Assembly (NCBI GenBank): GCA_025963715.1
Contig: JAOQAG010000001.1
Location: 124,001 to 188,000, forward strand
Source of the DNA: Bacteroidota bacterium
GTDB taxonomy: Bacteria > Bacteroidota > Bacteroidia > 2-12-FULL-35-15
Reading direction: 5' to 3'
DNA length: 64,000 nt
The position numbers and the translations under genes are program-made. Shown one piece after another: positions 1 through 64,000 of the stretch; the first letter of the stretch is position 1; every line of letters begins with the position of its first letter. The notes below the pieces were generated by a model. It was given only the letters and a program-made list of their open reading frames with translations, did not search any database and was not told the DNA's origin.

Positions 1-885
1 TTGGTGATCGCCGCCAATGTGCGCGCAGATAGTATTTCGGATCTCGCCGTTCATGATCACTTTTGATTTTTCAAATCCTGTTTTTACATCCACCTGGTAA
101 CTTTCCGTGCGAAAACCGCTCAGGTATTGATCGTTGTAAGCCGTAATGTTTTGCATGTCCCATGGCTCCAATGCAGTGGTATAGCTTTCCGGAAGCGAAT
201 TACTTGCAAGCACCAGCACATCGTCAAAATCATTGTAAACCGTACCACTCACATACGTCCAGCGTGTGCGTGTAACGGTGCGTTCGCGTGTTACGGTTTT
301 GCCATCTTCCACGGTAGTATAGGTTTCCACGGTGGTATAGTCAATGCCGCGTTCGCCGGTATAATCGCTTTCTGTTTTGGAATTATACGTCCAGTAAGGA
401 ATGTACATCCCGTTTAACTTTTCGGCATTGTCCGCATAATTTTTCAGATCGTTCGGTGCAAACCACAGACTTTTGATCCATGCTTTAAAATCTTCGAAGG
501 CCGTTTTCTGATCCACTTTAAACGGCAATAAATATTTTGGCTTGATAATAGAATTTGCGGTACCGCCTGTAATTACCAGCGATGATGCGCAAAACGGACA
601 ATTATCGGAAGTAATGTTTGGCTTTAAGGTAGACGAAGCACCGCAATTGTTACATTTTACGGTAACGATCTCCTGTTTTTCCACACCAATGCCATTTTCA
701 TTCAGGAATTTTTCAAAATCAATTTCCTCAACAACTGTGGTTTCTGCAGCAGCTTTGATCTCATTTGCGCAACCACAATATTCACATTTTAAATGTGTTG
801 TTCCGGGTGCATATTTAAGCAGTGCGCCACATTCGCGGCAGTCGAGCTGATTGCTGACGTCTTTTGTTTTTTCTTCTAATTCCAT
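1..885 (-). CDS. Zinc-ribbon protein, YdjG-like (3' end cut by window edge)
   Basis: The ATG at 885 opens 295 codons without a stop to the window edge, so the C-terminus is missing. Two four-cysteine zinc ribbons are visible: C16/C19 with C34/C37, and C78/C81 with C96/C99. They are followed by an aromatic-rich domain without an obvious transmembrane segment in the visible part. Proteins of this build are often mislabelled as primosomal protein N' or superfamily II helicase, but no helicase motif is present. The gene follows an SPFH protein on the same strand (1124-2251). In Bacillus subtilis, zinc-ribbon YdjG and SPFH-like YdjI are likewise adjacent in a membrane-stress operon, so a role together at the membrane is a reasonable inference. 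The function is not demonstrated by sequence. Confidence 0.75.
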   Translation of the reverse strand, partial: MELEEKTKDVSNQLDCRECGALLKYAPGTTHLKCEYCGCANEIKAAAETTVVEEIDFEKFLNENGIGVEKQEIVTVKCNNCGASSTLKPNITSDNCPFCASSLVITGGTANSIIKPKYLLPFKVDQKTAFEDFKAWIKSLWFAPNDLKNYADNAEKLNGMYIPYWTYNSKTESDYTGERGIDYTTVETYTTVEDGKTVTRERTVTRTRWTYVSGTVYNDFDDVLVLASNSLPESYTTALEPWDMQNITAYNDQYLSGFRTESYQVDVKTGFEKSKVIMNGEIRNTICAHIGGDHQ

Positions 886-1123
886 ATTGGTTCAGTGGTT
901 TATTGGTTCACTAGTTCATTAGTGGTGTTTCCCGTGCTGTGTTTTGGTTCACTGGTTCACTGGTTCATTAGTTTATTGGTTCACTGGTGTGCTACATGTG
1001 AGTTGCTTGTGCTGTGTGTGTGCATATTGTATTAATTAATAATACACAACTCAAAGACTAACATGTACACAGAAAACATCCAGCACACTAATGAACCAAT
1101 GAACCAGTAAACCAATGAACTAA
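886..1123. repeat. Intergenic GGTTCACTGG-type inverted word repeats
   Basis: No gene is seen. The left part (886-1005) contains many imperfect copies of GGTTCACTGGTTCATTAG. The right part (1080-1122) carries the same words in reverse complement (CCAATGAACCAGTAAACC), so the spacer can fold back on itself. Similar words recur at 32940-32985 and 44400-44440. Confidence 0.7.
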
Positions 1124-2251
1124 CTACATTGGAGGTAAAGGAGGAGGAACCGCTGCAAATAAATGCGCAAGCTCTGCAACTTGTCCTGCTGGCAACCAGC
1201 CCGCCATTCCATTTTTCCAAACATTTGTTTCTCTTGTTAAAGCTCCTGTTTGTACCATCTGTGTTAATTGTGCTTCGGTAAACGGGCCGGTTTGCTGCCC
1301 GTTTGCAGCAACAAAATATTGTACAGATTGTGGAATTGGCGGTGGTGTATTTTGGTTCGCATTCGCTTGGTTTTGATTTGGATTAAACTGGTTTTGGTTG
1401 AACATGTTTCCCATTTGGTTTCCCATGCCCATACCCATTCCCATGCCTACACCGGCGCCCATGAGGCCACCGCCGCCATTCTCTGCTGCTTTTTCCATAG
1501 AGTTAGCTGCCTGGAATTGTGCATACGCACCCAGGTTCCCGATAATACCCATGCTGCTGCGTTTGTCCAATGCAGCTTCCACTTCCGGTGGTAACGAAAT
1601 ATTTTCGATCAGTAATTTAGTGATGTCAATACCCAGCTCATCAAACTCCGGGCGCATTTTGTCTCCGATGAATTTAGAAAGCTCATCGTAATTGGAAGCC
1701 ATATCCAGCACCGGGATTTTACTTTCTGCAACAGCATCGGTAAAACGCGTCATTACTAAATTGCGCAATTGTTCGGTTACTTCATCGGTTGTAAAATGAC
1801 CATCGGTACCGGCAATTTCTTTCAGGAATTTTTTCGCATCCTTGATCCGGAATGCATAATTTCCAAACGCACGGATGCGGATCGGGCCAAATTCTGCATC
1901 ACGCAGCATGATCGGATTTTTAGTTCCCCATTTCTGATTTGTGAATTGTTTGGTATTCACAAAATATACTTCGGCTTTGAACGGGCTGTTGAACCCGAAT
2001 TTCCAGCCTTTCAGCGTGGTCATCAACGGCATGTTCTGTGTTTGCAGGTCGTACATTCCCGGTTTGTATTCATCAGCCATTTGGCCTTCGTTTACAAATA
2101 CCGCTACCTGCGATTCGCGCACGGTAAGCTTTGCGCCCATTTTAATTTCATTCTGATAGCGTGGAAAACGCCATACGATCGTATCATTCGAGTTGTCCGT
2201 CCATTCAATGATGTCAACAAATTCGCCTTTTAGTTTATCAAATAGTCCCAT
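1124..2251 (-). CDS. SPFH-domain protein with C-terminal GYF-like domain (YdjI-like)
   Basis: This 375-residue protein has an N-terminal SPFH/band-7-like domain (about residues 1-240) of the YdjI or 'virion core protein' type. A Gly-Met and Asn-Gln-rich linker follows (about 258-308, including MGMGMGMGNQMG and repeated NQNQ). The C-terminus (about 312-365) looks like a GYF_2 domain, with a YFVAANGQQTGPF start and a conserved WKNGMAGW segment. SPFH proteins scaffold membrane microdomains, and GYF domains bind proline-rich partners. The neighbouring zinc-ribbon protein is the likely functional companion. There is no transmembrane helix, so attachment would be peripheral. A TAnnTTTG promoter element lies 38 bp upstream (2289-2296). 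Confidence 0.8.
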   Translation of the reverse strand: MGLFDKLKGEFVDIIEWTDNSNDTIVWRFPRYQNEIKMGAKLTVRESQVAVFVNEGQMADEYKPGMYDLQTQNMPLMTTLKGWKFGFNSPFKAEVYFVNTKQFTNQKWGTKNPIMLRDAEFGPIRIRAFGNYAFRIKDAKKFLKEIAGTDGHFTTDEVTEQLRNLVMTRFTDAVAESKIPVLDMASNYDELSKFIGDKMRPEFDELGIDITKLLIENISLPPEVEAALDKRSSMGIIGNLGAYAQFQAANSMEKAAENGGGGLMGAGVGMGMGMGMGNQMGNMFNQNQFNPNQNQANANQNTPPPIPQSVQYFVAANGQQTGPFTEAQLTQMVQTGALTRETNVWKNGMAGWLPAGQVAELAHLFAAVPPPLPPM

Positions 2252-2288
2252 GTATGTGTGATTAAAATTGTTTCTTTTTTTAGCAGAT

Positions 2289-2296
2289 CAAACTTA
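2289..2296 (-). promoter_or_regulatory. TAnnTTTG -7 element upstream of the SPFH gene
   Basis: On the minus strand the sequence reads TAAGTTTG, matching the Bacteroidota -7 consensus TAnnTTTG. It lies about 38 nt before the ATG at 2251. No convincing -33 element was seen. Confidence 0.45.
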
Positions 2297-2377
2297 GATT
2301 AATTCAGGTAAAAAACAAAGAAGTTTTTTACAGTCATTAGTTTTTAGTCGTTAGTAGTTAGACTGTGTACTCTGTGT

Positions 2378-2836
2378 TTAGTTTTCCGGGGCAGGAGTCG
2401 AGTTACCGCCGTCCAGCACATATTTCCAGCTGCCATCAGTTTGTTTTTTCCAGATGCTGATGTAATTTCCATAGATGGTGGTGTCGCGGGTGGTGCCATC
2501 GCTTGGTACAAAAATAGACCAGTTGCCAAATGTGTAGCCCAAATCGCCGGAAGCTGCAATATCCGCCTTTACCGGCGTCCATTGAAATTTTAAGACACCG
2601 TCCTGCGCATGTTCTGCAAACATTTTTTCAAGATCGGGTTTGTTCATGATCGGTGCTTCGCCCGGACGTAATTTTACGACATCATCGGCTGCATATTTTA
2701 TAAATGCTTCCTGCATTCCTTTGTCCATGCACATGGCAGAAAATTCTTTATCGGTTTTTAAAATATCATCTACATTTCCTTTATGAGTTGTGCAGGCAAG
2801 AAACGGAATCAGGAGAATACACAGTGTTTTTTTCAC
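2378..2836 (-). CDS. DUF4440/SnoaL-like lipoprotein
   Basis: The protein has 152 residues. The N-terminus MKKTLCILLIPFLAC is a lipoprotein signal with Cys at residue 15, so the mature protein is probably membrane-anchored. The rest resembles the DUF4440/SnoaL-like NTF2 fold: an N-terminal helix, a central stretch reaching YTFGNWSIFV, and a final strand ending GSWKYVLDGGNS. These small proteins are related to ketosteroid isomerases, but most have no known substrate and I assign none. The gene stands alone between the SPFH gene on the same strand and a divergent flavoprotein gene. The 125-bp gap to the SPFH gene argues against tight co-transcription. Confidence 0.72.
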   Translation of the reverse strand: MKKTLCILLIPFLACTTHKGNVDDILKTDKEFSAMCMDKGMQEAFIKYAADDVVKLRPGEAPIMNKPDLEKMFAEHAQDGVLKFQWTPVKADIAASGDLGYTFGNWSIFVPSDGTTRDTTIYGNYISIWKKQTDGSWKYVLDGGNSTPAPEN

Positions 2837-2900
2837 AATTGATTATTTAAGGTTGAACAGCGCAATTTTTGTACTTTTAAAAACTCAAAATTAACCCGAT

Positions 2901-4127
2901 TTGAATTCAAAACAAATAATAATTACAGGAGGTGGCGCCGCCGGTTTTTTTGCGGCCATCAATACGGCGGAACAGCATCCGGAATGTAGCGTGATCTTGC
3001 TGGAAAAAAGCAGCAAATTGCTTTCGAAAGTACGCGTTTCAGGCGGCGGCCGCTGCAATGTAACACATGCCTGCTTTGATAATGGCTTATTAATAAAACA
3101 TTATCCGCGTGGCGAAAAAGAATTGCGTAATGCATTTAGTCGCTTTAGCACGCAGGATACCGTTAACTGGTTTGAGCAGCGCGGTGTGGCTTTAAAAACG
3201 GAAGCCGACGGGCGTATGTTCCCGGTAACGGATAGTTCCGAAACCATTGTGAATTGCCTGATGAAAGCGGCGGAGCAGGCCAATGTAAGCATCAAACTGA
3301 ATGTGGATATTGAGGAGATCGTTAAAAACAAAGACGATACATTTACGCTAAACGCCAAAGGTGGCGGTACATTCAGCTGTGATAAGCTGGTGATTGCTAC
3401 CGGTGGTAATCCTAAAAGTGAAGCGTATGAATGGCTGCGTAAACTCGGCCATACGGTTGTAAAGCCAATGCCTTCGCTGTTCACATTTAATATTCCTGAT
3501 AACCCGGTAACGCAGCTGATGGGCGTTTCGGTGCCTTTCGCGAAAGTGAAAGTAGCCAGCACCAAACTGGAAACGGAAGGCCCGTTGCTGATCACACATT
3601 GGGGCATGAGCGGGCCTGCTGTTTTAAAAGCATCGGCCTGGGGCGCACGCATCTTGGGCGAAATGGATTATAATTTTATTGCGCTGATCAACTGGCTGCC
3701 AAAGCACACGGACGAAAAGCTGCGCATCGAATTTAATAATCAGCGCGAGGAAAATCCCGCGAAAACGGTGATCAGTAATTGTCCGCTGGAATTGCCAAAA
3801 CGACTGTGGGAATATTTGGTGACTAAATCCGGGATCCCGGAAACTACCCGTTGGGCGGATCTTTCCAAGAAAAATAATAATCAGCTGATGAATAACCTGA
3901 TCAATGATGAATATAAGGTAAAGGGTAAAACCACATTTAAGGAGGAATTTGTGACGTGTGGTGGCATCAATTTAAAAGAGATTGACTTTTCCACTATGGA
4001 AAGTAAAGTGGTGCCGGGTTTGTTTTTTGCGGGCGAAATTATGGATGTGGATGGAGTTACGGGCGGTTTTAATTTTCAGAATGCCTGGAGCGGGGGATGG
4101 ATCGTGGCGCAGAATATCGCTACGTAG
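2901..4127 (+). CDS. HI0933/BaiN-family NAD(P)/FAD-dependent oxidoreductase
   Basis: This 408-residue flavoprotein starts with a TTG codon: the FAD-binding strand IIITGGGAAGFFAA begins at residue 6, leaving no room for a later start. The dinucleotide-binding GGGAAG motif, the family signature SGGGRCNVTH (about 48-57) and a C-terminal FAGEIMDVDGVTGGFNFQ motif place it in the HI0933 (YhiN) family. A few members reduce steroid or bile-acid intermediates, but most have unknown substrates. It is cytoplasmic, with no signal peptide. It is divergent from the lipoprotein gene and followed by a repeat-rich spacer, so it is probably monocistronic. Confidence 0.87.
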   Translation: MNSKQIIITGGGAAGFFAAINTAEQHPECSVILLEKSSKLLSKVRVSGGGRCNVTHACFDNGLLIKHYPRGEKELRNAFSRFSTQDTVNWFEQRGVALKTEADGRMFPVTDSSETIVNCLMKAAEQANVSIKLNVDIEEIVKNKDDTFTLNAKGGGTFSCDKLVIATGGNPKSEAYEWLRKLGHTVVKPMPSLFTFNIPDNPVTQLMGVSVPFAKVKVASTKLETEGPLLITHWGMSGPAVLKASAWGARILGEMDYNFIALINWLPKHTDEKLRIEFNNQREENPAKTVISNCPLELPKRLWEYLVTKSGIPETTRWADLSKKNNNQLMNNLINDEYKVKGKTTFKEEFVTCGGINLKEIDFSTMESKVVPGLFFAGEIMDVDGVTGGFNFQNAWSGGWIVAQNIAT

Positions 4128-4485
4128 CCACAGATTAAAAAATTAAAATTGATTACTCCGATCCGCGTTTAAAACAAATAAAAGTCCACCACATAAGGCA
4201 CAAAGAAACACATAAGAGTTGGGTGTAACATACCAACGTATAATTTTTTACACGCCTTGCCTTATGTGTTTCTTTGTGCCTTATGTGGTGGAAAAAGCAC
4301 GCGGCTTTGCGTTCTCTGCGCCTAAAAAATTTAACCACAAAAGGAACAAAAGAAAGCAAAAGAGCCTCGCCTTATATTTTCTTTTGTTTGCTTTTGTGGT
4401 TCAAAAGACCTACAGCTTTGCGTTCTCTGCGCCTTCTCCGCGAACTTTGCGGTAAAATACCCACAGTATTGTAAATGTTAAAAAT
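4128..4485. repeat. Intergenic CCACATAAGGCAC-family hairpin repeats
   Basis: No gene is seen. A perfect 31-bp inverted repeat has arms at 4186-4216 and 4261-4291, separated by a 44-nt loop. Its left arm begins CCACCACATAAGGCACAAAG. A second, less perfect copy follows (about 4334-4403, with ACCACAAAAGGAACAAAAG opposite CTTTTGTTTGCTTTTGTGGT). Related copies occur at 16077-16567, 19477-19548 and 27360-27392. Confidence 0.85.
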
Positions 4486-4492
4486 AAATAAA

Positions 4493-4517
4493 TGTATATA
4501 CATATAATGTATTTGTA
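4493..4517. promoter_or_regulatory. Operator-like palindrome upstream of marR
   Basis: TGTATATACAT and ATGTATTTGTA are separated by ATA. The sequence matches the perfect palindrome at 5026-5050 in length, spacing and 20 of 25 positions. It sits just upstream of the -7 element (4531-4538) of the MarR gene. Position and similarity suggest an autoregulatory MarR binding site. Confidence 0.6.
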
Positions 4518-4530
4518 TTTATTTTATTTG

Positions 4531-4538
4531 TATCTTTG
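4531..4538 (+). promoter_or_regulatory. TAnnTTTG -7 element of the marR gene
   Basis: TATCTTTG matches the Bacteroidota -7 consensus and lies 19 nt before the ATG at 4557. It overlaps the in-frame TTG at 4536, which argues that the protein does not start there. Confidence 0.6.
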
Positions 4539-4556
4539 TACCATAAATTTAACACA

Positions 4557-5006
4557 ATGGAAATCGGTAAAGAAATAAAACAGGAAAAATTCAGAGACGA
4601 ATACCAGAAACTGGTGATCAATGTTTTTTTTACAAGCAACTGGCTGGGCGCTATACACGCCTGCAGCCTGAAAGCCTACGGTATTTCTCCGCAGCAATTT
4701 AATTTATTACGCATTTTACGAGGACAACATCCAAAACCGGCTACGGTTAATTTATTGATCGACCGGATGCTGGATAAAAATTCGAATGCATCGCGTTTGG
4801 TTGAAAAATTACGCCTGAAAAAATTAGTAGAGCGTGCAACGTGCCAGGATGACAGAAGAGCAGTAAATGTTGTCATTACTCAAAAAGGTCTGGACATGCT
4901 GGAAGAGATCGATAAGCATGATGAAACGCTTACAAAAGAGCTGAAAAACCTTACAGTGAAAGAGGCCGAGCAGTTAAACACACTTCTTGACAAATTGAGG
5001 GGTTAA
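4557..5006 (+). CDS. MarR-family transcriptional regulator
   Basis: This 149-residue regulator has a winged-helix core: SPQQFNLLRILRGQHP, then the recognition-helix region NASRLVEKLRLKKLVER, and a wing DDRRAVNVVITQKG. These are typical of MarR repressors that respond to small molecules or oxidants. An upstream in-frame TTG (4536) lies within the predicted -7 element, so ATG 4557 is preferred. Near-matching palindromes flank the gene, one before its promoter and one before yceI, suggesting it represses itself and the downstream genes. The following genes (YceI, DOPA-dioxygenase-like, isomerase-like, pirin) suggest sensing of quinones, phenolics or electrophiles. That ligand is inference. Confidence 0.88.
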   Translation: MEIGKEIKQEKFRDEYQKLVINVFFTSNWLGAIHACSLKAYGISPQQFNLLRILRGQHPKPATVNLLIDRMLDKNSNASRLVEKLRLKKLVERATCQDDRRAVNVVITQKGLDMLEEIDKHDETLTKELKNLTVKEAEQLNTLLDKLRG

Positions 5007-5025
5007 AAAAATTTGGTATAATATA

Positions 5026-5050
5026 TGTATCTACATATAATGTAGATACA
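5026..5050. promoter_or_regulatory. Perfect 25-bp operator palindrome upstream of yceI
   Basis: TGTATCTACAT, ATA, ATGTAGATACA: two perfect 11-bp arms around a 3-nt spacer. It lies between the marR stop and the yceI start. The same arrangement stands before marR at 4493-4517, so it is probably the binding site of the MarR protein encoded between them. Confidence 0.7.
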
Positions 5051-5122
5051 AGCAATCAGGCATGAATAATTAACAAGCAATAAATAACAATAATTACAAA
5101 CAATTAAAAACCCAAAAACACA

Positions 5123-5665
5123 ATGGAAACAACAAATGATTTGAAAGTATGGACATTGGATCCGGCACACTCAAGTGTACACTTTGCAGTAAAACACATG
5201 ATCGTAAGCAACACAAAAGGTTCGTTCAGTGATTACAAAGTAAATGTAACAACCAAAGGATTGAGCTTTGAAGATGCAAAAATCGAATTGGAAATTGATG
5301 TGAATAGCATCGATACAAAAATGGCTGACCGTGATAATCACTTGCGTGGTGCGGATTTCTTCGATGTGGAAAAATATCCTACGATCAAATTTGTTTCTAC
5401 TTCCATGAAAAAAATCAATGAGGAAGATTACAGCCTGAAAGGGAATATGACCATCAAGGATGTAACGAAAGAGATTGAGTTTAAAGTTAATTATGGCGGA
5501 CAAGTAGTGGATCCATGGGGAAATACCCGTTCGGGATTTACATTGGAAAGCGCTATTGACCGTTTTGATTTTGGTTTGACCTGGAATGCATTGATCGAAG
5601 CAGGTAGTGCGATGGTTGGTAAAACCGTGAAATTGCAGGCAGAGATCGAAATAACAACTAAATAA
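5123..5665 (+). CDS. YceI-family lipocalin-like protein
   Basis: The 180-residue protein spans a full YceI domain, beginning WTLDPAHSSVHFAVKHM and including the family features GSFSDYKV and a central region around NHLRGADFFDVEKYP. YceI proteins form a lipocalin-like beta barrel that can bind long isoprenoid or amphipathic ligands. There is no signal peptide, so this copy should be cytoplasmic, unlike periplasmic E. coli YceI. It follows marR by 116 bp with an intervening perfect palindrome, and it leads the detoxification gene set ending at 7667. A role in binding or buffering a lipophilic quinone-like compound is inferred from context only. Confidence 0.88.
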   Translation: METTNDLKVWTLDPAHSSVHFAVKHMIVSNTKGSFSDYKVNVTTKGLSFEDAKIELEIDVNSIDTKMADRDNHLRGADFFDVEKYPTIKFVSTSMKKINEEDYSLKGNMTIKDVTKEIEFKVNYGGQVVDPWGNTRSGFTLESAIDRFDFGLTWNALIEAGSAMVGKTVKLQAEIEITTK

Positions 5666-5800
5666 TGGCATACCGTTTCTGCGCGCACAGCAAGCCGCAA
5701 ATGCAGGTTTGTGATATTTGAATAAAGGCCTGCTGTGCCTGAAACGGATTTCTTACTTTTAGGGAATTAATAAAAGAAGAAATAAATACAAAAAAATAAA

Positions 5801-6586
5801 ATGGAAGCAAAAAAAAACCTTACACCCGCATTGTTCGTTAGTCACGGTTCCCCGATGAACGCGATCGCACAAAATGCATACACGCAGGATCTGAACAAGA
5901 TCGGAAATGCATTAAAGAATGTAAGTGCGGTGCTGGTGATCTCTGCGCATTGGGAAACAAACGGATTGTTTGTAACCGCTTCGGAAGATCTGGCTACGTA
6001 CCACGATTTCAGAGGTTTTCCGCAAGAGCTGCACGAAGTTGAATATCCTGTAAAAGGCGCATTGAGCCTGATCCCGGAAATTGAAAAATTAATTTTTGAA
6101 GAAGTAAAACAGGATACCAAACGCGGGCTTGATCATGGTGCATGGAGCATGCTGCTGCATTTGTTCCCGGAAAAAAAAATTCCGGTATTGCAGTTGAGCA
6201 TCGACAAAACCCGCTCCTTTGCTGAGCATTTGGAGCTTGCAAAAAAACTGGCGCCTTTGCGTGAAGAAAATATCCTGATCCTGGCAAGTGGTAACATGAC
6301 GCATAATTTTTCGCATTTGAATTTCGGGAATATGGATGCAAAACCTTTTGCATGGGCAATCGAATTTGATGAATTAGTGAAGGATGCATTTTTAAGCGGG
6401 GATGAGCGGGCGCTTGCTGAGATTGATAAAGCGGGTGATCTGTTTAGAATGAACCATCCAAGTCCCGATCATTTTATTCCATTGCTTTATTTAATGGGTG
6501 TAAAAAATGAGAACGACAGAGTACAATTTCCGCACATGAGCTGGCAATACGGAACCATGAGCATGCGGCATATTTTACTGAGCTAG
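5801..6586 (+). CDS. ygiD: 4,5-DOPA dioxygenase extradiol-like protein (LigB superfamily)
   Basis: This 261-residue protein matches the YgiD/DODA family. Conserved metal-site and catalytic histidines are visible in LFVSHGSPMNA (H15), VISAHWET (H50), GLDHGAWSML (H112) and ASGNMTHNFSHL. Characterised relatives open the ring of DOPA-type catechols using a divalent metal, but the natural substrate in most bacteria is unknown. The length is normal for the family. It lies between yceI and the isomerase-like gene, all on the plus strand, and probably belongs to the MarR-controlled unit. The company of a muconolactone-isomerase-like protein and pirin fits aromatic or quinone turnover. Confidence 0.87.
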   Translation: MEAKKNLTPALFVSHGSPMNAIAQNAYTQDLNKIGNALKNVSAVLVISAHWETNGLFVTASEDLATYHDFRGFPQELHEVEYPVKGALSLIPEIEKLIFEEVKQDTKRGLDHGAWSMLLHLFPEKKIPVLQLSIDKTRSFAEHLELAKKLAPLREENILILASGNMTHNFSHLNFGNMDAKPFAWAIEFDELVKDAFLSGDERALAEIDKAGDLFRMNHPSPDHFIPLLYLMGVKNENDRVQFPHMSWQYGTMSMRHILLS

Positions 6587-6642
6587 TTTGTGTTTACACG
6601 GATGCTCATCTATATAAAAACGAAAATTAAAACCGATATATA

Positions 6643-6939
6643 ATGAATCAGTACATGATCACGATAAAACTTCCGAATGAAATTACGGAAGATTTTGTAC
6701 GGTTAATTCCGAAACAACGACAACACATTAATCGCTTGATGGACCAGGGAAAAATAGCGCAGTATTCGCTTTCCATAGACCGCAGCATCGTATGGGTAAC
6801 CATGCAGGCATTGTCGGAGCGCGAAGTGATGGACATTCTCGCGAACTTCCCGCTGATCGGATACATGAAACCGGAAATACAGGAGCTTGCTTTTTTTAAC
6901 AGCGTTTCCAATGAATTACCAAAATTAATAATGAACTAA
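6643..6939 (+). CDS. Muconolactone delta-isomerase-like small protein
   Basis: This 98-residue protein resembles the muconolactone isomerase/dimeric alpha-beta barrel fold. The first strand is YMITIKLP, a helix around FVRLIPKQRQHINRLMDQGK follows, and the pattern then runs YSLSIDRSIVWVTM and MDILANFPLIGYMKPEIQEL. True muconolactone isomerases act in the catechol branch of the beta-ketoadipate pathway, but no other genes of that pathway are present, so the reaction is not assigned. It lies 17 bp before pirin and 56 bp after the dioxygenase gene, consistent with one transcript. Confidence 0.68.
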   Translation: MNQYMITIKLPNEITEDFVRLIPKQRQHINRLMDQGKIAQYSLSIDRSIVWVTMQALSEREVMDILANFPLIGYMKPEIQELAFFNSVSNELPKLIMN

Positions 6940-6956
6940 AAAGAAAGGATTACCAA

Positions 6957-7667
6957 ATGAAAACTGTTTTTCATAAATCAACTGAGCGCGGACATGCTGA
7001 CCATGGCTGGCTTAACGCACATCACTCATTCAGCTTTGCCAGCTATCACGATGAATCGAAAGTACATTTCGGATTGCTGCGGGTATTGAACGATGATATT
7101 GTTGCTGCCGGAATGGGTTTTGGATCGCACCCGCATGATAATATGGAAATTGTAACGATCCCGTTGAGCGGAACGTTGGAACACCGCGACAGTATGGGAA
7201 ATGTCGGCGTGATTCGTCCGAACGAGATCCAGGCGATGAGTGCCGGATCGGGATTGACGCACTCTGAATACAATCATTCAAAAACGGAACCGATCAACTT
7301 ATTGCAGATCTGGGTGTTTCCGAAAGAACGCAATATCAAACCGCGTTACGATCAGAAAATATTTTCGGAAGCAGATAAAGCCGGAAAATTTAAAACCATT
7401 GTGGCGCCTGTTAAAGCGGACGATGTAATGTGGATCAACCAGGATGCTTATTTTTCACTGGGTAAATTTTCAACAGATACCAAACAGGAATATAAAATGC
7501 AGCATGCCGGAAACGGAAGCTATGTGTTTGTGATCGAAGGAAGCGCCACTATAAACGGACAAAAATTAGGAAAACGCGATGCTTTGGGCGTGTGGGATAC
7601 GGATAAGTTTGAGCTGGAGATCGGCGCCGGGTCCGAGATCCTGATCATTGATGTGCCGATGGAGTAA
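6957..7667 (+). CDS. Pirin-family protein (YhhW-like quercetin dioxygenase)
   Basis: The 236-residue bicupin shows the pirin signature. The N-terminal cupin holds the metal ligands H58 and H60 (GSHPHDNMEI) and H102 and E104 (LTHSEYN). The YhhW-like C-terminal cupin ends in a DALGVWD segment. E. coli YhhW oxidises quercetin in vitro, while other pirins act as redox-sensing cofactors. The complete metal site suggests an active enzyme. It is the last gene of the run from marR, followed by a strong terminator at 7701-7736, which supports a marR-to-pirin transcription unit. Confidence 0.9.
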   Translation: MKTVFHKSTERGHADHGWLNAHHSFSFASYHDESKVHFGLLRVLNDDIVAAGMGFGSHPHDNMEIVTIPLSGTLEHRDSMGNVGVIRPNEIQAMSAGSGLTHSEYNHSKTEPINLLQIWVFPKERNIKPRYDQKIFSEADKAGKFKTIVAPVKADDVMWINQDAYFSLGKFSTDTKQEYKMQHAGNGSYVFVIEGSATINGQKLGKRDALGVWDTDKFELEIGAGSEILIIDVPME

Positions 7668-7700
7668 AGAAGAAATTATAAATGATGGATTATAAATTAT

Positions 7701-7736
7701 AAATCCCGTGTTACGATTGTAGCGCGGGATTTTTTG
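7701..7736 (+). terminator. Rho-independent terminator after pirin
   Basis: AAATCCCG pairs with CGGGATTT around a 16-nt loop and runs into a T-rich tract. It closes the marR-pirin unit. Confidence 0.8.
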
Positions 7737-7761
7737 TTTTCATCAAACCAACATAAAAAAA

Positions 7762-7794
7762 ACTGTCATCCCGGGTCAGGCCCGGGATGACAGT
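7762..7794. repeat. GTCATCCCGGG palindromic repeat, copy 1
   Basis: Perfect 14-bp arms (ACTGTCATCCCGGG and its complement) enclose TCAGG. Other copies are at 27237-27263, 27281-27321, 31938-31977, 47632-47661 and 62511-62553. Confidence 0.9.
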
Positions 7795-7862
7795 CAAGAA
7801 AATGAAACTGACAATTAATTAACATTTTGTTCTAAGTGTCCTCAGTGCCTTAGTGGTAAATG

Positions 7863-8450
7863 TCACTTTCTTACCAAATTAATAAACAACTCTTTTTCTT
7901 CTCTCGGGGCGATAGAATTATAGCAGGCTTCAAACGTTTTGAATTCAAAATACGGTTCAAAATAGTTCCGGTATTCTTCTTTGCTTCCACCGAAAGGCGG
8001 CTCCGTTGTATTGAAAATGCGATCGAAAAGTACGCCGATTAATTTCCCTTTTGGTTGTAGCAAGCGGTGCATGGTTGCCGCATATTTACTACGCAATGCC
8101 GGATCCAATGCGCAAAAGAAAGTTTGTTCCACAATCAGATCGTACGTGTGAGCGTGTTCAAAAAAATCGGCAAGCAGTAATTTATTTGCAGGAAAATCAG
8201 GCACGCGTTTTTTGAAATTGGCAATCGGTTCTTCTGCGAGATCTATCACGGTAACATTTGTAAAACCATTGCGGAATAAAAATTCTGCTTCGTAGGCATT
8301 GCCTGCACCGGGAATTAAAATTTCAATATTTTTATCCGTTAATTGTTCGACGTACGTTTTCAACGGAGCGGTGATCTTTCCGGCATCCCAGGTGGTTTCT
8401 TTTTTTTGATACCGGGCCTCCCAGTATTTTTTATCGAATGATGAGTGCAT
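7863..8450 (-). CDS. TPMT-family SAM-dependent methyltransferase
   Basis: This 195-residue protein has the thiopurine-S-methyltransferase family layout. An N-terminal YWEARYQKKETTWDAG segment is followed by the SAM-binding glycine motif ILIPGAGNAYEAEFL, an acidic strand end VTVIDLA, and DLIVEQTFFCALDP. Bacterial relatives methylate thiols, halides, selenium or tellurium compounds; the substrate here cannot be read from sequence. It is cytoplasmic. The gene starts 24 nt after the DUF5686 gene on the same strand, so the two may be co-transcribed, though no functional link is obvious. Confidence 0.85.
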   Translation of the reverse strand: MHSSFDKKYWEARYQKKETTWDAGKITAPLKTYVEQLTDKNIEILIPGAGNAYEAEFLFRNGFTNVTVIDLAEEPIANFKKRVPDFPANKLLLADFFEHAHTYDLIVEQTFFCALDPALRSKYAATMHRLLQPKGKLIGVLFDRIFNTTEPPFGGSKEEYRNYFEPYFEFKTFEACYNSIAPREEKELFINLVRK

Positions 8451-8474
8451 GAATATGATTTTGATCAGGAAAAT

Positions 8475-10994
8475 TTATAACGAAAACTGCACGCCCACTT
8501 TGATTCCCCATTTACTGATCCGGTCGCCGGGATTATTCCGTTTGTAATCCTGGATATAAAAATCATCGTTATACGTTAAGCGGTACAAATAATCGATCCG
8601 GAAAATATTAAAGATATTTTCAATTCCCAGGTCGGCCTCAAAGTAAGGAACATCATCCATGGAAGTGAAATGATTGTTGGCATTAAAATCCTTGTTTTTA
8701 CTGCTCAGCGTGCCGTACATCATATTGATGCCAACTACTTCACGCCAGTTGTATTCTTTGAGCAAAGGCACGCGGTTAAAAAACAAGCCGTTAAAATGGT
8801 GCTGCCAGAATGCCTGGATATACTGGTCGCTCACAAACTCAAAATTACTCATTTGATTGAACGTGTTGTTGGCGAAGAAAAACGTTTCATTTCCGGAAGG
8901 AATGTTCAGGAAAATGTAAGGGATCTTTGAAAATACCTTTCCAACCACCACGTATACCTGCGATGTACCAAGTGTTGCAAAGCGGTATCGGTTTTGAAAC
9001 GACAGGTCCACTTTGTGATAATTAAAATCGCCCTGCAATACATTTTTTAATCCGAGTGTGTACGTCAGCGTGATGATCGGGGATTTGCGGTTACCAAGGC
9101 TGATCCGCTCATTCCCGTTTTGGATGTAACGTTCTTTTGCCGAATAGCGCACGTTGGCCACTACTTCCGTCATCGAGTATTTGCGTTGCTGGAAAATATG
9201 GAACTGATCTTCCGTGACAACGGGGAAAAGCGGCGATGTGCGTGTATTCTGGAAGGTAAGGGTCGTGGTAACGCCCTGTGCAAATTCGCGCAGGTACCAG
9301 ACGCGCGCTTCACGCTTACGCACCAGTTTTGAAACCGAATTGATCTGGGAAAATGTATTGAACAAACTGTTGGGCGCCTGTCCTAAATTAAGGCTGGAAC
9401 TGGAATAGCTTCTGCCGACAATGTCAATGTCATCGCGGTATTGCACGCCCGCCACACTCCATGGATAACGGGTAATGATGCGCTGTACCTGCGCATTGTA
9501 TTTAAATCCTTTATCCCTGAAACCATACGCGCCGTAACCGCTCAGCACCCATTTTTTACTGAATTTATCATTCGTGTAAGCGCCTAGTTTTATCTTATCG
9601 CCTTCATATTTATTGTGACTGTAAAGCTGCATGTAATGCCCCACATTCACGGGGCCAATATCTTTGTAGCCGGTAAATAAAAAGTAAAGAATGTTTGCAC
9701 CGTTTTTAATGAACGGGATCCGGCGAACGGTATCGATCAGGTCGTATGATTTGGATTCGAGCGGACTTAATTTTTCATGCCGGTTGTTTTTCCACCAGGC
9801 GGTGTCTTTTGTGACCGCATCTTCGGCAAATGTCATGGTGCTTTCGTAAAAACTTTTCTCTTTTGGTTTGTTCACCACATAATTGCGGTTGGAGTTGTAG
9901 GTGCGGATCACCATGCTGACAAACTTGCTTTTTACCGGCGAAAAATCAACCATGGTGCGGATCTGCACCGGCACCCATGGCCCGGCTTCCGTCGGGATCA
10001 ATATTTCCTGCAGGCGTGCGCGGATGATCCAATCCAGGTTGACATCAGGAGTAATCCCAAGGTCCAGCTGCTTGATGGCGAAGCTGCTATCGGCGATCCA
10101 AAGAGTGCCGGAATAACAAAGATCTTTTTTATTCCTGGGGCGGCAATCGATCTTGAAACATCTTAAACTATCAATGTAGACGGTATCAAGCAAGTAATAA
10201 TTGTAAAATAAAAAAGCGTTATCCGCGATGGGCGAAAGAATATCTTTTCCCTGGATCGCTACACTGTTATTGGCGAAATTGTAATTCTGGAAATCGGTTC
10301 CGGTAAGCGATGCGGCTGCATTTCCGTCCTTCATTCCCACAAATTTTATTTTCTCGGCGGTCACATCTTCATGCCGTTTTTTTACATCCTGGTAGGAATA
10401 AATATCAGAGATCACTTCGCTCATCATCACCGGTAAGTTGGCCCGGCTTTCATCATTTACAAGCAGATCCAGGCTGTCCCACATGGTTACAAACGGACGG
10501 AAGATCTTCCATTTGCGCATCCTTGGCGTGATGTTATCCACATCGGCTTCCTGTTTTGTGTAGCTGGTATACTGTACGGATTTTAAATTATCGCGGTTGT
10601 ATTTTGCTTTATTGGCCTGTGCCTTGCGGATGATCGCCCATGCCGGATTTTCTTCATCGGTGGCCCGGACTTCCACGGTTCCAAGTGTGAGCGCTTCCGG
10701 ACTTAATAAAAAATCGATGGTTTGTTTTTGTCCTTTTTTAACGGCTTTCGCACGTGATTTGTAACCGATCTGCGAAACGAAAATGGAATCTTTAGGTGCG
10801 TTGGTCTTCAAAGAATAATAGCCTTCAAAATCTGTAACGGTTCCTGTAAATGTTCCTTTAAAATAAATGTTCACGAACGGAATCCCGGCATTGGTGCCTT
10901 TTTCCGTTACACGCCCGCTGATAACTGTTTCCTGCGCATGGACGGTGAAGCCAAGCAGCAGGAACAAAAGTAAAAGCGGTATTTTTTTTAACAT
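8475..10994 (-). CDS. DUF5686 outer-membrane protein with CarboxypepD_reg-like domain
   Basis: The 839-residue protein begins with the signal peptide MLKKIPLLLLFLLLGFTVHA. A carboxypeptidase-regulatory-like beta-sandwich follows (about 24-110, VISGRVTEKGTNAGIPFVNI), then the long DUF5686 region to the C-terminus. The tail alternates hydrophobic and aromatic residues and ends in WGIKVGVQFSL, as expected of an outer-membrane beta barrel with a terminal aromatic or hydrophobic strand. The family is common in Bacteroidota and has no established biochemical role. It is related in build to the N-terminal part of SusC/TonB receptors but lacks a plug domain. It precedes the methyltransferase gene on the same strand. 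Confidence 0.82.
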   Translation of the reverse strand: MLKKIPLLLLFLLLGFTVHAQETVISGRVTEKGTNAGIPFVNIYFKGTFTGTVTDFEGYYSLKTNAPKDSIFVSQIGYKSRAKAVKKGQKQTIDFLLSPEALTLGTVEVRATDEENPAWAIIRKAQANKAKYNRDNLKSVQYTSYTKQEADVDNITPRMRKWKIFRPFVTMWDSLDLLVNDESRANLPVMMSEVISDIYSYQDVKKRHEDVTAEKIKFVGMKDGNAAASLTGTDFQNYNFANNSVAIQGKDILSPIADNAFLFYNYYLLDTVYIDSLRCFKIDCRPRNKKDLCYSGTLWIADSSFAIKQLDLGITPDVNLDWIIRARLQEILIPTEAGPWVPVQIRTMVDFSPVKSKFVSMVIRTYNSNRNYVVNKPKEKSFYESTMTFAEDAVTKDTAWWKNNRHEKLSPLESKSYDLIDTVRRIPFIKNGANILYFLFTGYKDIGPVNVGHYMQLYSHNKYEGDKIKLGAYTNDKFSKKWVLSGYGAYGFRDKGFKYNAQVQRIITRYPWSVAGVQYRDDIDIVGRSYSSSSLNLGQAPNSLFNTFSQINSVSKLVRKREARVWYLREFAQGVTTTLTFQNTRTSPLFPVVTEDQFHIFQQRKYSMTEVVANVRYSAKERYIQNGNERISLGNRKSPIITLTYTLGLKNVLQGDFNYHKVDLSFQNRYRFATLGTSQVYVVVGKVFSKIPYIFLNIPSGNETFFFANNTFNQMSNFEFVSDQYIQAFWQHHFNGLFFNRVPLLKEYNWREVVGINMMYGTLSSKNKDFNANNHFTSMDDVPYFEADLGIENIFNIFRIDYLYRLTYNDDFYIQDYKRNNPGDRISKWGIKVGVQFSL

Positions 10995-11263
10995 GTTACT
11001 AATTACGGGATTGAGTAGTGCTGTGTTTTTTATTCTTTTACTTTTTTATTCTTTTGTGTTTTACACCCCCTAACCCCTCTCAAGAGGGGAATGCACGCTA
11101 CATGGAGCAATGTGTTATGCTATATATTTTATAACGTTCTTAAAAACTATAATTTTAAAAGCTTGCAGCATCAAATCCCCTCTTGAGAGGGGCAGGGGGG
11201 GCTGCGCAAAGCACCCCAACTCACACACAGCAAACTTTAAACTTTTGAACTTTAAACTTTGAA
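10995..11263. repeat. Intergenic CCCCTCTTGAGAGGGG repeats
   Basis: No gene is seen. Copies of the 16-nt near-palindrome occur at 11074-11089 (CA centre) and 11177-11192 (TG centre), in opposite orientation. Adjacent words are also mirrored, such as TTTTACACCCCC before the first copy. A third copy is at 44501-44516. The GAACTTTAAACTTTTG words near 11229-11263 belong to another dispersed family. Confidence 0.8.
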
Positions 11264-12697
11264 CTATTTCCTTTCAAGAAGCACCACATTCTCCACATGA
11301 TGCGTTTGCGGGAACATGTCTACCGGCTGCACTTTTGTTACTTTGTATTTTGCATCCAGTAATTGCAGGTCGCGCGCCTGTGTAGCCGGGTTACAGCTTA
11401 CATACACGATGCGCGCCGGTTCTATTTCCAAAATTTTATTGGTCACATCATCGTGCATACCTGCACGCGGCGGATCGGTAATGATCACATCCGGCTTGCC
11501 GTTTTCCAGTACAAATGCATCATTCAGCACATCTTTCAGATCTCCGGCGTAAAACACCGTATTGGTAATTTTGTTAAGCTCTGAGTTTATTTTAGCATCT
11601 TCAATTGCTGCAGGAACATATTCCACACCCACCACTTTTTTTGCCTGGTGCGCCACAAAGTTGGCAATAGTGCCGGTTCCGGTGTATAGATCATATACTA
11701 CCTCGTTACTTTTAATACCTGCAAAATCGCGTGTGACTTTGTATAATTCGTATGCCTGTTCGGAATTGGTCTGGTAAAAACTTTTCGGCCCGATCTTGAA
11801 TTTCAAGCCTTCCATGTTTTCATAAATGCTGTCGTTTCCTTTAAATGCAACAATCTCCAGGTCGCTGATGGTATCATTCTTTTTTGAATTGATCACATAC
11901 TGCAACGACGTGATCTGCGGGAACTGGTTACCAATATGATTCAGCAGCTTTTCAATGTTTTCTTTATCGTTGTAAAAAAATGAAACGATCACCATCCATT
12001 CGCCGGTAGAAGTGCTGCGGATAATGATGTTGCGGAGCAAACCGATCTGTTCGCGCAGATCAAAAAATGATAAATTATTTTCCAGTGCGTATTTTCTTAC
12101 TTCGTTGCGGATCGCGTTGGAAGGCTCTTCCTGCAGATAGCATGTATCAATATCAAGGATCTTATCAAACATCCCGGGGATGTGAAAACCAAGCGCATTG
12201 CGTGTTTCCTCGCCGGCATTATCTCCAAAGGCAATGCTTTTATCATTGATCTGCTCCAGCGTCAGCCATTTTTTATTGGAAAATGTAAACTCCAGCTTGT
12301 TCCTGTAATTGTATGTTTTTTTCGAGGGAAGTATTTTCTGAATTTCCGGAAGCTCAATCCTGGCCAGTCGTGTAAGCGCATCTGTTACCTGTTTGTGTTT
12401 GTAAAACAATTGCCATTCGTAGCTCATGTTTTGCCATTTACAGCCGCCGCAGGTGCCAAAATGTTTGCACACGGGCTCTGTGCGTTTGTCGGATGCATGT
12501 TTTACCGCGATAACATTTGCTTCGCGGTATTTACTTTTTTTACGCGTGATCTGCACATCCACTATATCTCCGGGAACGGCGCCTTTTATAAAGATCACAT
12601 ATTCTTCTGTTCTCGCCACCGATTGTCCGTCGGAGCTGGCATCAATTACACTTACATTCTCAAGGATCGGTAAAGGCTTTTTGTTGTTTGGTTTCAT
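11264..12697 (-). CDS. rlmD: 23S rRNA (uracil-C5)-methyltransferase RlmD/RumA family
   Basis: The 477-residue protein has an N-terminal TRAM RNA-binding domain (about 5-65). Four cysteines, C77, C83, C86 and C186, fit the [4Fe-4S] cluster of this family. A SAM-binding domain (YDLYTGTGTIANFVA) and the nucleophile motif VSCNPATQARD (C435) complete the enzyme. The family makes 5-methyluridine in 23S rRNA from SAM. The specific position (747 or 1939, or both as in RlmCD) cannot be decided from sequence alone, so the symbol is provisional. It is cytoplasmic and monocistronic, with a TAAATTTG element upstream at 12734-12741. Confidence 0.9.
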   Translation of the reverse strand: MKPNNKKPLPILENVSVIDASSDGQSVARTEEYVIFIKGAVPGDIVDVQITRKKSKYREANVIAVKHASDKRTEPVCKHFGTCGGCKWQNMSYEWQLFYKHKQVTDALTRLARIELPEIQKILPSKKTYNYRNKLEFTFSNKKWLTLEQINDKSIAFGDNAGEETRNALGFHIPGMFDKILDIDTCYLQEEPSNAIRNEVRKYALENNLSFFDLREQIGLLRNIIIRSTSTGEWMVIVSFFYNDKENIEKLLNHIGNQFPQITSLQYVINSKKNDTISDLEIVAFKGNDSIYENMEGLKFKIGPKSFYQTNSEQAYELYKVTRDFAGIKSNEVVYDLYTGTGTIANFVAHQAKKVVGVEYVPAAIEDAKINSELNKITNTVFYAGDLKDVLNDAFVLENGKPDVIITDPPRAGMHDDVTNKILEIEPARIVYVSCNPATQARDLQLLDAKYKVTKVQPVDMFPQTHHVENVVLLERK

Positions 12698-12733
12698 CAG
12701 TCGTTTAGTTCGTTGCGCTTTTTACACAACCCG

Positions 12734-12741
12734 CAAATTTA
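12734..12741 (-). promoter_or_regulatory. TAnnTTTG -7 element of rlmD
   Basis: The minus strand reads TAAATTTG, about 37 nt before the ATG at 12697. Confidence 0.5.
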
Positions 12742-12890
12742 CTAAAAGCGATTGGAATAAAGAATACCTGATTTTACGTTGATTGGCGTCTTAAAATTAG
12801 CTGAAAAAATGCGGTTGTATCTTTTTTTCAGCACATCGTTATATGTTCAAAATCTCCCTGATTAATTCTCATCTCTAAAAAATTAAAGCC

Positions 12891-14366
12891 ATGAAGAGCA
12901 CTGCCATCAACAAATTGAACGCTAAAATTGCCATTACGGTAATAGCAGTTGGTACACTTATCAGCATTGCGTTTGTAAAATCACCATCCGTTCAAAACGA
13001 TACAATTGTTGCCAAAAAAAAGGTGGAACAGCCTTTAAAAGGTGTAGATGTAGCGTATACATCCTATAAAATAAATGCCGGGGAAGCTTCCGTAAATGTG
13101 TATTCCACCGGATCAAAAATAAACATCCCGGCCGGTGCATTTGTGGATAGTAAAGGCAAACCCGTTACCGGAATGGTGGATGTAAAATACCGCGAGTTCC
13201 ACGATCCTTCCGATTTTTTTGTCAGCGGGATTCCCATGACCTATGATTCTGCCGGTGTGCAATATCATTTTGAATCGGCGGGAATGCTGGAAATACTGGC
13301 TTCCCAGGATGGAGTGCCGGTTTTTGTAAACCCTGATAAAAAAATAATTGTGGAAATGGCTTCCGAACAGCAGGAAGATAAATACAACATTTACCGCTTT
13401 GATTCGCTTGCCGGTAACTGGAAATTTATGTACAAAGACAGGGCAAAAGGTACAGGCGAATCTACACCGGCGATAAAAAATGAAATGCCTGTAGCTTCAG
13501 CTATACCGGTAACACGGCAGCTCTTAAATGCAGAAGCATTGCCTGATCCGGTAAAACCGCAATTGGTAAATAAACACAATTTCCAGTTTAATTTAAATGT
13601 GGATCTGGCAGAATTTCCGGAGATCGATGTGTACAAAAATGTGCTGTACGAAGTAAAAGATCAGGAAGCGGATTTCAATAAAAGCTACGCCAGCATTACC
13701 TGGAGCGATGTATCGCTGGAAAAAAATAACAGCGGAAGTTACCTGATGACATTGGCGAGAGGAATGGAATCACACACGTTTATTGTGAATCCTGTTTTTG
13801 ACGAAGCATCCTACAATGCTGCATTTTCAACCTATCAGTCACTGCTGACCGAACGTAAAAACAAGGAAGCGCTTACACGAAAAACAAATGATTCGATTTA
13901 CCGGGTGTTGGATGACGAACGTAAATTTCAGGCTGCGTATGCAAAGGATTATTCTTTGCAGGCAGCTGCGCGACTGGAAACCCAGAATGTGGTACAACGT
14001 GTATTTGTGATCAATGGATTTGGCATCTGGAACTCCGATTGTCCGGCTTGTTTACCGCGCGGAGAAGAGTTTGCGGCAACGTATGTGGATTCCCTGACCG
14101 GAAAAAAGCTACAGTTTAAAACCCTGTACCTGGTAGAAAAAGGCCGTAACGCCATGTTTGCCATTACTTCGTATTCGCGCTTGTATTACGATCCTAAAAA
14201 AGAAAATTTACTTTGGGCGGTAACGATGGATAATCATTTGGCGGTATTTAAACAATCGCGGTTTAAAGATCTGAAAGAGAAGAACGACAGTTGTACTGTG
14301 TCCATGACAGTGATCGGGGAACACATCACAACCGCTTACCAGGTGAAAAAAATATTACAATTCTGA
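12891..14366 (+). CDS. Membrane-anchored or secreted protein of unknown function
   Basis: I cannot name this 491-residue protein. An N-terminal hydrophobic segment (about 12-30, KIAITVIAVGTLISIAFV) acts as signal or anchor. A beta-rich region follows (about 60-170), containing GSKINIPAGAFVDSKGKPV, which recalls ZU5/carboxypeptidase-regulatory-like domains in Bacteroidota surface proteins. Later residues (about 250-350) include a charged, helical KNKEALTRKTNDSIYR segment. A CPACLP motif lies near 390, with a second Cys pair possibility. The gene is 19 nt before the GldM-like gene on the same strand, so the two are probably co-expressed at the envelope. Confidence 0.6.
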   Translation: MKSTAINKLNAKIAITVIAVGTLISIAFVKSPSVQNDTIVAKKKVEQPLKGVDVAYTSYKINAGEASVNVYSTGSKINIPAGAFVDSKGKPVTGMVDVKYREFHDPSDFFVSGIPMTYDSAGVQYHFESAGMLEILASQDGVPVFVNPDKKIIVEMASEQQEDKYNIYRFDSLAGNWKFMYKDRAKGTGESTPAIKNEMPVASAIPVTRQLLNAEALPDPVKPQLVNKHNFQFNLNVDLAEFPEIDVYKNVLYEVKDQEADFNKSYASITWSDVSLEKNNSGSYLMTLARGMESHTFIVNPVFDEASYNAAFSTYQSLLTERKNKEALTRKTNDSIYRVLDDERKFQAAYAKDYSLQAAARLETQNVVQRVFVINGFGIWNSDCPACLPRGEEFAATYVDSLTGKKLQFKTLYLVEKGRNAMFAITSYSRLYYDPKKENLLWAVTMDNHLAVFKQSRFKDLKEKNDSCTVSMTVIGEHITTAYQVKKILQF

Positions 14367-14374
14367 TCTTAAAA

Positions 14375-14383
14375 AAGGAGGAG
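14375..14383 (+). promoter_or_regulatory. Strong Shine-Dalgarno AAGGAGGAG
   Basis: This canonical ribosome-binding site, 2-3 nt before the ATG at 14386, stands out because most genes here have none. It favours 14386 over downstream in-frame ATGs at 14446 and 14470. Confidence 0.55.
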
Positions 14384-14385
14384 AA

Positions 14386-15159
14386 ATGCTGATCAATCTT
14401 GCTTACAGGTATTTCAGGTATGCCGCATTCCGGATCGTTTCCGGGATGGGCATTAACCTTACAAAAAAAATGCTGCTGAGCATTTTTTTATTTCTTTTAT
14501 CCATGGTGCTCTCCGGGCAAACCGCTGTGGACAGTATCAAAGTAAAAAAAGTAAAATGGGCCGTGACTATAAAATCCGACAGTGTGTTCTGGATCGGTAA
14601 AGCCAATCCCGTAACCATTGATGTGAAAGGCGGAATGAACTATGCTGTGAATATAAAAGGCGGCACGATCTCAAAAAAGCCTGGCGGATATGTGGCGTAT
14701 GCACAGGAGGAAGGTGCCGTTACTGTTGCCGTTTACGAAAAGCTGCCGAAAAATAAAATGCGCGTACTTGCTACAAAATTAATTCCTGTAAAGCGCATTC
14801 CGGTTCCACAGATCTTTATTTGCGGCGTTCAGGCCGATTCTGTTATTGATAAGGAACAGATCATCCAGGACAATGTAGTAACGGCATATCATCCCTATTA
14901 TAAAGTGGCTTTGCCTGTAGTGGGTTTTGATATGGTTCTTCCCATGGGTACGGATAGTGCAAAGCTGACTTCTCCAAATAATCATTTCACGATCGAGATG
15001 CGAAAACACATTTACGGGATAAAATCGGGAACGCTTATTTATTTTGAAAATGTGTATTATTTATTGCCTGATGGCTCGAAGGAAAAGATAGATGCTTTTG
15101 GGGTTTATATAACAGAAACCAATAAATACAAGGTGGGGTACCGCATACGGGGATTGTAA
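14386..15159 (+). CDS. GldM C-terminal-like secreted protein
   Basis: The 257-residue protein has a hydrophobic signal/anchor (about 28-44, MLLSIFLFLLSMVLSGQ) and then two regions resembling the C-terminal Ig-like domains of the gliding/T9SS motor protein GldM. WIGKANPVTIDVKGG to IPVKRIPVPQIFICG matches the third domain pattern, and VVGFDMVLPMGTDS to VYYLLPDGSKEKIDAFGVYI the fourth. Full GldM has an N-terminal transmembrane helix and coiled region that are absent here, so this is a GldM-C-like paralogue rather than GldM. The strong ribosome-binding site supports this start, though signal-peptide geometry would also allow the ATG at 14446. It is paired with the preceding unknown envelope gene. 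Confidence 0.65.
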   Translation: MLINLAYRYFRYAAFRIVSGMGINLTKKMLLSIFLFLLSMVLSGQTAVDSIKVKKVKWAVTIKSDSVFWIGKANPVTIDVKGGMNYAVNIKGGTISKKPGGYVAYAQEEGAVTVAVYEKLPKNKMRVLATKLIPVKRIPVPQIFICGVQADSVIDKEQIIQDNVVTAYHPYYKVALPVVGFDMVLPMGTDSAKLTSPNNHFTIEMRKHIYGIKSGTLIYFENVYYLLPDGSKEKIDAFGVYITETNKYKVGYRIRGL

Positions 15160-15948
15160 CTATCTCACTTTCGCGATCGCATTGTTGCGTTTTATTGTTT
15201 GTTTCTCGTTCTCGGCATGCGTTACATATAGCTTATCCAGCGGTGTTAAATAATAATACGGCTTAAAGCTTTTGTAAAATTTCTTTACATTTTTATCGCA
15301 GTAACCGCTGGCCCAGGTTGCGTCAATGTAATACCAGGTGCCGCTGATCAGCACCCTGTCCCATGCATGATTGGTGGCAAAATTCTTTTTATTCCGTACG
15401 CGCTCAATGGCAGATGTGTTATTGCTTACTTTGCCAACGGCAATTTCGCATTTGATCCCGCTTTTTTTACACAATTCCTGGAACAATACGGCGTACCCTT
15501 CGCAGATCGCTTTACGGCTGCGCAGGATCCGCGCTGCATAATCGGCGTAAAACTTCTCGCGCTTTGCATCCAGGTCGGCCTGATTTTTATATGTGAATTT
15601 TATATTCTGATTTTTTTTTGAATGAAATTCTGCACAATCATACGCAATGTTGTTGGTGATCCAGATAAAGATAGAACGTACTTTATCTTCATCAGTGGTA
15701 TAAGGAGCGGTAAGATCATGCGCCAGGTCATCTGTTTTTTTATACCTTCTTTTAATGGACAAGGCATAAGCATCCACCTTCGAATAATCAATATCGGAAA
15801 CATCCACCGCAGTGCGTTCGTCGGTATTTACAGCATCGGACGCAGTAAAATCGGGCAGCGAATCGTTATCCTGCGCATGTAATCGCTGCAGGGAAACAAA
15901 CAAGAGAAGAAATAAAAATATGCTTTTTGAAATACGGTTTAAAAACAT
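15160..15948 (-). CDS. Secreted transglutaminase-like protein, copy A
   Basis: The chosen ATG at 15948 gives 262 residues with signal peptide MFLNRISKSIFLFLLLFVS and a cleavage after LHA. An upstream ATG (15978) overlaps a TAAATTTG promoter element and is less likely. The transglutaminase-like core carries the Cys-His-Asp triad: KAICEGYAVLFQELC, NHAWDRV and YYIDATW. Such bacterial domains usually hydrolyse or rearrange amide bonds rather than cross-link, and the substrate is unknown. The protein is paralogous to 16580-17281 throughout, including DLTAPYTTDEDKVRSIFIWIT versus DLTVNYTDDGDKVRAIYRWIT (segments shortened here by position). The two genes share a strand and flank a repeat array. Confidence 0.8.
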   Translation of the reverse strand: MFLNRISKSIFLFLLLFVSLQRLHAQDNDSLPDFTASDAVNTDERTAVDVSDIDYSKVDAYALSIKRRYKKTDDLAHDLTAPYTTDEDKVRSIFIWITNNIAYDCAEFHSKKNQNIKFTYKNQADLDAKREKFYADYAARILRSRKAICEGYAVLFQELCKKSGIKCEIAVGKVSNNTSAIERVRNKKNFATNHAWDRVLISGTWYYIDATWASGYCDKNVKKFYKSFKPYYYLTPLDKLYVTHAENEKQTIKRNNAIAKVR

Positions 15949-15975
15949 GCTTTTTGAGAGATAATGATCGTACAA

Positions 15976-15983
15976 CAAATTTA
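15976..15983 (-). promoter_or_regulatory. TAnnTTTG -7 element of transglutaminase copy A
   Basis: The minus strand reads TAAATTTG, 28 nt before ATG 15948. It overlaps the alternative ATG at 15978, arguing for the shorter protein. Confidence 0.5.
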
Positions 15984-16076
15984 ATCAAATGCTTTTTGAA
16001 AGTAAAGTGATTGCAAGTTTTCAACTGTTAAAAAAACAAAAATGGTTTTATTTAATTCAATAACCTGTGTTTTTTT

Positions 16077-16567
16077 CCACCACATAAGGCACAAAAGAAA
16101 ACATAAAGTTGTATCCGCCATACCAGGGTATTGTTTACGTTAACTCTCACACTCTTCCTTTGTTTTCCTTTTGTTTTCTTTTGTGGTTCAAATTTATGCT
16201 ACGCCTTATGTGTTTCTTTGTGTCTTCTGTGGTAATTTTTTCCACCACAAAAGGCACAAAAGAAAACATAAGGTTGTATCCGCCATACCTGGGTATTGTT
16301 TACGTTGGCTTTCACGCTCCCTCCTTTGTTTTTCTTTTGTTTTCTTTTGTGGTTCAAATTTATGCTACGCCTTATGTGCTTCTTTGTGTCTTCTGTGGTA
16401 ATTTTTTCCACCACAAAAGGCACAAAAGAAAACATAAGGTTGTATCCGCCATACCAGGGTATTGTTTATGTTGGCTTTCACGCTCCCTCCTTTGTTTTCC
16501 TTTTGTTTTCTTTTGTGATTCAAATTTACGCTACGTCTTATGTGTTTCTTTGTGCGGTATGTGGTAG
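16077..16567. repeat. Three-copy 165-bp tandem array of CCACAAAGGCAC elements
   Basis: Units begin at 16077, 16242 and 16408, giving periods of 165 and 166 bp. Each unit opens with CCACCACAAAAGGCACAAA and closes with TTTCTTTGTGTCTTCTGTGG, so each is itself an imperfect inverted repeat. Open frames within it are by-products of the repeat. The array sits between two paralogous genes and may reflect their duplication. Confidence 0.9.
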
Positions 16568-16579
16568 TTTTTTATTGTT

Positions 16580-17281
16580 TTAATATTTATTTTCCACATG
16601 CGTATCATACAATTGATTAACCGGTGTTAAGTAATACGCATTGTTAAACTCTTTATAAAAATGCCTGATCTTTGCGTCGGTAGTGCCGCTCGACCAGGTA
16701 GCATCCACATAATACACCGCACCGTTCAGCAATACTTTATTCCAGGCATGGTCCGGATAATAGTAGTACGTACTCCTGTAAAACGCAATTCGTTTTGTAT
16801 TATTATCCGCTGTACCTTCCACTATAGAACTGCGGATATTTGCGGCTTTGCACAGCTCGTAAAATAAAACCGCATAGCCTTCGCACACTGCTTTTTTTGA
16901 TTGTATCACATTTCTTGCAAAATAATAACGGAAATCTTCCTCATCGTATGAATTAGCCCTGAACTTTGATGCCGTAGGATTACCACGGTGATAATCCTTG
17001 CAGTCGTAAGCAATATTCTCGGTGATCCACCTGTAAATGGCCCGCACTTTATCGCCGTCATCGGTGTAGTTAACAGTCAGGTCCCTCGCCAGGTCATAAA
17101 TATCCGTATAATTTTTTTTCAAGCCCAGCACATACGCATCTACGGCGGTGTAATCTTTTGTAAGTAAATTTTCTGTCGGGGCAGATGTTTCAATTGGCTT
17201 GGTATTATTGCTTTGTACGGATTGAGCACTTACCGCGAAGGCAATCCCGCAGCCGATCGTAAAAAAAATAAATTTTTTCAT
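16580..17281 (-). CDS. Secreted transglutaminase-like protein, copy B
   Basis: The 233-residue protein starts with the signal peptide MKKFIFFTIGCGIAFAVSAQ. It keeps the full Cys-His-Asp triad in KAVCEGYAVLFYELC, PDHAWNKV and YYVDATW. It shares the sequence pattern of copy A over nearly its whole length, including the shared C-terminal YLTPxxxLYxTHxEN segment. The two are therefore tandem paralogues separated by about 630 bp that includes a repeat array. Its role at the envelope is unknown; cysteine-dependent amide hydrolysis is a family-based inference. Confidence 0.8.
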   Translation of the reverse strand: MKKFIFFTIGCGIAFAVSAQSVQSNNTKPIETSAPTENLLTKDYTAVDAYVLGLKKNYTDIYDLARDLTVNYTDDGDKVRAIYRWITENIAYDCKDYHRGNPTASKFRANSYDEEDFRYYFARNVIQSKKAVCEGYAVLFYELCKAANIRSSIVEGTADNNTKRIAFYRSTYYYYPDHAWNKVLLNGAVYYVDATWSSGTTDAKIRHFYKEFNNAYYLTPVNQLYDTHVENKY

Positions 17282-17486
17282 AACGTTCCTGATTTTGTAA
17301 AAATGGAATAAAAAAAATGTGTTCGGATCCCGGTATCTGCGTTTATAACAGTAATTTCATTTAAAAGATACAAACGGAAAATAAAAATGAAAAAACGATT
17401 GGGTATGACACGCAAGCAGGCCTTCCTGTTGCAATACCTGCGCCTTTGCGGGAAATAAAGCGTTTCTTTAAATAGAATATTTTCAT

Positions 17487-17494
17487 TAAATTTG
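17487..17494 (+). promoter_or_regulatory. TAnnTTTG -7 element of the ornithine aminotransferase gene
   Basis: TAAATTTG lies 26 nt before the ATG at 17520, matching the Bacteroidota consensus. Confidence 0.55.
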
Positions 17495-17519
17495 TATATT
17501 ATTAAATGCAATCAGCAGT

Positions 17520-18758
17520 ATGGAAACAATGACCAATAAAATAAGCGCACAAAAAGCAATTGAATTAGAAGATAAGTACGGAGCGCACAACTATCACCCT
17601 TTGCCGGTGGTGTTGGAGCGTGGAGAAGGTGTATACGTTTGGGATGTGAACGGGAAAAAATATTTCGACTTTTTAGCAGCATACAGTGCGGTCAACCAGG
17701 GACATTGTCATCCTAAAATTGTATCGGCACTCATAGAGCAGGCGCAAAAATTAACGCTTACTTCCCGTGCTTTTTATAACGATTCTTTAGGCGAATACGA
17801 AAAATTCATCACTTCGTATTTTAATTACGATAAAGTATTGCCGATGAATACCGGTGCGGAAGGCGTGGAAACTGCTTTGAAATTAGCGCGTAAATGGGCG
17901 TACGAGAAAAAAGGAATTGCGGAAAATGAAGCAGTGATCATTGTTTGTAAAAATAATTTTCACGGACGCACCATTTCCATTATCTCTGCCAGCAATGATC
18001 CGGATGCACGCCATAATTTTGGCCCGTTTACACCGGGAATTGTAGCCGTTGAATATAACAATGTTACCGCTTTCGCAGAATTAGTGACCAATAAAAATGT
18101 TGCAGCATTCCTCATCGAGCCTGTACAGGGCGAAGCAGGAGTGATCGTGCCGGATGAAGGATATTTGAAAAAATGCTATGAGCTTTGTAAAGCAAACAAT
18201 GTATTGTTCATTGCCGATGAAATTCAATCAGGCTTGGGCCGTACCGGTAAATTGCTGGCTTGTGATCACGATGGCATTCATCCCGATGTTTTAATTTTAG
18301 GAAAAGCATTGTCAGGCGGAACATACCCTGTTTCTGCAGTATTGGCAAGCGACGAAATAATGCTGTGCATCAAACCGGGTCAGCATGGCTCCACTTACGG
18401 CGGTAATCCGCTGGCATGTAAAGTGGGAATTGCGGCATTGACCGTTTTAAAAGAAGAAAAATTAGTAGAAAATTCCGAGCGCCTTGGTAAACTATTACTG
18501 AATGAGTTAAAAGCCATCCAGGCATCGTATCCCGAACTGATCAAAACTGTCCGCGGAAAAGGTTTGTTTTGCGCCATGGTGATCCATGAAGAACACGATA
18601 AAACAGCCTGGGAAGTGTGCATCGAGCTGATGAAGAACGGCTTGCTGGCGAAACCTACACATGGTGATACCATTCGTTTTGCACCGCCACTGGTGATCAA
18701 CGAAGAGCAATTGATGGAATGCGTGGCGATCGTCCGCAAAGTGATCAAATCATTTTAA
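17520..18758 (+). CDS. rocD: Ornithine aminotransferase
   Basis: This 412-residue class-III PLP aminotransferase closely matches ornithine--oxo-acid transaminase. Typical segments are [53 protein letters not shown] and [12 protein letters not shown]. The PLP-binding lysine lies in [10 protein letters not shown], with [14 protein letters not shown] before it. The enzyme converts ornithine and 2-oxoglutarate to glutamate semialdehyde and glutamate, linking arginine and proline metabolism. An alternative ATG is three codons later (17529). It is followed after 15 nt by the deacetylase gene on the same strand, perhaps a coincidental read-through unit. Confidence 0.93.
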
Positions 18759-18773
18759 ATACTGTTACAGGCG

Positions 18774-19448
18774 ATGCTGAAAAAATGCTTAGTACTTTTA
18801 TGTATATGTGCCGGAATGTTATTTTTCAGCACCTGCAAAAAAGACAGGCCCATCGGCGATTTCCGCATTGCACTTACGTTTGACGACGGTCCCGATCCCG
18901 TTTATACCATCCGGATCCTCGATATTTTAAAGCAAAAAAATGTAAAAGCCACTTTTTTTGTCACCGGGTATCACGCCCGGTTATTTCCTTCCATTATTCG
19001 TAGAATGCACGACGAAGGGCATTTGATCGGTAATCATACGTTTACACATTTATACCTGCCGGGTGCCACTACTGCAGAAATGCTCAGTGAAGTTCAACGA
19101 ACGCAAAACATCATCAACCGGTATTCGGGTGCGGCTTCATCTTATCTTTTCAGGCCACCTTACGGATATATCAGCGACGAACAAAAACATCTTCTTAAAA
19201 ATTTAGGTTACAGAGTGGTAAAATGGGACGTTGATCCATTGGATTATGATCTGGCCAGAAGCACGCCGGATGCCATTGCCGATCGTGTATTGCTGTTAAG
19301 AGGAAACAATAAAATGGTGCTGATGCATTCTGCTGATTACAGCGATCTGCAAAGCCGGGAAAATACAGTACTGGCATTACCAAGGATCATTGATGAGCTG
19401 CGGAATAAATACAATTACAGCTTCATCACCGTGGATCAGATTCCGTAA
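18774..19448 (+). CDS. Polysaccharide deacetylase (NodB-type), probable lipoprotein
   Basis: The 224-residue protein holds all five carbohydrate esterase family 4 motifs: TFDDGPD, HTFTH, RPPYG, a DVDPLDY stretch and LMHSAD. The N-terminus MLKKCLVLLCICAGMLFF with Cys at residue 21 (FSTC) looks like a lipoprotein signal, though Thr before Cys is not canonical. Such enzymes remove N- or O-acetyl groups from peptidoglycan or polysaccharides using a bound metal. The single-domain length suggests no extra binding module. It follows rocD by 15 nt. Confidence 0.88.
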   Translation: MLKKCLVLLCICAGMLFFSTCKKDRPIGDFRIALTFDDGPDPVYTIRILDILKQKNVKATFFVTGYHARLFPSIIRRMHDEGHLIGNHTFTHLYLPGATTAEMLSEVQRTQNIINRYSGAASSYLFRPPYGYISDEQKHLLKNLGYRVVKWDVDPLDYDLARSTPDAIADRVLLLRGNNKMVLMHSADYSDLQSRENTVLALPRIIDELRNKYNYSFITVDQIP

Positions 19449-19476
19449 TTCCGGCCGCGGATGCCCATCCCCATTT

Positions 19477-19548
19477 AACCACATAAGGCACAATGTGACC
19501 TGCCAACGTATGCTTTCACCACAAAAGAAACAAAAGAAAGCAAAAGAC
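19477..19548. repeat. CCACATAAGGCAC-family repeat copy
   Basis: AACCACATAAGGCACAATG and CACCACAAAAGAAACAAAAG words of the family seen at 4186-4403 fill the gap before a convergent gene. Confidence 0.6.
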
Positions 19549-19611
19549 TAAGTGTAACGTACTACCGTGTTTCATACACACAATACTTGATACTAAGGAC
19601 TTAATACTTGT

Positions 19612-20379
19612 TTACAATAAAGATTTGGAAGTACCCTTTTTATACCACAGGTTTAACCTGATGAGCTTGCTTAACAGCAAATAATGAAGCGGCCACAGGA
19701 TAATCCTTGGCATCCCTGCGATCAGGGGAAATTTTTGTGCTGCTTTCTGGATCGCCAGCGAGCTTAATACTTTGGAGCAGATATCCATCGTCCGGTTCCG
19801 GTATTCAGGTTTAATTACATCGAAGATCAGCACCACCCTGCGCTGATCCGTGTCATTCCATGCCTGGTGAAATTGAGCATCGTTAAACACCATCAGTTTA
19901 CCGTTTACCCAGCTTTTTTTTTCCTCTTCCACCTGGAAACCGATCTCGGGCAGTGTGCCCGGAACTACCAACGGCAGGTGACACCGGTAAATGGCATCCG
20001 TATCGCCCCGGTGGCCATTAATTTTGGAATGCGGTTCCATTACGCCCACCATAATGGTAACAAGGCCCGGGAGTTTTTTCAGGATCTCAATTGTTTTTTT
20101 ACACTTTTTACAGCGCTCCTCCGATAAGCTCATTCCCCAGGCGTATAATCCGAATGATTTCCATTTTTGCTGCCCGGCATAAAACGATTTTAATTCATGC
20201 GAATTGGCTTCAAGGAATTCGAGGATCTCATCCCGCAGTATTTCCCATTGCTGCTCAATCCCGGCAGCCCATTCCAGCGTTGCCGGATCATAAAAAAGAG
20301 CCGTACTGTCGGATGCCCGTTTTCTGTTCAGAAAATTAAGCCATGGGGGCGGTATTGTGGCTGTGGATGGTTCTTGCAT
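19612..20379 (-). CDS. Aspartyl/asparaginyl beta-hydroxylase-like protein
   Basis: The 255-residue protein contains an Asp/Asn beta-hydroxylase double-stranded beta-helix domain (about 40-195). The pattern GHRGDTDAIYRCHLPL gives likely iron-ligand or structural histidines H123 and H134. WVNGKLMVFNDAQFHQAWN gives a likely iron ligand H171, and RRVVLIFDV an arginine expected to bind 2-oxoglutarate. Relatives hydroxylate protein or lipid substrates such as the LpxO type, using Fe(II) and 2-oxoglutarate. The last about 40 residues contain a hydrophobic patch (PRIILWPLHYLLLSKLI) that could attach to a membrane, hinting at a lipid substrate. That is inference only. Confidence 0.82.
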   Translation of the reverse strand: MQEPSTATIPPPWLNFLNRKRASDSTALFYDPATLEWAAGIEQQWEILRDEILEFLEANSHELKSFYAGQQKWKSFGLYAWGMSLSEERCKKCKKTIEILKKLPGLVTIMVGVMEPHSKINGHRGDTDAIYRCHLPLVVPGTLPEIGFQVEEEKKSWVNGKLMVFNDAQFHQAWNDTDQRRVVLIFDVIKPEYRNRTMDICSKVLSSLAIQKAAQKFPLIAGMPRIILWPLHYLLLSKLIRLNLWYKKGTSKSLL

Positions 20380-20493
20380 TTTTTATGGAATAGTCAAATA
20401 CCAAGATAAAGAAACAGGCTGAAAGAAGATGTTAAATAATCTTAAAAATGGAATGTTTTTTTATTGCCTTTTCTGATAAAAACGATCCCGATC

Positions 20494-20739
20494 TTATTTG
20501 CTGACCTCTTTTTTGGGAGGCATCGGCCCGCGTTTATAAATGATCAGTCCGTTCAGGAAATTGCGCAGCAGCTGATCGCCGCATTCCTTGTAGTTCTGGT
20601 GATCCGGGCTTCTGTAGAGCGCGTTCAATTCACTTTTGGTGATGTCGAAATCCACCAGCTTTAATATTTTTACCACGTCTTCGTCTTTCAATTCGAGAGC
20701 TACGCGCAATTTTTTTAATATATCGTTATTGGATAACAT
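20494..20739 (-). CDS. Short DUF1456 (YehS-like) protein, single module
   Basis: The ATG at 20739 gives 81 residues beginning MLSNNDILKKLRVALELKD, the exact start of a DUF1456 module. An upstream in-frame ATG at 20826 would add 29 residues of low-complexity sequence and is rejected. E. coli YehS and most relatives have two such modules in about 150-160 residues; this one has a single module followed by a basic tail (KRGPMPPKKEVSK). Function is unknown in the family. It may be a natural short form or a truncation. It stands alone, divergent from the aromatic-rich secreted protein. Confidence 0.75.
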   Translation of the reverse strand: MLSNNDILKKLRVALELKDEDVVKILKLVDFDITKSELNALYRSPDHQNYKECGDQLLRNFLNGLIIYKRGPMPPKKEVSK

Positions 20740-20848
20740 AATGCTTTTTATAAGGTTTGTAAATTTATAAATTAAAAATGGATTAATATTTGTATTGGTT
20801 TTTATAAGTATCAAAAAATAATACATACTTGTTTAAATACCTCAGAAA

Positions 20849-21985
20849 ATGAAAAAGGCGATCTTCTTATTAACCATTACCGGATGCAGCTTATTTTGCG
20901 CCCCGGTTTTTTCGCAAACAGCAAACGCCGATTCACTCGGTTTGCCCGGCGATAATCTAAACCTTTACGGTGTTTTAAATCTTTTTCAGAAATCTCCCAC
21001 ATTAGAAGATTTTGAAAAAACGCTGAACGATCAGAACACAAAGTTAAATAACCTGGATTTAAATGGCGATGATAAAGCCGATTACATCAAGGTAACTGAC
21101 AATGTGCAGGGAACTTCCCACGCCATTGTATTGCAGGTAGCTGTAAATGATAAAGAAACACAGGATGTGGCGGTAATTGAAGTGGACAAGGATAAAGACG
21201 GTAATGTGCAGGTGCAGATCGTGGGAGATGAAGCCTTGTATGGAAAAGATTACATTGTAGAGCCTGCGGATGATGCAGTTGTAAAAGGAACGCCTAATCC
21301 GGGTTATAAATCCACAACCACGACTACACAGAACGGAACCAACATTACAAATAATTATTACAACAATGGCGGCTCAGGGCATGCAGAAGTGGTATATGAG
21401 CCGTCTTACTGGCCCGTTGTACGGTATATGTACACACCAACGTATGTGGTGTATGCTTCGCCCTGGTATTGGGGATTTTATCCATCCTACTGGACTCCAT
21501 GGCACCCATGGTTTTACCACGAGTATTATAATCATTGGTATCACCATTCTTATTACGGTTATTATCATCGTTCATATACTTATCGTGATCCGGGGATCCA
21601 CTCGTACTATTACGGACGCAGAAGTGTTTCTGTAACGGTAAACCAACGCAGGGAAACAGGCGCTTACAGGGCAACATACAGTCACCCTGAAATGGCGCAC
21701 AGGGCAGCAATAAACCAATCGCGTACAACACAGCAACATCGCGATAAGCCTGTAAACAGTAATGCTCCACGTAACAGTGGCACAAAAAGCTCACAGGCAC
21801 CAAGAACGAATACCGCACCGAGAACAAACACGGCTCCAAGGACTAATACAGCTCCAAGAACCAATACTGCACCGCGCCAGGCGCCGCAACAGCGTTCGGC
21901 ACCAAGGCAACAGGCTCCACGTTCAGGTGGCGGTGGTGGGTCACATGCAGCGCCACATGGCGGAGGCGGACATAAAGGAAGATAA
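20849..21985 (+). CDS. Secreted aromatic-rich low-complexity protein
   Basis: I do not recognise a named family for this 378-residue protein. A signal peptide ends near VFSQ (residue 23). An N-terminal region (about 25-140) contains LDLNGDDKADYIK and DKDKDGNVQVQ, resembling calcium-binding repeats. The central part (about 180-260) is very rich in Tyr, Trp and His. The C-terminal tail has four exact APRTNT repeats, then PQQRSAPRQQAPRS and Gly-His runs. The overall look is of an exported, possibly surface-associated protein with a disordered basic tail. It ends at a strong terminator (22000-22033). Confidence 0.7.
   Translation: MKKAIFLLTITGCSLFCAPVFSQTANADSLGLPGDNLNLYGVLNLFQKSPTLEDFEKTLNDQNTKLNNLDLNGDDKADYIKVTDNVQGTSHAIVLQVAVNDKETQDVAVIEVDKDKDGNVQVQIVGDEALYGKDYIVEPADDAVVKGTPNPGYKSTTTTTQNGTNITNNYYNNGGSGHAEVVYEPSYWPVVRYMYTPTYVVYASPWYWGFYPSYWTPWHPWFYHEYYNHWYHHSYYGYYHRSYTYRDPGIHSYYYGRRSVSVTVNQRRETGAYRATYSHPEMAHRAAINQSRTTQQHRDKPVNSNAPRNSGTKSSQAPRTNTAPRTNTAPRTNTAPRTNTAPRQAPQQRSAPRQQAPRSGGGGGSHAAPHGGGGHKGR
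21797..21868 (+). repeat. Four 18-bp coding repeats (APRTNT)
   Basis: Four consecutive 18-bp units encode APRTNT. Third codon positions differ among units, so the peptide rather than DNA is conserved. Confidence 0.85.
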
Positions 21986-21999
21986 CATTTAATTTATAT

Positions 22000-22033
22000 A
22001 AAAAATCCCGTTCAATCGAACGGGATTTTTTAT
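22000..22033 (+). terminator. Rho-independent terminator
   Basis: AAAAATCCCGTTC pairs with GAACGGGATTTTT around AATC, with A- and T-tracts on both sides, so it could act in both directions. Confidence 0.88.
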
Positions 22034-22127
22034 TAGTATGAGGATGTAAGTATCAGGTAGCAGGACTATTGGCATTTGAATAAGAGAATATCTTAGTCCT
22101 GAATTTTCTTTACTATGCCTATTTCGT

Positions 22128-22217
22128 GCGTCATTGCGAGGGCTTTTCGCCCGAAGCAATCTCACACCAGAATGTACACTGGAATGAGATTGCTTCGCTA
22201 TTGCTCGCAATGACGGG
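22128..22217. repeat. GTCATTGCGAGG palindromic repeat, copy 1
   Basis: The sequence opens CGTCATTGCGAGGGCTTTTC and closes with its near-complement ending GCTCGCAATGACG. The two arms are joined by a short loop near ACCAGAATGTACACTGG. Other copies are at 29752-29844 and 38293-38368. Confidence 0.9.
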
Positions 22218-22245
22218 CTGTGTAGTAGTTATCCTGCTGTTTTTT

Positions 22246-24336
22246 TTAATACTTCAACAATTCTCCCATCGCTTTTGCAACCTTTGTTGCATTTGGCAGC
22301 ATGGTGGTTTCCAGTGTTGAATTTAACGGGATCGCGGGTAAATTTTCCGCACCGATAATATCCACAGGAGCATCCAGTGCTTCAAAACAATATTTGGAAA
22401 TACGTCCGGCCAATGCCTGTGCAAATCCATTGTTATAAGGCTCTTCCGTAAGTACAATGCATTTGCCGTGTTTGCGCACGGATGCAAAAACGGTGGCTTC
22501 ATCCAATGGATTAAGCGTGCGCAGATCCACGATCTCAATTTGTTCCGGGAATTCCTTTGCTGCATTTTTCGCCCAGTACACGCCCATTCCGTATGTGATC
22601 ACGGTTAATGTTTGCTTATCTGCGGAAGCTTCCACTTCCTGCACCATGCGTGCTTTGCCAAACGGAATAATATAATCCTCATCCGGCTCAATGGTTTTTG
22701 CATCTTCGGTTCCTTTGATCTTGCTCCAGTACAAGCCTTTGTGCTCCAGCATGATCACCGGATTGGGATCGTAATACGCCGCTTTCATCAATCCTTTAAG
22801 ATCCGCACCGGTAGAAGGATAGCAGATCTTAATGCCGCGGATATTTGCCAAAACACTTTCCACGCTGGAAGAATGGTACGGTCCGCCGCTGCCATAAGCG
22901 CCAATAGGCACACGGATGATACAGCTTACCGGCCATTTGCCGTTTGATAAATAACAGGAACGGCTTACTTCGGTAAATAACTGGTTGAGGCCCGGCCAGA
23001 TGTAATCGGCAAACTGGACTTCCACAATGGGTTTGCAGCCCACAGCGCTCATGCCAACGGTACTGCCGATGATGAATGCTTCCTGGATAGGTGTATTGAA
23101 TACGCGGTTATCGCCGTAAGTTTGCGCCAGTGTTGCGGCTTCGCGGAACACGCCACCTAAGCGGCCACCCACATCCTGCCCGTATAACAGGCATTCCGGA
23201 TGTTTTGCCATCAGTTCGCGGATCGCAAATAAAGCGGAATCCACCATTACGGTCTTTTCTTTTCCTTTTGGTTCGCGCTCTCCTTTTTCTTCAGTAACGG
23301 GAGTAGGAGCAAAGTCGTGGTCAAACAGATCGGAAGGTTTTGGATCTTCTGCCAGAAGCGCTTTCTGATAATCGGCTGCTACTTTTTCCTTCGCCTGTTT
23401 TTCAATGGCATTTAATTCAGAATTATCAAAACCGGCTACCAGCATTTGGTTGCGCAATTTGGGGAATGGATCGCGTTTTTGCGCATCTTCTAAATCATCG
23501 CGGTACCATTCCTTACGCACACCCGAAGTATGGTGATTGAGCAAAGGCACTTTTGCGTGGATCAAAAAGGGGCGGCGTTCCTTGCGGATGATCGCGATCA
23601 CTTCTTTCAATGTATTGTAACATTTTTCAAAATCGGTTCCGTCAATGGTGCGGGTTTCCAATCCTTTAAAACCTTTTGCATATTCGGTGGCATCCTGTGC
23701 GCGGATCTCTTTTGCGTTTGCGGAAATGTCCCATTCGTTGTCCTGAACGACATACAGGATCGGCATTTGCTTTAATACTGCCATTTGAAAGGCTTCTGCT
23801 ACTTCGCCTTCGGTGATGCAGGCATCGCCAAGGGAACAAACAGCAATTGGTTTAGCATCGCCGTAATCGGGCGCCAGGCCTTGTTTTTCCATGTATTGCA
23901 ATCCCATGGCAACACCGGTGGTAGGAATGGCCTGCATTCCGGTTGCGGATGATTGCATCGGAATTTTTGGCATATCATCTCTGCGCAAGCTGGGGTGTGC
24001 ATAATAGGTTCTTCCGCCTGAAAAAGGATCATCGCGTTTTGCCAATACCTGCAGCATTAATTCGTAAGGCTGCATACCAATTCCGAGCAGCATACTGTCG
24101 TCGCGGTAATAGGCCGAAAGGAAATCCTGCGGTAATAACTGCAAGCTTACGGCAAGCTGAATGGCTTCGTGGCCGCGGGATGTAGCGTGTACATATTTGG
24201 CGCACACTTCTTTGTTTTCTTCGTACAGCTCGGCCATCGCCTTAGCGGTACACATCAATTCAAAACCTTTTAATAATGTTTCTTCGGAGAGGGAAGAGTT
24301 GATCTTCCGTTTTTGATCAGTAGTAGGTTGCGCCAT
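22246..24336 (-). CDS. Fused alpha-beta E1 of a 2-oxoacid dehydrogenase complex
   Basis: The 696-residue protein joins the E1-alpha (about 1-340) and E1-beta (about 365-696) parts of a branched-chain 2-oxoacid or pyruvate dehydrogenase. The thiamine-diphosphate motif reads SLGDACITEGEVAEAF to VVQDNEWDIS in the alpha half. The beta half has NTPIQEAFIIGSTVGMS and FADYIWPGLNQL. A charged linker with TEEKGEREPKGKEK separates the halves. Bacteroidota often carry this fused form. The E2 and E3 genes are not in the window. The substrate (branched-chain 2-oxoacids or pyruvate) cannot be fixed from sequence; branched-chain is favoured by the E1-alpha type. Single gene, cytoplasmic. Confidence 0.9.
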   Translation of the reverse strand: MAQPTTDQKRKINSSLSEETLLKGFELMCTAKAMAELYEENKEVCAKYVHATSRGHEAIQLAVSLQLLPQDFLSAYYRDDSMLLGIGMQPYELMLQVLAKRDDPFSGGRTYYAHPSLRRDDMPKIPMQSSATGMQAIPTTGVAMGLQYMEKQGLAPDYGDAKPIAVCSLGDACITEGEVAEAFQMAVLKQMPILYVVQDNEWDISANAKEIRAQDATEYAKGFKGLETRTIDGTDFEKCYNTLKEVIAIIRKERRPFLIHAKVPLLNHHTSGVRKEWYRDDLEDAQKRDPFPKLRNQMLVAGFDNSELNAIEKQAKEKVAADYQKALLAEDPKPSDLFDHDFAPTPVTEEKGEREPKGKEKTVMVDSALFAIRELMAKHPECLLYGQDVGGRLGGVFREAATLAQTYGDNRVFNTPIQEAFIIGSTVGMSAVGCKPIVEVQFADYIWPGLNQLFTEVSRSCYLSNGKWPVSCIIRVPIGAYGSGGPYHSSSVESVLANIRGIKICYPSTGADLKGLMKAAYYDPNPVIMLEHKGLYWSKIKGTEDAKTIEPDEDYIIPFGKARMVQEVEASADKQTLTVITYGMGVYWAKNAAKEFPEQIEIVDLRTLNPLDEATVFASVRKHGKCIVLTEEPYNNGFAQALAGRISKYCFEALDAPVDIIGAENLPAIPLNSTLETTMLPNATKVAKAMGELLKY

Positions 24337-24532
24337 GTTTATCTGCTATTACTTTTTTGTTAATGTAATATTAGCAAATCGGGAAAAGGATTCCAATGGA
24401 ATTTAGACGAACCCAATAAAAGTGTAGTTAAATGAGAATTGATTGGTTTTTAATTCTTGATTAATGAATTAATTAAGAATTAAATTCTGTTTTAGTGATA
24501 TTTTAAAGAATAATTGATGGTTGTGGTTTGGT
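24337..24532. other. AT-rich spacer with weak hairpin
   Basis: No gene is seen. TAATTCTT and AAGAATTA (24459-24482) can form a weak stem downstream of the S37 peptidase gene. It lacks a clear T-tract. Confidence 0.4.
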
Positions 24533-25804
24533 TTATAAAAATGAATGGATCAAACGTATTGTTTTTTCTTTTTCAGCATTGTTTAAATTCTTAATGCGGC
24601 TTTTGTGAGAACCGTTTGGAACAATCACTTTGTTGGCTTTGTACACTTGCTGCATAGCCGACCATGGATCAAATTCGCCGTAAACAAAAACAATACTTTT
24701 TGCATCGTTTGTTTGCAAAAATTTGTTGATGGCATTTAAATATGTCGGATCAAAATCAACATTTACATTTTTTGGAACAAAATTTTTGTTGGAATAATTG
24801 CTTTCTTTTAAATAGTGTTTAAATTTTTCTGTGTTGTATTCGTAATATCCCAGCTCATGATAACTCATATAAAATGCGGGTTCCAGTCGCTTTAAGTTTT
24901 TATCGGAAAAGAAACGCGGAGGAACAATGTGAACAATGTAATTGAAACATGTTTTTGGATCAATATCCGCGGGTGGAACAAGCTTGCAGGTATTTCCTTC
25001 CTGCCAGAAGGAAAAGGGGAATTCCAGCAGCATATAATCGAGATAGGTTTCCAATTCAAATTGCGTAAAGCTGATGTGATTGGCAATTACAAAATCATTC
25101 AATAAGGGAATTAATGCCGCTTTATTTTTGAATGCTGCCAGTTGAAATGCTTCCAGCTGTTTGCCGCAGGGTGTTTGTGACAGAGCATTCAGCATGGAAT
25201 CTACTTTGGTTTCATTCAATGATTTTTTTACGGCGGCACCATACAAAACCGTAGCGCTTACATCTTCCGGATAATAATATTTGTAAGCCAGTGCCGCTTG
25301 TCCGCCTTTGCTAATGCCTGTAGAGATCCATTTGTTTTTTAATAATCCTTCAAATAATAGTTTGATCGCATGGTCGTCGGCCGCAACCTGCCTGAGTGTC
25401 AGGAAATTATAATTTAATGAATCCGGAACTGATTCCCCGCAATAATGGTGTTCCACCGCTATCAAATTGGCGTGCAGCAAAGCGGCCAGCTCGTTTTCAT
25501 AATCAGGGCGGGAAGCATATTGATTTTCATAACCGTCGGTATCCATTACGGTTACTGAATCAAGTGAATTGAAACCGAAGTAAATGCGCTGGCTGAATGT
25601 TGCTGAAAACGGGTTAAAATGATCGACGGGTTGTGTGATATGGATCTCGAAATATTGGTTGAAATGTGCGTTGTACAACTGTTCTATTTGTATTCCGGAA
25701 ATTTTTAAAAGGCTTTCGCGGATGCTGTTTTGTTGTGCATTCGTGGAAACGCTATTGCAGAAAAGTAGAACAATAAGGATAAATTTCCCGTTTTTTTTAT
25801 TCAT
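24533..25804 (-). CDS. Secreted S37-family peptidase (PS-10-like)
   Basis: The ATG at 25804 gives 423 residues beginning with the signal peptide MNKKNGKFILIVLLFCNSVS and cleavage near TNAQ; an ATG five codons upstream is less fitting. It matches Peptidase_S37, alpha/beta-hydrolase tripeptidyl aminopeptidases first known from Streptomyces. Catalytic elements are the nucleophile elbow STGISKGGQAALAY, an aspartate in VYGEFDPWSAMQ and a histidine in PNGSHKSRI. VEHHYCGES is another family segment. It is likely periplasmic or secreted and probably trims N-terminal tripeptides, by family analogy. It is divergent from the helicase gene. Confidence 0.83.
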   Translation of the reverse strand: MNKKNGKFILIVLLFCNSVSTNAQQNSIRESLLKISGIQIEQLYNAHFNQYFEIHITQPVDHFNPFSATFSQRIYFGFNSLDSVTVMDTDGYENQYASRPDYENELAALLHANLIAVEHHYCGESVPDSLNYNFLTLRQVAADDHAIKLLFEGLLKNKWISTGISKGGQAALAYKYYYPEDVSATVLYGAAVKKSLNETKVDSMLNALSQTPCGKQLEAFQLAAFKNKAALIPLLNDFVIANHISFTQFELETYLDYMLLEFPFSFWQEGNTCKLVPPADIDPKTCFNYIVHIVPPRFFSDKNLKRLEPAFYMSYHELGYYEYNTEKFKHYLKESNYSNKNFVPKNVNVDFDPTYLNAINKFLQTNDAKSIVFVYGEFDPWSAMQQVYKANKVIVPNGSHKSRIKNLNNAEKEKTIRLIHSFL

Positions 25805-25865
25805 ACATTGAATGTACATTAAATTTTTGATTTCGCGCTTATTCCCGTTTCCCGGATAATTCCGC

Positions 25866-25873
25866 TACCTTTG
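25866..25873 (+). promoter_or_regulatory. TAnnTTTG -7 element of the DbpA-like helicase gene
   Basis: TACCTTTG lies 20 nt before the ATG at 25893, leaving a very short leader. Confidence 0.6.
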
Positions 25874-25892
25874 CAGCCTAAAAATAACAAAA

Positions 25893-27197
25893 ATGATACA
25901 GAAAGCGCTGGCGAATTTAAAGATCGCTTCCCTTAACGAGATGCAGAATGCGGCCATTGCAGCTGCGGAAAAGGCAAGTGATATTGTTTTACTTTCGCCG
26001 ACAGGTTCGGGAAAAACAGTTGGCTTTTTATTGCCGATTTTACAACAACTGGATAAGGAAAAAACTGGCGTACAAGCATTGATTTTAGTGCCTTCCAGGG
26101 AACTGGCGATCCAGATCGAAACGGTTTTCAAACAAATGTCGACCGGCTTTAAAATTAATTGCTGCTACGGCGGACACTCCACGCGCATCGAAAAAAATAA
26201 CCTGGAACATGCGCCTGCAGTGCTGGTGGGGACACCCGGAAGAATAGCGTATCACGTACGCAATACCAATTTTGATGTGAGCAAAGTAAACATGCTGGTG
26301 CTGGATGAGTTTGATAAATCACTGGAATTTGGCTTTAAGGAAGACATGTCGTTTATCATTTATGAGTTAAAAAATCTAACAAAACGCATGCTCACTTCCG
26401 CTACAAAAATGGAAGAGATCCCGCCGTTTACCGGTGTGAAAAAACCGGTAACTATTAATTTTTTAACGGATACGCCTACTCAATCTGTTGGATTAAAATT
26501 AAAGTCTGTGGTTGGGAAAGATAAGCTGGAGTTATTGTTCGGGCTGATCTGTAAATACGGTACGCATCCTACATTAGTGTTTTGCAACCATCGCGATGCG
26601 GTGGAACGCATCAGCGAATTGCTGCGCGATAAAGGATTACCACACGATATTTTTCACGGAGGAATGGAGCAGGACGACCGCGAACGCGCGCTGATCAAGT
26701 TTAGGAATGGGAGTCATCGCATTTTAATTACCACCGATCTTGCTTCGCGCGGATTGGATATTCCGGAAATTCAAACCGTGATCCATTATCAATTGCCGCT
26801 AACGGAAGATTCCTACATTCACCGGAACGGCCGTACGGCAAGGATGAACGCGAAAGGAACAGCCTATTTAATTTTGTCGGAAACCGATCATGTGCCGCCG
26901 TTCATTAAAGAAACACCGGAGAAAGAAGAATTAAAATCGAGTTATCCGTTGCCGGAAAGCACGCCCTGGAACACGCTTTACATTGCTGCGGGTAAAAAAG
27001 ACAAGATCAATAAAATGGATATTGTGGGGATGCTGTTGCAAAAAGGAAAACTGGAGAAAGATGAGCTGGGTTTGATCGAAGTGCTTGATAAATCAGCGTA
27101 TGCAGCGGTTAAGCGCGATAAGATCAATAAAGTAGTGGCGTTGGTAAGAGAAGAAAAGATCAAAGGGAAGAAAGTGAAGATCGCGGTTTCGGAATGA
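25893..27197 (+). CDS. DEAD-box-type RNA helicase with DbpA RNA-binding domain
   Basis: The 434-residue enzyme has two RecA-like domains and a C-terminal RNA-binding domain. Visible motifs are the Q-motif region (N15-Q18), Walker A SPTGSGKT (35-42), GTPGR (motif Ib), motif II D138-E-F-D instead of DEAD, motif III SAT (169-171), and ITTDLASRGLDIPE with HRNGRTARM (motifs V and VI). The last 80 residues (TLYIAAGKKDKINKMDIVG) fit the DbpA-type RNA-recognition domain, which in E. coli directs the helicase to 23S rRNA hairpin 92. A ribosome-assembly role is inferred. It is monocistronic. Confidence 0.88.
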   Translation: MIQKALANLKIASLNEMQNAAIAAAEKASDIVLLSPTGSGKTVGFLLPILQQLDKEKTGVQALILVPSRELAIQIETVFKQMSTGFKINCCYGGHSTRIEKNNLEHAPAVLVGTPGRIAYHVRNTNFDVSKVNMLVLDEFDKSLEFGFKEDMSFIIYELKNLTKRMLTSATKMEEIPPFTGVKKPVTINFLTDTPTQSVGLKLKSVVGKDKLELLFGLICKYGTHPTLVFCNHRDAVERISELLRDKGLPHDIFHGGMEQDDRERALIKFRNGSHRILITTDLASRGLDIPEIQTVIHYQLPLTEDSYIHRNGRTARMNAKGTAYLILSETDHVPPFIKETPEKEELKSSYPLPESTPWNTLYIAAGKKDKINKMDIVGMLLQKGKLEKDELGLIEVLDKSAYAAVKRDKINKVVALVREEKIKGKKVKIAVSE

Positions 27198-27236
27198 CAA
27201 TTTGTTTTTCTCATCATTGTACTATTTCCATATGTG

Positions 27237-27321
27237 ACTGTCATCCCGGGCCTGACCCGGGATCTGTTAATTAGATACTGCTAACATTTATGAGACCCCG
27301 CAACAAGTGCGGGGTGACAGT
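27237..27321. repeat. GTCATCCCG palindromic repeats, copies 2 and 3
   Basis: A CCCGGG-type hairpin (27237-27263) is followed by a CCCCGCAACAAGTGCGGGG-type hairpin (27281-27321). The second carries the conserved tail CTAACATTTATGAGA on its left. Together they may also end helicase transcription. Confidence 0.85.
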
Positions 27322-27359
27322 TCTTATTTATGATGCGATATAATAAATAAAATTTTTTT

Positions 27360-27392
27360 CCACCACATAAGACACAAAAGAACACATAAGGC
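27360..27392. repeat. CCACATAAGGCAC-family half element
   Basis: CCACCACATAAGACACAAAAG and the following ACACATAAGG match the left arm of the family at 4186-4216; no right arm follows. Confidence 0.65.
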
Positions 27393-27481
27393 GGAACTTG
27401 AAAATTTTAGTTCAAGCCAATTTAATACAGCAAATTTTATCCGCTTTTTAAATCCGCTGCATCCGTATTATCCGCGTTCCA

Positions 27482-29446
27482 TCAATACAGCTTATTCTTC
27501 AAAATATAATGCGCTGCTTTGATCATCTGGTACGCATAATTTTTCATTGAATCGGCTTTGGGTTTTTGCTCCTCGTAAAAGCTGTGCATGTTCAGGTTTT
27601 TATACTGATATAATAATTCCTGCTGATCGTCCAGTAAATGCATGTAATAATAATTGTCATCAATGCAGCCGATCTTCGAATCGGCTGTAAAGTACATGTA
27701 CGGCCGTTTTTCATGCATCAGGTCAATTCCCATCGAATTTGTTTTGAACGGAATTTTTAAAAAGCTCAATACGGTTGGCAACAAATCTATTTGTCCGCCC
27801 GACGATGTGATCGTATCCGGTTTTAGCTGCGAAGGCATGTAAAACAAGCAGGGGATGTGGTTGTAAGCCAGCGGCATGGAATACGTATTGCCGATATTTC
27901 CTCCGTGATCGGCAGCGAATACAAACAACGTATTATTGAACCAGCTGTATTGTTTTGCTTTTTGGATAAAATTACCGATCGCCCAATCGGCATACTGTGT
28001 GGCCCTGTCCTGGATATTGCCGACAGTTGGTTTAAACGGAATGTCGGTTGGGATCTCCCATGGCCCGTGATCGCTGGAAGTCATGATGTAGGAGAAAAAA
28101 GGTTTGTGATTTTCTTTTACACGTTCATCCATTTTCTGTAATGCCGATTCCAGTAAAAAATGATCGGGAAGCCCGAGCGGCCCGCTGGCTTTATCCATCG
28201 GGAAATCGTACTGCGAATAAATTTGTTCGAAATCATTGGAAAGAAAGAAGGGTTCCATGTTATCGAACTGCGGATCGTGCGATGTAAAAAAATAACGCGA
28301 GTAACCGTTTTGTTTCAGCCAATACGAAATTCCTTTGAATGGTTTTTCCATATAAGTATTCAGGGGATGGGTATCCATGATGGCCGGGAAACCCGTTTCG
28401 GTGCTGAATAATCCGTTGAAGGTATGAATGCCTGCAGAATAAAAATGATTAAAAAATACGCCTTGCGCAACAAGTGAATCGAAGCGGCTGGTTAAATGTG
28501 TATTGCCGTAATAACCCATTTTGCTGATGGACATGCTTTCCATGAGCACGATCATCACGTTGTAATTTTTAGGAAGGGAATCAAATGTATATTCGCGTTC
28601 AAAATTTCCGGAAACGGGATGCGGGAAATTTGGTGAAATGTTTTGCACCGCTGCTTTCAGATCTGCATCGGAATAATTTTCGGTTAAAAAACCGCGCTCT
28701 TTTGAATGTTCTTTCAGACTATCGAAAAAAACAAAGCAGGGATTTAAACCCAGTTGATTGAAAAATGCATACTCGCAAAAAAAAGCTGTTCCAACGCGGA
28801 TCGGCGATTTAAAAGCGGTGCGCCCGCGGATGCCTACAAACGTTAATCCGGCAAGCACAAGGAAAGTAAGGATCCTGCCTTTTTGCGTGCGGTTTTCGGT
28901 AAGCCGGTAAGAGAGATTGAATAATTTTTTTGAACCGATGTAAAAGAACACCGTCAATAAAATGAAGAGTAACAAGTAGCCCCAGTATTCTATATTGGAA
29001 AAAATAAGGTGCAGCACAAAACCCGGAGATTCGGTCCAGACGAAAAACATTTTTGTAAGGTGATTTCCAAATTGCTTGAAAAAAGGAATGTCGGCCGCAC
29101 AAATTAAAAAGCAAAGGGTAAACGCAATGATCATAAACCACCTGAAAAAAGCAAACCCTTTTTTTGAAGCGCTGTTGAGCTGTTCTTTGATAAAAAGAAA
29201 AATAAAAAAGGGAGTGATTAAGTAAAGAATGATCACGAGGTCGAAATTCAATCCCAGTGTCATCGCCCGGAAATACAGGAATACCGTGTTGTGCGTATCT
29301 GCAGGAATACCGGCCCTGTTAAAGAACATGAAACACAGCCTGTAAATGGTAAATGCTGCGATGGCCAGCAGGATGATCCTGAAAACAGGGAAGTAAGGTA
29401 TCAGGTATTTTTTGAGCGTATTGTAAAGTGTGGTCAGTTTATTCAT
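27482..29446 (-). CDS. LTA-synthase-like membrane sulfatase family protein
   Basis: The 654-residue protein has about five N-terminal transmembrane helices (within residues 20-205) and then a sulfatase/alkaline-phosphatase-fold domain outside the membrane. NVMIVLMESMSISKMGYYGN is the metal-binding start, FSTETGFPAI the segment expected to hold the nucleophilic Thr, and FAADHGGNIG a metal-ligand DHG. LtaS-type enzymes move phosphoglycerol groups. Gram-negative Bacteroidota lack lipoteichoic acid, so the target may be a periplasmic glycan or lipid (inference). It stands alone, convergent with the helicase gene across a repeat-filled gap. Confidence 0.87.
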   Translation of the reverse strand: MNKLTTLYNTLKKYLIPYFPVFRIILLAIAAFTIYRLCFMFFNRAGIPADTHNTVFLYFRAMTLGLNFDLVIILYLITPFFIFLFIKEQLNSASKKGFAFFRWFMIIAFTLCFLICAADIPFFKQFGNHLTKMFFVWTESPGFVLHLIFSNIEYWGYLLLFILLTVFFYIGSKKLFNLSYRLTENRTQKGRILTFLVLAGLTFVGIRGRTAFKSPIRVGTAFFCEYAFFNQLGLNPCFVFFDSLKEHSKERGFLTENYSDADLKAAVQNISPNFPHPVSGNFEREYTFDSLPKNYNVMIVLMESMSISKMGYYGNTHLTSRFDSLVAQGVFFNHFYSAGIHTFNGLFSTETGFPAIMDTHPLNTYMEKPFKGISYWLKQNGYSRYFFTSHDPQFDNMEPFFLSNDFEQIYSQYDFPMDKASGPLGLPDHFLLESALQKMDERVKENHKPFFSYIMTSSDHGPWEIPTDIPFKPTVGNIQDRATQYADWAIGNFIQKAKQYSWFNNTLFVFAADHGGNIGNTYSMPLAYNHIPCLFYMPSQLKPDTITSSGGQIDLLPTVLSFLKIPFKTNSMGIDLMHEKRPYMYFTADSKIGCIDDNYYYMHLLDDQQELLYQYKNLNMHSFYEEQKPKADSMKNYAYQMIKAAHYILKNKLY

Positions 29447-29970
29447 ACAAGAAATTTAGCATCACGAAAATAGCGAATTTAATATCTAAATACAATCAGG
29501 CTGATAAATGAAGCAGACACTCAAAAACGATGCTGTGTACAGGACGCAGATTAAAAATGATTTTTATGATGTAAAAAAGATCGCCTGTGGCGCTTATGAT
29601 TGAAAATTATGATTTGATTGGTTACAAATCTATCAAACAGGTATTTAATAATGAGATCTCATTTAAATCCAAAATTGTAAATAATGCAGAATGCAAAAAA
29701 ATTAAATGAATATCGGGAAGTTTGTACCATAAAAAGAATTTACTTTAAGAACGTCATTGCGAGGGCTTTTCGCCCGAAGCAATCTCATTCTGGTTTTATA
29801 CTCTGGTGTGAGATTGCTTCTGGCGAAAAGCCCTCGCAATGACGCGTTGATTAAAACTTTTTCCAATAAAATAGCTATAGCTTGGTATAAACTTTCCGAT
29901 AGTCATTAAAAATTAATTCCGTTTTTTTATTTTAATCGTCTGCGAACTAAGAACTACAAACCACAAACTA
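29447..29970. other. Gene-free spacer holding a palindromic element with terminal inverted repeats
   Basis: No convincing gene is seen; a 31-codon frame at 29508-29603 is unsupported. The right half holds the element annotated at 29711-29901. Otherwise the DNA is AT-rich. Confidence 0.6.
29711..29901. repeat. 191-bp element: imperfect 20-bp terminal inverted repeats around a GTCATTGCGAGG palindrome
   Basis: The left end TATCGGGAAGTTTGTACCAT and the right end TTGGTATAAACTTTCCGATA are inverted complements with about 3 mismatches in 20. Between them lies the longest GTCATTGCGAGG palindrome of the window (29752-29844). It looks like a small non-coding hairpin or MITE-like element. Confidence 0.65.
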
Positions 29971-31329
29971 TTAAACAAACGCACTCATGCCCGTAATCGC
30001 CCTGCCAACAATAAGTGTGTTGATCTCCTTCGTGCCTTCGTATGAATAAATAGCTTCGGCATCAGCCACAAAACGCGCCACATCGTGTTCCATTAAAATA
30101 CCGTTTCCACCCATTACTTCACGTGCGTGGCTCACTACATCGCGTGTGCGCGTGCTGCAGAACACTTTAGCAAGCGATGCATGTTCGTCGGTAAGCTGCC
30201 CGCTATCCTGCAGCTGCGAAAGCCTGTGTACCATGGTTTGCATGGCAGTGAGGTTGGCCAGCATTTCCACCAAATGATTTTGAATTAATTGGAAAGAAGC
30301 AATCGGCCTGCCGAATTGTTTGCGTTGAATGGTGTATTTAATAGCGCTTTCATACGCGCCGCGTGCACAGCCAACAGCCTGCCATGCCACACCTGCGCGG
30401 GTCATTTGCAATACGCGTGCAGTATCTTTAAATGAATTTGCATTTTGCAGGCGATCGCTTTCCACCACTTCGCAATCCGTTAATGTGATCAAGCCGTTTT
30501 GCACGATGCGCAAGGCCATTTTATCCTGGATCTTTTCCACCTGCAATCCCGGGTTTCCTTTGCGCACTAAAAAACCTTTTACATGATGATCGTCTACATC
30601 CTGCGCCCAGATGATGATTACATCGGCGAAAGTGGCATTGCCGATCCATTTTTTTTGTCCGTTCAATACCCATTTATCTCCCACACGTTTTGCTTTCATG
30701 GTTAAACCGCCTGCTACTGCTGATCCTACTTCCGGTTCTGTAAGACCGAAAGCGCCTATTTTTTTCAGTTGCTGCATCTGCGGAAGCCATTCCTGTTTTT
30801 GCGCTTCGGATCCCAGTAAATAAATGGAACCCATGGCCAGCCCGCTTTGTACGCCAAAAAATGTAGACATGGAAACGTCTACACGTGCCATTTCCATTGC
30901 TAAAATACCTTCCATTAAAAAGGATTGGGCCGGACAGCCATACCCTTTGTAAGTAACGCCGCAAATATTCAATGCTGCAAATTTTTCAATCACTTCAAAC
31001 GGAAATTCCGCTTTCATCCAGTATTCATTCACGATCGGTTTTATTTCTGTTTCCATAAATGCGCGCACTTTTAGTTGTATCGCACGTTCATCCGCATTCA
31101 GGGTATGCCCGATGTCGTAAAAATCACCATCGGTAAACGGAACTATTTTTGATTTTTTACCACTGCTCAGCATTTTCATTAAGCCAGCAAGCTGTTCGTC
31201 GTTTAGCTTTCCAACGGTTTTCATGACTTCCGCCAGGTCTATTTTTTGCGATAAATGATTGAGCTGCTCCATATCAATTGATTTGAACAAATGATAGGCA
31301 TTTTTGATTTTCTGAAAAAAGTCGGGCAT
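29971..31329 (-). CDS. Acyl-CoA dehydrogenase, glutaryl-CoA-dehydrogenase-like
   Basis: The ATG at 31329 gives 452 residues beginning MPDFFQKIKNAY; an ATG 18 codons earlier lacks support. About 60 extra N-terminal residues precede the acyl-CoA dehydrogenase fold. Later motifs are FGLTEPEVGSAVAGG, QKKWIGNATFADV, the family stretch RVLQMTRAGVAWQAVGCARG, and the catalytic base region SYEGTKEINTLIVGRAITG. The last closely resembles glutaryl-CoA dehydrogenase, whose catalytic Glu sits in EGT. That enzyme oxidises and decarboxylates glutaryl-CoA from lysine and tryptophan. Substrate assignment is tentative, but the lysine-ketoglutarate-reductase-like gene at 62681 gives weak support. Confidence 0.82.
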   Translation of the reverse strand: MPDFFQKIKNAYHLFKSIDMEQLNHLSQKIDLAEVMKTVGKLNDEQLAGLMKMLSSGKKSKIVPFTDGDFYDIGHTLNADERAIQLKVRAFMETEIKPIVNEYWMKAEFPFEVIEKFAALNICGVTYKGYGCPAQSFLMEGILAMEMARVDVSMSTFFGVQSGLAMGSIYLLGSEAQKQEWLPQMQQLKKIGAFGLTEPEVGSAVAGGLTMKAKRVGDKWVLNGQKKWIGNATFADVIIIWAQDVDDHHVKGFLVRKGNPGLQVEKIQDKMALRIVQNGLITLTDCEVVESDRLQNANSFKDTARVLQMTRAGVAWQAVGCARGAYESAIKYTIQRKQFGRPIASFQLIQNHLVEMLANLTAMQTMVHRLSQLQDSGQLTDEHASLAKVFCSTRTRDVVSHAREVMGGNGILMEHDVARFVADAEAIYSYEGTKEINTLIVGRAITGMSAFV

Positions 31330-31570
31330 AATGGTGTGTTTTTTAGAATGAATGTTTTTTTCTGTGCAAAAATTGTTCTGCAATTATTTACCCCAAAAAA
31401 ACCTGTTTGTGTAGAATCTATTTCCCCTTTATTGATGAAGGATTTAACACTTTGTGCAGGAAATTCCTTTTTATACAGGTGTTTTGGGAATAATCACTGC
31501 AATGGTATTATTTTTTAATGTGTTAGCAGGAGAATAGAATACATCTATATAAAATTTAAAAATAAAAACA

Positions 31571-31762
31571 ATGAACAGTACATCATTAAAAATAAAAGGA
31601 TCCTGGAACGAAGTGAAAGGAAAAATCAAAAAACAATATGCAGATCTTACAAATGATGATTTGTTGTATAAAGAAGGACAGGACGACGAATTGGTTGGTC
31701 GCCTTCAGAAAAAAACGGGTAAAACAAAAGATCAGGTGATCAGCTGGATCCAAAGCTTATAG
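31571..31762 (+). CDS. CsbD-family stress protein
   Basis: The 63-residue protein has the CsbD pattern: LKIKGSWNEVKGKIKKQYADLTNDDL followed by LVGRLQKKTGKTKDQV (residues about 6-58). CsbD proteins are small, charged and induced by general stress, with no enzymatic activity known. A terminator follows at 31844-31883. It stands alone, divergent from the acyl-CoA dehydrogenase gene. Confidence 0.85.
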   Translation: MNSTSLKIKGSWNEVKGKIKKQYADLTNDDLLYKEGQDDELVGRLQKKTGKTKDQVISWIQSL

Positions 31763-31843
31763 TACGAATAACGAATACATACAAATTTACAAATCTGTGT
31801 GTTACGAATAACGAACAGAAACGAAATTACGAATCTGTATGTT

Positions 31844-31883
31844 AAAAAAAATCCTGCTTCGTAATTGAGGCAGGATTTTTTTA
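31844..31883 (+). terminator. Rho-independent terminator after csbD
   Basis: AAAAAATCCTGC pairs with GCAGGATTTTTT around a loop of about 13 nt, with a T-run. Confidence 0.85.
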
Positions 31884-31937
31884 TAAGAAGTTTGAAGTTT
31901 GCTGTGTTTTGTTAATTAAGAACTAAAAAGCATTCTA

Positions 31938-31977
31938 CTAACATTTATGAGATCCCGGGTCAGGCCCGGGATGACAG
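31938..31977. repeat. GTCATCCCGGG palindromic repeat, copy 4
   Basis: CTAACATTTATGAGATCCCG and then the complement ending CGGGATGACAG. The tail CTAACATTTATGAGA is identical to that at 27281 and close to that at 62511. Confidence 0.88.
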
Positions 31978-32017
31978 CTTTTTTTTAGTGATTTTAGTAT
32001 AAATTAAATTCAGCAGT

Positions 32018-32157
32018 ACACAGATTAGTATATTGGTACTAATTAGTATTTAGTAGATACACAGATTAGTATATTGGTACTAATTAGTATTTAGCAGATA
32101 CGCAGATTCGTATATTGGTACTAATTAGTATTTAGCAGATACACAGATTCGTAAAAT
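32018..32157. repeat. 41-bp tandem repeat, three and a half units
   Basis: Units begin ACACAGATTAGTATATTGGT at 32018, 32059, 32100 and 32141, an exact 41-bp period with few substitutions. The fourth unit continues into the ACACAGATTCGTA..TTCGT family that also occurs at 31789-31842, 40580-40625 and 43905-43980. It is not a CRISPR: there are no unique spacers. Confidence 0.9.
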
Positions 32158-32180
32158 TCGTTTCTGTTCGTTATCTGTAA

Positions 32181-32936
32181 TTATTTTGCTTTAAATTTAT
32201 TGATCGCATTCACCGTAAAGTCGGAAAGTACTAATTTTCCGCTCATTTCAGCGCGTTCGATCAGGAGCGTATCCCAATTTTCGGTGCCGCTCCAGAATGC
32301 TTTTTTCAGCATCGCCATGGCTTCCGGATTTGATTTGGAAAGTGTATCGGCAAGCTTAGCAACCGCTGCATCCATTTCTTCCACCGTTTTAAAAATATCC
32401 ATATACAATCCTTTTTCTTTCGCCCATTGCGCCGTTTGCCATTCGGCAGCATTGATGGATAAAGACGTAAATGCCGATGTTCCCACTTTGCGTTCAACCG
32501 CAGGACCTACTACAAATGGCCCGATTCCAACTGCAAGCTCGCTTAACTTTACAGAAGCCGTATCTACCGCGAGTGTATAATCCGCAGCGCTGGCAATGCC
32601 TACGCCGCCACCCACAGCTTTGCCCTGCACGCGTGCAATCACAAATTTAGGTGCTGTGCGGATAGCGTTGATCACCATGGCAAAACCCGAAAAGAATTTT
32701 TTACCCGTTTCCAGGTCTTTGATCGAGATCAGCTCGTCAAACGATGCACCGGCGCAAAATGCTTTGTCGCCTTCGCTTTGCAATACAATTACTTTTGATT
32801 GTTCATTTTTACCGGCATTGGTAATTTCTTCTGCCAGCTGGCGTAACAATGCGCCCGGCATGGAGTTGCTTTGCGGATGAAAAAAAGAAATGGTGGTGAT
32901 CCCGTTTGTAGTTTGTGATTTGATATGCCCTTCCAT
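32181..32936 (-). CDS. Enoyl-CoA hydratase/isomerase family protein
   Basis: The ATG at 32936 gives 251 residues (MEGHIKSQTTNG). The crotonase fold shows the oxyanion-hole segments AFCAGASFDEL and GKAVGGGVGIASAADY. Of the two catalytic glutamates of rat crotonase, the first position is Gly here (GGGVG), while the second is kept in LSELAVGIG. This combination also occurs in methylglutaconyl-CoA hydratases of leucine breakdown and in some isomerases. The exact reaction is therefore open. No pathway partner is adjacent; PaaZ and a PaaK-like ligase lie further right. Confidence 0.82.
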   Translation of the reverse strand: MEGHIKSQTTNGITTISFFHPQSNSMPGALLRQLAEEITNAGKNEQSKVIVLQSEGDKAFCAGASFDELISIKDLETGKKFFSGFAMVINAIRTAPKFVIARVQGKAVGGGVGIASAADYTLAVDTASVKLSELAVGIGPFVVGPAVERKVGTSAFTSLSINAAEWQTAQWAKEKGLYMDIFKTVEEMDAAVAKLADTLSKSNPEAMAMLKKAFWSGTENWDTLLIERAEMSGKLVLSDFTVNAINKFKAK

Positions 32937-33045
32937 ATATAGTTTATTGGTTAATTGGTTCAATGGTTTATTGGTGTGCTGTGTATTTTTCCGGGATTTG
33001 TCTAACGATTAATTACTAACAACTCCCTACTAAAATGTAAATATA

Positions 33046-33077
33046 AAAAAAGCATCTTAATTGCTTAAGATGCTTAA
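33046..33077 (-). terminator. Rho-independent terminator of the gene at 33109
   Basis: On the minus strand AAGCATCTTA pairs with TAAGATGCTT around GCAAT and runs into seven Ts. Confidence 0.8.
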
Positions 33078-33108
33078 TTAAACTAATGTCTAACCCTTAT
33101 TTTATACT

Positions 33109-33561
33109 TTAGTTTTCGTGGTAGGCAGGCAATTTTCCTTCTTTGATCAATTGCATGCTTTTTTGTTTGTGTTCCTCAAAGTTCCCGAAGCACAAGGCAT
33201 CCAGTACTTCTTCTTTTGTAAGCTGAGGAGCATTTAACTGCGCTTTGATCTCTTTCTCGCAACGATCAACATATTTTTGAAAGCGCTCCGGTGCCCAGAT
33301 GTATTGCAATTTGAACCATTCCGGCTTTGAACGATCTACCATAAATTCAGTAGGCATGTCGTCCGACATTTTAATGTTTGTTTTGATATCAAGTCCTTCG
33401 AACTTCTTCGGTAAGAGACGGTTATCAAAAACCAGCGGTCGGCTGATCTTAATAACGTGTTTCTTTTTCTTTGGATCGACCATCGCCAATCCTTCTATCG
33501 TCAACCCTTTTTTCTTCAGATGACCATATTTTGACTCGAAACTCTTTAATATCTCAAACAT
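33109..33561 (-). CDS. Unrecognised 150-residue cytoplasmic protein
   Basis: I do not recognise a family. The protein is highly charged and has no signal peptide or membrane helix. Features are a lysine patch DPKKKKHVIKISRPL (about 29-43), an aromatic segment KPEWFKLQYIWAPERFQKY (about 79-97) and a helical C-terminal half (KEEVLDALCFGNFEEHKQKS). It has its own promoter element (33585-33592) and terminator (33046-33077), so it is a well-formed independent gene. No neighbour suggests a role. Confidence 0.75.
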   Translation of the reverse strand: MFEILKSFESKYGHLKKKGLTIEGLAMVDPKKKKHVIKISRPLVFDNRLLPKKFEGLDIKTNIKMSDDMPTEFMVDRSKPEWFKLQYIWAPERFQKYVDRCEKEIKAQLNAPQLTKEEVLDALCFGNFEEHKQKSMQLIKEGKLPAYHEN

Positions 33562-33584
33562 TTGCTTTTATATTAGGTGGACAT

Positions 33585-33592
33585 CAAAGGTA
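33585..33592 (-). promoter_or_regulatory. TAnnTTTG -7 element of the gene at 33109
   Basis: The minus strand reads TACCTTTG, 24 nt before the ATG at 33561. Confidence 0.55.
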
Positions 33593-33789
33593 CGCAACAA
33601 ATACCTAATTCAGTTATTAACAATGAATTATTTAGACTATTGATTTACAGTCAAGTATCATTGTTGAAAAAGTGTAGACGAATGCCATTTCAGCCCGATG
33701 AATTAAAATGGGGATTTTTAGTGCGATATTAGTCAACTTATTGAAATTCAGTATTTTGCATGTTTTGGCCGGAGCTGGCCCGAATTTTT

Positions 33790-33797
33790 TACATTTG
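33790..33797 (+). promoter_or_regulatory. TAnnTTTG -7 element of the AsmA-like gene
   Basis: TACATTTG lies 24 nt before the ATG at 33821; with the element at 33585 it makes the 259-bp spacer a divergent promoter region. Confidence 0.55.
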
Positions 33798-33820
33798 CCC
33801 TGTTCCCCGATAAACATGCA

Positions 33821-36001
33821 ATGCAAAAAAATAAAAAACTCCGCCGGTTCCTGTCCATTTTACTGATCCTTTTTGTAATGATCGGACTTTTTGGCTTTTT
33901 TGCCGGTCCGGTGATCAAAAATAAAATAATCAATTCGGTACATAAATCGTCGAACGGTGTTTATGAAGCCAAAATCGATCATATTTCCTTTGATCCGTTC
34001 ACATTTACCTACGAACTCCATGGTTTTGAATTGTCATTTGACAGTGTAAGCGCTAAAAGATCCATCCTTCCTTTATTGGTCAATATCAAATGCCCGGTAT
34101 TAAAATTCGAAGGCATGTCGCTTGTGCGTACTTTTTTAAGCAACAGCTTTAACATCGACAAGCTGATCGCGACAGATACGATGGATGCCGGTTTTTACAT
34201 CAATAGCCAAACAGATACGACCGCTTCAAAAAAAGGAATGGCCATCTCGCTTTTTTCGGTCAACCGGATCGATGTACCGGGCATCCGCTTTAAGCTTTAT
34301 AATTTAAAAACCGGCAAACTGATCCTTACGACACACAATGTTTCTTTTGCCGGAAATGACCTGTCGGTGGACCTGGCCGGACGAAGTGCTTTTGGAAAGC
34401 TGGAGATGAACATGGAAGGAAATCATTTGCTGAGCGACAAGCAGGACCGTTTTGTAAAACAATTATCTGTAAAACTGGAGGACAAAGTGTTCCGGCTAAT
34501 GCTGGATTCGGTGGAAAGCAAAAATGTGATCAATACAATTGGTCACCGCATGGAATCGAATACCGGGCTGGATTATAACTTCGAATTAAAAAAACTGGAC
34601 ATTGAAGTGAATGATCTTTTCGGAAGTATCAATGCGTTGCAGAATTACGAAGGCGCGAGATTTTATGTGGAAAAAATTCATTTGTATGACCCCATGATCA
34701 CTATCAGCGATAAGCCTAATCGCGTGGTAACAGAAGAATCGATGGAGAAAAAAGAACAGGCAAAAGCATTTATTTCTCCCTTTCTTTTTCACAAGATCAT
34801 CGTGGAAAACGGAAAATTGACCTATAAAAACAGCGATGGACAAACCTCTTTCACGATCAAAAAAATCGATTGTTCGATTGATGAATTGTGCCTGAATGAA
34901 AATTATAAAGTGATCCCGTTTGATTTTACAAATGTGAACTGCACGGCGTCGGATATAGAAATGGGCGGATTAAAATATAAAATAAAATTAAAACAATTGT
35001 TGCTCGACCGGCGTTCGGAAACGCTTATTCTGAAAGGGTTATCGGTAGCACCTGTTCAAACGCCGGATGTGTTTTTTGAGCAGGCGAAATATCAGGTGGC
35101 TTATTTTAAGTTGGATAAAACGGATATTGATCTGAAAGGATTTATTTTCAGCACCATCGATTCCACCTTTGCAGGTTGCCGTTCCATTGTGGTAAATCAC
35201 CCGGAAATAAGTGTGTTAAAAAATAAAGCATACCAATGGAATACCAATGATAATCAATTGTTGCTGCATGAACTGATCCGCCGGATCCCTACCAATGTAA
35301 AATCGGATACGATCCAGGTGCGTAACGGAAATATTACTTACCGTGAGCTGAACTTAAAAGGCAACGGCGAAGTAACATTAAAAAATGTATATGTGACCGC
35401 AACAAATTTCAGCACAATTAAAGTTAAATCGAATAAAAATTTAAAAATTGCATTTGCCGCAAAATTGTATGGAGCCATTGAACTAACTGCCAACATTGAT
35501 TATCCGCTCAATGGCGATGGCACACATACAATTACCGGAAAATTAGGAAGCGGTGATCTTACTGTTTTTAATGCGTATCTGGAACAGATCTACGGTGCAA
35601 AAATTATTTCCGGACGATTACGTTCCTGCACATTTGCGGCTACGTTTTTTAATAAAAAATCAACGGGCTGGATGCAGCCGGAATATGAAAATTTAAAAAT
35701 GGACATCAGCAAAGTGGAGCTTCCGGATAAGGAAAAAGATGATCAGAAAAAAGGATTGAAATTTTTGAAAAAAATGCTGCGGACAAATAAAAATTCACAA
35801 TCTGCTTTTTTACAACAGCTTACCAATGCACTCGCCAATTCGGTGGTGTATTCCAATAATATTGCCGGTAAAGAAGCGCTGCGCAAAGGCGTGATTGCAT
35901 TTGACAGAAGAACATACAAGCCTTTCCTGAATTTTTGGGTGGTGAGTTTGGTGCAGGGTTTTTTAGATGCGATCACACCGGTGAAAGTGAAGTTTGAATA
36001 A
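33821..36001 (+). CDS. Large AsmA-like membrane-anchored periplasmic protein
   Basis: The 726-residue protein begins with one membrane anchor (about 9-30, FLSILLILFVMIGLFGFFAG). A long periplasmic region of beta-rich repeats follows, resembling AsmA/DUF748 proteins: IDHISFDPFTFTYELHGFEL near the start, GKLTYKNSDGQTSFTIKKID in the middle and VRNGNITYRELNLKGNGEV later. AsmA-type proteins are thought to form hydrophobic grooves that carry phospholipid toward the outer membrane. Family assignment rests on pattern only. It has its own promoter element and no co-directional partner nearby except the T9SS cargo gene 215 nt downstream. Confidence 0.6.
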   Translation: MQKNKKLRRFLSILLILFVMIGLFGFFAGPVIKNKIINSVHKSSNGVYEAKIDHISFDPFTFTYELHGFELSFDSVSAKRSILPLLVNIKCPVLKFEGMSLVRTFLSNSFNIDKLIATDTMDAGFYINSQTDTTASKKGMAISLFSVNRIDVPGIRFKLYNLKTGKLILTTHNVSFAGNDLSVDLAGRSAFGKLEMNMEGNHLLSDKQDRFVKQLSVKLEDKVFRLMLDSVESKNVINTIGHRMESNTGLDYNFELKKLDIEVNDLFGSINALQNYEGARFYVEKIHLYDPMITISDKPNRVVTEESMEKKEQAKAFISPFLFHKIIVENGKLTYKNSDGQTSFTIKKIDCSIDELCLNENYKVIPFDFTNVNCTASDIEMGGLKYKIKLKQLLLDRRSETLILKGLSVAPVQTPDVFFEQAKYQVAYFKLDKTDIDLKGFIFSTIDSTFAGCRSIVVNHPEISVLKNKAYQWNTNDNQLLLHELIRRIPTNVKSDTIQVRNGNITYRELNLKGNGEVTLKNVYVTATNFSTIKVKSNKNLKIAFAAKLYGAIELTANIDYPLNGDGTHTITGKLGSGDLTVFNAYLEQIYGAKIISGRLRSCTFAATFFNKKSTGWMQPEYENLKMDISKVELPDKEKDDQKKGLKFLKKMLRTNKNSQSAFLQQLTNALANSVVYSNNIAGKEALRKGVIAFDRRTYKPFLNFWVVSLVQGFLDAITPVKVKFE

Positions 36002-36182
36002 GGAAGTTTAAAGTTGGAAAGTTTAAAGTTCAAAAGTTTTACTGGATGAATCGCTTGCGCGATTATTTTTTACAACGAAATCAAATTCGCAGCATTTGCC
36101 TGTTTGACTATCTACGTCTGTTGTTCACATGCAAAACTCTGTCGTTCGTCACTTGTTTCCATTATAATATAGTAATAATTGT

Positions 36183-36190
36183 TATTTTTG
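36183..36190 (+). promoter_or_regulatory. TAnnTTTG -7 element of the T9SS cargo gene
   Basis: TATTTTTG lies 27 nt before the ATG at 36217 and inside the longer frame open from 36046, supporting the later start. Confidence 0.5.
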
Positions 36191-36216
36191 CAGCAAACTC
36201 AATAAACAACGAACGA

Positions 36217-38205
36217 ATGAAGAACTTTACAAAAAAAATGAAATTGATAGGCGCGTTGCTTATCCTGGTTTGTGCAGGGAAGATGAATGCACAAACAACC
36301 TTTAATTATTTAACACCGTATGACTCCATTGTGCAAACGCCTGATACATTGCATTGGGCGATACCAACAACGGCTGCAAACGCTTTTGGAACGGTAAGCA
36401 TCACCCTTTATTACCAGGGGGATTTTGGCGCTAGTTCCGAATTTGTAACTATTTACGGTGAAACCGGAAGCGCTTTGGGAGTAAGCCGCCCGTATTTCGA
36501 TGGCAACGATTGTATGGAAGATTCAGTAACATTCACTTTTCCTGCATCGCAGATCGGTAGCTGGATCGCGGATGATACGCTGAAGTTTTCAGGAGTAACT
36601 TCCGATCAGGTTGATTATTTCTGTACGGCCAATCACATGCGTATGAAATTAACGTATAGCTATTGCCCCCTGGGCGGACCGATTGCTATGCTTACATCGC
36701 CGGTTAGCGCTGTTTGCGGAAGCGATGGACTGATCACGCTTAATTCATCTCCTGCAGGTGGAACTCTTTCAGGAATTAATACCAGTGGAGCCAATATGTT
36801 TAACCCGAACGGTCTGACACCGGGAATTTACACGCTTACGTATACCTATACCAATTCAGACGGATGTACCTCCAATTCCGCCGTTGATCTTACGATCAAA
36901 GAAGGGCCTGTTGCCACTGCTTTAGCAGATACGCTTTGTACAGGTACCGGAACAACGCTGAATGTAACCGGCAACGGGCACATGGTATGGTATGCTGATG
37001 CTGGCTTAACAACGGCATTGGATTCAGGTGCAACCTACACTACACCGGCGCTTTCAACTACTACTACTTTTTATGCTGCCACTACGCTGATCGATAATTA
37101 TTTTCAGATGAATACACTTTCAGGTGCAGACAGCATTGTGATCGATCACGATTCCATTACCGGTGATGACCGTGGAGGAATTGCCGTAACAAACAATTAC
37201 TTATATATGGTGGGTGATGATTACACAGGTCGTTTTGACCTGAGCCTTGGAAGCGCAACAAGATTTCCACGTATGGATGGTTTGGTAAGCGACCTGAACA
37301 ACGGAAAATTATATACGTTGTATAATCCAACTGTAGGGATTCCCGATGCTAATAACATCGACCGCATGGTCATCACACAACTGCATACATTAAATGCCGA
37401 TCTTACTTTGGGAACTGACAGTATTATACTGAGCGATTCCATTGCTTTCGGATGGGATAGTACTTACGATTTCCAAAGCGGTGTATTTGCCGGTAATGGA
37501 TTTATCATTATTTACAGCGCACCGGTTCACAGCTGGTACGTAATTGATATGCGCGATGGTGTTGTTACCAACCTTGGAACATTGGCTGATCCGGGTTTCT
37601 ACGGCAGCGAAACATGGGCATCATGGGGCGTAGCAGAATTTAACGGAACTTCTTATTCCGTACTTTACCAGGATTACAATAACTACGGAAGCATTTCCCG
37701 CAGGGTATTGCCTGATAATGCTATTACTGTAGTATACGCGTTTACAGATCTTAGTGATATGTCCAGCTTTACGTATGCTCCATGGAACAACCGCCTGTAC
37801 ATGCATTATGAAGGTTCTGCATACTTCGGTGGCGATAGCGAAACCCTGGTAGCGCTTGATGCAACAGATGTTTCCGGTCCGCTGACAGGTGGCGCCCATA
37901 TCAACTGTGCTGCTGCCGTTACTGTAACAGTGGATGTTTGTACCGGCATCAAAGAAAAAGCAAAAGGCGAGATGAGCGTATATCCAAATCCGAACAACGG
38001 TGTGTTCACGATCAGCTTCTCTGATAACATGGCAAATTCAAAAGTAGAGATCATGAACATGGAAGGCCGCCTGGTATACAGTGCTGTATTGAAAGGTGCT
38101 GATACGAAAAAAGATGTTGATCTTACCGGATTGGCAAAAGGAGTATATTATGTACGCATCAGCAATGATGTGGATGTCTTGACAGAAAAATTAGTGAAAT
38201 ATTAA
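36217..38205 (+). CDS. Secreted T9SS cargo protein with Ig-like domain and C-terminal sorting domain
   Basis: The ATG at 36217 gives 662 residues with signal peptide MKKMKL-type start (MKNFTKKMKLIGALLIL) ending near MNAQ. The first about 150 residues are beta-rich. An Ig-like domain follows (about 235-300, ATALADTLCTGTGTTLNVTG). A middle region looks propeller-like, with repeated YMVGDDYTGRFDLS and NGFIIIYSAPVHSW segments. The last about 80 residues are a type A T9SS sorting domain: YPNPNNGVFTISF, VEIMNMEGRLVY and GLAKGVYYVRI with EKLVKY at the end. The protein is expected to cross the outer membrane by the type IX system and remain at the surface. A terminator follows. Confidence 0.88.
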   Translation: MKNFTKKMKLIGALLILVCAGKMNAQTTFNYLTPYDSIVQTPDTLHWAIPTTAANAFGTVSITLYYQGDFGASSEFVTIYGETGSALGVSRPYFDGNDCMEDSVTFTFPASQIGSWIADDTLKFSGVTSDQVDYFCTANHMRMKLTYSYCPLGGPIAMLTSPVSAVCGSDGLITLNSSPAGGTLSGINTSGANMFNPNGLTPGIYTLTYTYTNSDGCTSNSAVDLTIKEGPVATALADTLCTGTGTTLNVTGNGHMVWYADAGLTTALDSGATYTTPALSTTTTFYAATTLIDNYFQMNTLSGADSIVIDHDSITGDDRGGIAVTNNYLYMVGDDYTGRFDLSLGSATRFPRMDGLVSDLNNGKLYTLYNPTVGIPDANNIDRMVITQLHTLNADLTLGTDSIILSDSIAFGWDSTYDFQSGVFAGNGFIIIYSAPVHSWYVIDMRDGVVTNLGTLADPGFYGSETWASWGVAEFNGTSYSVLYQDYNNYGSISRRVLPDNAITVVYAFTDLSDMSSFTYAPWNNRLYMHYEGSAYFGGDSETLVALDATDVSGPLTGGAHINCAAAVTVTVDVCTGIKEKAKGEMSVYPNPNNGVFTISFSDNMANSKVEIMNMEGRLVYSAVLKGADTKKDVDLTGLAKGVYYVRISNDVDVLTEKLVKY

Positions 38206-38223
38206 GAGTAAGGGTTAAATTAT

Positions 38224-38266
38224 ACAACAAAGCCGGAAAGATCTCTCTTTCCGGCTTTGTTGTTTT
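38224..38266 (+). terminator. Strong Rho-independent terminator after the T9SS cargo gene
   Basis: An 18-bp stem (ACAACAAAGCCGGAAAGA and its complement, 38224-38241 and 38246-38263) is followed by Ts. Confidence 0.92.
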
Positions 38267-38292
38267 GTGATTTTATTCAAACTTATTTAGCG

Positions 38293-38368
38293 CGTCATTG
38301 CGAGGAACGAAGCAGTCTCACGCTAGCTGTTCCACTGGAATGAGATTGCTTCGTTCCTCGCAATGACG
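38293..38368. repeat. GTCATTGCGAGG palindromic repeat, copy 3
   Basis: CGTCATTGCGAGGAACGAAG and its near complement ending CCTCGCAATGACG enclose a loop near CTAGCTGTTCCACTGG. It lies between convergent genes. Confidence 0.9.
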
Positions 38369-38464
38369 TTTTTATGTTCATACAAACAAAAAAGCTCCCG
38401 ATCTCTCAGAAGCTTTTTATAAAATCAATTTCTTCCGCCGCGGCGGATTCGAAATGACAGTTGT

Positions 38465-40510
38465 TTAATCCTGGTTTTTCTTTTTTACCATCGTAAGGAT
38501 TGTCGCAATTGCAACCGTATCGCCGGTTTCGTCATACACATCCACCAGCCATTTTACAATTCCTTTAGCAATATCGTTCTCATCCTTTTTCTCCTGCGCT
38601 ACTTTTTCTTTGCAGGTAAAACGTACGCCAATTTCGGCACCCGGATAAACCGGTTTTGTAAAACGACATTCGTCAATCCCATAATTCAGCAATACCGGGC
38701 CTTTTGGTGCATCCACAAATAATCCGGCAGCACGTGACAGAATGTAATATCCGTGCGCTACACGGCCGGTGAAAATTGTTCCGTCCAATGAATTCGCATC
38801 CATGTGCGCATAAAATTTATCACCGCTCAATTCTGCAAATGCTTCAATGTTTTCGAGTGTTACTTTGTGTTTTTCAGTAATTAATGTTTCACCGATTTCC
38901 AGTTCTTCAAAATAGCGTTTGAACGGATGCACATCGTGTAAAATGTATTTGCCACCGTACTGATAATTGTTGGTAATATTGGTGATGGTAGTAGGGGAGC
39001 CCTGGATTGCAGTACGTTGCAAATAATGGAACACGCCGCGTTTTCCGCCCATTTCTTCTCCGCCGCCTGCACGTCCCGGTCCGCCGTGTGTAAGCAATGG
39101 CATTGGCGAGCCGTGGCCGGTGCTTTCTTTTGCACAATCGGCATTCAGCACTAAGATCCGTCCGTGCATACATGCTGCACCGATCACAAATTCTTTTGCA
39201 ATTTTATCATCGCCGGTAATAATAGAACATACCAGCGAGCCTTTTCCCATTTTAGCAAGCTCAATGGCATCGCCAATTGTTTTGTATGGCATAATGGTGC
39301 TCACCGGGCCAAACGCTTCCAGGTTGTGACAATCCTGGTTTTTAAATGGATCGGAATTTAAAAATAAAATTGGCGACATAAATGCGCCTTTGTTTTTATC
39401 CGCACCCATCACTTCAAATTTTTCGAGATCGCCAAACACAATTTTTTGTGATTTCGCCAGCTGCATTACTTTGTCAGCCACTTCCTTTAATTGTGTTTTT
39501 CCTGCCAGCGCGCCCATCCGAACACCTTCCACATTCGGGTCGCCAATTACAGTTGATGCTAAGCGTTTTCCCAATGCGATCTGTACATCTTCCACTAAAT
39601 TTTCCGGAACAATAATTCTCCTGATCGCCGTACATTTTTGTCCGGCTTTGGTTGTCATTTCGCGTTGTACTTCCTTAATAAAAATATCAAACTCGGGTGT
39701 ACCCGGAACAGCATCTACGCCAAGCACGCAGCAGTTCAGCGAATCCGCTTCCATGTTAAACGGCACTGCTTCCTGAATCAAACGCGGATGCGCTTTCAGC
39801 ATCATTCCTGTACTGGCCGAACCGGTAAACGTAACAATATCCTGCGATTGCACATGATCTAAAATTCCGTTTGCGCTTCCGCAGATCAGCTGCAATGCAC
39901 CTTCCGGTAAAATTTTTGATGCCGCAATTTCTTTTACTACCGCTTCTGTTAAAAAGGAAGTAACCGTTGCAGGCTTTACAATGGCGGGAACACCTGCCAG
40001 TAAATTCACGGCAATTTTTTCCAGCATTCCCCATACCGGAAAATTAAATGCGTTGATGTGAATGGCTACACCTTCTTTCGGAACACAAATGTGATGTCCG
40101 ATGAACGTGCCATTTTTACTGAGTTTTGCAGCATCGCCGTCCAGACAAAATGTTTCATCCGGGAACTGTCTGCGCAAGCTCGCATACGTAAATAAATTTC
40201 CGATGCCGCCTTCAATATCCACCCAGCTGTCGGCACGTGTAGCGCCGGTTGCCCAGCTTACTTTGTAAAATGTTTCTTTTTTATCCTGCAGGTGAAGCGC
40301 CAGTGCTTTCAGCATCCGGCCACGTTCCTGGAACGTCATTTTGCGCAAAGCAGGTCCGCCCACTTTACGTGCATAATTCATCATTTCTGCAAAATCCAGC
40401 CCTTTGCTGCTGGCAGTTGTAATTTCTTCTCCTGTAATGGCATTGTACAAGGCCTGTCCGTCACCTTCACCGGCAACCCATTTGCCGGAAGCATAATTCT
40501 GTAATTTCAT
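38465..40510 (-). CDS. paaZ: PaaZ: oxepin-CoA hydrolase / semialdehyde dehydrogenase
   Basis: The ATG at 40510 gives 681 residues, the same length as E. coli PaaZ; a longer frame to 40684 is unsupported repeat sequence. The N-terminal aldehyde dehydrogenase has E254 (FNMEADSLN) and the nucleophile C293 (KAGQKCTAIRR). The C-terminal MaoC-type hydratase has D564 and H569 (LSGDKFYAHMD). PaaZ opens the oxepin-CoA ring and oxidises the resulting semialdehyde in phenylacetate breakdown. The ring-epoxidising paaABCDE genes are not adjacent; a PaaK-like ligase lies at 44587. Assignment as PaaZ is strong; whether the full pathway works here cannot be told. Confidence 0.92.
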   Translation of the reverse strand: MKLQNYASGKWVAGEGDGQALYNAITGEEITTASSKGLDFAEMMNYARKVGGPALRKMTFQERGRMLKALALHLQDKKETFYKVSWATGATRADSWVDIEGGIGNLFTYASLRRQFPDETFCLDGDAAKLSKNGTFIGHHICVPKEGVAIHINAFNFPVWGMLEKIAVNLLAGVPAIVKPATVTSFLTEAVVKEIAASKILPEGALQLICGSANGILDHVQSQDIVTFTGSASTGMMLKAHPRLIQEAVPFNMEADSLNCCVLGVDAVPGTPEFDIFIKEVQREMTTKAGQKCTAIRRIIVPENLVEDVQIALGKRLASTVIGDPNVEGVRMGALAGKTQLKEVADKVMQLAKSQKIVFGDLEKFEVMGADKNKGAFMSPILFLNSDPFKNQDCHNLEAFGPVSTIMPYKTIGDAIELAKMGKGSLVCSIITGDDKIAKEFVIGAACMHGRILVLNADCAKESTGHGSPMPLLTHGGPGRAGGGEEMGGKRGVFHYLQRTAIQGSPTTITNITNNYQYGGKYILHDVHPFKRYFEELEIGETLITEKHKVTLENIEAFAELSGDKFYAHMDANSLDGTIFTGRVAHGYYILSRAAGLFVDAPKGPVLLNYGIDECRFTKPVYPGAEIGVRFTCKEKVAQEKKDENDIAKGIVKWLVDVYDETGDTVAIATILTMVKKKNQD

Positions 40511-40749
40511 AATATAATTTGAGTTTGAATAAAATTGTATTTCGGTACAGATAACGCCCGCCTGAACGATTCGGGCAGGAACAGGAACGAAATTACGAAT
40601 CTGTGTGTTAACTACGAATGTATATTTATAGTATATTTTAATAAATGCATGTGCAGCATAATTTTCAAATTGCCAAATTTTCAAATTTCTTCAATAGGAA
40701 TTCCGAATATAAATCTGTAAAGAAAACATTCTTAAAATTCATCTGCACA

Positions 40750-41886
40750 TCAGGAATTAACCAGCGACTTCACCGGATTAGCATACATGTTAATGAACAT
40801 ATTAAAAAGTGTTTGTTCATCGCCTTTCAACTTGCTGATCTTTTGCAGAATGTATTCCCTGAAATTGTTTTTTTCTTCCGCTGTGTATTTATCAGCATAT
40901 TCGGATGAATCACCGGCAATATCGCTGGCAATATAGTTTACCGGCCACAGCTTGTAATTACTATACAATTGTTCGTCGATAATGTTTACCAATTGTTTGA
41001 TTTTTTCATTTTCGTTCTGGATCTTTTCCAGTTCTGCCAGCTCGTTCAAAATGGGTTTTCCAACCTGCATGTGAATGCGGCCTTTTTGCTGTGTGATCCC
41101 GGTAATGATGCTGTTCAGGTCCTCGCCCGGTGCTTTCACATATTTTGAATGGAGCGATGACAGGTAAGATTCCTGCACTTTCAGATCGTCGCAAGGCTCG
41201 TATTCATAAGAAATGCTTAGCGGTACGATCTGCAATTGTTTCATGTTTTCTGTAAAGCTGTTCTTGCCGCTCATATTGAGCATTTTCAGCAGCCCGGTTT
41301 GTGTCAGGTCGTTCCCATCCTTGGTGCGGCCATTGCGTTGCGCGATCCAAACGGATACATTTTTATCAGTAACCGTGTGGCGGATATACGCCGATAATTT
41401 TTGAGAAATTTCGTACAATTCCCTGCTGTTACCTTCCCGCAATACGGTGAACATCCGGTTTAACCGCCCGAAATCCGTAATAAAACTGCCCTGCATTAAA
41501 TTATTTCCAAAGGTAATTTCGCTGGTTTTAAAGCCGTGTTCCACCAGTAAAATCTGCAGAATAGCCGAATCCAGCAAAATATCGCGGTGATTGGCAATGT
41601 ATAAATATGCTTTATTGGGATCAAGATTTTCGAAACCGCTGCAGGTAAGCCCGGTGGAGGAGCGTGCTACGATCACCCGGATGGCCTGGTGCATGAATTC
41701 CAGCTGAAAAGCCATGTTATTGTCCACTTTCGCCGCTTTAGCAAAGGCTTCTTCTTTGGTCATTTCGGGCCACAGATAATTTACCAATTGCATAAATAAA
41801 GGGTCGCCCTTCAGTTTTTGCATGGCATCGTGCGCCTCATGGTCGTAGTAGGGCCTGATGTCATCAAAATTATATATCTCGCTCAT
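40750..41886 (-). CDS. PlsC-family acyltransferase
   Basis: The ATG at 41886 gives 378 residues (MSEIYNFDDIRPYY). The acyltransferase signature is NHRDILLDSAIL, a spacing variant of the usual HX4D. It is followed by FGNNLMQGSFITDFGRL and VWIAQRNGRTKDG, corresponding to glycerophosphate-binding blocks. Family members add a fatty acyl chain to glycerol-3-phosphate or lysophosphatidate at the inner membrane. It has no obvious membrane helix and is longer than typical PlsC, with a C-terminal helical part. It is divergent from the C45 hydrolase gene. Confidence 0.8.
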   Translation of the reverse strand: MSEIYNFDDIRPYYDHEAHDAMQKLKGDPLFMQLVNYLWPEMTKEEAFAKAAKVDNNMAFQLEFMHQAIRVIVARSSTGLTCSGFENLDPNKAYLYIANHRDILLDSAILQILLVEHGFKTSEITFGNNLMQGSFITDFGRLNRMFTVLREGNSRELYEISQKLSAYIRHTVTDKNVSVWIAQRNGRTKDGNDLTQTGLLKMLNMSGKNSFTENMKQLQIVPLSISYEYEPCDDLKVQESYLSSLHSKYVKAPGEDLNSIITGITQQKGRIHMQVGKPILNELAELEKIQNENEKIKQLVNIIDEQLYSNYKLWPVNYIASDIAGDSSEYADKYTAEEKNNFREYILQKISKLKGDEQTLFNMFINMYANPVKSLVNS

Positions 41887-41990
41887 GAATCTCTTTTCCG
41901 GTTTTTTTGAATGAACTAAAAATACTAATTTTTGTTTAATAGGAGTACAATTCATTTAAAAATTCGGGCGGCAAAAACTACTATTATTCT

Positions 41991-41998
41991 TATCTTTG
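41991..41998 (+). promoter_or_regulatory. TAnnTTTG -7 element of the C45 hydrolase gene
   Basis: TATCTTTG lies 22 nt before the ATG at 42013 and inside the upstream open frame, supporting the later start. Confidence 0.6.
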
Positions 41999-42012
41999 CA
42001 CAACTTTATACG

Positions 42013-43722
42013 ATGATGAAATTTATTAAACGGTTACTGCGCTGGTTCTTCTACACTTTTTTTGCTGTAACGGATGTTGTATTCCTTTTCCTGCTGTGGT
42101 TTATCATCACCGTTACCATTGCTCCTCCTAAGATCGATCCTGCAGAAGCCGCTGTGGTAAGAGCCGACCGCCATAATCCCGCTCCCGATTTTTATACATT
42201 AAAAAACAGCTGGATCAAAAAAAGCGAAACCGGCCTGTGGGAAATGTACATTGAAGGCGATGGTTTTGAGCGTGGTGTAGTGGAAGGCAAGCTCAATAAA
42301 GAGCTGGCCGAAAAGCAGGAAATTGCTTTTGTGAGCCAGATCCGTAAGATGATCCCATCGGAAACGATGCTGAATTATTTGAAATTTTTTATCGGATTTT
42401 TTAACCGCCACATCGATCAGTACATTCCCGAAGAATATAAGGAAGAGATCTACGGCGAGTCGCTTTCCGCTTCCGATCAGTTTGATTTTATTGCCCCGAA
42501 ATATTACCGGATGCTGAATTACCATGCCGCGCATGATATCGGGCATGCTTTGCAGGATAAAAACATGACCGTGGGTTGTACCGCTTTTGGTGCCTGGGCC
42601 GATAAAACAGATGATCACACACTGATCATCGGGCGGAATTTTGATTTTTATGTGGGTGATGCATTTGCGGAAGACAAGCTGATCAATTTTGTGAAGCCGA
42701 AAGACGGTTATAAATTTATGATGGTTTCCTGGGCGGGTATGATCGGTGCGGTTTCCGGGATGAACGAAAAAGGGCTGACGGTTACGATCAATGCTTCCAA
42801 ATCTGAAATCCCCACTTCGGCGGCAACGCCTATCTCGCTTGTGGCGAGGGAAATACTGCAATATGCAAAAAATATTGAGGAAGCAATGGCGATCGCGAAA
42901 AAGCGAAAAACATTTGTGTCCGAATCGCTGTTAATTGGTTCTGCATTGGATAACCGCACGGCAACGATCGAAAAAACGCCTTCCAAAACAGAGCTGTTTG
43001 AATCACCGAATACCGATTATATTATTTGCGCCAATCACTACCAGGGAAAATCGTTTGCAAACGATCCGGTGAACCTTTCCAACATTGAAAAAAGCTCTTC
43101 CAATTACCGTTTTCAGCATTTAACGCAGCTGATCAATCAAACGCCAACCATTACCGTGGCGGATGCTGCAGCGATTTTGAGAAATCAAAAAGGAATGAAC
43201 AACACCAGCATCGGGATGGGAAATGAAAAAGCGCTGAACCAGCTCATTGCGCATCATTCCGTGATCTTTAAACCTGCAAAATTACAAGTGTGGGTTTCCA
43301 CCAATCCTTTTCAATTGGGTGAATATGTGTGTTATGATCTGAACAAGATCTTCGCGGAAGCGCCTGCATTGGATAAAAAAGTGGAATTGTATGAAAAACA
43401 GCTGGACATACCAGCCGATCCATTTTTATACTCGCAGGATTTTAAAAAATTCAATGCATGGAAACACATGCGCGAAGCGTTTCAATATGCACACAAACGT
43501 AAATTGAAATATGAGCTGAGTAAAAAACAGATCGATGATTTTATCAATTGCAATCCCGATTATTTCGAAACCTATTTTCTTTTAGGAAATTATTACAACG
43601 ACCAGGGAAACAAAGAAGAAGCGCTTCGTGATTTTAATTTAGCGCTTACAAAAGAAGTAACAACGGTGCAGGATAAAGAAGCGATTGAAAAAAGTATAAA
43701 GTCCTTAGAAGTTAGTCGTTAG
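42013..43722 (+). CDS. C45-family autoproteolytic acyltransferase/hydrolase-like membrane protein
   Basis: The ATG at 42013 gives 569 residues. A strong hydrophobic anchor (about 9-35) precedes a domain resembling C45 Ntn-hydrolases, the penicillin acyltransferase/acid ceramidase-like family. VGCTAFGAWADKT supplies the expected nucleophilic cysteine, revealed by self-cleavage in relatives. GRNFDFY, MVSWAGMIGAVSGMNEKGLTV and ICANHYQG follow as family blocks. The C-terminal about 60 residues look like a TPR (YFLLGNYYNDQGNKEEALRDFNLAL). The substrate is likely an amide- or acyl-linked lipid or peptide but is unknown. It is probably anchored facing the periplasm. Confidence 0.78.
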   Translation: MMKFIKRLLRWFFYTFFAVTDVVFLFLLWFIITVTIAPPKIDPAEAAVVRADRHNPAPDFYTLKNSWIKKSETGLWEMYIEGDGFERGVVEGKLNKELAEKQEIAFVSQIRKMIPSETMLNYLKFFIGFFNRHIDQYIPEEYKEEIYGESLSASDQFDFIAPKYYRMLNYHAAHDIGHALQDKNMTVGCTAFGAWADKTDDHTLIIGRNFDFYVGDAFAEDKLINFVKPKDGYKFMMVSWAGMIGAVSGMNEKGLTVTINASKSEIPTSAATPISLVAREILQYAKNIEEAMAIAKKRKTFVSESLLIGSALDNRTATIEKTPSKTELFESPNTDYIICANHYQGKSFANDPVNLSNIEKSSSNYRFQHLTQLINQTPTITVADAAAILRNQKGMNNTSIGMGNEKALNQLIAHHSVIFKPAKLQVWVSTNPFQLGEYVCYDLNKIFAEAPALDKKVELYEKQLDIPADPFLYSQDFKKFNAWKHMREAFQYAHKRKLKYELSKKQIDDFINCNPDYFETYFLLGNYYNDQGNKEEALRDFNLALTKEVTTVQDKEAIEKSIKSLEVSR

Positions 43723-43983
43723 TGAGAAGTTCAAAAGTTTAAAGTTTGCTGTGTGGATCAAGCCGGTTTTTGCCACAGATTCACAGATTGAAAAATTAAA
43801 AAAATGTGCACAGATTATTCAAAACCGCTTTGCGATTTTCATCTGTGTAATAAAATTCGAATCAAAAAAATCCGTGAATCTGTGGCTTATTTTTTAGCAA
43901 ACACAGATTAGTATATTAGTAAAAATTAGTATTTAGTAGACGATACAGATTCGTAGTTTCGTTTTTTATTCGTTATTCGCATC
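43723..43983. repeat. Composite spacer with GCCACAGATTCAC inverted repeat
   Basis: No gene is seen. GCCACAGATTCAC (43772-43784) and its complement GTGAATCTGTGGC (43874-43886) frame a 90-nt loop. The left end has GTTCAAAAGTTTAAAGTTTG words. The right end has the ACACAGATTAGTATATTAGT words of the 32018 array. Confidence 0.8.
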
Positions 43984-44355
43984 ATGATTTTAGGAATTGG
44001 AACTGACATAGCAGAAGTACACCGCATCGCCAAAAGCATAACGAACATTAGCTTTATGGAAAAAGTATTTTCCAAAGCGGAGATCGCTTATTGCGAAACA
44101 AAAGCAAACAAAGCGGAAAGTTATACCGCTCGCTTTGCAGCGAAGGAAGCATTTTTCAAAGCATTGGGAACCGGCTGGCGCGGCGGAATGGCATTTAATG
44201 AAGTGGAAGTGTGGAATGATGAACTGGGAAAACCAACATTAAATATTTTAGGAACAACAGCCGAGCTGATCAAAGAAAAGAACATTCGTATCATTCATAT
44301 TTCATTATCGCATATTAAAGATGTGGCAATGGCGACGGTGGTGTTGGAAGATTAA
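43984..44355 (+). CDS. acpS: Holo-[acyl-carrier-protein] synthase
   Basis: The 123-residue protein is a standard AcpS. GIGTDIAEVHRI carries the metal-binding D8, RFAAKEAFFKALGTG carries E55, and the C-terminal HISLSHIKDVAMATVVLE closes the fold. It transfers 4'-phosphopantetheine from coenzyme A to a serine of acyl carrier protein, as a cytoplasmic homotrimer in the family. It is flanked by repeats on both sides and appears monocistronic. Confidence 0.93.
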   Translation: MILGIGTDIAEVHRIAKSITNISFMEKVFSKAEIAYCETKANKAESYTARFAAKEAFFKALGTGWRGGMAFNEVEVWNDELGKPTLNILGTTAELIKEKNIRIIHISLSHIKDVAMATVVLED

Positions 44356-44586
44356 AAACAAGTTTAAAGTTCAAAAGTTTAAAGTTTTGCTGTGTGTGAG
44401 GAAGTTCATTGGTTCAATAGTTCATTTGTTTAAATTATAGTTTTTGATAAATCATTAGAATATAAATAATAAAATAATTTCAATGCATGCAGGATGCATT
44501 CCCCTCTTGAGAGGGGCCAGGGGTGTGTAAAATACAGCATCCGCACACAGATTCGTAAATTCGTAAAAATTCGTTATCCGTACCTT
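44356..44586. repeat. Composite spacer with several repeat families
   Basis: No gene is seen. In order: GTTCAAAAGTTTAAAGTTTTGCTGTG words (44366-44396), GTTCATTGGTTCAATAG words (about 44403), a CCCCTCTTGAGAGGGG copy (44501-44516), and ACACAGATTCGTAAATTCG words just before the ligase start. Confidence 0.75.
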
Positions 44587-45873
44587 ATGTTGCCCGAAAT
44601 AGAAACCAAATCACTCGCAGAACAAAAAAAGTATCAGGAATCGCAATTACCGGGCTTGCTGGAATATGTGAACACGCATTCTAAATTTTATGCGGAGCTG
44701 TTTAAAACCAAGGGCATTGAGATCTCCGGCATCAAAACACTGGAAGACCTGCAGCGGATCCCGGTAACTACCAAAGACGATATTCAAAGCCGTAACACTG
44801 ATTTTATCTGCGTTCCGCAAAATAAGATCATTGATTACATTACTACTTCCGGTACATTGGGCGACCCGGTTACTTTTCCCTTAACGGATAAAGACCTGGA
44901 CCGTTTGGCCTACAACGAATACATTTCTTTTGTGTGTGCCGATGGTAGCAGCGATGATGTATTTCAGCTGATGACCACACTGGATCGCCGTTTTATGGCC
45001 GGACTAGCCTATTTTTTAGGCATCCGCAAATTGGGTGCAGGCGTGGTGCGGGTAGGAGCGGGCATTCCGGAATTACAATGGGATACTATCAAACGCATTA
45101 ATCCCACTGCTTTTGTAACGGTTCCATCCTTTTTATTAAAGCTGATCGAATACGCGGAAGCAAACGGAATTGATTATAAAAATACTTCCATTACCAAAGC
45201 CATTTGTATTGGTGAAGCCCTGCGCCACCAGGATTTTAGCCTGACAACACTCGGACAAAAGATCCAGGATAAATGGAATATTAAATTGTATTCCACTTAC
45301 GCATCCACCGAAATGAGCGCTGCATTCACGGAATGTTCGGAAGGAAAAGGCGGACATCATCATCCTGAATTAGTGATCGTGGAATTTTTGGATGAACATG
45401 ATCAACCTGTGAAAGAAGGCGAAGCGGGCGAAGTAACGATCACCACGCTTGGTTTGGAAGGCATGCCTTTGCTGCGTTTTAAAACGGGCGATCTGTGCAG
45501 TCATTATACCGAAGCCTGCAGCTGCGGCCGTAAAACCATTCGCCTTGGCCCGATCGTGGGACGGCGTAAACAAATGATCAAATACAAAGGCACTACGCTG
45601 TACCCGCCTGCATTGTACGATATTTTAAACAACATCGACGGCGTAAAAAATTATGTGGTGGAAGTTTTTACCAACGAGATCGGAACGGATGAGATCCTGA
45701 TCCGAATTGGCTGCGAAAGCATTCCGGAACATTTTGAAAAAGACATCAAAGATCACTTTCGTGCAAAATTAAGAGTAGCGCCGCAGGTGAAATTCGAAAA
45801 TGTGGACACTATCAATAAACTGCAATTCCCCGAACTAAGCCGCAAGCCCGTGGTGTTTTTTGACAAACGATAA
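44587..45873 (+). CDS. Phenylacetate--CoA ligase family (PaaK-like) AMP-forming enzyme
   Basis: The ATG at 44587 gives 428 residues; the frame upstream is repeat sequence. The phosphate-binding loop ITTSGTLGDPVTFPLT, ATP-site YSTYASTEMSAAFTEC and the late block LLRFKTGDLCSHY with CSCGRKTIRLGPIVGRRKQM match PaaK-family adenylating enzymes, which are shorter than other acyl-CoA ligases. The KGTTLYPPALYDIL segment starts the PaaK C-terminal domain. Members activate phenylacetate or other aryl acids to CoA thioesters. With paaZ 4 kb away, phenylacetate is possible, but coding for an anthranilate- or coenzyme-F390-type ligase cannot be excluded. Confidence 0.8.
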   Translation: MLPEIETKSLAEQKKYQESQLPGLLEYVNTHSKFYAELFKTKGIEISGIKTLEDLQRIPVTTKDDIQSRNTDFICVPQNKIIDYITTSGTLGDPVTFPLTDKDLDRLAYNEYISFVCADGSSDDVFQLMTTLDRRFMAGLAYFLGIRKLGAGVVRVGAGIPELQWDTIKRINPTAFVTVPSFLLKLIEYAEANGIDYKNTSITKAICIGEALRHQDFSLTTLGQKIQDKWNIKLYSTYASTEMSAAFTECSEGKGGHHHPELVIVEFLDEHDQPVKEGEAGEVTITTLGLEGMPLLRFKTGDLCSHYTEACSCGRKTIRLGPIVGRRKQMIKYKGTTLYPPALYDILNNIDGVKNYVVEVFTNEIGTDEILIRIGCESIPEHFEKDIKDHFRAKLRVAPQVKFENVDTINKLQFPELSRKPVVFFDKR

Positions 45874-45939
45874 GCTCTAATTCCTAATTCCTAAATCCTA
45901 ATTCATTAAATCCTAAATCTATTACACTCCTCCTCCTTT

Positions 45940-47580
45940 ATGAAAAAAACGTTCTCCTTCTTTTGTTCGCTCTTATTTTTATTTACTGTACTTTCTTCAT
46001 CTGCACAAACTCTTACGGAAGGCCCTGCCGCTACTGTTGTAAAAGGAATTGGCTATCAACGATTGATCGGGAGCGACAACACCGGCTTTTATGTGATGAA
46101 ACGCAGCTCGGTTGGAAAAGGCGTTCACATCATTATCGAAAAATACAATAACGATAATTTTGCACAGCTTTTTTCTGTGGAAACGAAAGTCGCGGAAACG
46201 CAGGAAAGCATGAATTTTGCGGCGACAACACAAATTCAGACATTTTTAACGCCGGAGAAAGTAGTTGTGTTTTTTGAGTCGTATGACGCAAATGCCGAAA
46301 AGCTGATCTTCTTTGTACAAACGGTTTCTGTAACCGGCGAGCTGTCGCAGGTATATGAAGTATGTTCATCTCCCTTAAAAATTAAAAGCCCGATCCAGTT
46401 AATGCCGACCACATTTTTCAGGGTTTCTGTTTCTCCGGATGGAAAATCGTTTGCCGCGATCAATTTACTGGATCGTGAAAACGTACTGAAAATGGGAGGA
46501 AAGAACAATCTTTCTGTTTCTGAGGATCTAACCTGCGTTATTTATGATGTGGCTACTTTCCAGAAAGTTGCCGAACGCATTATTCCATCCCGCGACAAAG
46601 GCGTTTCACTTGAAACGGGTAATTACACGATCGATAATAATAGAAACGTATTCTTTTCAGCTATTTATGAAGGGAACAGAAGCAATGAGCTTTCGGGATT
46701 TGCAATCGGTCTGATCGAGAATGCTTCTCCAACGGCGAAAATGCTGCCGATCACAATTAAGGGAAATAAAATATTCCATGATTTTGCTTTTAAATCCTTA
46801 ACAAACGGCGACTTGCTGATCACCGGAATTGTTTCGGATACACTTCAAAAAGGCACTGATTCCAGCTATTTGCAGGCATCCTATTTTGTAAAGCGAATTG
46901 CTGCAAATACACTGGAAACAAAATACGAGGTGGTAAAAGACTTTAAATATGATGCAAAAGTGGCGCTTGGTAAATCCAGGAAATGGACCACATTTACAAA
47001 TACCGAAATTTTTGAAATGAACGATGAGATCTACATCAGTTCGGAACATACGGATATACTACCGAAATACAATCCCAATTCATTCGGATTGTTGAGCGAG
47101 CAAACGATCAACAAGGAAATTGTTGTGAGTAAAATTACAAAAGCGGGTGATATTGCATGGACAAAAGTAATCCCTAAACTGCATGTAGGTTGTAGCTTGC
47201 TGACCGGACAACCAAAACCACCACGTTATTCCGGCAATTACAAAGTATTTATTGCTGGCGATAAATTAAATTTTGTATTTCTTGATAGTCCGGATAACAA
47301 AGACCTGACACCTGAAAATTTTGATGCAGCCATTGTAAAACCTATTCATGGAAACATGTTTGGATCAGAATCCATTGTTGCGAAAGATAAAGCGGGTGCT
47401 GTTTGTGTAAGTGTCGACAGTAACGGCAATAGTAAAAAAACGGTGTTCCTTGAAAATGTGGAAGACGCTGTAAATTATGTTGCGTTGGGAAATACGGTAA
47501 TGATCGCGCCTAAAAAATTATTGCTTTTCCTTGAAAACAGGAAATCAAAAATTGAGCAATTCGGAACGTTGAATTTTTAA
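45940..47580 (+). CDS. Secreted beta-rich protein of unknown function, long paralogue 1
   Basis: I do not recognise this 546-residue protein. A signal peptide (FFCSLLFLFTVLSSSAQ) is followed by repeated beta-rich segments without catalytic motifs, plausibly a propeller. It is paralogous to 47795-49345: both have GxxxIIIEKY/HHLFIEKYD-type segments, a V(K)FSPD or VSVSPDGKSF segment, and YTIDNNRNVFFSAI versus FTIDNKHNLYFLLK. It starts the five-gene same-strand secreted cluster that ends at 52913. No sorting domain for type IX secretion is seen, so a periplasmic place is likely. Confidence 0.75.
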   Translation: MKKTFSFFCSLLFLFTVLSSSAQTLTEGPAATVVKGIGYQRLIGSDNTGFYVMKRSSVGKGVHIIIEKYNNDNFAQLFSVETKVAETQESMNFAATTQIQTFLTPEKVVVFFESYDANAEKLIFFVQTVSVTGELSQVYEVCSSPLKIKSPIQLMPTTFFRVSVSPDGKSFAAINLLDRENVLKMGGKNNLSVSEDLTCVIYDVATFQKVAERIIPSRDKGVSLETGNYTIDNNRNVFFSAIYEGNRSNELSGFAIGLIENASPTAKMLPITIKGNKIFHDFAFKSLTNGDLLITGIVSDTLQKGTDSSYLQASYFVKRIAANTLETKYEVVKDFKYDAKVALGKSRKWTTFTNTEIFEMNDEIYISSEHTDILPKYNPNSFGLLSEQTINKEIVVSKITKAGDIAWTKVIPKLHVGCSLLTGQPKPPRYSGNYKVFIAGDKLNFVFLDSPDNKDLTPENFDAAIVKPIHGNMFGSESIVAKDKAGAVCVSVDSNGNSKKTVFLENVEDAVNYVALGNTVMIAPKKLLLFLENRKSKIEQFGTLNF

Positions 47581-47631
47581 GGTTATGTTGTAGAACAATG
47601 TTACTATGGAAACAGAAACACTCTTCAGAAT

Positions 47632-47661
47632 TGTCATCCCGCACCTGTTGCGGGATGACAG
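47632..47661. repeat. GTCATCCCG palindromic repeat, copy 5
   Basis: TTGTCATCCCGCA and TGCGGGATGACAG enclose CCTGT. It lies in the 214-bp gap between the two long paralogues. Confidence 0.88.
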
Positions 47662-47794
47662 GATTATTCGGGAATATGATAAAAAAATAACATTTTCTTA
47701 CAACAGCATTTTTAACAGATCTGTTTCACTATAGTGATGAATTGCCGCACATAAAAAAATAATAAAATAATTTTCAAACCACTAATCATCCTTT

Positions 47795-49345
47795 ATGAAT
47801 TACTCCAAAATCATTGCATTGATTGCATTCGGTACTTTATTGTCTTTTAATTCCATTGCGCAGGAAAAACCATTTGCGGAAAGTGCGGTAATTTCCACCA
47901 CAGATACTCCATACGGCGTTTTTGCAGAAGATGCATCTTCCTTGTATTCCTCCCGGATGAGCGGGCTGGGAACAGAGCATCATTTATTTATTGAAAAATA
48001 CGACAAGGGCACATTTAAAACAACCTATTCTAAGGAATTACCCAAATACAGCGAATTTCAGAAATTAACGAGAAGAGCAAGTTTCGACCTGCATTGCTTT
48101 TTAGTAAAAGATAAAGTATACTGCTTTTACCAGTATTTCGATAATAAAAAGGATACGATGTATGTTTTGCTGCAAACGATCGCAGCCAACGGGGATGTGT
48201 CGGATGTTTATAATGTTGCCGCTACCAGCACACGTAATGCATTTCTTGGTAGTATTGTTAAATTTTCACCGGATCTGGAAAGCTTTTTTGTAGTGGCTAA
48301 TCCTGAAAGTCCTTTCATTAGTTTTGACCCAAATGCAAAGCAGGTTGTGAATTTGCAGGGACGGCTTTATAAAACGGCAACGCTTGAAAAGATCTGGGAA
48401 CACGATATTTCTTCTGCAATAAATGGCAGGAGCTATGATGTTACCGGTTTTACGATCGACAATAAACATAACCTCTATTTTCTGTTAAAAGAAAACAACC
48501 GCACTGCTGTTTTATCGGTGATCGGGCCCAATTCACCAACGCTCAAACAATTGCCGGAGCTGGTTTCCAAAGACCTGAGAACGGAAGGCGTTTCTTTACA
48601 AATCACGCAGGGCGGCGATATCCTGTTTGCAGGTGTATCTGCTGATATCATGAAAGATGCAAGAGGTTTTTACCGTGATCCCGGCTTATTTTTAAGGGTG
48701 CTTAATCCTGATAACCTGGAAGTGAAGCTTACAAAAGATTATCCTTTTAGTGATGATGTAATGAATAAATTATCGATCGGGCGATGTGAGAAAAAACCGA
48801 ATGCAGATCAGAGAAAGGCGAATATGGAAATATATAACCTGTTCTCTTTTTTCCAGGTGCTGGAATCGGATGACGGATATTATTTTACAACAGAAGATAA
48901 TTTTTGGGCCTTGTTCGACGGCGCGATCTTCAGTAAGGATTTTATTGTCATTAAAACGCTTAAAAACGGCGATTTAAAATACCAGGCTGTGATTCCGCAT
49001 AATGACAGAAATGGGTATATGATCGGGATCAACACCTACATTATCAATCAAAAATATTATATTTTATTTGGCGAGGCAACAGAGCTGGCGGATAAAAAAT
49101 TAGATGAATACGAATCGCTTACAATGCCTGTGATCCCGGGCGGTTACGGAAACGTGGTAATGGTGAGTGCCGGTGATAATGGTGCATTGACAAAAAAAGT
49201 AATGTTTCCCAATGTAAAGCACGAGCTCGCATACGATTGCCCGTACAGCCCGGTTGCCAGCATTTACGATAATAACAAACTCTTATTTGTTTTAGCAAAT
49301 ACCAAAGCCAACGTAATAAAATATGCTTCTTACAAAATTGACTAA
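47795..49345 (+). CDS. Secreted beta-rich protein of unknown function, long paralogue 2
   Basis: This 516-residue protein has a signal peptide (MNYSKIIALIAFGTLLSFNS to IAQ) and the same layout as the preceding paralogue, including FIEKYDKGTFK, KFSPDLESFFVV, FTIDNKHNLYF and a C-terminal VMVSAGDNGALTKKVMFPN. Its end overlaps the M48 protease start by 23 bp, so the two genes are almost certainly co-translated or co-transcribed. That tight link suggests that the protein and the protease work together, for example as partner or substrate adaptor, an inference. No known domain is named. Confidence 0.77.
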   Translation: MNYSKIIALIAFGTLLSFNSIAQEKPFAESAVISTTDTPYGVFAEDASSLYSSRMSGLGTEHHLFIEKYDKGTFKTTYSKELPKYSEFQKLTRRASFDLHCFLVKDKVYCFYQYFDNKKDTMYVLLQTIAANGDVSDVYNVAATSTRNAFLGSIVKFSPDLESFFVVANPESPFISFDPNAKQVVNLQGRLYKTATLEKIWEHDISSAINGRSYDVTGFTIDNKHNLYFLLKENNRTAVLSVIGPNSPTLKQLPELVSKDLRTEGVSLQITQGGDILFAGVSADIMKDARGFYRDPGLFLRVLNPDNLEVKLTKDYPFSDDVMNKLSIGRCEKKPNADQRKANMEIYNLFSFFQVLESDDGYYFTTEDNFWALFDGAIFSKDFIVIKTLKNGDLKYQAVIPHNDRNGYMIGINTYIINQKYYILFGEATELADKKLDEYESLTMPVIPGGYGNVVMVSAGDNGALTKKVMFPNVKHELAYDCPYSPVASIYDNNKLLFVLANTKANVIKYASYKID

Positions 49346-51506
49346 GCCGTACTCCCGGCAATTGTCGGGCTGCAACTGTTTTTTTACAGTGTGTGTATTT
49401 TTGATGGCCACGGCTGTTGGGTTTTCACAATCGCCCTCATTGGATAAGGATTATTCGCCGCTTAAATCCACAGGCAGCATTCCTGAGAATTTTACATTGA
49501 GCACGAAGAAAAAAATTGATGTGGATGTAAAACAGATCAAAGCACCGGGATATAAGGAAAACAAGCTGCAGCAGGATTATGCGGTGCGCACCAATTACGA
49601 GATTGATAAGCAGCTGCACGGCGGCAACATCTTATTGAATGAAGAGCTGAGCACTTATGTGAACAATGTGGTGGACAAACTGTTGAAAAGCGATCCGGAG
49701 CTACGTTCCAAACTAAAAATATACGTTACCAAAGTTCCCGAAATGAACGCGTATTGCATGGGAAAAGGTTATTTATTTGTAAATGCAGGCTTGCTCGCAA
49801 AGATGGAGAATGAGGCGCAACTGGCGTATGTGCTGGCGCACGAGATCTCCCACTTTGTAAAAATGCACAATTTTAATACTTACGCCGAATTTAAAAAAAT
49901 TGATAAGGATTATAAAAAGCAAACATTCGAAGACCGCCAGATCCAGAAATTTACGTTCTCAAAAGAAAATGAATCCGAAGCGGATACTTACGGATTTGAG
50001 CTGTTTAAAAAATCGGATTACAGCCCGGCAGAAGCGCTTGCATCCTTTGATGCGCTGAAACATTATGACCTGCCTTTTGAAAATATTCCCTTTGATACCA
50101 CTTTTTTTAATGACAGTAATTTTAAGATCCCTTCCGTTTATTTTCTTACAAAATTGCAGCCTGTAAATGAAGATGAAGCCGTTGATGATTCGAAAAGCAC
50201 GCATCCGAATATACAACGGCGGAAAGAAAATATTGCAGCGCTGCTGGAAGGTTACCTGCAGAATGATGCAGCAGGGCAACAGGGAAAGAAAAAATTCCTG
50301 GTGTCGGAAAACGAATTTTTTAAAGCGCGGGATGTCGCGCGTTTTGAAGAATGCCGCCTGTTCCTGATCGAACGCAGCTATTTGTATTCGATCTTTTCCG
50401 CTTATATTTTATTGAAAAAATATCCGGAGAATGTGTACCTGCAAAAAGTGATCAGTAAATCATTATTTGCCATGGCGCTTTACAAGGATGGCGATCTGAA
50501 ATATAATGACGATTCGTATCGCCAGGGACCGATCCCTGATTTTACAAAAACAGAAGGCTATTCACAGCAGTTAAATTTTATGCTCGACCGGCTTCCGCAG
50601 AAAGAAATGGTAATTATGTCGTTGAAATATGTTTGGAAAAATCATCAGAAAAATCCGGATGATCCTTCTTTCCTGGCGATCAGCGATAGCTTGTTAAAGA
50701 TCCTCACAAAAAAATTTAACTCCGGCATTTCTGAATATTCCGATAAAGCGCCCGCAGCTGATGATGCAGCTAAGCCAACGGAATATTATAAATACGCTTT
50801 TGTGGATTATTTGCAGAACGATGCCGGATTTAAAAAAACATTCACGGAATATTCAGCAGGCATGTCGGCCACTCCTGCTATTGCATTGAAAGCTTTTACG
50901 ATCCCTAAAAAAGGAGAGAAAAAAGAAAATAAAGATGCAGCCGATAAAAAAACAGCGCTGAGTTTGGGGATCTCTAAAATAATTATTGTGGATCCTTTTT
51001 ACATCCGTTACGACGAAAGCCTTTCGGAAACATCCACGTATGAAGCTACCGACCGGCGGCAGGATAACCTGGTAACATCGCTGAAAGATAATGCACGCAT
51101 TAGTAAAATTGCAATTGAAATGATCGATCCCGGAAGTTTTACAAGTGATAAGATAGCGCTGTATAATGATTTTTCGGTGTTCAATGATTGGTTCAACGAG
51201 CGCATGGAAGGAGGCGAAATGCAAAGCTGCCCGGTTTTTAACTCCGAGGAGATCCCGGAGCTGATCAAAAAATACGGAACAAAATACATTTTGTGGCCGG
51301 GCGTATTCAGTGTGCGTCAAAAAATAAAAGGATCGTTGCGCTACGAGGACGATACATTTTATTATTCCGTTCTGTTCGATCTCGAAACCGGGAAGATCGT
51401 TTCTAAAAAAATGATCCATTCCACGCAAAATGATTATCCTGAACGTATCAATGATTATGTGGATGATACGTTTGATGAGATCCGTAAATTAAACCTTACT
51501 TATTGA
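49323..51506 (+). CDS. M48-family zinc metalloprotease with unknown C-terminal domain
   Basis: The 727-residue protein has a signal peptide or anchor (about 18-36, NCFFTVCVFLMATAVGFSQ). The M48 domain has the zinc motif H173-E-I-S-H177 (LAHEISHF) and the third ligand E217 in ENESEADTYGF. Its length far exceeds simple M48 lipoproteins such as LoiP/BepA. The region after about 330 is helical, and the last about 170 residues form a separate domain (IIIVDPFYIRYDESLS to NDYPERINDYVDDTF) that I cannot name. M48 proteases clear or mature outer-membrane and periplasmic proteins. It overlaps the upstream paralogue gene by 23 bp and runs into the next gene's promoter. Confidence 0.87.
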   Translation: MLLTKLTKPYSRQLSGCNCFFTVCVFLMATAVGFSQSPSLDKDYSPLKSTGSIPENFTLSTKKKIDVDVKQIKAPGYKENKLQQDYAVRTNYEIDKQLHGGNILLNEELSTYVNNVVDKLLKSDPELRSKLKIYVTKVPEMNAYCMGKGYLFVNAGLLAKMENEAQLAYVLAHEISHFVKMHNFNTYAEFKKIDKDYKKQTFEDRQIQKFTFSKENESEADTYGFELFKKSDYSPAEALASFDALKHYDLPFENIPFDTTFFNDSNFKIPSVYFLTKLQPVNEDEAVDDSKSTHPNIQRRKENIAALLEGYLQNDAAGQQGKKKFLVSENEFFKARDVARFEECRLFLIERSYLYSIFSAYILLKKYPENVYLQKVISKSLFAMALYKDGDLKYNDDSYRQGPIPDFTKTEGYSQQLNFMLDRLPQKEMVIMSLKYVWKNHQKNPDDPSFLAISDSLLKILTKKFNSGISEYSDKAPAADDAAKPTEYYKYAFVDYLQNDAGFKKTFTEYSAGMSATPAIALKAFTIPKKGEKKENKDAADKKTALSLGISKIIIVDPFYIRYDESLSETSTYEATDRRQDNLVTSLKDNARISKIAIEMIDPGSFTSDKIALYNDFSVFNDWFNERMEGGEMQSCPVFNSEEIPELIKKYGTKYILWPGVFSVRQKIKGSLRYEDDTFYYSVLFDLETGKIVSKKMIHSTQNDYPERINDYVDDTFDEIRKLNLTY

Positions 51507-51507
51507 T

Positions 51508-51515
51508 TATATTTG
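51508..51515 (+). promoter_or_regulatory. TAnnTTTG -7 element of short paralogue 1
   Basis: TATATTTG begins just after the M48 stop and lies 37 nt before the ATG at 51545. It sits inside the longer frame open from 51503, supporting the later start. Confidence 0.5.
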
Positions 51516-51544
51516 TAGAGCATAAATCATTTAACAATAAAAAC

Positions 51545-52144
51545 ATGAAAAAAACGATCCTTCTTTTGTTCGTCTGCGCACTTGGTAAAACACTGGCAGC
51601 ACAAACCATTTACCAGGAAAGCGGCGATATGAAAATGCTGGCAGGAGAGAAAAAAATGTCGGTGCAGTATGATTTCAGTTCCTTTAACATGGGAGATGAT
51701 ACCCTGGAAGCGGCCTATTTAAAATCCCGCCGCGACGACCTGAATGCAAAAGGCGCGGGCAGGGGCGATAATTTTGTAGAGCGCTGGAACAATAACAAAA
51801 CGGCGCATTGGGAAGTAAAATTTGAAGATCTGTTTAATAAATACAGCAAGATGCAGGTGCAGCAAAATGCAACTGATGCAAAATATACCATGATCATAAA
51901 AGTTACCACGGTTTTCCCCGGTTTGCTCAATGTTGGGGTTATGGGTGGTGCAAGCACGTATATTTCATGCAATGTGCTCATCGTGGAAACGGGGCACCCC
52001 GACAAGATCCTTTCCAATACATTGATGAAGCACGTGATGGGCGCACAATGCGGCATGTTGCCGGATGACCCGGGATTGTGCGTACAGGAAGCATTCGCAC
52101 GATTAGGCAAGGACCTGGTGGCTTATATGAAAAAAAGCATGTAG
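51545..52144 (+). CDS. Small secreted protein of unknown function, short paralogue 1
   Basis: The ATG at 51545 gives 199 residues with signal peptide MKKTILLLFVCALGKTLAAQ. The body is mixed alpha/beta, and near its start has the motif LAGEKKMSVQYDFSSF that returns in the next gene as LAGEKKVNIEYVYDGM. Both continue with GRGDNFVERWNNNKTA or GKGDRWAQKWVNSRTA. A late strand-rich region (TMIIKVTTVFPGLL) and a final helix FARLGKDLVAYMKK follow. I do not recognise the family. It follows the M48 protease by 38 nt. Confidence 0.77.
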   Translation: MKKTILLLFVCALGKTLAAQTIYQESGDMKMLAGEKKMSVQYDFSSFNMGDDTLEAAYLKSRRDDLNAKGAGRGDNFVERWNNNKTAHWEVKFEDLFNKYSKMQVQQNATDAKYTMIIKVTTVFPGLLNVGVMGGASTYISCNVLIVETGHPDKILSNTLMKHVMGAQCGMLPDDPGLCVQEAFARLGKDLVAYMKKSM

Positions 52145-52225
52145 ACCATGTACTTAAAATGGAGTATTTTTTCGGAAATTCTTACTAAATTGGTTGATTA
52201 ACGGGCGGCCATTCTTAAAAATGGA

Positions 52226-52233
52226 TATATTTG
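52226..52233 (+). promoter_or_regulatory. TAnnTTTG -7 element of short paralogue 2
   Basis: TATATTTG lies 64 nt before the ATG at 52290, the same octamer as before short paralogue 1. Confidence 0.5.
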
Positions 52234-52289
52234 CTTTATCGAACAAACACATTAAGCACAATTTATAAACTTAAACACCAAAAATTTAC

Positions 52290-52913
52290 ATGAAAACAAC
52301 CAAATTAGCAGTAGCACTGAGCTTTATGCTTGTTGCAGGCCTTGCAGCCAAAGCACAAAAATTTACTGAAGGTGATGCAAAATTAAGCTTTTTAGCAGGC
52401 GAGAAAAAAGTAAACATTGAGTATGTGTACGACGGAATGACAGTAGGAAAAAAAGCAGAAGCAGATTATAAAGCAGAAAAAATTGATACTTACAACAAAA
52501 AAGAGCCGGGTAAAGGCGATCGTTGGGCACAAAAATGGGTAAACAGCCGTACTGCGGTGTATGAGCCAATGTTTGAAGAGCTGATCAACAAAATGCTTAC
52601 AAAAGCAAAAACAAATGCTTTGGCTTCCAAAGACCTGAAAGATGCAAAATACAAAATCGTAGTGAAACTGGTAATGTTAGAGCCGGGCTTTAACTCTTAC
52701 GTGATGAAAGTAAATCCTTATTGCGATTTTGAAGTATCATGGGTAGAACAGGCAACCGGAAAAGTAATGGCAAAAGCATTTTTGAACAATGTTCAGGGTG
52801 TTGTTATGGCTGATAACGATTGGGATTTCGATCCATCTAACCGGATCAAAGAATGTTTTGCAAAAGCCGGTAAAATGATCGGTGCAAAAATGGGAAAAGC
52901 AATGAGCAAATAA
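52290..52913 (+). CDS. Small secreted protein of unknown function, short paralogue 2
   Basis: The 207-residue protein has signal peptide MKTTKLAVALSFMLVAGLAA ending at KAQ. It is clearly homologous to the preceding gene (LAGEKKV, RWAQKWVNSRTAVYEP versus RWNNNKTAHWEV, and KIVVKLVMLEPGF versus TMIIKVTTVFPGL). It is lysine-rich and carries no catalytic motif. Its own promoter element and a strong terminator (52934-52967) close the cluster. The function is unknown; duplication beside the protease suggests envelope proteins of one pathway. Confidence 0.78.
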   Translation: MKTTKLAVALSFMLVAGLAAKAQKFTEGDAKLSFLAGEKKVNIEYVYDGMTVGKKAEADYKAEKIDTYNKKEPGKGDRWAQKWVNSRTAVYEPMFEELINKMLTKAKTNALASKDLKDAKYKIVVKLVMLEPGFNSYVMKVNPYCDFEVSWVEQATGKVMAKAFLNNVQGVVMADNDWDFDPSNRIKECFAKAGKMIGAKMGKAMSK

Positions 52914-52933
52914 GTTAAACTGCTTTAAAATAT

Positions 52934-52967
52934 AAAATCCGGGAATTAATTTTTCCGGATTTTTTTG
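52934..52967 (+). terminator. Rho-independent terminator closing the secreted cluster
   Basis: AAAATCCGG pairs with CCGGATTTT around GAATTAATTTTT and continues into Ts. Confidence 0.85.
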
Positions 52968-53161
52968 TTTTATTGAAAATGGAGAGCCACAGATTCACAG
53001 ATTAGAATTTAGAAACAATGCTGATTCTATTCATCGAATTTATTTGAAATGACTGAATCGGTAATAAAACACGTAGCTTAAACACAACTCCACCAATATA
53101 AACCAGTGAACTAATAGCTATTTCCCACACAGTCTAATTACTAAGGACTAATTACTAGATA

Positions 53162-54115
53162 CTATTTCTTCATCCATTCCTCCACCTGTGTCTGATCCAG
53201 CGTCATATAATCCACATCGTGCTCCACTATACTGTTGTTGATCAGCAGGATCGTAGGCATGGCCGTTCCCGCGAGGTAAACAAACGGCCGTCCTTTCAGC
53301 ATGCAATGCGGAATAGTTTCGGTATGCGTATCATCAAAGAACGGCTGCAGGTTTTCCTCTTTACCGTTCAGTACAAAATAAAAGGAAATGCCCGGGTTGC
53401 GCTCATGCATGATGCGCATTTTTTTTGATGCAATGCGGCAATGCGGACAGGTTAAGCTCATAAATGCAATGATGTGTTTGCCCTGCGAAAGCGTTTTTGG
53501 CGGAGCATTAAGAGTGGCATGCGCGTACAGCGAATCCAATTCCAACTTATAATTGTCTTCCGGCTTGTTCAGGTAAGATGCCGAATAATCCAGCTCCACA
53601 GGGTTGCAGATGAAGGGCAGCGCTAAACAAGTACCAAGCGTCAGCCAGAATAAAATGGTTGCGAATGTATTGTTCCAGCCTTCGTGGTATTTATACAGCA
53701 CAATAAAAATGAAGAGCATGATCAGATTTTTTACCAGGGCCCAGAACGGCGTCATGGTAAATACCGTACCGAAACAGCCGCAATTTCCTTTGTTGCCCGA
53801 AAAAGCCATCAGGAGGATCAGGTAAATGCTGAAAATGGTAAGCAATGCGATCCCTAATTTGTAAGTTACCTTTTTTAATTTGATGTGAAAAATGAGCATA
53901 AAGCCGATAAAAAATTCAAAGCCGATCAGCAGACGTGCTATGAACGGCGCCAGTTTCCAGTTGCTCAACCCCAGGTCAACAAATGTAAATTCAAACGGCT
54001 CGATGGGAGAGCTGTAATGCTGCAGAAAAGGAAAACCGCCTTTTGTAAAACCGGAAACGATAAAAACCATACCCAGCAAGATGGTAAGGATTGTAAAAAG
54101 AATCTTTTTTGTCAT
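53162..54115 (-). CDS. MauE/DoxX-type membrane protein fused to a thioredoxin-like domain
   Basis: The 317-residue protein has four or five transmembrane helices in its first about 185 residues, including the MauE/DoxX-like first helix ILFTILTILLGMVFIVSG. A cysteine motif NCGCFG (about 111-116) is followed by TPFWALVKNLIM. A C-terminal thioredoxin-like domain (about 205-317) has the redox pair SLTCPHCR and the cis-Pro strand GTAMPTILLI. The fusion suggests electron transfer across the membrane to a periplasmic CxxC, as in quinone-linked thiol systems (inference). The gene is alone, convergent with the secreted cluster. Confidence 0.8.
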   Translation of the reverse strand: MTKKILFTILTILLGMVFIVSGFTKGGFPFLQHYSSPIEPFEFTFVDLGLSNWKLAPFIARLLIGFEFFIGFMLIFHIKLKKVTYKLGIALLTIFSIYLILLMAFSGNKGNCGCFGTVFTMTPFWALVKNLIMLFIFIVLYKYHEGWNNTFATILFWLTLGTCLALPFICNPVELDYSASYLNKPEDNYKLELDSLYAHATLNAPPKTLSQGKHIIAFMSLTCPHCRIASKKMRIMHERNPGISFYFVLNGKEENLQPFFDDTHTETIPHCMLKGRPFVYLAGTAMPTILLINNSIVEHDVDYMTLDQTQVEEWMKK

Positions 54116-54152
54116 GATTCAAAATTAAAAAAATAAAGCAAGTTCAAGAAGG

Positions 54153-54400
54153 AGTTCAAAGTTTAAAGTTGGAAAGTTTAAAGTTTGCTGTGTGTTTGCT
54201 GTATGTGCTCCTTCGGAGCGGTTTTTACCACTTAGACACTAAGAAAGCACTAAGAAGGAAAAGAAGAAAAAGAGATTTTGCTGTGTGGCTCCTTCGGAGC
54301 ATTTCTTTTTTTACCACGAAGACGCGGAGGCGCAAAGTTTTTTATTTTGTTTCTGCTTTTAAATTTGTTTGCTCACACGTTATTTGACTTTTGTTTTCCA
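54153..54400. repeat. Left arm of a 245-bp inverted repeat around an oxidoreductase gene
   Basis: It begins AGTTCAAAGTTTAAAGTTGG, contains GTGCTCCTTCGGAGCGG and TTTTTACCACTTAGACACTA, and ends TTGACTTTTGTTTTCC. Its first about 125 bp match the reverse complement of 56641-56765 with only a few differences; the whole arm is roughly 85-90% alike by eye. Confidence 0.88.
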
Positions 54401-54648
54401 GCATAATAATTCTGTGCTAACCCTACTACCCTACCTCTTATTATCTTTTAGAATAAACGGAAACATTATTTTGTGACCAATGTTTCAAAAAACATCATTC
54501 CTTTTTTTATTCTTTGCGCCTTAGTGCCTTTGTGGTAAAAAAAATGCTCCGTAGGAGCCACATGGCAACTCTTAATCTTAACTCTTTTACTTCTTTTTTC
54601 TTAGTGCCTTCGTGGTGAAAACCGCTCCGAAGGAGCCACACAGCAAAA
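54401..54648. repeat. Inner composite repeat next to the oxidoreductase 3' end
   Basis: No gene is seen. Reverse-oriented words of the same family appear: CTTAGTGCCTTTGTGGTAAA, CTTCGTGGTGAAAACCGCTC, GCTCCGAAGGAGCC and AAACTTTAAAC. So the spacer left of the gene is itself a large inverted repeat, and the gene's last codons (KFKV and stop) are formed from repeat sequence. Confidence 0.75.
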
Positions 54649-56229
54649 TTAAACTTTAAACTTATTTACCCGGCTCAGCAAATTGCGTTTCAATATCACT
54701 ACCGACGTGATCACCCCGGAAAAAAGCGCGGATCCAACACCCACACAAACAATATCCTGCCCGGTAAGGTATAAATTCCGGTAGGATGTGCTTGCCCGCA
54801 ATTGCTTTAATTGAAAACGTTCGGCACTGTGCTCCAATCCGTAGATCTCGCCATGAGCGTAGTTACTGAAATGTTTAGTGGAAAGCGGTGTGGACAATTC
54901 GCAAAGCTCCACATGTCCCCTGATCTGCGGTACAGTGCTGTATAACTTTTCCAGCAGGCGGTTCTGCGTTTCTTCTTTGTACACATCGTATTCATCGCCG
55001 CGTTTCTGCCATTTTTTATCTTCCCATTCTTTTACCCATTCGTACGGACAGGATGCGATCACCTGGATGGTGCTGCTATTGGGATGTGTAGCGCTCCAAC
55101 CCGGGTCTTTGGCCGATGGAAATGAAATATACGCCATGGAAGGAATGTAATTTTTATCAGCCATGTGCACTGCATAATCCGCATCCAGGTTGTAGCTGTT
55201 GTAGAGCCAGATGTTGTGTTTCGGGAGTTTTAATTCGGCATCGCTTGCATTCAGCCCCACGTACAAACACACATGCGATACCGAAGGTTTCAGATCATTC
55301 ATCTGGCAGGTACTTTCGCTTTTTGCATGCTTGATGAGTTTGTTGTACGTATTGTGAATGCCGGTATTACTCACAATTTTGGAAGCCGTGATCAGGTCGC
55401 CGTTTTCCATTTCAACGCCAATTGCTTTATTTTTTTTGAAAGTAATATTTTTTACATCCGCCTTAATGGCGATGATGCCGCCGTTTTTTTCGATCACATC
55501 GATCAGGCTTTTCGAAATACTGGAAGCACCGCCAACAGGGTAATTGCCGCCATCCAAAAAATGATCGGTAACTATGGCGTGGATCGCGAAACTGCTTTTT
55601 TTCGGTGGCAATCCGTAATTTCCACATTGTGCACACAGCACGGTAATTAATTTTTCATTCGCGGTAAGCTTCCGGATCACATCATACGTGGTGCATTGCG
55701 AGTATTTATAAAAGCCGCGGCGTAAAAAATAACCAAGGCTTTTACTCAGCCAGTCGGGCATGGTGCGCTCCGCAAAAAACATCAGCGACAAGCCGCCCAC
55801 TTTTGAAATTAATTTATAATAATCGCGGATAGCTTGTTCTTCCTCCGGAAAATAAGCGATCATCTGCTCCAGCTGTTCTGTTCTTCCGGCTTTAAAATTA
55901 TACACATCTCCTTCTATGATCGTCTGATCGTAGATCTCACCCATACCGGCCCATTTTAGTTTGGAATCGGTTACATAATCAAAAACCTTGCGCAGCAGCC
56001 CGTCTTCCAGGTTTACCTGGCCAACGTAATGCACGCCCACATCCCATTCAAATTTTTTACGTTTGAAGGTATGGCTGAAACCGCCTGCTACATAATGCTT
56101 TTCGAGCACCAGTACTTTTTTGCCTGCTTTTGAAAGTAAGGCTGCCGTGGTTAAGCCGCCAATGCCGGAACCAACAATAATAACATCGTAATGCTGTTTT
56201 GATAACCTGGTGGAGTAGAGGTTTTTCAT
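54649..56229 (-). CDS. FAD-dependent retinol-saturase/carotenoid-isomerase-like oxidoreductase
   Basis: The ATG at 56229 gives 526 residues; the upstream TTG is less likely. The dinucleotide motif VIIVGSGIGGLTTAALLSKAG (about 17-37) is followed by LEKHYVAGGFSHTFKRKKFE and FEWDVGVHYVG, placing it with all-trans-retinol 13,14-reductase and CrtISO-type members of the phytoene desaturase superfamily. The C-terminal YLTGQDIVCVGVGSALFSGV is the second FAD-contact block. Such enzymes saturate, desaturate or isomerise polyene chains; the substrate is unknown. It lies inside a pair of inverted composite repeats and 539 bp after the other redox genes on the same strand. Confidence 0.83.
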   Translation of the reverse strand: MKNLYSTRLSKQHYDVIIVGSGIGGLTTAALLSKAGKKVLVLEKHYVAGGFSHTFKRKKFEWDVGVHYVGQVNLEDGLLRKVFDYVTDSKLKWAGMGEIYDQTIIEGDVYNFKAGRTEQLEQMIAYFPEEEQAIRDYYKLISKVGGLSLMFFAERTMPDWLSKSLGYFLRRGFYKYSQCTTYDVIRKLTANEKLITVLCAQCGNYGLPPKKSSFAIHAIVTDHFLDGGNYPVGGASSISKSLIDVIEKNGGIIAIKADVKNITFKKNKAIGVEMENGDLITASKIVSNTGIHNTYNKLIKHAKSESTCQMNDLKPSVSHVCLYVGLNASDAELKLPKHNIWLYNSYNLDADYAVHMADKNYIPSMAYISFPSAKDPGWSATHPNSSTIQVIASCPYEWVKEWEDKKWQKRGDEYDVYKEETQNRLLEKLYSTVPQIRGHVELCELSTPLSTKHFSNYAHGEIYGLEHSAERFQLKQLRASTSYRNLYLTGQDIVCVGVGSALFSGVITSVVILKRNLLSRVNKFKV

Positions 56230-56521
56230 GTACAGCAAGGTAAACTAATTCAGTAACGCAGCCCGTTTATTTAGCAGCGAAATGAAATTTTGTATGAATT
56301 CATAAAGGGAGTTCAAAGTTTAAAGTTCAAAAGTTTAAAGTTTGCTGGATGTGCTCCTTCGGAGCGGCTTTTACCACTCCATAGGAGTCCTACGGAAAGG
56401 CGCAAAGACGGGAAGAAATTAAAAAGGAATTTTATTTCTGTAAACACTGTTAACGCAATAGAATATGCACGTTTATTTTAAAAGATAGGAAGAGAACAGT
56501 AAAGTAAAAAAAATATTTTTT
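56230..56521. repeat. Inner composite repeat before the oxidoreductase gene
   Basis: No gene is seen. GAGTTCAAAGTTTAAAGTTC, GTGCTCCTTCGGAGCGGC and GGCGCAAAGACGGG words are in forward orientation (about 56309-56420), mirroring the words left of the gene. The remainder is AT-rich. Confidence 0.7.
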
Positions 56522-56765
56522 TGGAAAACAAGAAGTCAAAAACTTGTGAGCAAACAAATTTAAAAGCACAAGCAAAATAAAAACCTTTGCGCCTTAGTGC
56601 CTTTGTGGTAAAAAAACAGCTCCGAAGGAGCCACCCAGCAAAAACTCTTTTTCTTCTTTTCCTTCTTAGTGCTTTCTTAGTGTCTAAGTGGTAAAAACCG
56701 CTCCGAAGGAGCACATACAGCAAATACACAGCAAAATTAAACTTTCCAACTTTAAACTTTGAACT
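56522..56765. repeat. Right arm of the 245-bp inverted repeat
   Basis: Reverse complement of 54153-54400. It begins TGGAAAACAAGAAGTCAAAA, contains CGCTCCGAAGGAGC (CCGCTCCGAAGGAGCAC) and ends AACTTTAAACTTTGAACT just before the next gene's stop. Confidence 0.88.
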
Positions 56766-56768
56766 TAT

Positions 56769-58304
56769 TTACTTCGTTTGCGGGATCACTTTAAATTTCA
56801 CTTTATAATCCTTACAGATCTTCTTTGCTACATCACGCCCGGTTTTAATGGCAATAGGCAAACCGCCTCCGGGTTGGTTCCAGTGGCTCGAGTAATAAAA
56901 GTTTTTTAATCCCGGTAAATGAAACCCAACGGGCGAGCGCGCCAACAGGTTTTTCCCCGGCAGCCAGCCTTGTGTGCTGCCTTTCCAGTTGTTGGTATAA
57001 CGTTGGAAAGTGGCAGGTGTAGCCACATCAATTACTTCAATGTGATCTTTTATTCCGCCCAGTGTAATGTCCAGGCGTTCAATTATTTTATTGGTGAATT
57101 CGGTTTTGGCAGCGCGGTATTTCGGGCGGTCGTTCTTGCGTGCATCAATCCAGAATTCGCGCTGCGTGGTATAAAAGCTCACGGTAACCGAAGTTTTTCC
57201 TTTCGGTGCCAGTGTGTGATCGTAATTGTAAATGTGCACTTCAAAACGCGAGTAGGCAGTTCCGTCAGGCGAGATAATATCTTCCTCCAGCGGCACTCTG
57301 AAAAAATGCGGCAGCTCAGTCAGATCTTTTGAGATCCCAAACGAAAATTGCATCACGGAATAAAATACTTCCAGTTTTTTTAATTCTTTCAGCTCGATCA
57401 TTTCCTGATCCACAAATTTTCCGTCCAGTGCATCAAACACCGTAAAGTTCCAGTCGGCAGCGGAAATGGTAAGATCCGAAAAATGTGTGGCATCATTCCG
57501 CACTAATAATCCTTTTGCAATGCCATCCTCCGTAATTATTTTTTTTACCGGTGTTTTGTAATGCATCGTTCCGCCCAGCGATAAATACGTTTGCTCTATT
57601 TTTTTTGCAAAATTCATGGAACCACCGATCGGGTAACCGGCGCTTTTTTTATCAAAAACCGACAATGGCATGGAAAGCACCATCATGTTCACCTCATCAC
57701 CGTCGTACAGCAATTCAAAGCTTTCACGGATAAACGGATTGCTGAATTTGCGGGCGTAGGTATAATTTGTGTAATTTTTTATTTTCAGGAACCAGTATAC
57801 AAACTCAAGGTAGCGCGTCATTTTAATTCCGCGAACCATCGATTGAAAAAACGGGAGATCGTCCATGATCGGCGGCAGATCATACTTCTGCATGATGCGC
57901 ATCGGCTTGATGAATTCGCGGATGGCTTTGGTATCCTCCGGCGCCAGGTCGATCATGTATTCTTCCAGGCGGGTAAGGTTGGTATACAGCTTGAAATTTT
58001 TTTCGCCGTATTTATTTGCGTGAGTTTTGGTTCCCACCTCCACGCGGATCTCGTGATTATGAAATTCAATTTTTTTCATGTCCAGGATCTCCGACCAGAT
58101 CTTGTAAAAGGAAGAACCCGTATCCGATCCCAATATCCAATGTGCGCAGCTGTCAAAGGTATATTCGCCTTTTTCCCAGCTGGTACAAAGCCCGCCGGGG
58201 ATCGAATGTTTTTCGAAAATGTGGGTTTCAAACCCGTTCATCTGCAAATAACACCCGGCTGTTAAGCCCGAAACTCCCCCACCTATGATATTAATTTTCA
58301 TCAT
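56769..58304 (-). CDS. Phytoene-dehydrogenase-like FAD oxidoreductase
   Basis: The 511-residue protein starts with the FAD-binding fold KINIIGGGVSGLTAGCYLQ and the following GGLCTSWEKGEYTFDSCAHW. The end has GFHLPGLKNFYYSSHWNQPG and GLPIAIKTGRDVAKKIC, the second FAD-binding block of CrtI-like enzymes. No transmembrane helix is evident. It is most similar in build to uncharacterised phytoene-dehydrogenase-like proteins, so the substrate is open. The gene is 9 nt after the small secreted-protein gene and probably belongs to a three-gene operon starting at 59991. Confidence 0.83.
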   Translation of the reverse strand: MMKINIIGGGVSGLTAGCYLQMNGFETHIFEKHSIPGGLCTSWEKGEYTFDSCAHWILGSDTGSSFYKIWSEILDMKKIEFHNHEIRVEVGTKTHANKYGEKNFKLYTNLTRLEEYMIDLAPEDTKAIREFIKPMRIMQKYDLPPIMDDLPFFQSMVRGIKMTRYLEFVYWFLKIKNYTNYTYARKFSNPFIRESFELLYDGDEVNMMVLSMPLSVFDKKSAGYPIGGSMNFAKKIEQTYLSLGGTMHYKTPVKKIITEDGIAKGLLVRNDATHFSDLTISAADWNFTVFDALDGKFVDQEMIELKELKKLEVFYSVMQFSFGISKDLTELPHFFRVPLEEDIISPDGTAYSRFEVHIYNYDHTLAPKGKTSVTVSFYTTQREFWIDARKNDRPKYRAAKTEFTNKIIERLDITLGGIKDHIEVIDVATPATFQRYTNNWKGSTQGWLPGKNLLARSPVGFHLPGLKNFYYSSHWNQPGGGLPIAIKTGRDVAKKICKDYKVKFKVIPQTK

Positions 58305-58313
58305 TCCTTTTTC

Positions 58314-58715
58314 TTAAACAAAAGATAAATCTTGTTTTTTGGTGACTGCCTCTTTTGTTTCCGGAAAACGTTGTGCATACTTTTTCCAATCGTTGTTCAA
58401 CTTTAATTCCTTGTCCTTATATTTTATATAAATGTATTTTGGGTTATGCCTTTTCGTTTCTCTCCTCTGTTTTGCTGCGGATATGCCACTCGGACAAGCA
58501 GTTGCCCATGCAACTTCAATTTCAAATTGTCCGGCGCTGTCGGTTGTTACAATTTGTGTTTTTCCACCGGTAGTTACGCTTAGCTCGCAGTTTTTCAGCA
58601 GCGTTTTATTTATGCCGTATGCTGTGCCTTTTACAAAATAGCTCCCTGCGCGGCCTTTTGCAAAAAGTCCGGTTACCGAAAAAATAAAAAATAAAAGAGC
58701 AAGCGTTCGTTTCAT
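58314..58715 (-). CDS. Small secreted protein, possibly beta-sandwich
   Basis: The 133-residue protein has signal peptide MKRTLALLFFIFSVTGLFAK. The body (SYFVKGTAYGINKTLLKNCE to VTTDSAGQFEIEVAW) resembles a carboxypeptidase-regulatory-like beta sandwich, then turns lysine-rich (KYIYIKYKDKELKLNNDWKK). It is not recognised beyond that. It lies 7 nt after one FAD oxidoreductase gene and 9 nt before another, so it is firmly in the redox operon, and an exported product beside cytoplasmic enzymes is unusual. Confidence 0.75.
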   Translation of the reverse strand: MKRTLALLFFIFSVTGLFAKGRAGSYFVKGTAYGINKTLLKNCELSVTTGGKTQIVTTDSAGQFEIEVAWATACPSGISAAKQRRETKRHNPKYIYIKYKDKELKLNNDWKKYAQRFPETKEAVTKKQDLSFV

Positions 58716-58722
58716 CTGGTTT

Positions 58723-59991
58723 TTAAATTCCTTTTGCAGCTTCTTCTTCGGCCGCTGCCGCTTTTTGCATGCGGATGATCTTCGCCAGCGTGCTTACCGC
58801 ACGTTCATGTTTTTTTACAAATGGATTTTCCAGGTCCCAAACATATCCGGCCAATACCGAGCAGATCTGCTTTTTAATATTCGGATCAGGATCTTTGGTA
58901 AAAAAGATCTGGTGCAGATCGCCGTTGTACCAGCCTTTCACATAAGTACGGAATGTATTGATGCCCTGCATCATGTGATCGACATATTCGGTTTGAAAAT
59001 CCACTGTTTCGCCTTTTAATTTTCTGCTCACCAGCTTTGCCGCTGTAGAGCCGGATTCCATTGCGAATGTTACACCCGAGGAAAATACCGGATCTAAAAA
59101 TTCGGTAGCATTTCCGGCAGTTACAAATCCATCGCCGAAAAATTTGGTGGATGTGATCGCATAGCCTTCAATGGTGCGTGCTTCAAGCACCATTTCCTGA
59201 TCTTTGAAACGCCCGGCCAGCTGAGGAGAAGAAGCAATCAGCGCTTTCATCCGCTCTGTTTTATTTTCGGGAAAATCCTTGAAAAATTCAGGATCACCAA
59301 CAAATCCAACGGAGGTATTGCCGTTTGAAAAAGGGATGATCCAGATCCATACATCCTGCCTGTGAATCACAACAGTAATACGGTTTCCTTCCGCGCCTTC
59401 CGGGCGTTTCGGATCTTTAAAATGTGTGAAATGCGTTTTGCGGGGGTCAAAGCCCGATTGTTTATTCAGCCCCAGCATGTTCGGGATCACACGGCCGTAG
59501 CCGCTGCAATCGATAATATAGCGCGCTTCAATTTGTTTTTTATTTCCGTTGGCGTCTTCCACTGTGGTGATGGACGTTTCATCGGGATTGAACTGGATAG
59601 CAGTTACACCCATTTCAAATTCAACTGGAATGCCTTTTTTAGCAACACCTGTTGCCAGGATGTGGTCGAATTGTGCGCGTGGCACCTGGTACGTCCAGGT
59701 CCAGCCTTTGCTGAACTGGTCCGAAAAATTAAAATCGCATACTTTATCACCCAGTAAAAATTTAGCCCCGAATTTTTCCTGGAAACCTGCAGCTTTCACA
59801 TCTTCCAGAAGCCCGGTTTCATCCAGGTGATCCATCACACGCGGCAAAAGGCTTTCGCCGATCACAAAACGGGGAAATTTCACTTTTTCCACAACACGTA
59901 CTTTTAAGCCGTTTTTGTGGACTATGGATGCGGCAATACACCCTGCGGGGCCTGCGCCGATCACTAATACATCTGTTTTTTCGGTAACCAT
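58723..59991 (-). CDS. Tryptophan-halogenase/geranylgeranyl-reductase-type FAD oxidoreductase
   Basis: The 422-residue protein has the FAD motif DVLVIGAGPAGCIAAS, the VVEKVKFPRFVIGESLLP block typical of halogenase-like and geranylgeranyl-reductase-like flavoproteins, and GDGFVTAGNATEFLDPVFSSG near residue 285. The lysine and WxWxIP motifs of true tryptophan halogenases are not clearly complete (only WIWIIPFSNG is seen), so halogenation is not claimed. Similar flavoproteins occur in flexirubin/aryl-polyene clusters and in polyprenyl reduction. It leads the operon with 58314 and 56769, from a TACATTTG promoter at 60059-60066. Confidence 0.83.
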   Translation of the reverse strand: MVTEKTDVLVIGAGPAGCIAASIVHKNGLKVRVVEKVKFPRFVIGESLLPRVMDHLDETGLLEDVKAAGFQEKFGAKFLLGDKVCDFNFSDQFSKGWTWTYQVPRAQFDHILATGVAKKGIPVEFEMGVTAIQFNPDETSITTVEDANGNKKQIEARYIIDCSGYGRVIPNMLGLNKQSGFDPRKTHFTHFKDPKRPEGAEGNRITVVIHRQDVWIWIIPFSNGNTSVGFVGDPEFFKDFPENKTERMKALIASSPQLAGRFKDQEMVLEARTIEGYAITSTKFFGDGFVTAGNATEFLDPVFSSGVTFAMESGSTAAKLVSRKLKGETVDFQTEYVDHMMQGINTFRTYVKGWYNGDLHQIFFTKDPDPNIKKQICSVLAGYVWDLENPFVKKHERAVSTLAKIIRMQKAAAAEEEAAKGI

Positions 59992-60006
59992 GATACTGTT
60001 AATTGG

Positions 60007-60031
60007 GCTTGTTATACGGTATACAACAAGC
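60007..60031. promoter_or_regulatory. Palindrome in the leader of the redox operon
   Basis: GCTTGTT and AACAAGC enclose ATACGGTATAC, itself nearly palindromic. It lies between the -7 element (60059-60066) and the ATG at 59991, so it could be an operator or an RNA hairpin. Confidence 0.5.
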
Positions 60032-60058
60032 CTGGTTTAGTTTTGTTTTGAGAGGCTG

Positions 60059-60066
60059 CAAATGTA
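60059..60066 (-). promoter_or_regulatory. TAnnTTTG -7 element of the redox operon
   Basis: The minus strand reads TACATTTG, 68 nt before the ATG at 59991. Confidence 0.5.
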
Positions 60067-60156
60067 GCTAAAATTCCCCTATCTTTTTCTAAAGAATGCC
60101 TGTTTTAGTAAGGAAATAATGATTTTGGAGGAGAAGAATTGCTGTTTATATTTTAC

Positions 60157-60164
60157 TAAATTTG
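60157..60164 (+). promoter_or_regulatory. TAnnTTTG -7 element of the ABC transporter gene
   Basis: TAAATTTG lies 15 nt before the ATG at 60179 and inside a longer open frame from 60119, so the later start is favoured. Confidence 0.55.
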
Positions 60165-60178
60165 TCGCCCCGGTAATT

Positions 60179-60928
60179 ATGAGCTCAAACACAATAATAG
60201 AAGTAAACCATCTTTCAAAAATATACCGCGGCGCCACAACGCCGGTGGTAAACGATGTTTCATTTGCAGTGGAGCGTAACGAGATCTTTGGCTTGCTTGG
60301 CCCCAACGGTGCCGGTAAAACCACTACTATTTCTATTTTATGCGGCTTGTTCCCGCCTACATCCGGCAAGGTAATGATCGATGGGATGAACCTGAACGGC
60401 GATTTGGCAGACATCAAACAAATTGTGGGCGTGGTGCCGCAGGACATTGCGTTGTATCCTACACTTACGGCAAGGGAAAACCTGAATTTTTACGGCAGCA
60501 TGTACGGTTTATCCGGAAAAGTGCTGAAAGATAAAATTGAATTGTGGCTGACCAATTTCGGCTTGACCGATGCCGCAAACAGGCGCGTATCCACTTATTC
60601 GGGCGGAATGAAACGCCGCGTGAATTTAATTGCGGGTATTCTGCATGATCCCAAAATTTTATTTTTGGATGAACCCACAGTTGGTGTGGATGTGCAATCC
60701 CGGAACGTGATCATCGGGCATTTGAAGCAATTAAATGCAGCCGGAACTACTATTATTTACACCTCGCACCACATGGAGGAAGCGGAATATTTTTGCTCGC
60801 GTGTGGCCATCATCGATTACGGAAAAATGGTAACAAAAGGATCGCCGCAGGAATTGATTATGCAGAATGGTGCTGCTAATCTGGAGGAAGTGTTTTTGAA
60901 TTTAACGAATCGGAAATTAAGGGATTAA
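60179..60928 (+). CDS. ABC transporter ATP-binding protein
   Basis: The 249-residue ATPase has Walker A GPNGAGKTT (41-49), Q-loop Q88, signature YSGGMKRR (140-147) and Walker B ILFLDE (160-165), with DEPTVGVD. It belongs to the type that pairs with ABC-2 permeases for drug, lipid or polysaccharide export. The ABC-2 permease gene follows after 245 bp of repeats on the same strand, and the FAD operon is divergent, sharing the promoter region. A joint role in exporting the product of those redox enzymes is inference. Confidence 0.9.
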   Translation: MSSNTIIEVNHLSKIYRGATTPVVNDVSFAVERNEIFGLLGPNGAGKTTTISILCGLFPPTSGKVMIDGMNLNGDLADIKQIVGVVPQDIALYPTLTARENLNFYGSMYGLSGKVLKDKIELWLTNFGLTDAANRRVSTYSGGMKRRVNLIAGILHDPKILFLDEPTVGVDVQSRNVIIGHLKQLNAAGTTIIYTSHHMEEAEYFCSRVAIIDYGKMVTKGSPQELIMQNGAANLEEVFLNLTNRKLRD

Positions 60929-61173
60929 AATTAAGGAATGAAAAAATTAAGGATTAAGGATTAAGGAATAAGGAATTGGGATTTAGGATTATACTGTGTG
61001 GAAAAAAATTATGAAAACTAAATTTTAATATATTCTATAACACACTACGCATAATCCTAAATCCTTAATAAAGAAATCCTAAATAATTACAATACCTAAC
61101 GATTTAGCACGCTACGCATAATCCTGAATCCTTAATAAAAAAATCCTAAATAATTACATCGTAAATTAATACA
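60929..61173. repeat. Spacer with a 50-bp direct repeat
   Basis: No gene is seen. A direct repeat at 61042-61091 and 61109-61158, period 67 bp (TACGCATAATCCTAAATCCT start), follows words in reverse orientation (AAGGATTAAGGATTAAGG, about 60945). So the segment is also an inverted repeat. Confidence 0.8.
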
Positions 61174-62460
61174 ATGACAAAATTAGCAGCGTCAATTATA
61201 AAAGAACTCATCATCCTGCTCCGCGACAGAGTGGGACTGGCGATCCTTTTTATTATGCCGATGATCCTGATCTTTGTGATGACGCTCATCCAGGATTCCG
61301 CTTTCAGGACGTTGAATGAAAAAGGAATTCCGGTGGTGTTTGTGAACAACGATAATGATTCATTAGGGATTGAGATCGGGAAAGGCTTGCGTTCATCCGA
61401 GCTGTGTACGGTTTATGATTCCATTGATGGAAAACCGGCAACCGCCGAATCTGCAAAACAGGCAGTAGCAAACGGAAAATTTTTAGTAGGCATTGTGATC
61501 CCGAAAAATGCAACCGGCGCTATTCGCAGCAATGTTACACAATTGGTGGAAACCACCATGAGCGCGGATTCAATGGAACAAAAAAATGCAGGCACCGATT
61601 CTGTAAACATCACCATTTTTATTGATCCGATCACCAAAAAATCATTCATTGCATCGGTGACTGCTTCGTTGCGCGAATTTATTTCTGCAATAAAAACAAA
61701 GATCATGTTTCGCACGTTTTCTGATCAGATCGCGGAACTCATTCCCGGCAAAAAGAAATCAACTTCTGCCGCCTTTGATCAAACGCAAATTATCAGCTAC
61801 AGCGAAGTATACGCTTCCAAAAGCATTGGCGAAATTGTTCCGAATGCAGTACAGCACAACGTTCCGGCCTGGACCATCTTTGCCATGTTTTTTATTGTGA
61901 TGCCTTTGTCGGGCAGCATCATGAAAGAAAAAACAGAAGGCAGCATTTTTCGTTTGCACACCATGCCGAGTTCGTATTTATTACTGATCAACGGAAAAAT
62001 AATTGTGTATGTGCTGGTATGTATGATCCAGTTTGCACTGATGCTTTCCGTAGGAATGATTTTTTTACCAATGCTGGGTTTGCCTGCGCTTACTATCGGG
62101 CACAGCATGGCCGGTGTTTTACTGATCGCTTTAGCCACCGCATTTGCAGCAACCGGATATGGTGTAATGGTGGGTACGCTGGCATCTACCGAACAACAGG
62201 GCGCTATCATGGGGGCGCTCACTATATTATTACTTTCTGCTTTAGGCGGCATTTGGGTACCAACGTATGTAATGCCGCAGATGATGCGGAATATCAGCGC
62301 ATTTTCGCCGCTTAACTGGTCGCTGGAAGGTTTTTACGAATTGTTTTTAAGAGGCGGAACGGTTGGTTCGGTTATAATTTACGCAGTAAAACTGATGTTG
62401 TTTTTTGTGTTTACGATGCTGGTGGCTTCGGTTGTGAACCGCATGCGGAAAAGGGTTTAG
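61174..62460 (+). CDS. ABC-2 type transporter permease
   Basis: The 428-residue protein has the ABC-2 permease layout. One N-terminal helix (about 22-38, VGLAILFIMPMILIFVMTL) is followed by a large extracytoplasmic domain (about 40-215). Five more helices follow (VPAWTIFAMFFIVMPLSG, ILLINGKIIVYVLVCMIQF, ILLIALATAFAATGYGVMVG, MGALTILLLSALGGIWVPTY and LMLFFVFTMLVASVV). The linker GSIFRLHTMPSSYLLL is typical of the family. It pairs with the upstream ATPase despite the 245-bp repeat gap. The substrate is unknown. Confidence 0.88.
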   Translation: MTKLAASIIKELIILLRDRVGLAILFIMPMILIFVMTLIQDSAFRTLNEKGIPVVFVNNDNDSLGIEIGKGLRSSELCTVYDSIDGKPATAESAKQAVANGKFLVGIVIPKNATGAIRSNVTQLVETTMSADSMEQKNAGTDSVNITIFIDPITKKSFIASVTASLREFISAIKTKIMFRTFSDQIAELIPGKKKSTSAAFDQTQIISYSEVYASKSIGEIVPNAVQHNVPAWTIFAMFFIVMPLSGSIMKEKTEGSIFRLHTMPSSYLLLINGKIIVYVLVCMIQFALMLSVGMIFLPMLGLPALTIGHSMAGVLLIALATAFAATGYGVMVGTLASTEQQGAIMGALTILLLSALGGIWVPTYVMPQMMRNISAFSPLNWSLEGFYELFLRGGTVGSVIIYAVKLMLFFVFTMLVASVVNRMRKRV

Positions 62461-62510
62461 TAGTTTGTAGTTGATAGTTCGTGGTTCGTAGACGAGGCGA
62501 AATGAACATG

Positions 62511-62553
62511 CTGCAAACATTTATGAGATCCCGCAACAAGTGCGGGATGACAG
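62511..62553. repeat. GTCATCCCG palindromic repeat, copy 6
   Basis: CTGCAAACATTTATGAGATC precedes CCCGCAACAAGTGCGGGATGACAG-type arms (split by position). Outer words TTCGTAGACG (62486) and CGTCTACGAA (62610) form a further inverted pair. Confidence 0.88.
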
Positions 62554-62680
62554 TCTTTTTATAGATTTTATTTAAAAACATACAAAAAACATACAGTTTT
62601 TATTTTAACCGTCTACGAACAACGAACTCCCAACTTCTAACTAACCAGCATCTAACTACTTAAAGACTAACTACTAAAAA

Positions 62681-63889
62681 CTAATAAGCGTAATCAGAAA
62701 GATACTCAAACCCTGCCGTTAATTTCCCGTCTTTACAAATCGTTGCGCGTTCAATAATGCTGTCTTTATCATCGCCGATAATGCTTGGTAATACACGCTC
62801 CATCAGATCTTTTCCAAAATCATCACTTGCATCGCGCGGTAATTCGCAGGGCAAATTATCCACCGCCATAATACAAACGGTATCTTTATTAAAAGGAAGA
62901 TCTTCCTTGTGTTCTTTAATGTTATAACCGTAAAAAGGCTTATCGATGCTGCTTGCGCGGATAGTGGTAGGCACGCTTCCGTCGATGTCGCAGGTAATAT
63001 CCGCGATCACACTGATGTGGAAATCCGAATCCTGCATATCGCTCAGCTCAAACATACGCGGTGAGCGCGGATCCCAGAAATGCGCAGAAATAAAAATGTC
63101 GGCAGCTTTTGTATATTTTTGAAAAGTAGATTCAAAATGTTCCGGATGTTTGAAAAAATCCTGCAAATCAAAATTATGATCGCCTTTGCGTTCCACATAA
63201 TCACGCGGATTTAGCTGGCAATACACCGGTTCGCGGAAGGATGCCATTAAAAATTCTTCCGGTGTTACTTTGCGGATGCGCAATGCGCTCAGTGTTTCGA
63301 TCACACCATTGGCAACACGCCCGCCACCGGTCAGTGCAATTTTAATGTTTGGTAATTTGGCGCGTTTTAATTCTTCTTCCATTTCGGCACGGTCGCGGCA
63401 GAGGTTTGCCGGTTTTAACTGGAACAGGTCGTATTTTTTCCCATAACCCAAAATCCCGTTGTAAGCACCTACAATTCCGGCATAACGGCCAAAACCAATA
63501 ATGCGGTTGTGGTTTTTATCCGTCAGCGTTTCATAATCGATCATCTGGATGTGCTTCTCGATCAGCGTTTTCATCAGTTTTTGATTGTGCGGTTGCTTTT
63601 TGATGGTATGCGAGAAGAAAAAATATTTTTTGCCCGGTAACAGCAGGTCTTTCGGCACTTCTTTTACACCCATCAATACATCGCAATCGCTCAGGCCTTC
63701 CTGCAAAGGAACTCCAAAGGCAGTATATTCGGCATCTTCATAGCAGCGGATCTTGCTGGGTTGTACCACAATCTCGATGTGGGGATATTTGCGGATCAGC
63801 TCTGCGCAGATCAATGGGGTCAATGGAACTCGTTTGTCCGGTGGACTTTTCTCTTCACGTAAAACGCCAATCTTTAATTTCGTCATCAT
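62681..63889 (-). CDS. Lysine-ketoglutarate-reductase-like NAD(P) oxidoreductase
   Basis: The 402-residue protein resembles the AlaDH/PNT-saccharopine dehydrogenase family. IGVLREEKSPPDKRVPLTP is the N-terminal motif, FFFSHTIKKQPHNQKLMKTL and IGFGRYAGIVGAYNGILGYG match lysine-ketoglutarate reductase/saccharopine-forming enzymes, and ALTGGGRVANGVIETL is the NAD(P)-binding segment. Such enzymes join lysine and 2-oxoglutarate or release lysine. A second ATG follows at 63886. No partner saccharopine dehydrogenase is present, so the role is tentative; a GCDH-like gene at 29971 could serve lysine breakdown. Confidence 0.8.
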   Translation of the reverse strand: MMTKLKIGVLREEKSPPDKRVPLTPLICAELIRKYPHIEIVVQPSKIRCYEDAEYTAFGVPLQEGLSDCDVLMGVKEVPKDLLLPGKKYFFFSHTIKKQPHNQKLMKTLIEKHIQMIDYETLTDKNHNRIIGFGRYAGIVGAYNGILGYGKKYDLFQLKPANLCRDRAEMEEELKRAKLPNIKIALTGGGRVANGVIETLSALRIRKVTPEEFLMASFREPVYCQLNPRDYVERKGDHNFDLQDFFKHPEHFESTFQKYTKAADIFISAHFWDPRSPRMFELSDMQDSDFHISVIADITCDIDGSVPTTIRASSIDKPFYGYNIKEHKEDLPFNKDTVCIMAVDNLPCELPRDASDDFGKDLMERVLPSIIGDDKDSIIERATICKDGKLTAGFEYLSDYAY

Positions 63890-63907
63890 CTTTCTTTATT
63901 AGGATTA

Positions 63908-63915
63908 CAAAGATA
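63908..63915 (-). promoter_or_regulatory. TAnnTTTG -7 element of the gene at 62681
   Basis: The minus strand reads TATCTTTG, 19 nt before the ATG at 63889. Confidence 0.55.
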
Positions 63916-63982
63916 ATAATTGAGTTGAAATCACAGCGGCCGGATGTTTTTGTATTTTATGAATACAACGGTTCATGAAATT

Positions 63983-63990
63983 TAGTTTTG
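63983..63990 (+). promoter_or_regulatory. TAnnTTTG -7 element for a gene beyond the window
   Basis: TAGTTTTG near the right edge suggests a divergent plus-strand gene just beyond. Confidence 0.35.
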
Positions 63991-64000
63991 CATTAGAGAA

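Follow-up and report, generated by a model that had tools for sequence, protein, structure and literature searches.

MhqR of Staphylococcus aureus, a quinone-responsive repressor, represses a dioxygenase-containing operon. MepR of the same species has an efflux pump as its target, and two of its dimers can occupy one operator. Regulators of the OhrR/SarZ type and Escherichia coli MarR (Cys80) carry a conserved, possibly oxidant-sensing cysteine, which in OhrR is located near the N-terminus, while HpaR is a regulator of aromatic degradation. Autorepression of the kind that we propose here for a MarR protein of a Bacteroidota bacterium is ordinary, and it is the set of controlled genes that may be so far undescribed: in the literature searched, beyond which lay most subscription papers and RegPrecise, we found no description of a MarR-YceI regulon. 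The locus lies in a window of 64 kb (the whole stretch of DNA that was analysed) and comprises the following features:

4493..4517, + strand: operator 1, imperfect 25-bp palindrome 5' of marR, TGTATATACAT-ATA-ATGTATTTGTA, 8/11 pairs
4531..4538, + strand: Bacteroidota -7 box of the marR promoter, TATCTTTG (consensus from PMC9723704)
4557..5006, + strand: marR, MarR-family regulator of 149 aa, ATG start, Cys96 at the wing turn
5026..5050, + strand: site 2, perfect 25-bp palindrome between marR and yceI, TGTATCTACAT-ATA-ATGTAGATACA, 11/11 pairs
5123..5665, + strand: yceI, cytosolic YceI-like protein, kept after marR in many relatives
5801..6586, + strand: ligB/DODA-like extradiol dioxygenase gene, probable operon member (Pfam LigB; NCBIfam 4,5-DOPA-extradiol-dioxygenase above cut-off)
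6643..6939, + strand: muconolactone-isomerase-like gene, probable operon member (Pfam MIase)
6957..7667, + strand: pirin gene, probable last operon member (Pfam Pirin, Pirin_C_2)

The five genes are consecutive on the + strand, and apart from losses most of the nearest relatives (L005-L024) share their order from marR to pirin. We infer that ligB, the muconolactone-isomerase-like gene and pirin are cotranscribed in the marR operon. A long inverted repeat in the gap between yceI and ligB (5673-5747) forms a strong hairpin (-31.2 kcal/mol, z -2.92) that may serve in termination, attenuation or processing within the operon. Upstream of marR, most nearest relatives also have the HI0933-like flavoprotein gene found here at 2901-4127. 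The gap ahead of marR (4181-4410) shows, by eye, two long inverted repeats with arms at about 4181-4215 and 4257-4291 and at about 4333-4360 and 4378-4404, which look like repeat elements. Two GC-rich palindromes, at 7761-7795 and 47634-47658, have a common outer arm (TCATCCCG...GGGATGA) and possibly represent one dispersed repeat family used as terminators.

We take the ATG at 4557 as the start of marR; the ORF list contains a longer, TTG-started frame from 4536. The encoded protein scores 39.3 bits against Pfam MarR_2, above the curated cut-off of 27, and its model (pLDDT 90.2) has a winged-helix fold with wing strands at 91-95 and 103-107; the first-ranked PDB structures matching the model are MarR proteins. 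It reaches none of the NCBIfam equivalog cut-offs. Sequence and structure comparison place HpaR, MhqR and MftR among its nearest solved relatives, and tblastn in plasmids returned seven distant MarR matches. MhqR (PDB 9qdr, 9smz; E 1.6e-10 by sequence, structure rank 4, about 30% identity) has the same fold, and the LigB-type dioxygenase gene in the operon is reminiscent of the operon under MhqR; however, MhqR has another operator, and YceI and pirin are putative targets only here. HpaR (PDB 22oz) provides the best fold match and the best NCBIfam match, and the catechol-type neighbour genes are a further likeness. Its NCBIfam score of 37.4 bits is below the cut-off of 121.2, so the protein is not an HpaR member, and there are no hpa genes among the scanned neighbours of marR. 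MepR (PDB 4lln) has the MarR fold in common but differs in half-site as well as target; its double occupancy is a possible precedent for two dimers on the 25-bp site. Of 80 aligned proteins, 77 share Cys96 where the wing turn begins, a position different from the N-terminal region of the OhrR cysteine. A redox or electrophile role for Cys96 is conceivable, and the signal might be a quinone or a peroxide; the target genes and the similarity to MhqR and HpaR, by analogy, would favour a quinone.

An earlier note on this DNA had described a perfect palindrome of 11-3-11 geometry ahead of yceI and a like-spaced site ahead of marR, and both are confirmed. No other 11-3-11 palindrome of the window reaches the 11/11 pairs of the former, and 20 first-order Markov copies contained none that does. 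Those with 8/11 pairs number 113 in the window, compared to a mean of 105 in the Markov copies, so the marR site is unremarkable by symmetry alone. The two sites have 20 of their 25 bases in common, in register, and a tolerant motif search of the 64 kb (at most three mismatches over 20 fixed bases) matched only these two, with no match in 100 shuffles.

Conservation was assessed with the motif TGTN4ACATN3ATGTN4ACA (14 fixed bases), requiring at least 12/14 within 200 bases 5' of marR. A scan of genome contigs kept 80 MarR relatives with 53-81% identity and, together with the window, 79 of 81 loci had a usable upstream region. The motif is located 5' of marR in 66 of the 79 loci (0.28% of Markov shuffles) and is exact in 39 (no shuffle), the p-values not being independent because the loci are related. 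Among the remaining 13, the site in L039 and L050 precedes yceI as the first gene of a yceI-pirin-marR run, in L019 and L065 it is just 3' of marR, and in L036 it lies at other positions of the locus, one of them before a second marR copy; eight (L033, L043, L054, L056, L060, L066, L074 and L077) have no site at 12/14 in the locus. Across these related rows, arm-internal symmetry, a possible mark of two bound dimers, amounts to 36 for the left arm against 26.2 in column shuffles (p 0.005), and to 36 against 36.5 for the right arm.

Operator 1 was claimed to overlap the approach to the marR -7 element. The sequence TAnnTTTG, described in PMC9723704 as the -7 box of flavobacterial sigma-A promoters (at -12 to -5), occurs once on the two strands of 3177-6362, at 4531-4538 before marR, and operator 1 ends 13 bases upstream of it. 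Among the 66 marR sites, TAnnTTTG starts on the base directly after the operator in 39 and 11-13 bases past it in 17, the window included; three show other offsets and seven lack it, the chance level in shuffled downstream sequence being 2.5%. Many yceI sites in other places likewise adjoin TATATTTG. A protein on a site adjoining the -7 box would cover about -37 to -13, and operator 1 of the window is at about -50 to -26. Given that the box follows the site immediately in 39 of 66 cases, repression by occlusion of RNA polymerase is likely. Generic scans for sigma-70 promoters and terminators gave counts close to those of shuffles (14 vs 10.7 and 5 vs 3.6).

We also searched for the exact pattern TGTN4ACATNWAATGTN4ACA, with the reversed pattern as a control; it is strict and misses even the marR site of the window. 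It was found in 18 of 59 genomes (own, relatives and others of the class), the control in none of the 59. Within the genus of the window it occupies 19 places: 14 before a secreted YceI gene on a contig stretch other than that of marR, three before a cytosolic yceI and two without a plausible target. In a set of 295 Bacteroidia genomes, which overlaps with the former, there are 59 exact sites in 46 genomes compared to two control matches. Twenty-two immediately precede the gene of a MarR relative (10 by coordinates only), 26 precede yceI (assigned by BLAST against the two YceI proteins of the own genome), three precede pirin, one an Oxidored_FMN ene-reductase and one a SnoaL-ligB pair, adding up to 53 of the 59. 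One more (G245:C135) closely follows a marR near the end of a contig, and five (L108, L113, L150, L161, L163) have no plausible target. Pirin directly follows a motif site in L164, L165 and L168, and YceI is the most constant target beside marR. These downstream genes support the predicted control of detoxification-type genes. Genomes with an exact site have a MarR orthologue (E <= 1e-35) in 44 of 46 cases, those without in 75 of 249 (Fisher p 7e-18, relatedness not corrected); conversely, 75 of the 119 genomes holding the orthologue lack an exact site, the pattern being strict. Upstream of the ten other MarR_2 matches of the own genome, no more than 10 of the 14 motif bases were found in 250 bases. 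Conservation 5' of marR, exact-search counts, co-occurrence with the orthologue and promoter placement all argue strongly for autoregulation and for these sites as MarR operators, much as the earlier note had proposed from sequence.

In the own genome, an exact site precedes the start codon of the secreted YceI gene by 39 bases (C46, L087:4640-5315) and adjoins TATATTTG, which suggests that this unlinked gene is among the targets and that the regulon reaches past the marR locus. Matches with two mismatches were as frequent as in the control (36 vs 36) and were dropped as evidence. One of them precedes a nitroreductase gene (C16, L085:5547-6242) and its end overlaps the -7 box TATATTTG; with counts equal to the control, it is promoter placement that points to this unlinked gene, which is probably a target. 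Two other candidates were set aside as probable chance matches, C4:10159 inside a gene and C5:202303 overlapping an ORF start.

Less clear is the role of the palindrome between marR and yceI. It matches the full motif, but it has no recognisable -7 box (TAnnTTTG) next to it and what relatives conserve is mainly the left arm, so it may be auxiliary. Of 20 relatives in the genus group, 15 have the left arm at 7/7, 21-25 bases past the marR stop, and just two (L005, L007) have the right arm at 7/7. Perfect symmetry is thus a feature of the own genome, and the weight that the earlier note had given to it was partly misplaced. In some relatives yceI has gone together with the right arm, and the end of a deletion is a possible cause. 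With the sole TAnnTTTG in 3177-6362 placed before marR, yceI and later genes may use the marR promoter, and the operon is probably driven from there. One could go further and regard operator 1 as the only working site, with the intergenic palindrome as a relic or auxiliary and yceI read through from the marR promoter. The single -7 box and the poor right arm speak for this; nonetheless, the left arm is maintained with constant spacing to the marR stop, the copy in the window is a full match and part of the right-arm losses go with yceI itself, and we regard this explanation as somewhat unlikely. Alternatively, the palindrome could act as an RNA hairpin for stability or processing of the marR-yceI transcript, being able to form an 11-pair stem (-13.2 kcal/mol, z -3.25). 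Such a stem is not conserved, since most relatives lack the right arm, and elsewhere the motif lies upstream of -7 boxes and hence is not transcribed, making a role as a hairpin instead of an operator highly improbable.

Two further alternatives concern the motif as a whole. Many sites stand before genes unlinked to marR and binding of MarR to the motif is itself a prediction, so a different regulator might recognise it, with marR merely one target among others. Yet the motif is most regular 5' of marR, tracks the presence of the MarR orthologue and is not found 5' of the remaining MarR_2 matches in the own genome, and another regulator therefore seems very unlikely to us. Chance palindromes in AT-rich DNA would account for the ordinary symmetry of the marR site, one of 113 in the window, but are contradicted by its conservation (66/79), by the exact searches with their controls (59 vs 2; 18/59 vs 0/59) and by the empty shuffles of the tolerant search, to the point of being negligible.

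We are therefore left with both palindromes as putative MarR sites, in a system of operon repression, unlinked targets and release by an electrophilic or quinone-like compound, which is jointly the best explanation and, judging from sequence patterns, a highly probable one. Without inducer, MarR would occupy operator 1 at the -33 region of the marR promoter and block transcription of marR-yceI-ligB-MIase-pirin. The second, intergenic site, possibly auxiliary within an operon transcribed from the marR promoter, could contribute through cooperative binding, serve as a roadblock or mask a yceI promoter that has gone unrecognised. The unlinked secreted yceI and the nitroreductase gene would probably also be repressed. 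MarR would then leave the DNA on sensing an electrophilic or quinone-like compound, through either its ligand pocket or Cys96 of the wing.

Food for speculation is a Bacteroidota-wide electrophile/quinone regulon with YceI at its core, in which one MarR group senses through Cys96 and represses through a 25-bp operator fused to the -7 box, each arm (ATGTATATACAT) binding a dimer. We consider this broader proposal unlikely as a whole, but an arm that can bind a dimer would account for the survival of one arm alone between marR and the gene after it. If true, the regulon would include marR, both the cytosolic and the secreted YceI, pirin, nitroreductases, ene-reductases and dioxygenases of the LigB type. 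The physiological role of the widespread YceI proteins is poorly defined. The conserved operator before yceI, pirin, reductases and marR provides a concrete candidate regulon in Bacteroidia and a testable class of inducers, and its short motif can find targets in unstudied genomes.

Follow-up and report, generated by a model that had tools for sequence, protein, structure and literature searches.

What is the role of a run of five genes, all encoding exported proteins and one of them a metalloprotease, in the envelope of a Bacteroidota bacterium? The genes lie in a stretch of DNA of 64,000 nucleotides (‘the window’), and a preliminary description suggested that they form a single system in which a protease is served by two matched types of partner. 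We find that the five genes lie within a flexirubin gene cluster, set between flexirubin genes, a setting that was overlooked in the first reading. We favor, at roughly even odds (a probability of about 0.5), the reading that this is an accessory envelope block which serves to place flexirubin in the outer membrane, rather than a protease system in its own right.

Five exported genes in a flexirubin neighbourhood

The five open reading frames were all found on the plus strand as first described, and each product starts with what looks, by eye, like a signal peptide. Long 1 (45940..47580; 546 aa) is a beta-rich protein for which there is no Pfam or NCBIfam model. Long 2 (47795..49345; 516 aa) is its paralogue (22% identity, E = 2e-29) and overlaps by 23 bases (49323–49345) the gene directly downstream, which encodes the M48 metalloprotease (49323..51506; 727 aa). 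That protein comprises a catalytic domain (residues ∼110–250; Pfam Peptidase_M48, 5e-18), a helical middle region, and a C-terminal domain (residues ∼548–727); outside the catalytic domain, neither Pfam nor NCBIfam has a name for any part of it. Small 1 (51545..52144; 199 aa) and small 2 (52290..52913; 207 aa), the last two genes, are likewise paralogues (30% identity, E = 2e-24; E = 2e-21 in a whole-genome search). Two starts are possible for small 1 (TTG at 51503 or ATG at 51545), and we chose the ATG because it opens the signal peptide.

Inspection of the flanking DNA revealed that long 1 begins 66 bases after the end of flxY (44494..45873, plus strand), the flexirubin acyl-CoA ligase gene, whose product scores 725 bits against the equivalog model NF053551 (curated cut-off 520). 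It is preceded on the same strand by a C45-type acyltransferase/hydrolase gene (41932..43722; NF040521, 217 bits, cut-off 85), of a kind found near flxY in flexirubin clusters, and by a probable holo-ACP synthase (phosphopantetheinyl transferase) gene that was recognized by eye from its sequence (43984..44355). The C45 gene adjoins FlxY in genomes G223, G360, G402, G169 and others, and the position of the holo-ACP synthase-like gene between the two is conserved. On the far side, convergent with the block, lies a gene for a MauE/thioredoxin-like membrane protein (53162..54115, minus strand; PF07291, 5e-20), followed by further minus-strand genes on the flexirubin side (54649..59991) that encode two FAD oxidoreductases of the CrtI/carotenoid isomerase type, a 133-aa protein and a flavin-dependent halogenase-like protein, and then by an ABC ATPase and permease pair (60119..62460, plus strand). 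Farther upstream of this neighbourhood, the window also contains genes for a protein with a type IX secretion sorting domain (36046–38205; Por_Secre_tail, 1e-13) and for a PaaZ bifunctional enzyme (38465–40684).

The first FAD oxidoreductase gene and the halogenase-like gene have homologues within the flxA–flxY clusters of G223 and G360, and a pair homologous to the ABC genes is found inside such clusters elsewhere. G360 contains, in one run, a small gene, a halogenase-like gene, FlxA (887 bits), FlxB, DarB, the ABC pair, an FAD gene, a C45 gene and FlxY. The locus thus resembles the flexirubin clusters of Chitinophaga pinensis and Flavobacterium johnsoniae (flxA–flxY, darAB) in having FlxY beside the block and flanking genes with homologues in complete flxA–flxY clusters of other genomes; the neighbourhood in the window is recognized by FlxY and those flanking homologues, while FlxA, FlxB and DarB were confirmed in G360. 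Because the homologues of the flanking genes belong to complete flexirubin clusters, we conclude that the block sits inside a flexirubin neighbourhood. The five genes first described are real, but their boundaries excise them from a larger gene neighbourhood.

Within the same genus, an M48 gene stands beside flexirubin genes in approximately 16 loci, most of them with the order C45–AcpS–FlxY–[small/long]–M48. The neighbourhood is in this sense kept in related genomes, but its composition is not: individual loci contain 0–2 long, 0–2 small, 1–2 M48 and 0–4 ‘barrel-like’ genes (described below), and the window's set of two long genes, two small genes and one M48 gene had no second case among the loci examined. 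That every non-protease gene is duplicated, as correctly reported for this genome, is peculiar to it, and since the set is unrepeated and the counts vary, the pairing logic that had been built on it is unsupported. In G035 only a small gene follows FlxY, with neither M48 nor long gene, and G034 has a small plus a long gene. The small-family gene directly after flxY in G034 (contig C1, 41235–41693) is broken by four in-frame stops, as judged from a profile match, and two open copies lie ∼16 kb from it. In family f41, two genes, one for M48 and one for an exported protein of 268 aa, separate a 402-aa gene from the small gene in the flexirubin locus of G177, and the congener G206 is without both (L250:1–19901 versus L251:1–12000), an apparent insertion or loss.

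The small family and its link to flexirubin

A profile built on 14 members detected the small family in 47 of 390 genomes, and FlxY was present in 66 of 385. The two coincide to a striking extent: flxY was found in 44 of the 47 small-family carriers versus 22 of 338 non-carriers (Fisher 1e-37), and with the window's own genus removed the figures were 37 of 40 versus 18 of 330 (1e-33). Both genes are limited to a subset of Bacteroidota families, and their association might accordingly reflect shared ancestry only, each being common in the same lineages. Their co-segregation within families makes this very improbable. The small gene and flxY each occur in four of the 14 genomes of family f28 (the identical four), with corresponding counts of three and three of 11 in f20, four and four of seven in f41, and two and two of 12 in f37. 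When labels were shuffled within families, the joint count was 27.8 on average and 37 at most in 20,000 trials, compared with the observed 44; the trials drew on the 154 genomes with a listed family label, and many genomes that have neither gene are not among them. By this test, the small family and flxY are found together more often than shared ancestry accounts for.

Small genes lie within or adjoining the flexirubin cluster in several genomes of other families (G360, where the gene is beside FlxA, FlxB and DarB, as well as G223, G098, G254, G169, G251, G367, G177 and G206). In the majority of carriers, by contrast, the small gene is on a different contig or more than 100 kb from flxY, and physical linkage therefore does not explain the association. 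The M48 family serves as a control for bias of the method, since in the same genomes outside the genus it is unlinked to FlxY (19 of 96 versus 36 of 274, p = 0.13). Only three genomes have a small gene without FlxY; two of these are incomplete (76% and 89%), and the third, G043, is 99% complete. In the other direction, 22 of the 66 flxY-positive genomes have no detectable small gene, and the family is therefore either not indispensable for the pathway or replaced by something else. We are confident of a tie between the small family and flexirubin.

Neither Pfam nor NCBIfam holds a model for the small family (single members have weak matches to unrelated families), and a profile search of the PDB returned only an unrelated chain at E = 7. 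An AlphaFold2 model of small 2, built from three sequences (pLDDT 73, pTM 0.70), was compared with known structures using Foldseek and VIA-align, and matched PqiC (Z 9.7), PelC (9.5), TraT (9.3), FlgT (8.5), CsgG (8.3) and LptE (8.2); the superposition on PqiC (3.3 Å over 130 residues) spans most of the domain in this three-sequence model. Small 2 is thereby predicted to share the fold of the PqiC/PelC/LptE/CsgG group (∼130 residues, Z 8–9.7), a statement about fold that implies no ligand. It differs from that group in its low identity (∼10%) and in having no sequence-profile match to it, and we do not claim membership by sequence; moreover, none of the 32 small-family sequences viewed has a lipobox cysteine where the signal peptide ends. 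The members of the fold group that were matched are envelope proteins, several of which act in the export of lipid, polysaccharide or protein.

How flexirubins, like other aryl polyenes, are brought to the outer membrane is an unsolved question. Flexirubin resides in the outer membrane, and the genes for its export are at the stage of proposals: for C. pinensis, those for a LolA, an exporter, a glycosyltransferase and an acyltransferase (PMC3992019), and for the F. johnsoniae locus, LolA2 and LolB2 as pigment carriers (PMC11885536). No protein like the small family is named in the passages of the flexirubin papers that were consulted, and the supplementary gene tables may list one as hypothetical. 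The aryl polyene genes of E. coli include an analogous proposed transport set, apeL (LolA-like), apeN (LolB-like), apeM and apeA (PMC8253772). Those genes resemble the block in that dedicated envelope proteins are encoded within the cluster for a pigment destined for the outer membrane, whereas the protein families differ from those of the block.

Since the small family is nearly confined to bacteria with flexirubin genes, its members are candidates for carrying out the missing steps in pigment transport to the outer membrane. After secretion they would be periplasmic, with no lipid anchor, and they may help flexirubin, as a lipid-like outer-membrane pigment, across the periplasm or into the outer membrane, acting beside the LolA/LolB-like proteins of the cluster that are known from other species. 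That the small proteins handle the pigment itself is, in our estimate, slightly short of an even chance. They might instead bind or stabilize a flexirubin enzyme or an envelope protein of the cluster, which we consider unlikely; the same co-occurrence with flxY would be expected, and some proteins of the fold group, such as the LptE of the LptDE entries among the structural matches, function by binding a protein partner, while the present evidence fits a lipid ligand and a protein partner alike. Found together with the pathway, predicted to have a fold known from the export of lipid, polysaccharide and protein at the outer membrane, and absent from the model databases, the family offers a concrete candidate for deletion.

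The M48 protease and its usual neighbour

The M48 protein contains the motifs HEISH (residues 173–177) and ENESEAD (215–221), which are conserved across 48 aligned sequences; H173, E174, H177 and E217 correspond to an HExxH motif with a third-ligand glutamate, and D221 is conserved as well. BepA, an E. coli M48 protein of outer-membrane assembly, is similar in having an exported M48 domain with the same HExxH and third-ligand arrangement and a helical region after it. It differs in that the window's protein scores 54.7 bits versus an equivalog cut-off of 570 (the likeness of function is thus an analogy), in that the latter has an extra C-terminal domain, and in that the relatives of the latter are paired with a barrel-like gene.

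Relatives of this type of M48 protein are present in 105 of 395 genomes of the class. Among the 62 nearly full-length M48 genes in the neighbourhoods that we fetched, 44, from many Bacteroidota families, are followed on the same strand by a gene for a protein with a ‘GYxGKR’ motif, and the M48 stop often overlaps the start of that next gene by a few bases. The encoded proteins, mostly 220–310 aa, start with ‘..Q.PGYxGKR’ after the signal peptide and end with an aromatic or hydrophobic strand, features from which we infer a barrel-like protein. Scans of Pfam and NCBIfam and a profile search of the PDB gave no real match for this family, single members having only weak matches to OMP families in Pfam. 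The immediate succession of M48 and barrel-like genes in many genera of Bacteroidota offers a testable pair, of protease and client or of protease and partner. Adjacent to M48, the barrel-like gene is absent from the window, from G005 and from a second G005 locus, all three of which have a long gene directly upstream of M48; elsewhere in the window's genome, only a weak partial match was found (E = 9e-6).

These observations bear on the original proposal, a self-contained M48 protease system with the long and small paralogues as adaptors, substrates or inhibitors. The adjacency of the genes on one strand, the overlap of long 2 with M48, and the retention of long directly before M48 in the window and both G005 loci are all in its favor. 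It is at odds with the free variation of copy numbers among relatives, with the rarity of long and M48 as neighbours outside the genus, and with the habitual partner of the M48 family being the barrel-like protein, which is missing from the block. Furthermore, 27 of the 47 genomes with small genes are without M48, 85 genomes with M48 are without a small gene, and the small family goes with flxY (44 of 47) rather than with M48 (20 of 47). An envelope role for the block stays plausible, but a self-contained protease system is unsupported and, in our judgement, quite improbable; we give equally little credence to the narrower idea of M48 acting on the small or the long proteins.

A different possibility is that M48, a BepA-like protease for quality control at the outer membrane whose dedicated partner is a barrel protein, landed by chance in the flexirubin cluster, beside unrelated exported genes, and that the barrel gene was lost in the window, leaving M48 with changed clients or as a relic. 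The frequent barrel-like gene directly downstream of M48 elsewhere, the lack of a link between M48 and FlxY outside the genus, and the occurrence of M48 and the 268-aa gene in G177 and of neither in its congener all point this way. So does the M48 tree, in which the flexirubin-locus state changed at least twice; the window and G005 proteins are sisters (100/92), separate from the genus's other flexirubin-locus M48 proteins. Against pure accident, M48 is kept beside flexirubin genes in the ∼16 same-genus loci, and the barrel nature of the partner is read from sequence. We would bet against this explanation, while allowing it a real share of the probability. As a flexirubin-specific gene, M48 was itself considered and is ruled out outside the genus, where G177 is the sole exception.

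If the block instead serves to place flexirubin in the outer membrane, as we favor, M48 may have been recruited here to the pigment cluster, where by analogy with BepA it would clear or mature envelope proteins at the outer membrane; docking could be the task of its helical middle region and C-terminal domain. An AlphaFold2 model of whole M48, made with one relative, has a mean pLDDT of 37 (at most ∼70 in the C-terminal domain); in this low-confidence model the C-terminal domain matched HpaA (Z 9.3), FlgT (8.7), CsgG (8.0) and TolB-N (7.8), a hint that it may resemble the fold class of the small family. Profile–profile comparison of the two gave no sequence relation, and we therefore do not claim a common origin. 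A bolder combination, which we regard as speculative and rather unlikely to hold in full, is that the small family is an unrecognized, dedicated, non-lipidated periplasmic carrier or receptor for flexirubin with an LptE/PqiC-type fold, and also that M48 and the barrel-like protein form a Bacteroidota-wide two-gene unit of outer-membrane assembly or quality control that was drawn into pigment clusters.

The long family and variants of the M48 locus

The long family is widespread (219 of 390 class genomes), with five copies in the window's genome, and Pfam and NCBIfam scans and a PDB profile search gave no real match for it. In most loci of the same genus, the gene immediately before M48 is a long gene. 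Outside the genus, long genes were found within a few kb of flxY or a small gene in seven genomes (G404, G401, G225, G251, G156, G088 and G383), compared with a rough expectation of 1–2.6; this excess is no more than suggestive, since its p value varies with the copy number assumed (1e-4 to 0.02) and the cases were picked after looking. The long proteins would be exported accessory proteins to which we assign no role, and a propeller-like structure for them is a guess.

The loci of M48 relatives vary in several respects. The pattern of M48 followed by a barrel-like gene is exemplified by L071:8447–11433 (within L071–L127), and in some loci the barrel-like gene stands in a tandem array of two to four copies. 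In family f2 (L092:7002–8582, L103:7525–9129 and L126:11118–12737), a gene for a multi-pass membrane protein of ∼530 aa follows M48 in place of the barrel-like gene. In several M48 relatives (L102:11084–11689, L107:11593–12210 and L097:11262–11912), the C-terminal domain carries a hydrophobic, hairpin-like insertion (for example, FYLLYALIPPAIPFAVYYLARP) that the window's protein does not share.
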